20,494 bases of DNA from a virus. Shown here piece by piece: positions 1 through 20,494 of the stretch. Positions within the stretch are counted from its first letter, which is position 1. Every line of letters begins with the position of its first letter. The translations under genes and the position numbers were made by a program. The DNA lies in IMG/VR virus record IMGVR_UViG_3300027747_000952, positions 1 to 20,494 of that record; one strand, 5' to 3'. A model generated the notes under the pieces. It ran no database searches. It saw only the letters and a list, made by a program, of their open reading frames with translations, and was not told the DNA's origin.

Positions 1-999
1 ATTCCGAAGATACTGTCAGACGCCCTTGCAATAAGTTTTGATACATCTGTTGGCCATGATTACTTAGAGGATAGTGATGAACGATATGAATTCTACCACA
101 GAAAAGAAGAACGAATCCCATTCGACCTTGACTACTTTAACAAAATCACCAAAGGAGGTCTCCCTAACAAGACACTTAATATTGCTCTTGCTGGGACTGG
201 TGTTGGTAAGTCTCTCTTTATGTGTCACGTTGCTGCTGGTGCTATGTCACAGGGTTTTAACGTACTCTATATTACTATGGAAATGGCTGAAGAGAAAATC
301 GCAGAACGTATTGATGCAAACTTGCTTAATGTTGCATTGGATGATTTGATGAGTTTGCCGAAAGATATGTATGACAAGAAAGTTGCAAAAGTTAAATCTA
401 AAGTAACTGGTAAATTGATTGTCAAAGAGTATCCAACAGCATCAGCATCTGCAACACATTTCAGAACATTGCTGAATGAATTGAATTTGAAGAAGTCTTT
501 TGTTCCACATATCATTTTTATTGATTATCTTAATATTTGTTGTTCATCAAGGATTAAGGCTGGAGCAAATATTAACTCCTACACATATGTCAAGTCTATT
601 GCAGAAGAACTCCGTGGTCTTGCCGTAGAGTATAATGTTCCAATCGTGAGTGCGACACAGACCACAAGAAGTGGATTCACCTCCTCTGATCCTGGTCTAG
701 AGGACACTAGTGAATCGTTTGGTCTGCCTGCGACTGCCGACTTTATGTTTGCCTTGGTTACATCCGAAGATTTGGAAGAACTTGGCCAACTGATGGTTAA
801 GCAATTGAAGAACAGATATAATGATCCTACATATTATAAACGATTCACTATTGGCGTTGATCGTTCTAAGATGAGACTTTATGATGTTGAACAATCTGGT
901 CAAGATGGGCTTGCTGATGCAGGTAACGATAAACCATTGAATACGTTTGGTGATAGAGAAATGAAAGCTAAAAAATCTTTTGAAGGTTTTAAAATATAA
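1..999 (+). CDS. 41: Replicative DNA helicase, T4 gp41 type (5' partial)
   Basis: This is the C-terminal 332 residues of a DnaB/gp41-like hexameric helicase; the reading frame is open from base 1, so the start lies outside the window. T4 gp41 is about 475 residues, so roughly the N-terminal third is missing. Visible motifs, numbered from the window edge, are Walker A AGTGVGKS (64-71), Walker B IIFIDY (171-176), the SATQTTRSG segment with Q220 and R223, and KNRY (270-273), which matches the gp41 C-terminal region. In the T4 replisome this enzyme unwinds DNA 5'-3' on the lagging strand and works with the primase. Its stop overlaps the next start (TAATG). The C-terminal tail after about residue 300 is low in conserved motifs. 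The RecA-fold helicase assignment is strong; gp41 rather than a generic DnaB rests on the TQTTRSG and KNRY context. Confidence 0.93.
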   Translation: MPKILSDALAISFDTSVGHDYLEDSDERYEFYHRKEERIPFDLDYFNKITKGGLPNKTLNIALAGTGVGKSLFMCHVAAGAMSQGFNVLYITMEMAEEKIAERIDANLLNVALDDLMSLPKDMYDKKVAKVKSKVTGKLIVKEYPTASASATHFRTLLNELNLKKSFVPHIIFIDYLNICCSSRIKAGANINSYTYVKSIAEELRGLAVEYNVPIVSATQTTRSGFTSSDPGLEDTSESFGLPATADFMFALVTSEDLEELGQLMVKQLKNRYNDPTYYKRFTIGVDRSKMRLYDVEQSGQDGLADAGNDKPLNTFGDREMKAKKSFEGFKI

Positions 1000-2102
1000 T
1001 GTTGTCTAAAGAAGATGCAATTTATTGTTCCAAGATATTTGAGAACTATTTTGGCAATTTTAATCGCATCGATGATTACATGCGTGACCAGAAATTGGCT
1101 TCATTGAGTTATCTATCTGAAAATCCTTTGTTTCCAATGGAAGATGATTTGTTTTCTGATTTTTCCATGTCACCTAATGATATGGATATTGAATTGGTTG
1201 AATGTGCAAATGAGACATGGGAAAATTTATTGAACATAACATCTTCACACATCAATATTTCTCCAGTTGGCCGCCAAGTACGTTTAGCCGTCAAAGAGAA
1301 AACAACAAATAAGTTTTTGGGGTTTATTCGACTTGGTTCACCTGTGATTAATTGCAAACCAAGAAATGAAATGCTTGGACAAGTATTCACACAGAAACCA
1401 GAAACATCAAAGTCATTTAATGATACAACGATGATGGGTTTTGTTATTGTTCCAACACAACCATTTGGTTTCAATTATCTTGGTGGTAAGTTACTTGCGG
1501 CTATCTGTTGTTCACACCAGGTTCGTAAAATTGTAAACGACAAATACGATATGAACCTGTGTTTGTTTGAAACCACAAGTCTATATGGTTCAACAAAATC
1601 ATCTTCACAGTATGATGGAATGAAGCCATATATAAAACATAAAGGTGAAACTGAAAGTGATTTTTTACCAATGATGCATGGAAAAATCTATGAAGATTTG
1701 GTTGAATTTGTTGAAACCCGAACAGGTAAACTTGTTGAAGATAATATATCAAGCAAGAAATTGAAAAAAAGTATGAAGATAATTTCTGTGATTAAATCTG
1801 CACTAAAAGGTACAGAAGAACTCACTAAATTTAATGATATAATTGAGAAAGCAAAAAGCTTGACCGAGCAGAAACGTTACTACATTTCAAACTATGGTTT
1901 TGAAAACTTTATTGATGTTGTAAATGGTAAAACTGATGTATTGATTAAAGGTGAAAACTATGACAAGTTTGAACTTGAAAATATCATAGCATGGTGGAAA
2001 AACAAAGCAACAAATCGTTATGAGACCTTGAAAAAAGACAACAGACTGAGAACGGAACTTGAAGTTTGGACTTTAGGCAAAGACATACAAATTATAAGGT
2101 AA
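999..2102 (+). CDS. DUF4338/DruA-like protein
   Basis: A 367-residue protein whose middle resembles the DUF4338 family, which includes DruA of the Druantia defence system. The parts that match my memory of the family are FLGFIRLGSPV (106-116) followed by an Arg-rich turn (KPRNEMLG), then LGGKLLA (161-167), S-x-x-VR (172-176), a KY pair (182-183), and TTSLYG plus SSQYDGM (192-209). The C-terminal 150 residues are Lys/Glu-rich and look helical, and I cannot assign them. The biochemical function of DUF4338 is not known to me, so none is claimed. The gene is translationally coupled to the helicase by a TAATG overlap, which suggests expression with replication genes. It could instead be a family specific to T4-like phages that shares only this core. 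Confidence 0.6.
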   Translation: MLSKEDAIYCSKIFENYFGNFNRIDDYMRDQKLASLSYLSENPLFPMEDDLFSDFSMSPNDMDIELVECANETWENLLNITSSHINISPVGRQVRLAVKEKTTNKFLGFIRLGSPVINCKPRNEMLGQVFTQKPETSKSFNDTTMMGFVIVPTQPFGFNYLGGKLLAAICCSHQVRKIVNDKYDMNLCLFETTSLYGSTKSSSQYDGMKPYIKHKGETESDFLPMMHGKIYEDLVEFVETRTGKLVEDNISSKKLKKSMKIISVIKSALKGTEELTKFNDIIEKAKSLTEQKRYYISNYGFENFIDVVNGKTDVLIKGENYDKFELENIIAWWKNKATNRYETLKKDNRLRTELEVWTLGKDIQIIR

Positions 2103-2107
2103 TTATT

Positions 2108-2176
2108 ATGACTGCAACAGTGATTATTCTAACTACAGGGTCACAAGACCTTGTTAGAGTCGTTTGGCTGAAGTAG
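2108..2176 (+). pseudogene. Relic of a glycosyltransferase N-terminus
   Basis: A 22-codon open frame reading MTATVIILTTGSQDLVRVV then WLK and a stop. It aligns with the first residues of the intact GT2-like gene at 2905 (VSATVIIPTTGTPELRKAI), and the similarity is also visible in the DNA. An AAGG at 2096-2099 precedes its ATG. It ends where the intact copy continues into its nucleotide-binding region, so it cannot be functional as a transferase. The simplest reading is the start of a former second GT2 copy, truncated by deletion. It could still be translated as a short peptide. Confidence 0.7.
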
Positions 2177-2304
2177 AGAAGATGATTATCCCTTTCCTAA
2201 ATAAACTATATAGTACAGGTGATAAGGAATATGTCTACTGACCTAACCGTAAACCTACAATTGAAAAACGAATAGAGAAGATATTAAAATTAACAAGGAG
2301 ATAA
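2158..2304 (+). pseudogene. Relic of a C-terminal coding segment with in-frame stop
   Basis: In a different frame from the preceding relic, this stretch reads like the end of a real protein: VEKMIIPFLNKLY, STGDKEYVY, a TGA at 2239-2241, then PNRKPTIEKRIEKILKLTRR and a stop at 2302-2304. Replacing the TGA by a Trp codon would give a YWPNRKP motif, which fits protein tails seen in sugar-modification genes of phages, as far as I recall. There is no start codon with a ribosome site that would read through it. It is probably the far end of the same deleted gene or of a second one. It overlaps the first relic by a few bases at the presumed deletion junction. Confidence 0.5.
2295..2300 (+). promoter_or_regulatory. 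Strong Shine-Dalgarno of the first sugar-island gene
   Basis: AAGGAG lies 6 bases before the ATG at 2307. It is the clearest ribosome binding site in the first 12 kb; most downstream island genes rely on stop/start overlaps instead. It marks 2307 as the lead cistron of the island. Confidence 0.75.
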
Positions 2305-2306
2305 TT

Positions 2307-2894
2307 ATGAAGTTATATAATGAGGTAAGACATCGCATGGGTTCTAGGATTCCTGGTTTTGATTATATGTTCAACTTTTTAAAAACGGTAAAAGATCCGT
2401 TAATTGTTGAGACTGGTTGTGCTAGACAAGAAAACAATTTTGAGTGGGACGGCCAAAGCAGTTTACTCTTTGATGACTTCATTAATGAACATGGTGGAGA
2501 TTTCTTTACAGTAGATATTGCAAAAGAAAGTGTTGAATACTGTGTAAGTAAAGTATCTAATAAAACAAAAGTAGTATTAGGTGATAGTATCATCTTCCTG
2601 AAACAGTTTAATGATGATCTATTGAAAGAAGGTAGAAAAATAGACCTTGTTTACTTGGATAGTTTTGATGCACCTAGTGATAATACAGAATTACATTTAC
2701 AAAGTGAAATTCATCACCTATACGAATTTCTAACAATTCTACCTTCACTAAGACCAGGTTCATTGGTTGTTACTGATGATAATTTACCTGATGGTGATGG
2801 AATCAGGGGTAAAGGTCGCTTAGTATATAATTATATGAGACATATTGGTAACCCACCAGTATCATTTAGCAATCAAATTATTTGGAAATTTTGA
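2307..2894 (+). CDS. Class I SAM-dependent methyltransferase
   Basis: A 195-residue protein with the order of motifs of a Rossmann-fold methyltransferase: VETGC (34-38) as a motif I variant, FTVDI with acidic D70 at the end of strand 2 that would bind the ribose of S-adenosylmethionine, a DLVYLD segment (113-118), and LVVTDDN near residue 152 after a predicted last core strand. The length suits a minimal catalytic domain with no extra substrate domain. The acceptor cannot be seen. Because it opens a run of glycosyltransferases, O-methylation of a sugar or nucleotide sugar is the likeliest role, by inference. It is preceded by AAGGAG and followed after 10 bases by the GTG start of the GT2-like gene. 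I see no DNA-methyltransferase motif such as DPPY or PC. Confidence 0.8.
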   Translation: MKLYNEVRHRMGSRIPGFDYMFNFLKTVKDPLIVETGCARQENNFEWDGQSSLLFDDFINEHGGDFFTVDIAKESVEYCVSKVSNKTKVVLGDSIIFLKQFNDDLLKEGRKIDLVYLDSFDAPSDNTELHLQSEIHHLYEFLTILPSLRPGSLVVTDDNLPDGDGIRGKGRLVYNYMRHIGNPPVSFSNQIIWKF

Positions 2895-2904
2895 GAGATT
2901 AATT

Positions 2905-3612
2905 GTGTCAGCTACCGTGATTATACCAACTACAGGAACACCAGAATTACGTAAAGCAATTGAAAGTGTTTTGAATCAAACATATCCAACAACATGTTAT
3001 GTGGTGTGTGATGGTGATCAATATACTGGAAGAACTAAAGTAATTGTAGACGATTATCTCAGTAATAAAAATTTAAAACTTTGCGTACTTCCCATAAACG
3101 TTGGTGCTAATGGTTTTTATGGTCACCGTGTCTATGCATCATTCACACACTTGATCGACACCGAATATGTATTGTATCTTGACCAGGACTGTTGGTTTGA
3201 TAAAGATCATGTGCAAACATGTATTGATACAATCAAAAAGACCAATCTGGATTGGTCATATAGCCTAAGAAAAATCGTAGACAAAGACGGCCTATATATT
3301 TGTAACGATGATTGTGAATCATTAGGTAAATGGAAATGTTTTCAAGATTACCATCATATTGACACTAATAACTATTGCATTAAAACTTCGGTTGCGATAA
3401 GATTAGCCTCTGCATGGCATGGTGGGTGGGGACAAGATCGTGTATTCTTTAATGCACTATCGACACATTTTAAAAAGTTTGATTGCACTGGTAAATACAC
3501 AACAAATTATCGTTTGGCTGGTAATGATGGTTCTGTTAAAGACACATTTTTTGAATTTGGCAATAACGTTATGAATGAAAGATTCAAAGGCAAATTGCCT
3601 TGGAGAAAATAA
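2905..3612 (+). CDS. GT2-like (GT-A fold) glycosyltransferase
   Basis: A family 2-like glycosyltransferase of 235 residues. The N-terminus ATVIIPTTGTPELRKAIESV is the classic GT2 opening in which the nucleotide sugar binds. YLDQDCWFD (91-99) carries the DxD (D93, D95) that holds a metal and the sugar diphosphate, and HGGWGQDR (172-179) resembles the acceptor/catalytic segment. No membrane segment is seen. I chose the GTG at 2905 because it places the conserved strand right at the N-terminus and a GAGAG ribosome site sits just upstream; an in-frame TTG at 2845 would run far into the methyltransferase. The start of this gene is duplicated as a relic at 2108. Donor and acceptor sugars are not predictable. 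Confidence 0.85.
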   Translation: MSATVIIPTTGTPELRKAIESVLNQTYPTTCYVVCDGDQYTGRTKVIVDDYLSNKNLKLCVLPINVGANGFYGHRVYASFTHLIDTEYVLYLDQDCWFDKDHVQTCIDTIKKTNLDWSYSLRKIVDKDGLYICNDDCESLGKWKCFQDYHHIDTNNYCIKTSVAIRLASAWHGGWGQDRVFFNALSTHFKKFDCTGKYTTNYRLAGNDGSVKDTFFEFGNNVMNERFKGKLPWRK

Positions 3613-3626
3613 GATAGGATTTTAAA

Positions 3627-4487
3627 ATGAAAGATTTGATTATTGGTGGTTGTACCAATTATGGTATTAATCAATTGAAACCTTGGGTTTTATCTATCAA
3701 TGAAACCATGAAAGATGCACATAAAGTTATGTGTGTTGGTAATGCAACATTGCAAACTAGGCATTGGTTAATTGAACAGGGTTTTGAAATTGTTGATATG
3801 CCTGAAGCAAATATTCCGGTTCATGTATTAAGATTCCTTTCAATATATGACTATCTAAAAAACAATCATCAAAAATTTCGATATGTTGTAACAACTGATG
3901 TTAAAGATGTTTTCTTTCAACGTGATCCATTTGAATGGTTGAATGATTTTTTTAAGAACAGACCTAAGTTTTCTTTGATTGCTGGTTCAGAAGGCATGAG
4001 ATATAAAGATGAGCCTTGGGGCAATGATAACCTCATGCAATGTTATGGACCATATGTTCACAACATATTTAAAAATAATGAAATCTACAATGTAGGAACA
4101 CTTGCTGGTAAAGCTGAATATGTGAAAGATTTAGTATTCAATATTTTCACCAATGCTATCAATAGGCCTATTCCTATTGTTGATCAAGCCGTTTATAATG
4201 TATTGTTGGGAACGCAACCATATCTTGACACCACATACTTTGCTCAACAACGTGATGCATGGGCTTGTCAGGCAGGCACTACAGTTGACCCATCCAAGAT
4301 TAAAGATTTTAGACCTTTCTTAACAGAAAAAGAGCCAACTTTTGAAGATGGTATTGTTAAGACAGCTGATGGCGAACCTTTTATTATTGTACACCAGTAT
4401 GATAGAGTTCCTGAGTGGAAAAAGTTTGTAGAAGAAAAATATGAACAAGAAGATCAATCACAAAATTTTACTTACAGGACAGCATAA
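3627..4487 (+). CDS. GT-A-like glycosyltransferase
   Basis: A 286-residue protein with GT-A features: an N-terminal strand (LIIGGCTNYG), then VVTTDVKDVFFQRDPF starting at residue 87, where D91 and D94 form a DxxD-type metal/nucleotide-sugar site, followed by YNVGTLAGK and VDQAVYNVLL, and VHQYDRVPEW near the end. This arrangement (D-x-x-D-VFFQ.DPF, NxG, DQ, HQYD) is typical of inverting and retaining transferases that use nucleotide sugars. I do not place it in a numbered family. No signal peptide or membrane helix is present, so it should act in the cytosol. Its stop overlaps the next ATG (TAATG), so the two are translationally coupled. Confidence 0.7.
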   Translation: MKDLIIGGCTNYGINQLKPWVLSINETMKDAHKVMCVGNATLQTRHWLIEQGFEIVDMPEANIPVHVLRFLSIYDYLKNNHQKFRYVVTTDVKDVFFQRDPFEWLNDFFKNRPKFSLIAGSEGMRYKDEPWGNDNLMQCYGPYVHNIFKNNEIYNVGTLAGKAEYVKDLVFNIFTNAINRPIPIVDQAVYNVLLGTQPYLDTTYFAQQRDAWACQAGTTVDPSKIKDFRPFLTEKEPTFEDGIVKTADGEPFIIVHQYDRVPEWKKFVEEKYEQEDQSQNFTYRTA

Positions 4488-5302
4488 TGAATAATATTAG
4501 TATCGTAACTGCATTTTTTGATATTGGTCGTGGTGATTGGACACCAGATAAAGGTCTTCCGCACTATCTAGAAAGAAAAACTGAAACATATTTGGAAAGA
4601 TTTGGATATTTGACCAATTTGAAAAATGACATAACTGTTTTCACAACGGAAGATTTGGCACCAAAAGTTCAAGAAATTTGCAAAAACAGAACAGAAAAAA
4701 CAAATATTGTCATTTTAGATTTGAATGAACGTTTCAGTAAAATTAAAGAAGATATATCCAACATTCAAAAAGATCCAAAATTTCAAAGTAGAGTTCACCC
4801 TTCACAAGTAAAGAATCCAGAATATTGGAATCCAGACTATGTTTTAGTTACAAATTTGAAAGCTTTCTTTGTTGATGTTGCTATACAAAACAATTTTGTG
4901 CAACAAGATATGGTTGCTTGGATTGATTTTGGTTATTGCCGCAGCATGGCGAATATACCAAAAAGTAGAGAATGGTCATATGATTTTGATGAGAGCAAAA
5001 TTCATATGTTCAATTACAAACCATATGACGGCAAACCAATCGAAAGTGTTGTACTAGAGAATGACGTTTATATACTCGGCGCAAAAGTTGTTGCTCATAA
5101 AAATAAATGGCCTTTGATGGCACAGTTGATGGGTAATAGTCACCAATTACTTAAACAAAAAGAATTGGTTGACGATGACCAGGGTCTCTGGTTGCAATCC
5201 TATATAAGTCAACCGCAAGAGTTTGAATTACATAAAATTCCTGACCACCAATTTGGTTATGATCCCTTTGTTCTTTTTAATGATTTCAATAAAACACTAT
5301 GA
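4487..5302 (+). CDS. HtrL/YibB (WlaTC)-type protein, putative glycosyltransferase
   Basis: A 271-residue protein that matches the HtrL_YibB/WlaTC family. The N-terminus SIVTAFFDIGRGDW is diagnostic, followed by an R..ETYLERF segment and MVAWIDFGY (142-150), where D147 is the likely metal or sugar-phosphate ligand. WlaTC-type proteins occur in lipopolysaccharide and capsule loci and are regarded as glycosyltransferases. The segment between about 75 and 115 is Lys-rich and variable. The gene overlaps its upstream neighbour by TAATG and its downstream neighbour by ATGA, so it is expressed as one unit with them. A target on a surface polysaccharide is inferred from family context only. Confidence 0.85.
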   Translation: MNNISIVTAFFDIGRGDWTPDKGLPHYLERKTETYLERFGYLTNLKNDITVFTTEDLAPKVQEICKNRTEKTNIVILDLNERFSKIKEDISNIQKDPKFQSRVHPSQVKNPEYWNPDYVLVTNLKAFFVDVAIQNNFVQQDMVAWIDFGYCRSMANIPKSREWSYDFDESKIHMFNYKPYDGKPIESVVLENDVYILGAKVVAHKNKWPLMAQLMGNSHQLLKQKELVDDDQGLWLQSYISQPQEFELHKIPDHQFGYDPFVLFNDFNKTL

Positions 5303-6033
5303 AAATAAATTTATATTGCACCGCAAACCTTGGTGATTTTATGAGTGCTTTACCTGTACTATCTGGTGTAGCAAAATATACTAATGAAAATATCGATTTC
5401 ATTATTAGACCTGAGATGCGTAAGTTTAATGGAATTAAAGAATTTTTAATGCATCAAGGATTCTTTTCGAGTGTCAATTACTCCGATGAAATATTTTCTT
5501 ATGGTACAATTTTGAATCTCAGTTCATGGACAAGAGAAGAAAAGAATAATCCAAATAGACCTATTGAAACATGTCGTTATGAAAATTGGATTAATGACAA
5601 TTACGGAATGATGTTTGAAGTTGATGATAACTTTGAAGTTAAAATACAAGACATGGATGTTGAGAGTTTTAATGATAAACACATTATTGGTGATAGATGG
5701 TCACATGAAACTATTGACTCAACTAGAAATACAAATGTAGTTGAACATGGAGCTAAACCTGATCCTTCAAAAGTATTTTACTTGGATTATTCTAAATCGT
5801 TGATGCATAACTGCAACATTATTAAAAAAAATCCTAATCCATTCATTACAACATTCACAGGTGTTGGTATTATTGCAGATATGATGAATAAAGAAACTCT
5901 TGTTTGTTGGGATGATAATATGCAAGAGTGGGTCAAAAGAACATTCAATAAACCAATCGATTTTGATTTTGAACGTCATTATTATGGCAACAGAAAATCA
6001 AAGTTAGTTTATGTGAAAGATTTGGTATTATGA
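5299..6033 (+). CDS. GT9/heptosyltransferase-like protein, divergent
   Basis: A 244-residue protein. Its start, NLGDFMSALPVLSGV, is the glycine-rich loop and first helix seen in heptosyltransferase (GT9, GT-B fold) proteins. The C-terminal part contains FITTFTGVGIIADMMNK, which lines up with the donor-binding GGDTG segment of its neighbour at 6692 but has lost the GD pair. It is also shorter than a usual GT9 enzyme of about 320-350 residues. It may be a divergent or inactive GT-B protein, or a partner subunit of the one at 6692. ATGA overlaps join it to both neighbours. Confidence 0.55.
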   Translation: MKINLYCTANLGDFMSALPVLSGVAKYTNENIDFIIRPEMRKFNGIKEFLMHQGFFSSVNYSDEIFSYGTILNLSSWTREEKNNPNRPIETCRYENWINDNYGMMFEVDDNFEVKIQDMDVESFNDKHIIGDRWSHETIDSTRNTNVVEHGAKPDPSKVFYLDYSKSLMHNCNIIKKNPNPFITTFTGVGIIADMMNKETLVCWDDNMQEWVKRTFNKPIDFDFERHYYGNRKSKLVYVKDLVL

Positions 6034-6689
6034 GAAATATTCCCATCATAGTTACTGCATATACTGGCGGAGAAGGCTCAGACATAAAAAGAAAAATGGT
6101 GGAAACACTATGTAAAGAACTGAGTCAATTAGGAATGTATGTTTGCCTAGCATCACATTCTACTATACCCGAAAGCACACAACAGTATTGTAATGGTTTC
6201 ATTTATGATTCGGATAATGATTTTCACATAAATGGATTACCGGTAGAAGGCCGCAATCATGGAATAGCAGAAATCAAATCAATACATAATGCTTTAAATT
6301 ATTTGGAAAGATTTGGTTTTACTGAATTTTTTAAAGTGACTTATGATGCTGATCCAAAATTACCTTACGTTACAATTATTGAGAGAGCTCAATTCATTGT
6401 AGATAACTATAAGAAAGAATTCATATGTTCTGGTTGGGGCGACAATAGAACTCTTGCAGCTTTGATGTTTTATTCTACTTTTGATTTTTATAGAAAAATT
6501 ACTCCCCTAGATACACCAGAACAATATAAATCTTGTTTTGAGGTGAATTGGTTTTTAAGTGCTGAAAACAAAAATATGTTAGACAAAATTCATATGTGTC
6601 ATGTTAGGTTGTATGATGACTTTCTAGGATTTCCAATTAGAGATTATGCCCACCAAGGTGGAACTGAAATAGATAACTATCCTTATTAA
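6030..6689 (+). CDS. Putative GT-A-like protein of the sugar island
   Basis: A 219-residue protein of unknown family. It begins with a strand typical of GT-A enzymes (IPIIVTAYTGG), has a paired LGMYVCLASHS strand, and carries YDADPK with a possible DxD at residues 106-108. Near the end are CHVRLYDDF and a HQGG segment. No membrane or secretion signal is seen. The GT assignment rests on the N-terminal strand, the DAD motif and the surroundings; it could equally be a sugar-binding or other nucleotide-diphospho-sugar protein. The ATG overlaps the previous stop (ATGA), and the next gene starts 2 bases after its stop. Confidence 0.5.
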   Translation: MRNIPIIVTAYTGGEGSDIKRKMVETLCKELSQLGMYVCLASHSTIPESTQQYCNGFIYDSDNDFHINGLPVEGRNHGIAEIKSIHNALNYLERFGFTEFFKVTYDADPKLPYVTIIERAQFIVDNYKKEFICSGWGDNRTLAALMFYSTFDFYRKITPLDTPEQYKSCFEVNWFLSAENKNMLDKIHMCHVRLYDDFLGFPIRDYAHQGGTEIDNYPY

Positions 6690-6691
6690 AA

Positions 6692-7399
6692 ATGATTATT
6701 AATATTACTGAAGGTGTATTTGGTGGTCCCGTTCGTAACGGCGATCTTGTTGCTGTTGCTAATGTTGTGGCTCATTTGAGAAAAGAACAACCAGAAATTA
6801 AGTTTCACATGAAACCAGGTTCTGTAAATTCCGCTGATTATGTGCAGAAGTTTTATCAGTTTATGTTAAAGAATACAGACTATTTCACTGAAGATATTGG
6901 TCAACAAGATTTAACATGGAGAAAAGTTAACTTATGGGATTTACGTGATATGATTGGTGATAGTGTAGTTATTACCAATAATAAAGTCACAGAAAAAAAG
7001 ATTGTTGTGTGTCCTATTTTTGATGCACCATATAATACATATCGCAATTGGCCAAAAGAGGTGTTTGAATCTGTCATTAAAAAATATTCAACTGATGAGT
7101 ATAAAGAATATGATAAGTTAATATGTGTAGATAATCGTTTTGGTGATTTTTTTAAATTTGATGGTTGGAAAATTTCTACAGATTTCGAACAAAATCTTAA
7201 TCACATTATGACTGCCGAAACCTTTATTGGTGGTGATACAGGTACAAGTCATTTTGCTTGGGCACTTGACAAAAGTCCTAAAAATCTATTATACTACAAT
7301 TCTGGTCGTGGTATGATGCATTGTTTACCATTTTATCTTTTAGAAGGTAAAGGTAAAGTAATGAAGTATTGGTTAAACATGGAAAATACAACTTTTTGA
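6692..7399 (+). CDS. GT9/heptosyltransferase-like glycosyltransferase
   Basis: A 235-residue GT-B-like protein. The C-terminal donor site is clear: FIGGDTGTSHFAWAL (from residue 178) matches the heptosyltransferase consensus (G-x-D-[ST]-G-x-x-H-x-A). The middle holds KKIVVCPIFDAPYNTYRNWP, which corresponds to the start of the second Rossmann domain with the W-P pair that precedes the donor helix. The N-terminal domain is shorter than in bacterial ADP-heptose transferases. GT9 enzymes add heptose or related sugars to lipopolysaccharide core. Here the donor is unknown, though the HAD plus nucleotidyltransferase fusion nearby could supply an activated sugar. It begins 2 bases after the upstream stop. 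Confidence 0.75.
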   Translation: MIINITEGVFGGPVRNGDLVAVANVVAHLRKEQPEIKFHMKPGSVNSADYVQKFYQFMLKNTDYFTEDIGQQDLTWRKVNLWDLRDMIGDSVVITNNKVTEKKIVVCPIFDAPYNTYRNWPKEVFESVIKKYSTDEYKEYDKLICVDNRFGDFFKFDGWKISTDFEQNLNHIMTAETFIGGDTGTSHFAWALDKSPKNLLYYNSGRGMMHCLPFYLLEGKGKVMKYWLNMENTTF

Positions 7400-7407
7400 T
7401 AGATCGT

Positions 7408-8016
7408 ATGAAATTAGGAATAGTATTGACGGGAATCACCAATGGTAGTGGACGTGATTGGAAAAATAATTGTGCAAGTGTCAAAGAAAAAATCATTGAT
7501 TGTTGGAAAGACCATGAAGTTAAATTATATTTAACAACATATGACAATTCAGAGATTGAAGAGTTGAATGAGTTTTTTAAACCTGATAAAATACAAATTT
7601 TTAAATTTGAAGGCAGTCATCAAAGAACAACTTACTATTCAAGTTTATTTAGTTTGATGAATGAAGATTTAGATTTCATTATATCCACAAGATTTGACAT
7701 TGATTTCAATGAAAGATTATCAAGTTATAATTTTGATATGAATAAAATGAATTTTATTTTTAGAGATAATTTGGATCTCTGGACTCGAAATAGATTTGTT
7801 GGTGATTGTCTACATGGAATACCTAAAGAGTATTTGCCTTGGTTTCTACAAGCACTAATGATTGAACACCAAACAAATTCTTGGTTTATGCATGGAATAT
7901 ATAATAGACTGATCGATATGTCTTTTGATACAGAAAAAATACATTTTTTATTAGAAGGTAATCATTCTAGTAATGAAAATTCGTTTTATAATTTAATGAG
8001 AGTGAAAGAAACTTAA
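7408..8016 (+). CDS. Member 1 of a four-copy transferase-like family
   Basis: A 202-residue protein. I start it at the ATG at 7408 (MKLGIVLTG), which aligns with the N-termini of its three relatives at 9391, 10147 and 10854; an in-frame TTG further upstream would overlap the previous gene. The family pattern is a first strand ending in TG or VG, a YLTTYD or DVFI.TYD strand near residue 40, and a short motif after an acidic strand, here LDFIISTRFDIDFN, elsewhere YDYLIRARFDLMYN. The R-x-D part could be a DxD-like nucleotide-sugar site, so these are candidate glycosyltransferases, but the family is not one I can name. This copy is the most divergent and sits apart from the other three. It is very AT-rich. 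Confidence 0.55.
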   Translation: MKLGIVLTGITNGSGRDWKNNCASVKEKIIDCWKDHEVKLYLTTYDNSEIEELNEFFKPDKIQIFKFEGSHQRTTYYSSLFSLMNEDLDFIISTRFDIDFNERLSSYNFDMNKMNFIFRDNLDLWTRNRFVGDCLHGIPKEYLPWFLQALMIEHQTNSWFMHGIYNRLIDMSFDTEKIHFLLEGNHSSNENSFYNLMRVKET

Positions 8017-8017
8017 T

Positions 8018-9394
8018 ATGACAACAAATAAATTAGTAATTTTTGATCTTGATGGTGTCTTACTCGATTCACGTGATCTACATTATGATGCACTCAATGA
8101 TGCCTTACGTAAAATTAGTGAAGAGTATGTTATCACAAGAGAAGAACATCTAAGCAAATATGATGGCCTAAACACCACCAAAAAATTAAAAATGTTGACA
8201 GAAGATAAAGGTCTTCCTGTTCAATACTATGATCGGATTTGGATTGACAAACAAGAAGCAACTTTTGATTTGCTTCCAAATGCATACTTCAATAAAGATG
8301 CCATTCTCGCAATGTCTACATTGAAGCAACGTGGTTGGAAAATTGCAGTTGCATCAAATAGTATCCGTGAGACAGTAAAAATTGCATTGAACTCTTGTCA
8401 TGCAATGCAATATGTTGATTATTTTGTTAGTAACGAAGATGTTTTCAATCCAAAGCCTTTTCCCGAAATGTATTGGCAGTGTATGACAAAAATGAAAGCA
8501 CTACCTAAAGATACAATCATTGTTGAAGATTCTCATATTGGCCGTGAAGGTGCAACTAATTCTGGTGGTAACTTGTATCCAGTAAAAGATGCTTACGATT
8601 TGAATTATAATACATTCATAAATTTTTGTGAAGAATTTGATACAAATATCAAAAAGAAAACTATACCATGGAGAAATAAAAAGATGAATGTTTTGATTCC
8701 TATGGCTGGTGCAGGATCTAGATTTGCACAAGCTGGTTACACTTTTCCCAAACCGTTGATTGAAGTCAATGGCAAACCAATGATTCAAGTTGTGGTTGAT
8801 AACCTAAACGTTGATGCACATTTCATTTTCATTGTTCAGAAAGAACACTATGAAAAGTATAATTTAAAATCTGTATTGAATTTAATTGCACCTGGATGTG
8901 ATATTGTTCAAGTAGATGGATTGACAGAAGGTGCCGCATGTACTACACTACTTGCTAAAGAATTAATTAACAATGATGAACCTTTGTTGATGGCTAACTC
9001 CGATCAATTTGTTGAATGGAACTCTAATGAATGTCTTTATGCTTTTACTGCCGATTCCATTGACGGTGGAATTGTTACTTTTGAGTCAACTCATCCTAAA
9101 TGGTCTTTTGCAAAACTTGGAAATGATGGATTTGTTTCTGAAGTGGCAGAGAAGAATCCTATATCTAACATTGCTACTGTTGGTATATACTATTGGAGTC
9201 ATGGTTCTGATTACGTGAAGTATGCTGAACAAATGATTAGTAAGAACGTTCGTGTCAACAATGAATTCTACGTATGTCCAGTTTTCAATGAAGCAATTGG
9301 TGATGGTAAGAAGATTCGTGTTAAGAATATCGAACGTATGTGGGGCATCGGTACACCAGAAGATTTAAATTACTTTTTGGAACACTATAAATGA
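8018..9394 (+). CDS. HAD phosphatase / sugar nucleotidyltransferase fusion
   Basis: A 458-residue two-domain protein. Residues 1-215 are a HAD hydrolase of the beta-phosphoglucomutase type: FDLDGVLLDS with D10 and D12 as nucleophile and acid/base, VASNS (111-115), the conserved Lys in NPKPFPE (K146), and VEDS (169-172). Residues 223-458 are a nucleotidyltransferase: MNVLIPMAGAGSRF then FPKPLI (nucleotide-binding signature), LLMANSDQ (323-330, D329 for metal) and a final GIGTPEDL. Such enzymes turn a sugar 1-phosphate plus NTP into a nucleotide sugar. The fusion suggests that one protein dephosphorylates an intermediate and then activates the sugar, which would feed the transferases around it. 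An ATG near 8684 begins the second domain, but I see no strong ribosome site there, so the long form is preferred. The sugar is unknown. Confidence 0.88.
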   Translation: MTTNKLVIFDLDGVLLDSRDLHYDALNDALRKISEEYVITREEHLSKYDGLNTTKKLKMLTEDKGLPVQYYDRIWIDKQEATFDLLPNAYFNKDAILAMSTLKQRGWKIAVASNSIRETVKIALNSCHAMQYVDYFVSNEDVFNPKPFPEMYWQCMTKMKALPKDTIIVEDSHIGREGATNSGGNLYPVKDAYDLNYNTFINFCEEFDTNIKKKTIPWRNKKMNVLIPMAGAGSRFAQAGYTFPKPLIEVNGKPMIQVVVDNLNVDAHFIFIVQKEHYEKYNLKSVLNLIAPGCDIVQVDGLTEGAACTTLLAKELINNDEPLLMANSDQFVEWNSNECLYAFTADSIDGGIVTFESTHPKWSFAKLGNDGFVSEVAEKNPISNIATVGIYYWSHGSDYVKYAEQMISKNVRVNNEFYVCPVFNEAIGDGKKIRVKNIERMWGIGTPEDLNYFLEHYK

Positions 9395-10128
9395 AAGTAG
9401 CATTATTAATGGTCGGCCACGTTAGAACTTGGCAAAGTTGTAAAGAAAATTTTAAACAAGTTTTTAAAGATAAAGATTTTGATGTTTTTATAACAACATA
9501 CGATTTAAAATATGATTATAATCAAGGAGTCAAAACACATCTTAATTTTTTTGAAGATGAGATATTAAAACAAAAAGATTTGTCTGATGTTTTTTCAGAA
9601 TTTTCTCCAAAAAGTATTGAGATTGAAGATTCATTGAAAATCAATAATTTAATAGAAGAAGAATCTTTAAAATTTCATAATTCTTTTAAGAATGTATATT
9701 TGGATGATAATCAAATGAAACCTTCTTATGGTTATTATAGAAAATTAAAAAAAGGACTTGATTTAATAGAAGATTATGAAAACAATAATAACTTTAAATA
9801 CGACAAAATTATTAAAGTGAGAACAGATGTAATTTTTAATTATATTGATTTTAATTTTAATGAAAATGAAGTTTTAGTAACTGGTCCCAATGATGATAAT
9901 GAGTATCCAGAAGATTTGATACTGATGTGTAATAGAAATAATATGTTTAATATTGTAAAATTTATTATTGGAGAATTTTACAATCCAGTATATGAAACAA
10001 GTGTTTTAGTAAGACCACATGGTTTATTAAAAAATGCTATAAATCACCTCAACCTTAAAAGGGTTACTAAAAGATTTGTTAATTGTATTCTTAGACCAAA
10101 TGATTTTAGGCTTCAAAGTCAATTTTAA
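9391..10128 (+). CDS. Member 2 of a four-copy transferase-like family
   Basis: A 245-residue protein starting MKVALLMVGHVRTW, clearly paralogous to the next two genes. Shared blocks are the N-terminus, DVFITTYDL near residue 31, YRKLKKGLDLIEDYE, YDKIIKVRTDVIFN (the family motif), and GEFYNPVYETS with RPHGLLKNAINH near the end; the last blocks are shared closely with the copy at 10147 only. It is exceptionally AT-rich (11 of 60 bases G/C at 9661-9720) and Asn/Lys/Phe-rich. It overlaps the upstream gene by ATGA. A GT-A-like role in sugar transfer is inferred from the motif and neighbours, not proven. Confidence 0.6.
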   Translation: MKVALLMVGHVRTWQSCKENFKQVFKDKDFDVFITTYDLKYDYNQGVKTHLNFFEDEILKQKDLSDVFSEFSPKSIEIEDSLKINNLIEEESLKFHNSFKNVYLDDNQMKPSYGYYRKLKKGLDLIEDYENNNNFKYDKIIKVRTDVIFNYIDFNFNENEVLVTGPNDDNEYPEDLILMCNRNNMFNIVKFIIGEFYNPVYETSVLVRPHGLLKNAINHLNLKRVTKRFVNCILRPNDFRLQSQF

Positions 10129-10146
10129 TATATTAAGTGAAAAATT

Positions 10147-10857
10147 ATGAAAATAGCATTAATGTTAGTGGGAAATGTCAGAACATTTGACCAATGTAAA
10201 GAAAGTTTTAAGAAAACTTTTGGTGACATTGATATTTTTATTTCCACATACGACTTGAGATATTGTTATCACCCTGTTGTTAAAAACAACATCGGGGATA
10301 CCCAAGATGAGATATTGACCTATGATTATCTCAATAAACTATTTGAAGGATTGAATGTAAAATCAGTCCTCATAGAACGGGATGAAGAAATCACTAGATT
10401 TGTAAATGAAGAAAACAGTAGATTGCATCCGTTACTACAAAATATACATTCATCTTATGCACAATATAGAAAACTAAAAACCTGTATTGATTTGGTTATC
10501 GACCATGAAAACAAAACAGGAGTCAAATATGATTACCTGATTCGTGCCAGATTTGATTTGATGTATAATGAATTCGACTATGATATTGGTGAGAAAGAAC
10601 TAATCCATGATGCTGGTAGCCAACCTGATAGTGAATTCTTGAATGACCAATTATTTTGGACAAATCGAGATGATATGGTTAATATATCCAACTTTATGAT
10701 GAATGAATTTTATAATCCAATTTATAGTAACAGTAATGAATCGCCACCACACGGCCTATTGAGAAATGCTATCAAACACAATAATTTAAAACGTACACCA
10801 AAAAATATTGTTAGTTACCTATTGCGTAAAAATGGTCAACAAGAAGGTAAAAAATGA
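10147..10857 (+). CDS. Member 3 of a four-copy transferase-like family
   Basis: A 236-residue tandem paralogue of the gene at 9391. Matches include MKIALMLVGNVRTF, DIFISTYDLRY, YRKLKTCIDLVIDHE, YDYLIRARFDLMYN, FYNPIYSNSNE and PPHGLLRNAIKHNNLKR. The DNA is less AT-extreme than its sister, which suggests either different acquisition times or relaxed drift in the other copy. It follows an 18-base gap and ends in an ATGA overlap with the fourth copy. The likely role is the same as its sister: a small cytosolic glycosyltransferase-like enzyme of unknown donor. Confidence 0.6.
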   Translation: MKIALMLVGNVRTFDQCKESFKKTFGDIDIFISTYDLRYCYHPVVKNNIGDTQDEILTYDYLNKLFEGLNVKSVLIERDEEITRFVNEENSRLHPLLQNIHSSYAQYRKLKTCIDLVIDHENKTGVKYDYLIRARFDLMYNEFDYDIGEKELIHDAGSQPDSEFLNDQLFWTNRDDMVNISNFMMNEFYNPIYSNSNESPPHGLLRNAIKHNNLKRTPKNIVSYLLRKNGQQEGKK

Positions 10858-11573
10858 AAGTTGCAGTTGTTTTAACAGGCCATATGAGAATGTGGAAAAC
10901 AGTATCTTCAAATTTTGAAGAAAGAATTTTGAAAAGATACAATCCAGATGTTTTCATTCACACATGGTCTGATGAAGGTTATTGTGATACATCAGAAACT
11001 TCTACAAAATTGGGTTATTATGAACAATCGCCTTCACTACCAATAAAGGATGTATCTGAAGCGTTTAATGCTTTAAAGATTGAAGTTGAAGATTTTGAAA
11101 AGTACAATAATACCTTTGAAGAAATAACCAAACAATATACCGAGCATCATGTTAGGCCTAAAAATCTATATTCAATGTTCAATAAAATGTCTAAAGGTTT
11201 AATGTTGATGGAAGATCATATGTTATCTACAGGTAAAAGATATGATCTAATTCTTAGACTTAGGCCAGATTTAATTTATAATGATGAACTTCCTAATTTT
11301 GATCCCAATGTTTTCTATACAAATGTACACCCAAATCACATGGGAAAAGGTACTGGTGATATGATGCAAGTAGGTAATATAGTGTCGTTATCTTTGTTTT
11401 CCAAAATAATTTATTTTATACCTGAACTTTATAAAGAAGTTGGATACGTATGTCCACATGAAATGTCTGAATTGTTCATCCGTAAATTAAATCTACCTTG
11501 GCAACAAATAAACATAAACAAAACACTAATGCATACACCAAAGGGTGCATATGTTCATAGGAAAGATTGGTAA
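10854..11573 (+). CDS. Member 4 of a four-copy transferase-like family
   Basis: A 239-residue protein sharing the family N-terminus (MKVAVVLTGHMRMW), DVFIHTWSDEG at about residues 33-43, and YDLILRLRPDLIYN. The N-terminal 45 residues resemble a group of short glycosyltransferase-like proteins found in large DNA viruses and environmental phages (opening V.L.G..R, then DVFIHTW), as far as I recall. The C-terminal third differs from the copies at 9391 and 10147, ending in MHTPKGAYVHRKDW. It overlaps the copy before it (ATGA) and the GDPD-like gene after it (TAATG). Confidence 0.6.
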   Translation: MKVAVVLTGHMRMWKTVSSNFEERILKRYNPDVFIHTWSDEGYCDTSETSTKLGYYEQSPSLPIKDVSEAFNALKIEVEDFEKYNNTFEEITKQYTEHHVRPKNLYSMFNKMSKGLMLMEDHMLSTGKRYDLILRLRPDLIYNDELPNFDPNVFYTNVHPNHMGKGTGDMMQVGNIVSLSLFSKIIYFIPELYKEVGYVCPHEMSELFIRKLNLPWQQININKTLMHTPKGAYVHRKDW

Positions 11574-12016
11574 TGATATACATCGCTCATAGAGGTCTTA
11601 CTGATGGACCTGACATTAATTTAGAGAATCGTCCAGAACAAATTGAATATGCACTTAGTGAAGGTTTTGATTGTGAAATTGATCTTTGGGTAGTAAACTC
11701 AGAATTGTACTTGGGCCACGACAGGCCAGATTATCCGATTGATATAAAATTCTTAGAAAAGTTTGGTCTGTGGATCCATGCTAAAAATCTGGCAGCTTTA
11801 CGTTGGTTAACTGACACCAATTTTACTTATTTTTGGCATGAAAATGACAAATTTACACTAACCAGTAATAATTTCATTTGGACATATCCAGATAATGAAT
11901 TGACTGGAAAAAGTATATGTGTCATGCCAGAATGGAAAGACCCTGAATTTAAAAATATTCCAACTAATTGTTTTGGTATCTGTAGTGATTATGTAAGAAA
12001 ACTCCGTGATAAATAA
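11573..12016 (+). CDS. Short glycerophosphodiester phosphodiesterase-like protein
   Basis: A 147-residue protein with the N-terminal half of the GDPD fold: IAHRG with H6, ENRPEQIEYAL, EIDLW with E35 and D37 as metal ligands, and LGHD with H49 as the second catalytic His. The known family hydrolyses glycerophosphodiesters and usually runs to about 240 residues or more; here the later barrel strands are short or missing, although the catalytic His-Glu-Asp-His set is retained. I start at the ATG at 11573, which overlaps the previous stop and has AGGAAA upstream, rather than the TTG two codons earlier. In the sugar island it could trim or transfer a phosphodiester-linked substituent such as glycerol phosphate; that is inference. 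Confidence 0.72.
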   Translation: MIYIAHRGLTDGPDINLENRPEQIEYALSEGFDCEIDLWVVNSELYLGHDRPDYPIDIKFLEKFGLWIHAKNLAALRWLTDTNFTYFWHENDKFTLTSNNFIWTYPDNELTGKSICVMPEWKDPEFKNIPTNCFGICSDYVRKLRDK

Positions 12017-12028
12017 ATAACATAAATA
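12008..12028 (+). promoter_or_regulatory. Cluster of T4-type late promoter boxes
   Basis: Three matches to the T4-like late box NATAAATA lie in 21 bases: GATAAATA (12008-12015, overlapping the end of the GDPD-like gene), AATAAATA (12012-12019) and CATAAATA (12021-12028). In T4-like phages this -10-like element, read by the gp55 sigma factor with gp45 and gp33, drives late genes and has no -35. The last box is 42 bases before the ATG at 12071, a normal late leader. The position exactly between the sugar island and the virion module supports the call; the 7-mer alone would occur by chance in DNA this AT-rich. Confidence 0.7.
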
Positions 12029-12070
12029 CTTTTAAGCAATCATAGTGTATTGCAAGTCTAAAGGGTTAAC

Positions 12071-12517
12071 ATGAAAACTTTTATATCTTTTCTGAAAGAA
12101 GAAGCTTCGGCAGATGCCGGTAAGCTAAAACACATTCACCACGCAGAAGATAGACCATTAATGCACGGTGCCGAAGGATTCGAACACGCATTTGGTGCTT
12201 TGAATCAAGCGCACGAACACATGAAAGCTAAGGCAAAAAGCAGTAATTTGACCATGAAATATGATGGTTCACCTTCTATTGTCTTTGGTCACCACCCAAA
12301 AACTGGTAAATTCTTTGTTGCAAGTAAGTCTGCATTTAATAAAACACCAAAGATTAATCACACCGAAGCGGACATTGACAGAAACCATGGCCATGCTCCA
12401 GGTCTTGCATCAAAACTTAAAGCCGCACTAAAACATCTACCTAAAGTCACACCAAAGACTGGTGTTTATCAGGGTGATATGATGCATTCTTCTGAGGATT
12501 TACACCACCATGACTAA
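12071..12517 (+). CDS. Ligase-like (KxDG) phage protein, N-terminal part
   Basis: The first 148 residues of a protein conserved in T4-like cyanophages (I believe DUF6267), here ended by a TAA where relatives, as I recall, continue. The N-terminus MKTFISFLKEEA resembles the T4 capsid-targeting peptide. KYDGSPSIVFG (63-73) fits motif I of the covalent nucleotidyltransferases (DNA/RNA ligases, KxDG, with Lys as the adenylated residue), and FFVASKSAF and TGVYQGDMM could be later motifs of that fold. Activity is therefore likely nucleotidyl transfer but unproven. It is His/Lys-rich. An AAAGGG ribosome site lies just before the ATG, behind the late boxes. The next gene carries the rest of the protein in the +1 frame. 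Confidence 0.75.
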   Translation: MKTFISFLKEEASADAGKLKHIHHAEDRPLMHGAEGFEHAFGALNQAHEHMKAKAKSSNLTMKYDGSPSIVFGHHPKTGKFFVASKSAFNKTPKINHTEADIDRNHGHAPGLASKLKAALKHLPKVTPKTGVYQGDMMHSSEDLHHHD

Positions 12518-12524
12518 AAAAGTA
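12503..12524 (+). other. Frame-change junction between the two halves
   Basis: The first half reads His-His-His-Asp and stops at TAA 12515-12517. Skipping the single T at 12515 turns the reading into Asp-Lys-Lys-Val-Ser-Phe-Thr-Pro, which rejoins the second half in frame and restores what looks like a continuous protein. The second half also has its own ATG at 12510, inside the end of the first. A run of six A follows the T. Options are a real gene split with coupled re-initiation, a +1 programmed frameshift at the stop, or a one-base assembly error. Confidence 0.7.
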
Positions 12525-13265
12525 TCATTTACACCAAACACAATCACTTATACGGCCAAAGGTGATGAAGCTAAAAAGATTGGTGCATCTAAAGTTGGCG
12601 TTGTAGTACACACGAAATATCATGGTAAAGACATTGCCGACATGACTGCTCACCATGCAGTTGACCACGAAAGTTTCAAACAACATCCTGATGTACACCA
12701 TCACGGTGCAGAACACGATACTGCTAAAATTAGCTATCCACAATCTGCACAAGATGATTTCCACAGACACATGCAAGCAGCTAAAGCAATCCATGACACA
12801 CATGGTGCAAAGATGTATCCTGCAACCGAAAAACATCGTGGTGAAAGCACTCACCTAACAACCTATATAAACAAAACTGTTGATACTGGTGAAGTTCCTA
12901 GTGTAGAAGGTTTGAAGAAGCATATTGCAAACCAACATGCTAAAATGGCAGATAAGGTTAAAACTGAGAAGGCAAAAGAGGCAAAAACTGCTGAAGGCCA
13001 ATCCCACATCGACCATATCGACAAAAATAAAGAGCATTATCAGAATCTTTTGACAATGCACCATCATTTGGCTCAAGCTAAGAACACTTTAGTTAAGCAT
13101 TTAGAGTCACATGAAGGTCATTACGAACACCACATCAGCGGTAAGAAATCTAAACCAGAAGGTTTTGTTGTGAACCATACTCCAGAATCTGGACAAACTG
13201 AACCAACAAAGCTAGTAAATAGAGCAGAATTTGCAAAACAGAATAGATTAAAGGTGAGAAAATGA
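12510..13265 (+). CDS. Ligase-like phage protein, C-terminal part
   Basis: A 251-residue protein that continues the gene before it. KVSFTPNTITYTAKG near the start and VGVVVHTKYHGKDI (29-42) match the central part of the same cyanophage family as I remember it, and would supply the later nucleotidyltransferase motifs. Residues 140-210 form a Lys/Glu/Ala/His-rich probable coiled coil. The end, PEGFVVNHTPESGQTEPTKLVNR, resembles the closing motif of ligase domains where an EGFVV or EGIVV segment carries a catalytic Lys nearby (here KPEGFVV then TKLV). The reading start at 12510 overlaps the upstream stop by 8 bases; no separate ribosome site is obvious. The stop overlaps the next ATG. Confidence 0.7.
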   Translation: MTKKVSFTPNTITYTAKGDEAKKIGASKVGVVVHTKYHGKDIADMTAHHAVDHESFKQHPDVHHHGAEHDTAKISYPQSAQDDFHRHMQAAKAIHDTHGAKMYPATEKHRGESTHLTTYINKTVDTGEVPSVEGLKKHIANQHAKMADKVKTEKAKEAKTAEGQSHIDHIDKNKEHYQNLLTMHHHLAQAKNTLVKHLESHEGHYEHHISGKKSKPEGFVVNHTPESGQTEPTKLVNRAEFAKQNRLKVRK

Positions 13266-14299
13266 ACGACTTACAAAAGAAAATTTATTGGGAAAGAGCT
13301 GGCATTCAGTTGGATGAAAGTGGAATGCCTATTCTTTCTGAAGCTAGAGGTAAAATTTCAGCTTCTGGTGCTGATGCGGAAGACCATATCAAAAAATATA
13401 TAACGCCGCATGTTGGCTCTGGTAAATTTTCACACACATTATCTTCTGAACATGGTGATTTACCTAAAGGTTCGCCTGTAAAAATTCATGGTGTAGAAAA
13501 ACACTATAATCTCACCACTGGTAAACACCAAACTCATGTTCATGTTGAAGATGAAGTTGGTAATCATCATACAATGTTGGCTTCAAAATTACATAAACCA
13601 GGTGAAGCTCCAGTAAACAAAGGACATGATTATGAGAATAAATTTGTAGCAAGACTAAAACACCATGGAATTATGCCACACCATATGTCTGGTGCAGGTT
13701 CTACAAGTGGTACAGACTTTGCTGTTGAGAATAAGAAAAAAGGAAAGTTTCACGCTGGTTCAGTTACTGGTAGTCTATTGAACGGCGAAACTAAAAATGG
13801 TGTTACTGCGGCAATGGGACAATTGACAATTCACCATACAAAAGAAAAAGGTTGGCATGTTGGTGATGCAGCTAAAAAGAAAAGACCTGAATATGCAAAA
13901 GAAATTGAAAAATCAGGCGTTCTTGACCATATGAACAAACACCATCCAAGTCCAGAGAAGTCTCACACAACCGAATCTGGTCGTGCGGCAACTACAGTAA
14001 TCAAACATCCAAATCTGCATCCAGCTGAGGCATATTTAAAAGATCATCATGTGCATGTATTGCAAGTTGGAGGTCATGGTACATATAGAGTTGGTGAAAA
14101 AGATGAAACTGGCCATGGTTTACCTAAGATTTCAGGTAAAGGTGAGTGGAGAATTAGAGAAAAACAAAAAGGCAATAAGTCAGCTCGCACTGTAGCTTTT
14201 CATCCTGATGGCAAAAAAGGTTTGAATAATAGTCATGTTGATTTAGATAAAGATGAACATATGGAAAAATTCAAGAAAACTTTGGGACATACAAATTAA
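13262..14299 (+). CDS. Putative PD-(D/E)XK-type nuclease
   Basis: A 345-residue His/Lys-rich protein. Residues 124-190 show the order of a restriction-endonuclease-like core: YENKFVARLKHHGI with E125, GTDFAV with D152, then NGETKNG with E176-x-K178, and a Q in AMGQL on the following helix. That is the E...D...ExK...Q pattern of the PD-(D/E)XK superfamily, which includes Holliday-junction resolvases and many phage nucleases. The N-terminal 120 residues hold KGSPVKIHGVEKHYNL and look like a small beta domain; the C-terminal part is basic. No database support was available. LSEARG at about 25-30 could be a gp21-type protease site. Its start overlaps the previous stop (ATGA). Confidence 0.5.
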   Translation: MNDLQKKIYWERAGIQLDESGMPILSEARGKISASGADAEDHIKKYITPHVGSGKFSHTLSSEHGDLPKGSPVKIHGVEKHYNLTTGKHQTHVHVEDEVGNHHTMLASKLHKPGEAPVNKGHDYENKFVARLKHHGIMPHHMSGAGSTSGTDFAVENKKKGKFHAGSVTGSLLNGETKNGVTAAMGQLTIHHTKEKGWHVGDAAKKKRPEYAKEIEKSGVLDHMNKHHPSPEKSHTTESGRAATTVIKHPNLHPAEAYLKDHHVHVLQVGGHGTYRVGEKDETGHGLPKISGKGEWRIREKQKGNKSARTVAFHPDGKKGLNNSHVDLDKDEHMEKFKKTLGHTN

Positions 14300-15820
14300 A
14301 TGAAATCGTTTCTAGAAGTTTTAAGAGAAGAAGAATCTGGTGATGTTCACCATGTTATGACTTTTGGTAGGATGAATCCTCCGACCACAGGCCATTTGAA
14401 AGTCATTGACAAAGTAAAAGAAATTGCAAAGAAACATGGTGCAGATCATACTGTGGTTGTTTCACACTCACAAGATGCAAAAAAGAATCCTTTGTCAGCT
14501 GAACAAAAATTAAAACACCTAAAGAGATATTCACCAGATACACATTTTGAAGCTTCATCTAAAGAACATCCAACATTTTTACAACATGCAGCAAAATTGC
14601 ATAAAAGTGGTGTAACACATCTACACATGGTCGTTGGTTCTGATCGTGTCAAAGAGATGCACGATAAGTTACACCAATACAATGGAACTCATCCTGGTGC
14701 ATTGTATAACTTCAAGAAGATAACTGTTCATTCTGCTGGTCAACGTGATCCTGACGCAGAAGGAACTGAAGGTATGTCTGGCACCAAGATGCGTGAACAT
14801 GCCAAGAATAATGACCTATCATCATTCAGAAAAGGTGTCCCTGCTCATGTTCCAGAACACCATGCAAAAGAATTGATGCATGATGTGCGTAAAGGAATGG
14901 GATTACATGAAAGTTACACATATGGTCGTAATAAGGCTATCTTTGTGACTGGTGGTCCAGGTTCAGGTAAAGATGTTGTCATTCGTGAATGCATTGCTGG
15001 TCAAAATATCACCGAACACAACTTTTCACAAGTGATTGATATTCTAAACGATAAACATAAGCTTGCAATGAGGTCTATGAATCCTCGTTTTGAATCGTTA
15101 CGCGCTCGCGGCCCATTAATCATCAATGGACCTGCTGATGATTTAGAAAAAATATCACACATCAAAGAAGAGCTAGAAGAACTCGGTTACAAAACAATGA
15201 TGATCTTTGTTGATACTTCTGATACGGTTAGTATGGAAAGAAACACACTATTATCAAGAATGATGGTAGAATCAATTCGCCACGAACGTTGGTGCAAATC
15301 ACAAGAAAATCTTGATGCATTTTCTGAAATGTTTAACAATTTTATTAGATTTGACAATACAAGTAGTTTAGAACTAATAGAAGAAGATATCACAGAAACT
15401 TATCATAAAACAAATGATTTCTTGGGTGGTGTTTATAACAACACAAACACCAATAGATTCATAAATATCTACGAATCAAAAAAACAATCAAAAGCTATTC
15501 AAAATACAAATTTGAAAGATAAAAAATTATTGAGAGATAACGATGATCCTCTTGGTAATTTTCAGCGTACACTAGGAAAACCAGATAGTATTGGTGGTGG
15601 CGGTAGTGGTGGTAATAGTGATTACATATATAAAACCTACGAATCTAAAGTTGGTTTTAAAAATTTCTATAAAGATAAAGAATCAGGAAAACCCAATACT
15701 TCAATATCTAAAACCAGTAAAAATACTTTATATGGCACAGGTGTTGGTCCAGACTTTGATACACGTACATCAGGTGAAGGTTTAACTGGAGGTGCTGGAC
15801 TAGGTAATCCAGCAGCCTAA
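14300..15820 (+). CDS. Nucleotidyltransferase / P-loop kinase fusion (NadR-like layout)
   Basis: A 506-residue protein of at least two domains. Residues 17-200 belong to the HxGH cytidylyl/adenylyltransferase family: FGRMNPPTTGH (22-32), VVGSDRVKEM in the middle, and MSGTKMR (159-165) as the ISxTxxR motif. This domain matches a protein widespread in T4-like cyanophages. From about 210 a P-loop domain follows, GGPGSGKD (218-225), with a kinase-like MIFVDTSD strand and Arg-rich lid region. The combination resembles NadR (NMN adenylyltransferase plus ribosylnicotinamide kinase), but the substrate is not shown. Residues 420-506 are Gly/Ser/Lys-rich, with a natural GGGGSGG linker near 434. The N-terminus MKSFLEVLREEES is capsid-targeting-like. 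Confidence 0.78.
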   Translation: MKSFLEVLREEESGDVHHVMTFGRMNPPTTGHLKVIDKVKEIAKKHGADHTVVVSHSQDAKKNPLSAEQKLKHLKRYSPDTHFEASSKEHPTFLQHAAKLHKSGVTHLHMVVGSDRVKEMHDKLHQYNGTHPGALYNFKKITVHSAGQRDPDAEGTEGMSGTKMREHAKNNDLSSFRKGVPAHVPEHHAKELMHDVRKGMGLHESYTYGRNKAIFVTGGPGSGKDVVIRECIAGQNITEHNFSQVIDILNDKHKLAMRSMNPRFESLRARGPLIINGPADDLEKISHIKEELEELGYKTMMIFVDTSDTVSMERNTLLSRMMVESIRHERWCKSQENLDAFSEMFNNFIRFDNTSSLELIEEDITETYHKTNDFLGGVYNNTNTNRFINIYESKKQSKAIQNTNLKDKKLLRDNDDPLGNFQRTLGKPDSIGGGGSGGNSDYIYKTYESKVGFKNFYKDKESGKPNTSISKTSKNTLYGTGVGPDFDTRTSGEGLTGGAGLGNPAA

Positions 15821-15821
15821 T

Positions 15822-16325
15822 ATGCTTAGTTTTAAATCTTTCATCAATTTAAATGAAGGTCCTTTAGACCAAATGTTTAATAAAGATTCATTAGATTCAC
15901 CGTCTAATACACCTTTTCAACCTAGAAATGTTAGTCCTAATCCATTAGGTGAGAAAAAGAAAGTAAAAGGATTTAAAGAATCTTTGAATTCTGGTGAAAC
16001 TGGTAATGGTGATCAAATGCCAGTAACAGGTCAGATGAATGGAACCAATGTGATGCCATTAGTGACTCCGTTGGATAAAAAAAGAGCAAAAATTATAACT
16101 ACTATACCAGATAGTATTACAGCTAATAATGTTAAAGAATGTGTAGATGAGTTGGAAAAAGGTCTTCAAAAATTGAATGATTACGGGCATGAGCCAATCA
16201 ATAAATTGATGATGGCTATTTCTAAAAAACATGGTATTACAGGAAAAGAACTACATAATAGGTTCAAAGAAAAAAATAAAACAACACCAGACAACTGGAT
16301 TAAAAATAAACTAGGAGCAAAATAA
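15822..16325 (+). CDS. Uncharacterised late-module protein
   Basis: A 167-residue protein of no recognised family. The N-terminus MLSFKSFINLNEGP resembles the capsid-targeting peptides of its neighbours, with LNE|G as a possible gp21-type cleavage point. Residues 15-80 are Pro/Asn/Gly-rich and probably disordered. Residues 95-165 look helical, and KKHGITGKELHNRFKEKNK is a compact helix-turn segment. Given its place between two probable virion proteins it is likely packaged or structural, but this is positional inference. It begins 1 base after the previous stop and overlaps the next start. Confidence 0.6.
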   Translation: MLSFKSFINLNEGPLDQMFNKDSLDSPSNTPFQPRNVSPNPLGEKKKVKGFKESLNSGETGNGDQMPVTGQMNGTNVMPLVTPLDKKRAKIITTIPDSITANNVKECVDELEKGLQKLNDYGHEPINKLMMAISKKHGITGKELHNRFKEKNKTTPDNWIKNKLGAK

Positions 16326-18016
16326 TGTTTACCAAAAACGCAGTTTCACAAGACGTAATTGATGCAGTTAATAGCATTCTCGTGCAAGAAGAAAAAAAAC
16401 AAATGCTTTTAGAGCCAGGAAAGAAAATGGAACTAGAAACTGGTTTCCATATGGCTGCACATGCTGCTAAAAAGGCAAATCAATCACATTTTGAGTTTCA
16501 AGGTAAAAAGTATCCTGTAACTGCAAAGAGTACATCAGAAGCTATTGAAGAATCCGAAAGTAATTTAGATCACGTAAGAAATAAATTTAGAAGTACATAC
16601 GGATTTGATCCAAAACGTGCTGGAGAAAGACATAACCAAAATATGGATCGTGCTTCAGAAAGACATAACCAAGATATTGATCATTTTATTAAACATAATC
16701 AAAAACGCCGCGAAATCGAAACAGATTATCATGCTCGAAAAAGAGAAATAGATTTGAAACACCATGAAAATGATCCATTGCAGGACATGGGTAGAGCGAT
16801 AGTCGATAGATATAAAAATTATAAAAGAGTTAATGAAAAAGTAACAATAGTTCATGGTGAACCACCAGAAGGAGTTCAACATACTAATGGAATGGTTCAT
16901 AGAAATCATAATGGAATAAATTCAAGCATTTTATATACAAGAAAACCAGCACCGTCAGTTCCTGTAAAACAAAGTGTTTTAAATAAAGTTAGAAGCCAAA
17001 GAGCAGAATCTATCGACGAAGAAAAAGACGATGATAGTATGTACACAACCAAAGCACAAGCAAAGAAAATTGCTGATAAAGAAGCTGCTAAAGAAGTACA
17101 CAAGCATGAAAAACATCTTCACAAAGGTTCAAAAGAAACTAAGTTTGATGAAGAACGTCACATGACTGATGATGAAATGGCAAAGCGTGAAAAAATTGTT
17201 AAGTCTATGAAAAAAGGCATGGCTGGTTTCAAAGAAAGATATGGCAACCGTGCTAAAAATGTAATGTATGCTACTGCTACAAAACAAGCAATGCACCATG
17301 AAGAAGTTGACCTGAATGAAGAAATGCATTTTAGAAAAACACATAAAATGTCACATGTTCATTCTCCAGATACTATTTCTGTTACTCATGCTCACCACAA
17401 AGATCATGGTCATATTGGTCATATCGAAGAATACCATGAGTGTGATGCTGGTGGAAAACATACAGGAAATAAAAAGTATGCTATGGAACATTATCCTTCT
17501 GGCAAACAAATGCATGGTTGCGATACAAGTGAAGAGGCATCAAAACACTTGAAGAAATTCCATGAAGATTACTGTGGAAAGATGGAATCTATGGGATTGA
17601 AGATGGAAGAAAAAGAAACTTCTACAAAGAAAGTTACTCCAAAGAAAGAAAGCATTGGTGGTATTGTTGGTGCAGGCGATGGTTTAGGAAATGTAAAAGA
17701 AGATATGAAAGTTGATACTCTTGCAGGTCCAACAAACATCAAAAATATACCAAAAAAACAAGCAAAAGAATTATCAATTTCAAATGGTCACAGCAGTGTT
17801 AAAAAGGGTGAACTAATAAATTCAGGTGACGCTGCACCTGAACCACGCAATAAGCCTCCTTATAAAGTAAAAGCTTTTGAAGCTAAAACACCTGATGGTC
17901 AAATTGGTGACTTTACTCCAAGTGTCGATCAACCATTGAAAGAACGTGTTAAAGACATGGCAAAGCGTAAATTCAGAAAAGAAAATATGTCTGGCCTTAC
18001 ATTATCCGACCAATAA
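16325..18016 (+). CDS. Mosaic Lys/His-rich late protein with marine T4-like motifs
   Basis: A 563-residue protein, mostly charged and low in complexity. Three recognisable blocks stand out: SHFEFQGKKYPVTAKS (about 59-74), a helical Arg/His/Glu-rich region at 85-150 with the repeated ERHNQ motif (two copies), and MTDDEMAKREKIVKSMKK to YGNRAKNVMYATATK at 280-320, a motif that I recall in many proteins of marine T4-like phages. A His-rich beta-like segment follows (340-395: SHVHSP, THAHHKDHGH, HIGHIEEYHECD), then a disordered tail. No enzyme motif is seen. It could be a scaffold, an internal head or a DNA-binding packaged protein. It is coupled upstream by TAATG. Confidence 0.6.
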   Translation: MFTKNAVSQDVIDAVNSILVQEEKKQMLLEPGKKMELETGFHMAAHAAKKANQSHFEFQGKKYPVTAKSTSEAIEESESNLDHVRNKFRSTYGFDPKRAGERHNQNMDRASERHNQDIDHFIKHNQKRREIETDYHARKREIDLKHHENDPLQDMGRAIVDRYKNYKRVNEKVTIVHGEPPEGVQHTNGMVHRNHNGINSSILYTRKPAPSVPVKQSVLNKVRSQRAESIDEEKDDDSMYTTKAQAKKIADKEAAKEVHKHEKHLHKGSKETKFDEERHMTDDEMAKREKIVKSMKKGMAGFKERYGNRAKNVMYATATKQAMHHEEVDLNEEMHFRKTHKMSHVHSPDTISVTHAHHKDHGHIGHIEEYHECDAGGKHTGNKKYAMEHYPSGKQMHGCDTSEEASKHLKKFHEDYCGKMESMGLKMEEKETSTKKVTPKKESIGGIVGAGDGLGNVKEDMKVDTLAGPTNIKNIPKKQAKELSISNGHSSVKKGELINSGDAAPEPRNKPPYKVKAFEAKTPDGQIGDFTPSVDQPLKERVKDMAKRKFRKENMSGLTLSDQ

Positions 18017-18017
18017 A

Positions 18018-19061
18018 ATGAAAAATAAACTTTCGGGTTTAGTTATATCAGTTGTAAAAAAGGTTGACCCAAAAACTGGTTTTGGATCTGACCCAAATGC
18101 TCCTTGGATAAAAGATAACATCGATGAGAATATAACCTCAAGACGTTCTGATCTATTGAAACAATTTTATAAAGCCATGGGTTACAATATGACTTATGTT
18201 ACTAAAAATCAAAGAGTAGCAAAAGCTAAAACTGGCCAGTTTATTAAATGGAAAAGAGAACACGGAATCTATGAAGAAGATTTGACTACACAAACGGATC
18301 ATCCAGAAATTCGTTCTCACGTTGCAGATTCTCCTACTAAAAAGCGCCAAGCTCAATTAAATAGAGCAGCGAGACACTATGATATTCCTGCAGCATCTGC
18401 ACCACATTCAAATGGTCTAAGAAAAGAATCTGGTGAAATTTGTCAGCAATGTTTAAGTGATCCATGCATATGTGATGATAGCCATGGATTCATAGAGGAA
18501 AAAGATATGGGAATTAGCAAAGCTTCAGAAACAAAATTTCACGCAAAGTTGGATAAACTTGTACACAAAACATTTGGTAAAAGAGAAAATGAATCTACTA
18601 TGTACGATAATCCAAGAACAAAAATTAATACACCCGATATGACGGAAGGTGTTGGTGATCCAAAAGCTGGAAGTTATCAACCGGGTGTTACTCCTGGTCC
18701 TGATGGTTGGTCAGTAGAACCTCCAGAAATGATTGGACACAAAAAAACTGCTGCAAAAATTATTAAAAATATTGTAAACGAGAAAAAAAGATTACAAAAA
18801 GAAGAATTGGATGATTGGGAAAAGAGAGACAAGGAACCTGGTACAAAAATTGATGGTTATGGAAAAAAACCATCATTCAGTAAGTCTGATGATGATAAAA
18901 ACATTGGTGATAAAAAACCAGATGCTGAATTGATACTTAAAGGTGGTACAACGTTGACAGGTGAAAAGAGAGATGTTATTGAGATTAATCCAATGATGAA
19001 GAAACGTGAAACGGTACCTGACTATAATAGTAAGAACAATATTAATCAAAGTCAGAAATAA
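18018..19061 (+). CDS. Uncharacterised late protein with Cys cluster
   Basis: A 347-residue protein; I start it at the ATG at 18018, just after the previous stop, rather than at an upstream in-frame GTG inside the neighbour. Residues 43-80 (RSDLLKQFYKAMGYNMTYVTK and TGQFIKWKREHGI) form a small basic domain of the kind repeated in late proteins of marine T4-like phages. ICQQCLSDPCICDD (C142, C145, C150, C152) could bind zinc. Beyond residue 200 the chain is Lys/Gly/Pro-rich and probably disordered. No function is assigned; a packaged or structural role is inferred from position before a second late promoter. Confidence 0.55.
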   Translation: MKNKLSGLVISVVKKVDPKTGFGSDPNAPWIKDNIDENITSRRSDLLKQFYKAMGYNMTYVTKNQRVAKAKTGQFIKWKREHGIYEEDLTTQTDHPEIRSHVADSPTKKRQAQLNRAARHYDIPAASAPHSNGLRKESGEICQQCLSDPCICDDSHGFIEEKDMGISKASETKFHAKLDKLVHKTFGKRENESTMYDNPRTKINTPDMTEGVGDPKAGSYQPGVTPGPDGWSVEPPEMIGHKKTAAKIIKNIVNEKKRLQKEELDDWEKRDKEPGTKIDGYGKKPSFSKSDDDKNIGDKKPDAELILKGGTTLTGEKRDVIEINPMMKKRETVPDYNSKNNINQSQK

Positions 19062-19068
19062 CAAGAAC

Positions 19069-19076
19069 AATAAATA
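19069..19076 (+). promoter_or_regulatory. T4-type late promoter box
   Basis: AATAAATA matches NATAAATA and sits in the only gap of the late module longer than 30 bases, 31 bases before the ATG at 19108. A separate late promoter would suit a virion protein made in quantity. Single matches of this motif are weak evidence in AT-rich DNA. Confidence 0.55.
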
Positions 19077-19095
19077 GATAGAATACCTTTCTACC

Positions 19096-19101
19096 AAGGA
19101 G
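19096..19101 (+). promoter_or_regulatory. Strong Shine-Dalgarno of the structural gene
   Basis: AAGGAG with a 6-base spacer to the ATG at 19108. With the late box just upstream it predicts high expression of this gene, as expected of a capsid or decoration protein. Confidence 0.8.
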
Positions 19102-19107
19102 AAAAAA

Positions 19108-19734
19108 ATGGCATACGAATCATGGAATAATAACGACAACCCAGGACTTGGATTTGGACATCCAGAATGGCCTGCTACTAGAGTAACAAGAGAAGTAGTA
19201 CAATTAACTACAGCTAATTTAACAACATCTGGTGTAACAAGCATTAAATTTGCATACACAGCAAACGTTGCAAATGTTGGTGTGGCTGTTGGTCAATATG
19301 TAAATTATTTGCCTACGACAACATCAGACCCATCAGCAAACCTTTCATCAAATGGTTCTGTTGGCATGTTCCCATCAAATAATAAAGTTAGTGTTATTAG
19401 TGGTAATTTAGTAATTTTGACCGCAGCAACAACAGGTAATATTCCTGCAAACGCAATAATTGCATTTGATTCTGCTATTGTTTATCCAGCTGGAAAAACT
19501 GTTGAAGTAACGTATAACGCAGATACAGTTCTAGCAACACCAACAAGAATAACTGCTGCAAACAATAAAATTGGTGGTAGTATTAGTGTTGGTTGGGTAC
19601 ATGTACAAAAGAAAACAAATAATGATGGAACAATTCGTTACATCAGAGAAACATTAATTGCTTTGGCTAACGCAACTTCTTCAAACACATTTGGTGGTAA
19701 TACCTCATGGGGTCAGGCATTCGCTAATACCTAA
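19108..19734 (+). CDS. Probable virion structural protein
   Basis: A 208-residue protein rich in Thr, Ala, Asn, Val and Gly, lacking Cys and charged clusters, with many short beta-strand-like segments. This composition is typical of decoration or fibre-like virion proteins and unlike its Lys/His-rich neighbours. The start MAYESWNNNDNPGLGFG and the end GTIRYIRETLIALANAT followed by a W-rich tail fit structural proteins of T4-like cyanophages and pelagiphages as I recall, although I cannot give a gp number. It has its own late box and strong ribosome site, so it is probably made in quantity. Confidence 0.65.
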   Translation: MAYESWNNNDNPGLGFGHPEWPATRVTREVVQLTTANLTTSGVTSIKFAYTANVANVGVAVGQYVNYLPTTTSDPSANLSSNGSVGMFPSNNKVSVISGNLVILTAATTGNIPANAIIAFDSAIVYPAGKTVEVTYNADTVLATPTRITAANNKIGGSISVGWVHVQKKTNNDGTIRYIRETLIALANATSSNTFGGNTSWGQAFANT

Positions 19735-19749
19735 TAGTTTGTTTTTATA

Positions 19750-20139
19750 ATGGGGTTTGATGATTTAAATGAAGATAACTTTGTAATGTATGCAGTTAAA
19801 TGTTATACATCACCTAGTTGCTTAATGTCTGAGTTCGAGGGTGATCTTAAAAGGACGAAATACTTAAAGAGATTGTTTCGTAGATATAAGATCACCAAAA
19901 ACGTTAAAGAGAGGTTGATACTTAACCATATCATAATGCTCAATAATGTTTTTGGACCAGAAGCTACGGCAAGAATTTTGTTTTTTAGGATTGATGAAAA
20001 AGATTACGATTCATTAAAAACATTCTTACTTTATTTGAATATTTTACCTGAAGTTGTTAAGGGCATTAAGGGCAAAAACATAATAACAGATATTATTCCA
20101 GTAGACATGACGATTGCTGAAATACTTAGAAAAATATGA
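19750..20139 (+). CDS. Conserved small protein of T4-like aquatic phages
   Basis: A 129-residue protein matching a family that I recall in many T4-like cyanophages (possibly DUF7207): an acidic start with NEDNFVMYAVKCY, then MSEFEGDLKRTKYLKRLFRRYK (residues 26-47), a helix LKERLILNH-type segment (here VKERLILNHIIML), and NVFGPEATARILFFRID. It appears all-helical with an amphipathic core and a basic patch (KRTKYLKRLFRRYK) that could bind nucleic acid. No enzymatic motif is seen. It has a weak ribosome site and its TGA overlaps the next ATG, so the two are coupled. Confidence 0.72.
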   Translation: MGFDDLNEDNFVMYAVKCYTSPSCLMSEFEGDLKRTKYLKRLFRRYKITKNVKERLILNHIIMLNNVFGPEATARILFFRIDEKDYDSLKTFLLYLNILPEVVKGIKGKNIITDIIPVDMTIAEILRKI

Positions 20140-20494
20140 AAACTTTTAAACAATTCACTAAAGAAGCATGCTGGCCAGGTTACAGAAGAGTTCCTGGTAC
20201 AAAAGCATTCTCTAAAGGGTCTTGTGTTAAAGAAGATAATATAGAAGAATCTCAGGTTGATGAAGATTTAAGAAAATGGTTCAAGCAAGATTGGGTTCGC
20301 ATGGACACCAAAGGTAATGTTAAAGGTCAATGTGCTAGAGAACCAGGTGAAGGCAAACCAAAATGTTTACCTAGAGCAAAAGCAAATGCAATAGGTCAAG
20401 AAGGCAGAGCAAAAGCTGCACAAAGAAAACGCCGTGAAGATCCAAATCCAGAACGCCATGGTTCACCAATAAATGTCAAGACAGAAAGTGCAGC
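20136..20494 (+). CDS. DUF5872-like protein (3' partial)
   Basis: The first 119 codons of a gene that runs off the window; it is too late in the window to close. The start overlaps the previous stop (ATGA). The N-terminus MKTFKQFTKEAC is capsid-targeting-like. It is followed by WPGYRRVPGTKAFSKGSC and then KWFKQDWVRMDTKGNVKGQC, KPKCLPRAKANA and RAKAAQRKRREDP, the Cys/Lys pattern that I associate with DUF5872. The Cys residues (four visible) could bind a metal. Function is unknown; the basic Cys-rich body suggests nucleic-acid contact, which would suit a packaged protein, but that is inference. Confidence 0.7.
   Translation, partial: MKTFKQFTKEACWPGYRRVPGTKAFSKGSCVKEDNIEESQVDEDLRKWFKQDWVRMDTKGNVKGQCAREPGEGKPKCLPRAKANAIGQEGRAKAAQRKRREDPNPERHGSPINVKTESA

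Follow-up and report, generated by a model that had tools for sequence, protein, structure and literature searches.

The closest described system is that of bacteriophage T4, in which small proteins carry a capsid-targeting sequence (CTS). The internal proteins IPI, IPII and IPIII (Mullaney and Black 1996, via PMC9026906) have a ten-residue leader with aromatic or hydrophobic residues at positions 4 and 7 and (L/I)xE at positions 8-10; amber-suppressor substitutions in IPIII assign targeting mainly to residues 4 and 7, and processing to residues 8 and 10 (review PMC9026906, section 2.6). The T4 RNA polymerase ADP-ribosyltransferase, Alt, is likewise packaged, and giant-phage inner-head proteins (SPN3US and phiKZ; PMC5694885) have protease-removed leaders that are proposed to target ejection proteins. 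In cyanophages, virion proteomes include an NMNAT/cytidylyltransferase (‘NTase’) in S-SM1 (T4-GC190; PMC3037559), S-CREM2 (ORF154; PMC10665884) and S-SCSM1 (ORF91; PMC9602691), with the choice between cargo and co-purification left open by the proteomics authors (PMC10665884, PMC9602691). No targeting signal is reported in the sections of the cyanophage proteome papers that bear on the NTase, and our search of the open-access literature for capsid targeting in cyanophages yielded only the T4 review.

Here, we consider a 20,494-base IMG/VR fragment (the whole stretch of DNA that was analysed, hereafter ‘the window’) of an uncultured T4-like water phage, related to the Kyanoviridae. The proteins that start at 12071, 14300 and 20136, and probably also that at 15822, are likely to carry T4-type capsid-targeting sequences.

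The late block and its N-terminal leaders

Helicase gp41 lies at the left end of the window, which also holds an insertion, a cassette of sugar and glycosyltransferase genes (2307-12016), and a late-looking block that runs from 12071 to the window end; genes were predicted by a simple longest-ORF rule. The equivalent of this block sits between genes 41 and 61 in HTVC008M and Syn9, and comes after the gp41-type helicase in Melnitz-3. Upstream of 12071 is a T4-type late promoter element, CATAAATA (12021..12028, +), identified by comparative alignment: ATAAATA is invariant upstream of the DUF6267 gene in 23/23 aligned sequences, a few relatives whose upstream regions differ having been omitted, and the T4-like criterion for a late gene (late promoter TATAAATA upstream) is fulfilled. 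When counted in the window alone the late promoter was not above chance, hence our use of the comparative result. Directly downstream of the promoter is a leader hairpin, GCAAT-CATAGTGT-ATTGC (12036..12053, +), with five pairs (97.4% paired, three pairs with two-sided changes) and a covariation score that was reached by 0/500 shuffles. A search of the late block against Rfam gave no credible match. Several proteins of the block are rich in His/Lys, and neighbouring block proteins carry head-protein annotation in Syn9 and S-SM1.

The original prediction named four N-termini, all of which were verified with the peptides as given: MKTFISFLKEEA (12071), MKSFLEVLREEE (14300), MLSFKSFINLNEG (15822) and MKTFKQFTKEA (20136). 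Each occupies the position expected of a CTS, residues 1-10 of the protein (4/4), with the starts backed by homologues. The claimed likeness to the T4 CTS held for 12071, 14300 and 20136, which agree with it at residues 4, 7 and 10, and in part for 15822, where the E is shifted. Targeting residue 4 is F in all four leaders, with residue 7 being F (12071), V (14300), F (15822) and F (20136), and residue 8 being L in 12071 and 14300 and T in 20136. The gp21 consensus (L/I)xE at 8-10 is strictly fulfilled by MKTFISFLKE of the DUF6267 N-terminal half (12071..12100, +; LKE) and by MKSFLEVLRE of the nucleotidyltransferase-kinase (14300..14329, +; LRE), with the cut expected after E10 in both; the leader MKTFKQFTKE (20136..20165, +), nearest to MKTFKEFT of T4 IPI, has TKE at 8-10, and T at residue 8 is also seen in IPI. 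At 15822 we find a spacing variant, MLSFKSFINLNE (15822..15857, +), in which the core is present (residues 4 and 7 fit) but the (L/I)xE, here LNE, falls at 10-12, with E at residue 12; HTVC008M has two proteins with this same shifted spacing, MKSFKDFQNVNE and MLSFTGYSNLSE. Structural models predict residues 1-19 of the DUF6267 protein to be unstructured, and residues 4-12 of the NTase to be helical, as a short amphipathic stretch.

Conservation, enrichment and virion evidence

Across 37 unique N-termini of DUF6267 homologues, F4, F/Y7 and L/I8 are each kept in 35/37 and E10 in 36/37, with the greatest variation at residues 2, 3, 5 and 6. For the NTase (42 unique N-termini) the corresponding counts are 39/42 for F4, 37/42 for L/I/V7, 42/42 for L/I/V8 and 39/42 for E10; residues 2, 3 and 5 are also well kept (K, S and L), and residue 9 varies. 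The conserved columns 4, 7, 8 and 10 are those of the T4 IPIII CTS mapped by mutation (PMC9026906), and the T4 system had been correctly named in the original prediction. Leu8 of DUF6267 is encoded by five different Leu codons across homologues, and synonymous variation of this kind at conserved tag columns indicates selection on the peptide.

The tag is modular, one leader type being found on unrelated mature proteins: the mature parts of 139 unique tagged ORFs from relatives form nine or more groups that show no detectable similarity to one another. It is degraded in the NTase of HTVC008M (MKTLKELLRKK, without E10) and absent from DUF6267 of Syn9 and S-SM1; jumbo-phage NTases have no tag-like extension, and NTases from four phages outside the lineage have the catalytic domain at or close to their very start.

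For the measurement of enrichment, the pattern M..[FY]..[FYLVIHM][LIVMT].E was scanned over the window, relatives G001, G002, G003 and G005, HTVC008M, Melnitz-3 (most of the genome) and Syn9. Over all genomes scanned it matched 20/105 predicted genes inside the late block vs 0/1331 outside; with one genome per lineage, the counts were 13/83 vs 0/1008, such that the outcome named as refuting the original prediction, no enrichment over other genes, did not hold. In background N-termini from five related genomes, the product of the frequencies of [FY]4, [FYLVI]7, [LIVT]8 and E10 is 1e-3 per gene, and all four together occur in 0/992 genes; among protein-internal Met-started 10-mers, 6/8115 fit the pattern. 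Within 12071-20494 of the window, 3/10 genes fit (binomial ~1e-7). These P values are descriptive only, as the pattern was defined post hoc, after viewing the window, the limits of the block were set manually and the genomes are relatives of one another. In the T4 control (1-50 kb and 60-160 kb, 235 predicted genes) only ipII, ipIII and gene 61.1 match; ipI, which starts MKTFKEFTST and is without E10, is missed. The T4 gp61.1 protein, which thus carries the tag pattern, is unstudied.

The window is a 20-kb fragment that lacks the head cluster and ends short of gp21; a homologue elsewhere in the genome had been proposed as a check. The gp21 protease (PF03420) was found in 6/6 of the longest relatives (G001-G005 and G009), and in G009 two tagged genes adjoin it. 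A further check, presence in virions, could be made through published mass spectrometry for the enzyme that had been called kinase-like, whose orthologues are those detected in S-SM1, S-SCSM1 and S-CREM2. All three examined have a canonical N-terminus (MKKFSAFLNEA in S-SM1, MKNFSSFLTEA in S-CREM2 and MKSFLQFLKEA in S-SCSM1), which argues for cargo rather than contamination. In S-SCSM1, 7/10 genes of the equivalent late block (ORFs 89-98) have a virion-protein annotation (PMC9602691), and in S-CREM2 the products of ORFs 154, 155, 156 and 160 were detected in virions (PMC10665884). Virion data for DUF6267 proteins were not found in the open-access literature searched.

The tagged proteins

The gene originally described as ‘ligase-like’ proved to be the upstream part of a DUF6267 gene that is split in two. 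Its N-terminal half (148 aa; 12071..12517, +; PF19782 E=6e-48, profile 2-122 of 376) has a KYDG nucleotidyltransferase motif, and the C-terminal half (251 aa; 12510..13265, +; PF19782 profile 132-371) has its own ATG, which overlaps the first-half stop by 8 nt (ATGACTAA). This junction is kept in at least nine relatives; others have a single ORF. A +1 frameshift was considered as the cause of the split, but is disfavoured by the different overlap of one relative, L060 (ATGAGTAA), and for this reason we favour an overlapping stop-start over a slip site, though the matter is not settled. Motifs K62-x-D64-G65 and E367-G368-x-V370 (EGxV, motif IV type) are invariant in homologues. KxDG and EGxV are typical of ligase-type nucleotidyltransferases, and ‘ligase-like’ remains a possible reading that is inferred from these motifs, as is any activity; the top match in a fold search was a DNA ligase, weak at E=0.17, with no match below E=0.001, and a sequence search of the PDB with DUF6267 and with the NTase gave no useful match.

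The second enzyme (506 aa; 14300..15820, +) combines an NMNAT/cytidylyltransferase-like domain (PF01467 E=1.1e-7) with a P-loop kinase-like domain, and has fold matches to NadD (E ~1e-4) and to polynucleotide/adenylate kinases. The CTP_transf_like fold, the PPTxGH motif and a PF01467 score over cut-off fit an NMNAT/NadD-like nucleotidyltransferase, the substrate of which is unidentified; motifs GGPGSGK and N-PPT-GH are invariant across homologues. In relatives the protein is ~590 residues long vs 506 in the window, and the missing tail is found in the 167-aa protein at 15822..16325 (+). Here a new leader is followed by a middle portion that aligns with the C-terminal tail of the longer 14300 orthologues, and then by a domain seen inside the 20136 orthologue of relatives (L069). 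On these alignments 15822 is in part a piece severed from a tagged protein and now headed by a tag-like start of its own. The description of the four proteins as otherwise unrelated consequently held for 12071, 14300 and 20136, and failed for 15822, which shares the tail of the 14300 family. The gene at 20136..20494 (+), which runs off the window end, encodes a Cys/Trp-containing basic protein (phrog_727 E=1e-14; relatives MKTFKSFINEKGRCWPG etc.).

The set of four tagged genes can be extended to the 13262 family, which is tagged in some relatives. In the window, this 345-aa protein has an alternative leader of 27 aa ending ILSE (13262..13342, +), MNDLQKK...PILSE, ahead of ARGKISASG, an instance of the conserved (A/G)RGKxxASG start; L033 has MKTFSTYIVE, and L038 and L040 have MISFKSFLLETE, both ahead of the same GRGxLTASG start. 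The leader is swapped at a single junction, with a canonical CTS in these three relatives. No match to the 13262 protein was found among annotated phages.

A delivery model, its rivals and known systems

We propose a model in which each late-made protein would bind the prohead core via its first ten residues, through the aromatic or hydrophobic residues 4 and 7, and a gp21-type protease would cut after (L/I/V)xE at residue 10. The mature protein would be released inside the head before DNA packaging, and may then exit together with the DNA at infection. Cargo would include the putative ligase-like nucleotidyltransferase (DUF6267) and the NMNAT-like/kinase fusion. As to benefit, we can offer only a guess; early NAD or nucleic-acid metabolism, (end) repair and counter-defence are all possible. 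Backing for the model comes from tag conservation, enrichment, the protease in relatives and the tagged orthologues in other phages' virions, each of which is shown; virion presence, cleavage, core binding and injection in the window phage itself are inferred, the virion data being from phages other than this one and its close relatives. To this extent the claim of packaged-and-injected cargo is largely supported. The suggestion that a tagged enzyme would be unusual is weaker than stated, because Alt is already a packaged enzyme.

A reading that accepts the tag is that the proteins are scaffold or DNA-condensing head proteins, and not delivered enzymes. The head-protein annotation of neighbours in Syn9 and S-SM1, the His/Lys-rich composition of several block proteins and the contribution of T4 IPIII to head shape (PMC9026906) all speak for such a ‘head filler’; we nonetheless consider it unlikely, given that the catalytic motifs (K62, D64 and G65 of DUF6267; GGPGSGK and N-PPT-GH of the NTase) are invariant, as for active enzymes. 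That the peptide instead docks to a non-capsid target, for example a chaperone, a membrane or a different late complex, gains something from the fact that a short amphipathic helix could bind many surfaces, but the fit to the T4 CTS extends to protease residues 8 and 10, which docking would not need, and tagged orthologues are present in virions; we regard this as very unlikely.

The remaining alternative is chance, or a start-codon effect, by which AT-rich phage genes that often begin ATG-AAA give rise to MK look-alikes. Such starts are indeed frequent (119/992 background genes), but MK[TS]F starts only 1/992 and the four-position pattern none, and conservation reaches residue 10 with synonymous codon changes; rejected on enrichment, this explanation is all but excluded.

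The capsid-targeting reading may also be taken a step further: it is possible that the prohead protease cuts packaged enzymes at their domain borders too, making the capsid a maturation chamber for injected enzymes. A candidate internal gp21-type site, LHE, lies in the linker that leads into the kinase domain (14903..14911, +), where [LI]xE is found in 27/29 NTase-kinase homologues, and the stand-alone kinases of HTVC008M and Melnitz-3 begin ..LKE-G and ..LQE-G at the matching place. Among DUF6267 proteins that are not split, one class carries (L/I)xE in the loop that corresponds to the break between the two ORFs of the window lineage. A universal internal cut in DUF6267 was rejected, many relatives having a short loop and no site.

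If capsid targeting is accepted, the tag offers a sequence rule with which to predict injected proteins in T4-like phages of marine and fresh waters, only a few of which are culturable, and it flags gp61.1 of T4, itself a standard laboratory phage, as probably a head protein. Set against known systems, the window proteins resemble T4 IPI, IPII and IPIII in their leader, in having mature domains that are unrelated, in late expression and, going by relatives, in a gp21-type protease; the T4 proteins are, however, small, fast-changing and basic, whereas among the window cargo are enzymes of several domains that are conserved in phages infecting diverse hosts. Alt, too, is an enzyme that is packaged, and its short N-terminal propeptide has E at residue 10, but it is of an unrelated catalytic class and has a divergent leader; it had been described as MKTYQEFIAE-like, and in fact starts MELITELFDE, which resembles the IP tag only loosely. 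The propeptides of SPN3US and phiKZ (PMC5694885) differ in being mostly >100 residues long and in having another consensus. The NTases of S-SM1, S-CREM2 and S-SCSM1 are orthologous to that of the window and bear the same tag; in S-SM1 and S-SCSM1 the gene lies in the equivalent block, flanked by genes 41 and 61. The window version differs in being fused to a P-loop kinase domain. CTS-tagged small proteins of T4 were already known; what is new is the enzyme cargo and the wide spread of the tag, by which the known T4 mechanism is extended to T4-like phages of other bacteria.

Other leader types

A second type of leader, M...Q.K(I/L)(Y/W)(W/L)(E/D)RAG...LxE, is carried by the 345-aa protein starting at 13262 (13262-13342), and is found too on a different protein in a relative, G001 (115344-116345); this sharing suggests another shared propeptide class, a possibility that we infer from sequence alone. 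The large His/Lys-rich protein encoded at 16325-18016, which has no known function, has an N-terminus of its own (MFTKxxVSQxxIDAVxxIL...EEKK..LLEPE), conserved across relatives, and this may represent a third leader type.

Organisation of the late block and its upstream flank

The cassette that separates the gp41-adjacent ORF from the late block (2307-12016) carries glycosyltransferase genes, sugar nucleotidyltransferase/HAD genes and methyltransferase-like genes; at the matching position in four relatives (G001, G002, G003 and G005) its gene content varies. A conserved hairpin, GCAAY-CAWAGUGU-RUUGC (12036-12053), lies where the late transcript is expected to begin. Its stem covaries, its loop hardly changes, and the hairpin has no match in Rfam.

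The DUF6267 gene is split, here and in at least nine relatives, into two ORFs overlapping by ATGACTAA (12510-12517), such that nucleotidyltransferase motifs I/III fall on one side and motif IV on the other; the overlap differs in one relative's locus, L060 (ATGAGTAA), and other relatives have a single ORF. Within the nucleotidyltransferase-kinase protein, an LHE (14903-14911) in the linker preceding the kinase domain is nearly invariant, and the initial leaders of the stand-alone kinases of HTVC008M and Melnitz-3 end LKE-G and LQE-G, respectively, at the same junction.

Tagged proteins beside gp21 and in T4

In the head gene cluster of another relative (L199; G009:115020-116428), genes for tagged proteins beginning MGSFATFLTEV and MKTFRNFIHEN adjoin that for gp21. 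Short tagged proteins of the relatives, Gly/Ala/Pro-rich and Lys-rich (e.g. that of L075, MKSFKEFVKEDGGGG), resemble T4 gp61.1. Cyanophage proteins that lack the tag but have a related AGYDP/GPT motif are annotated as head or virion proteins. The N-terminus of gp61.1, MKTFKEFIKEDMVAGDSGGNPE, has the complete capsid-targeting pattern; its gene (L213:18966-19130; T4 NC_000866) sits between genes 61 and 41, as does the window's block.
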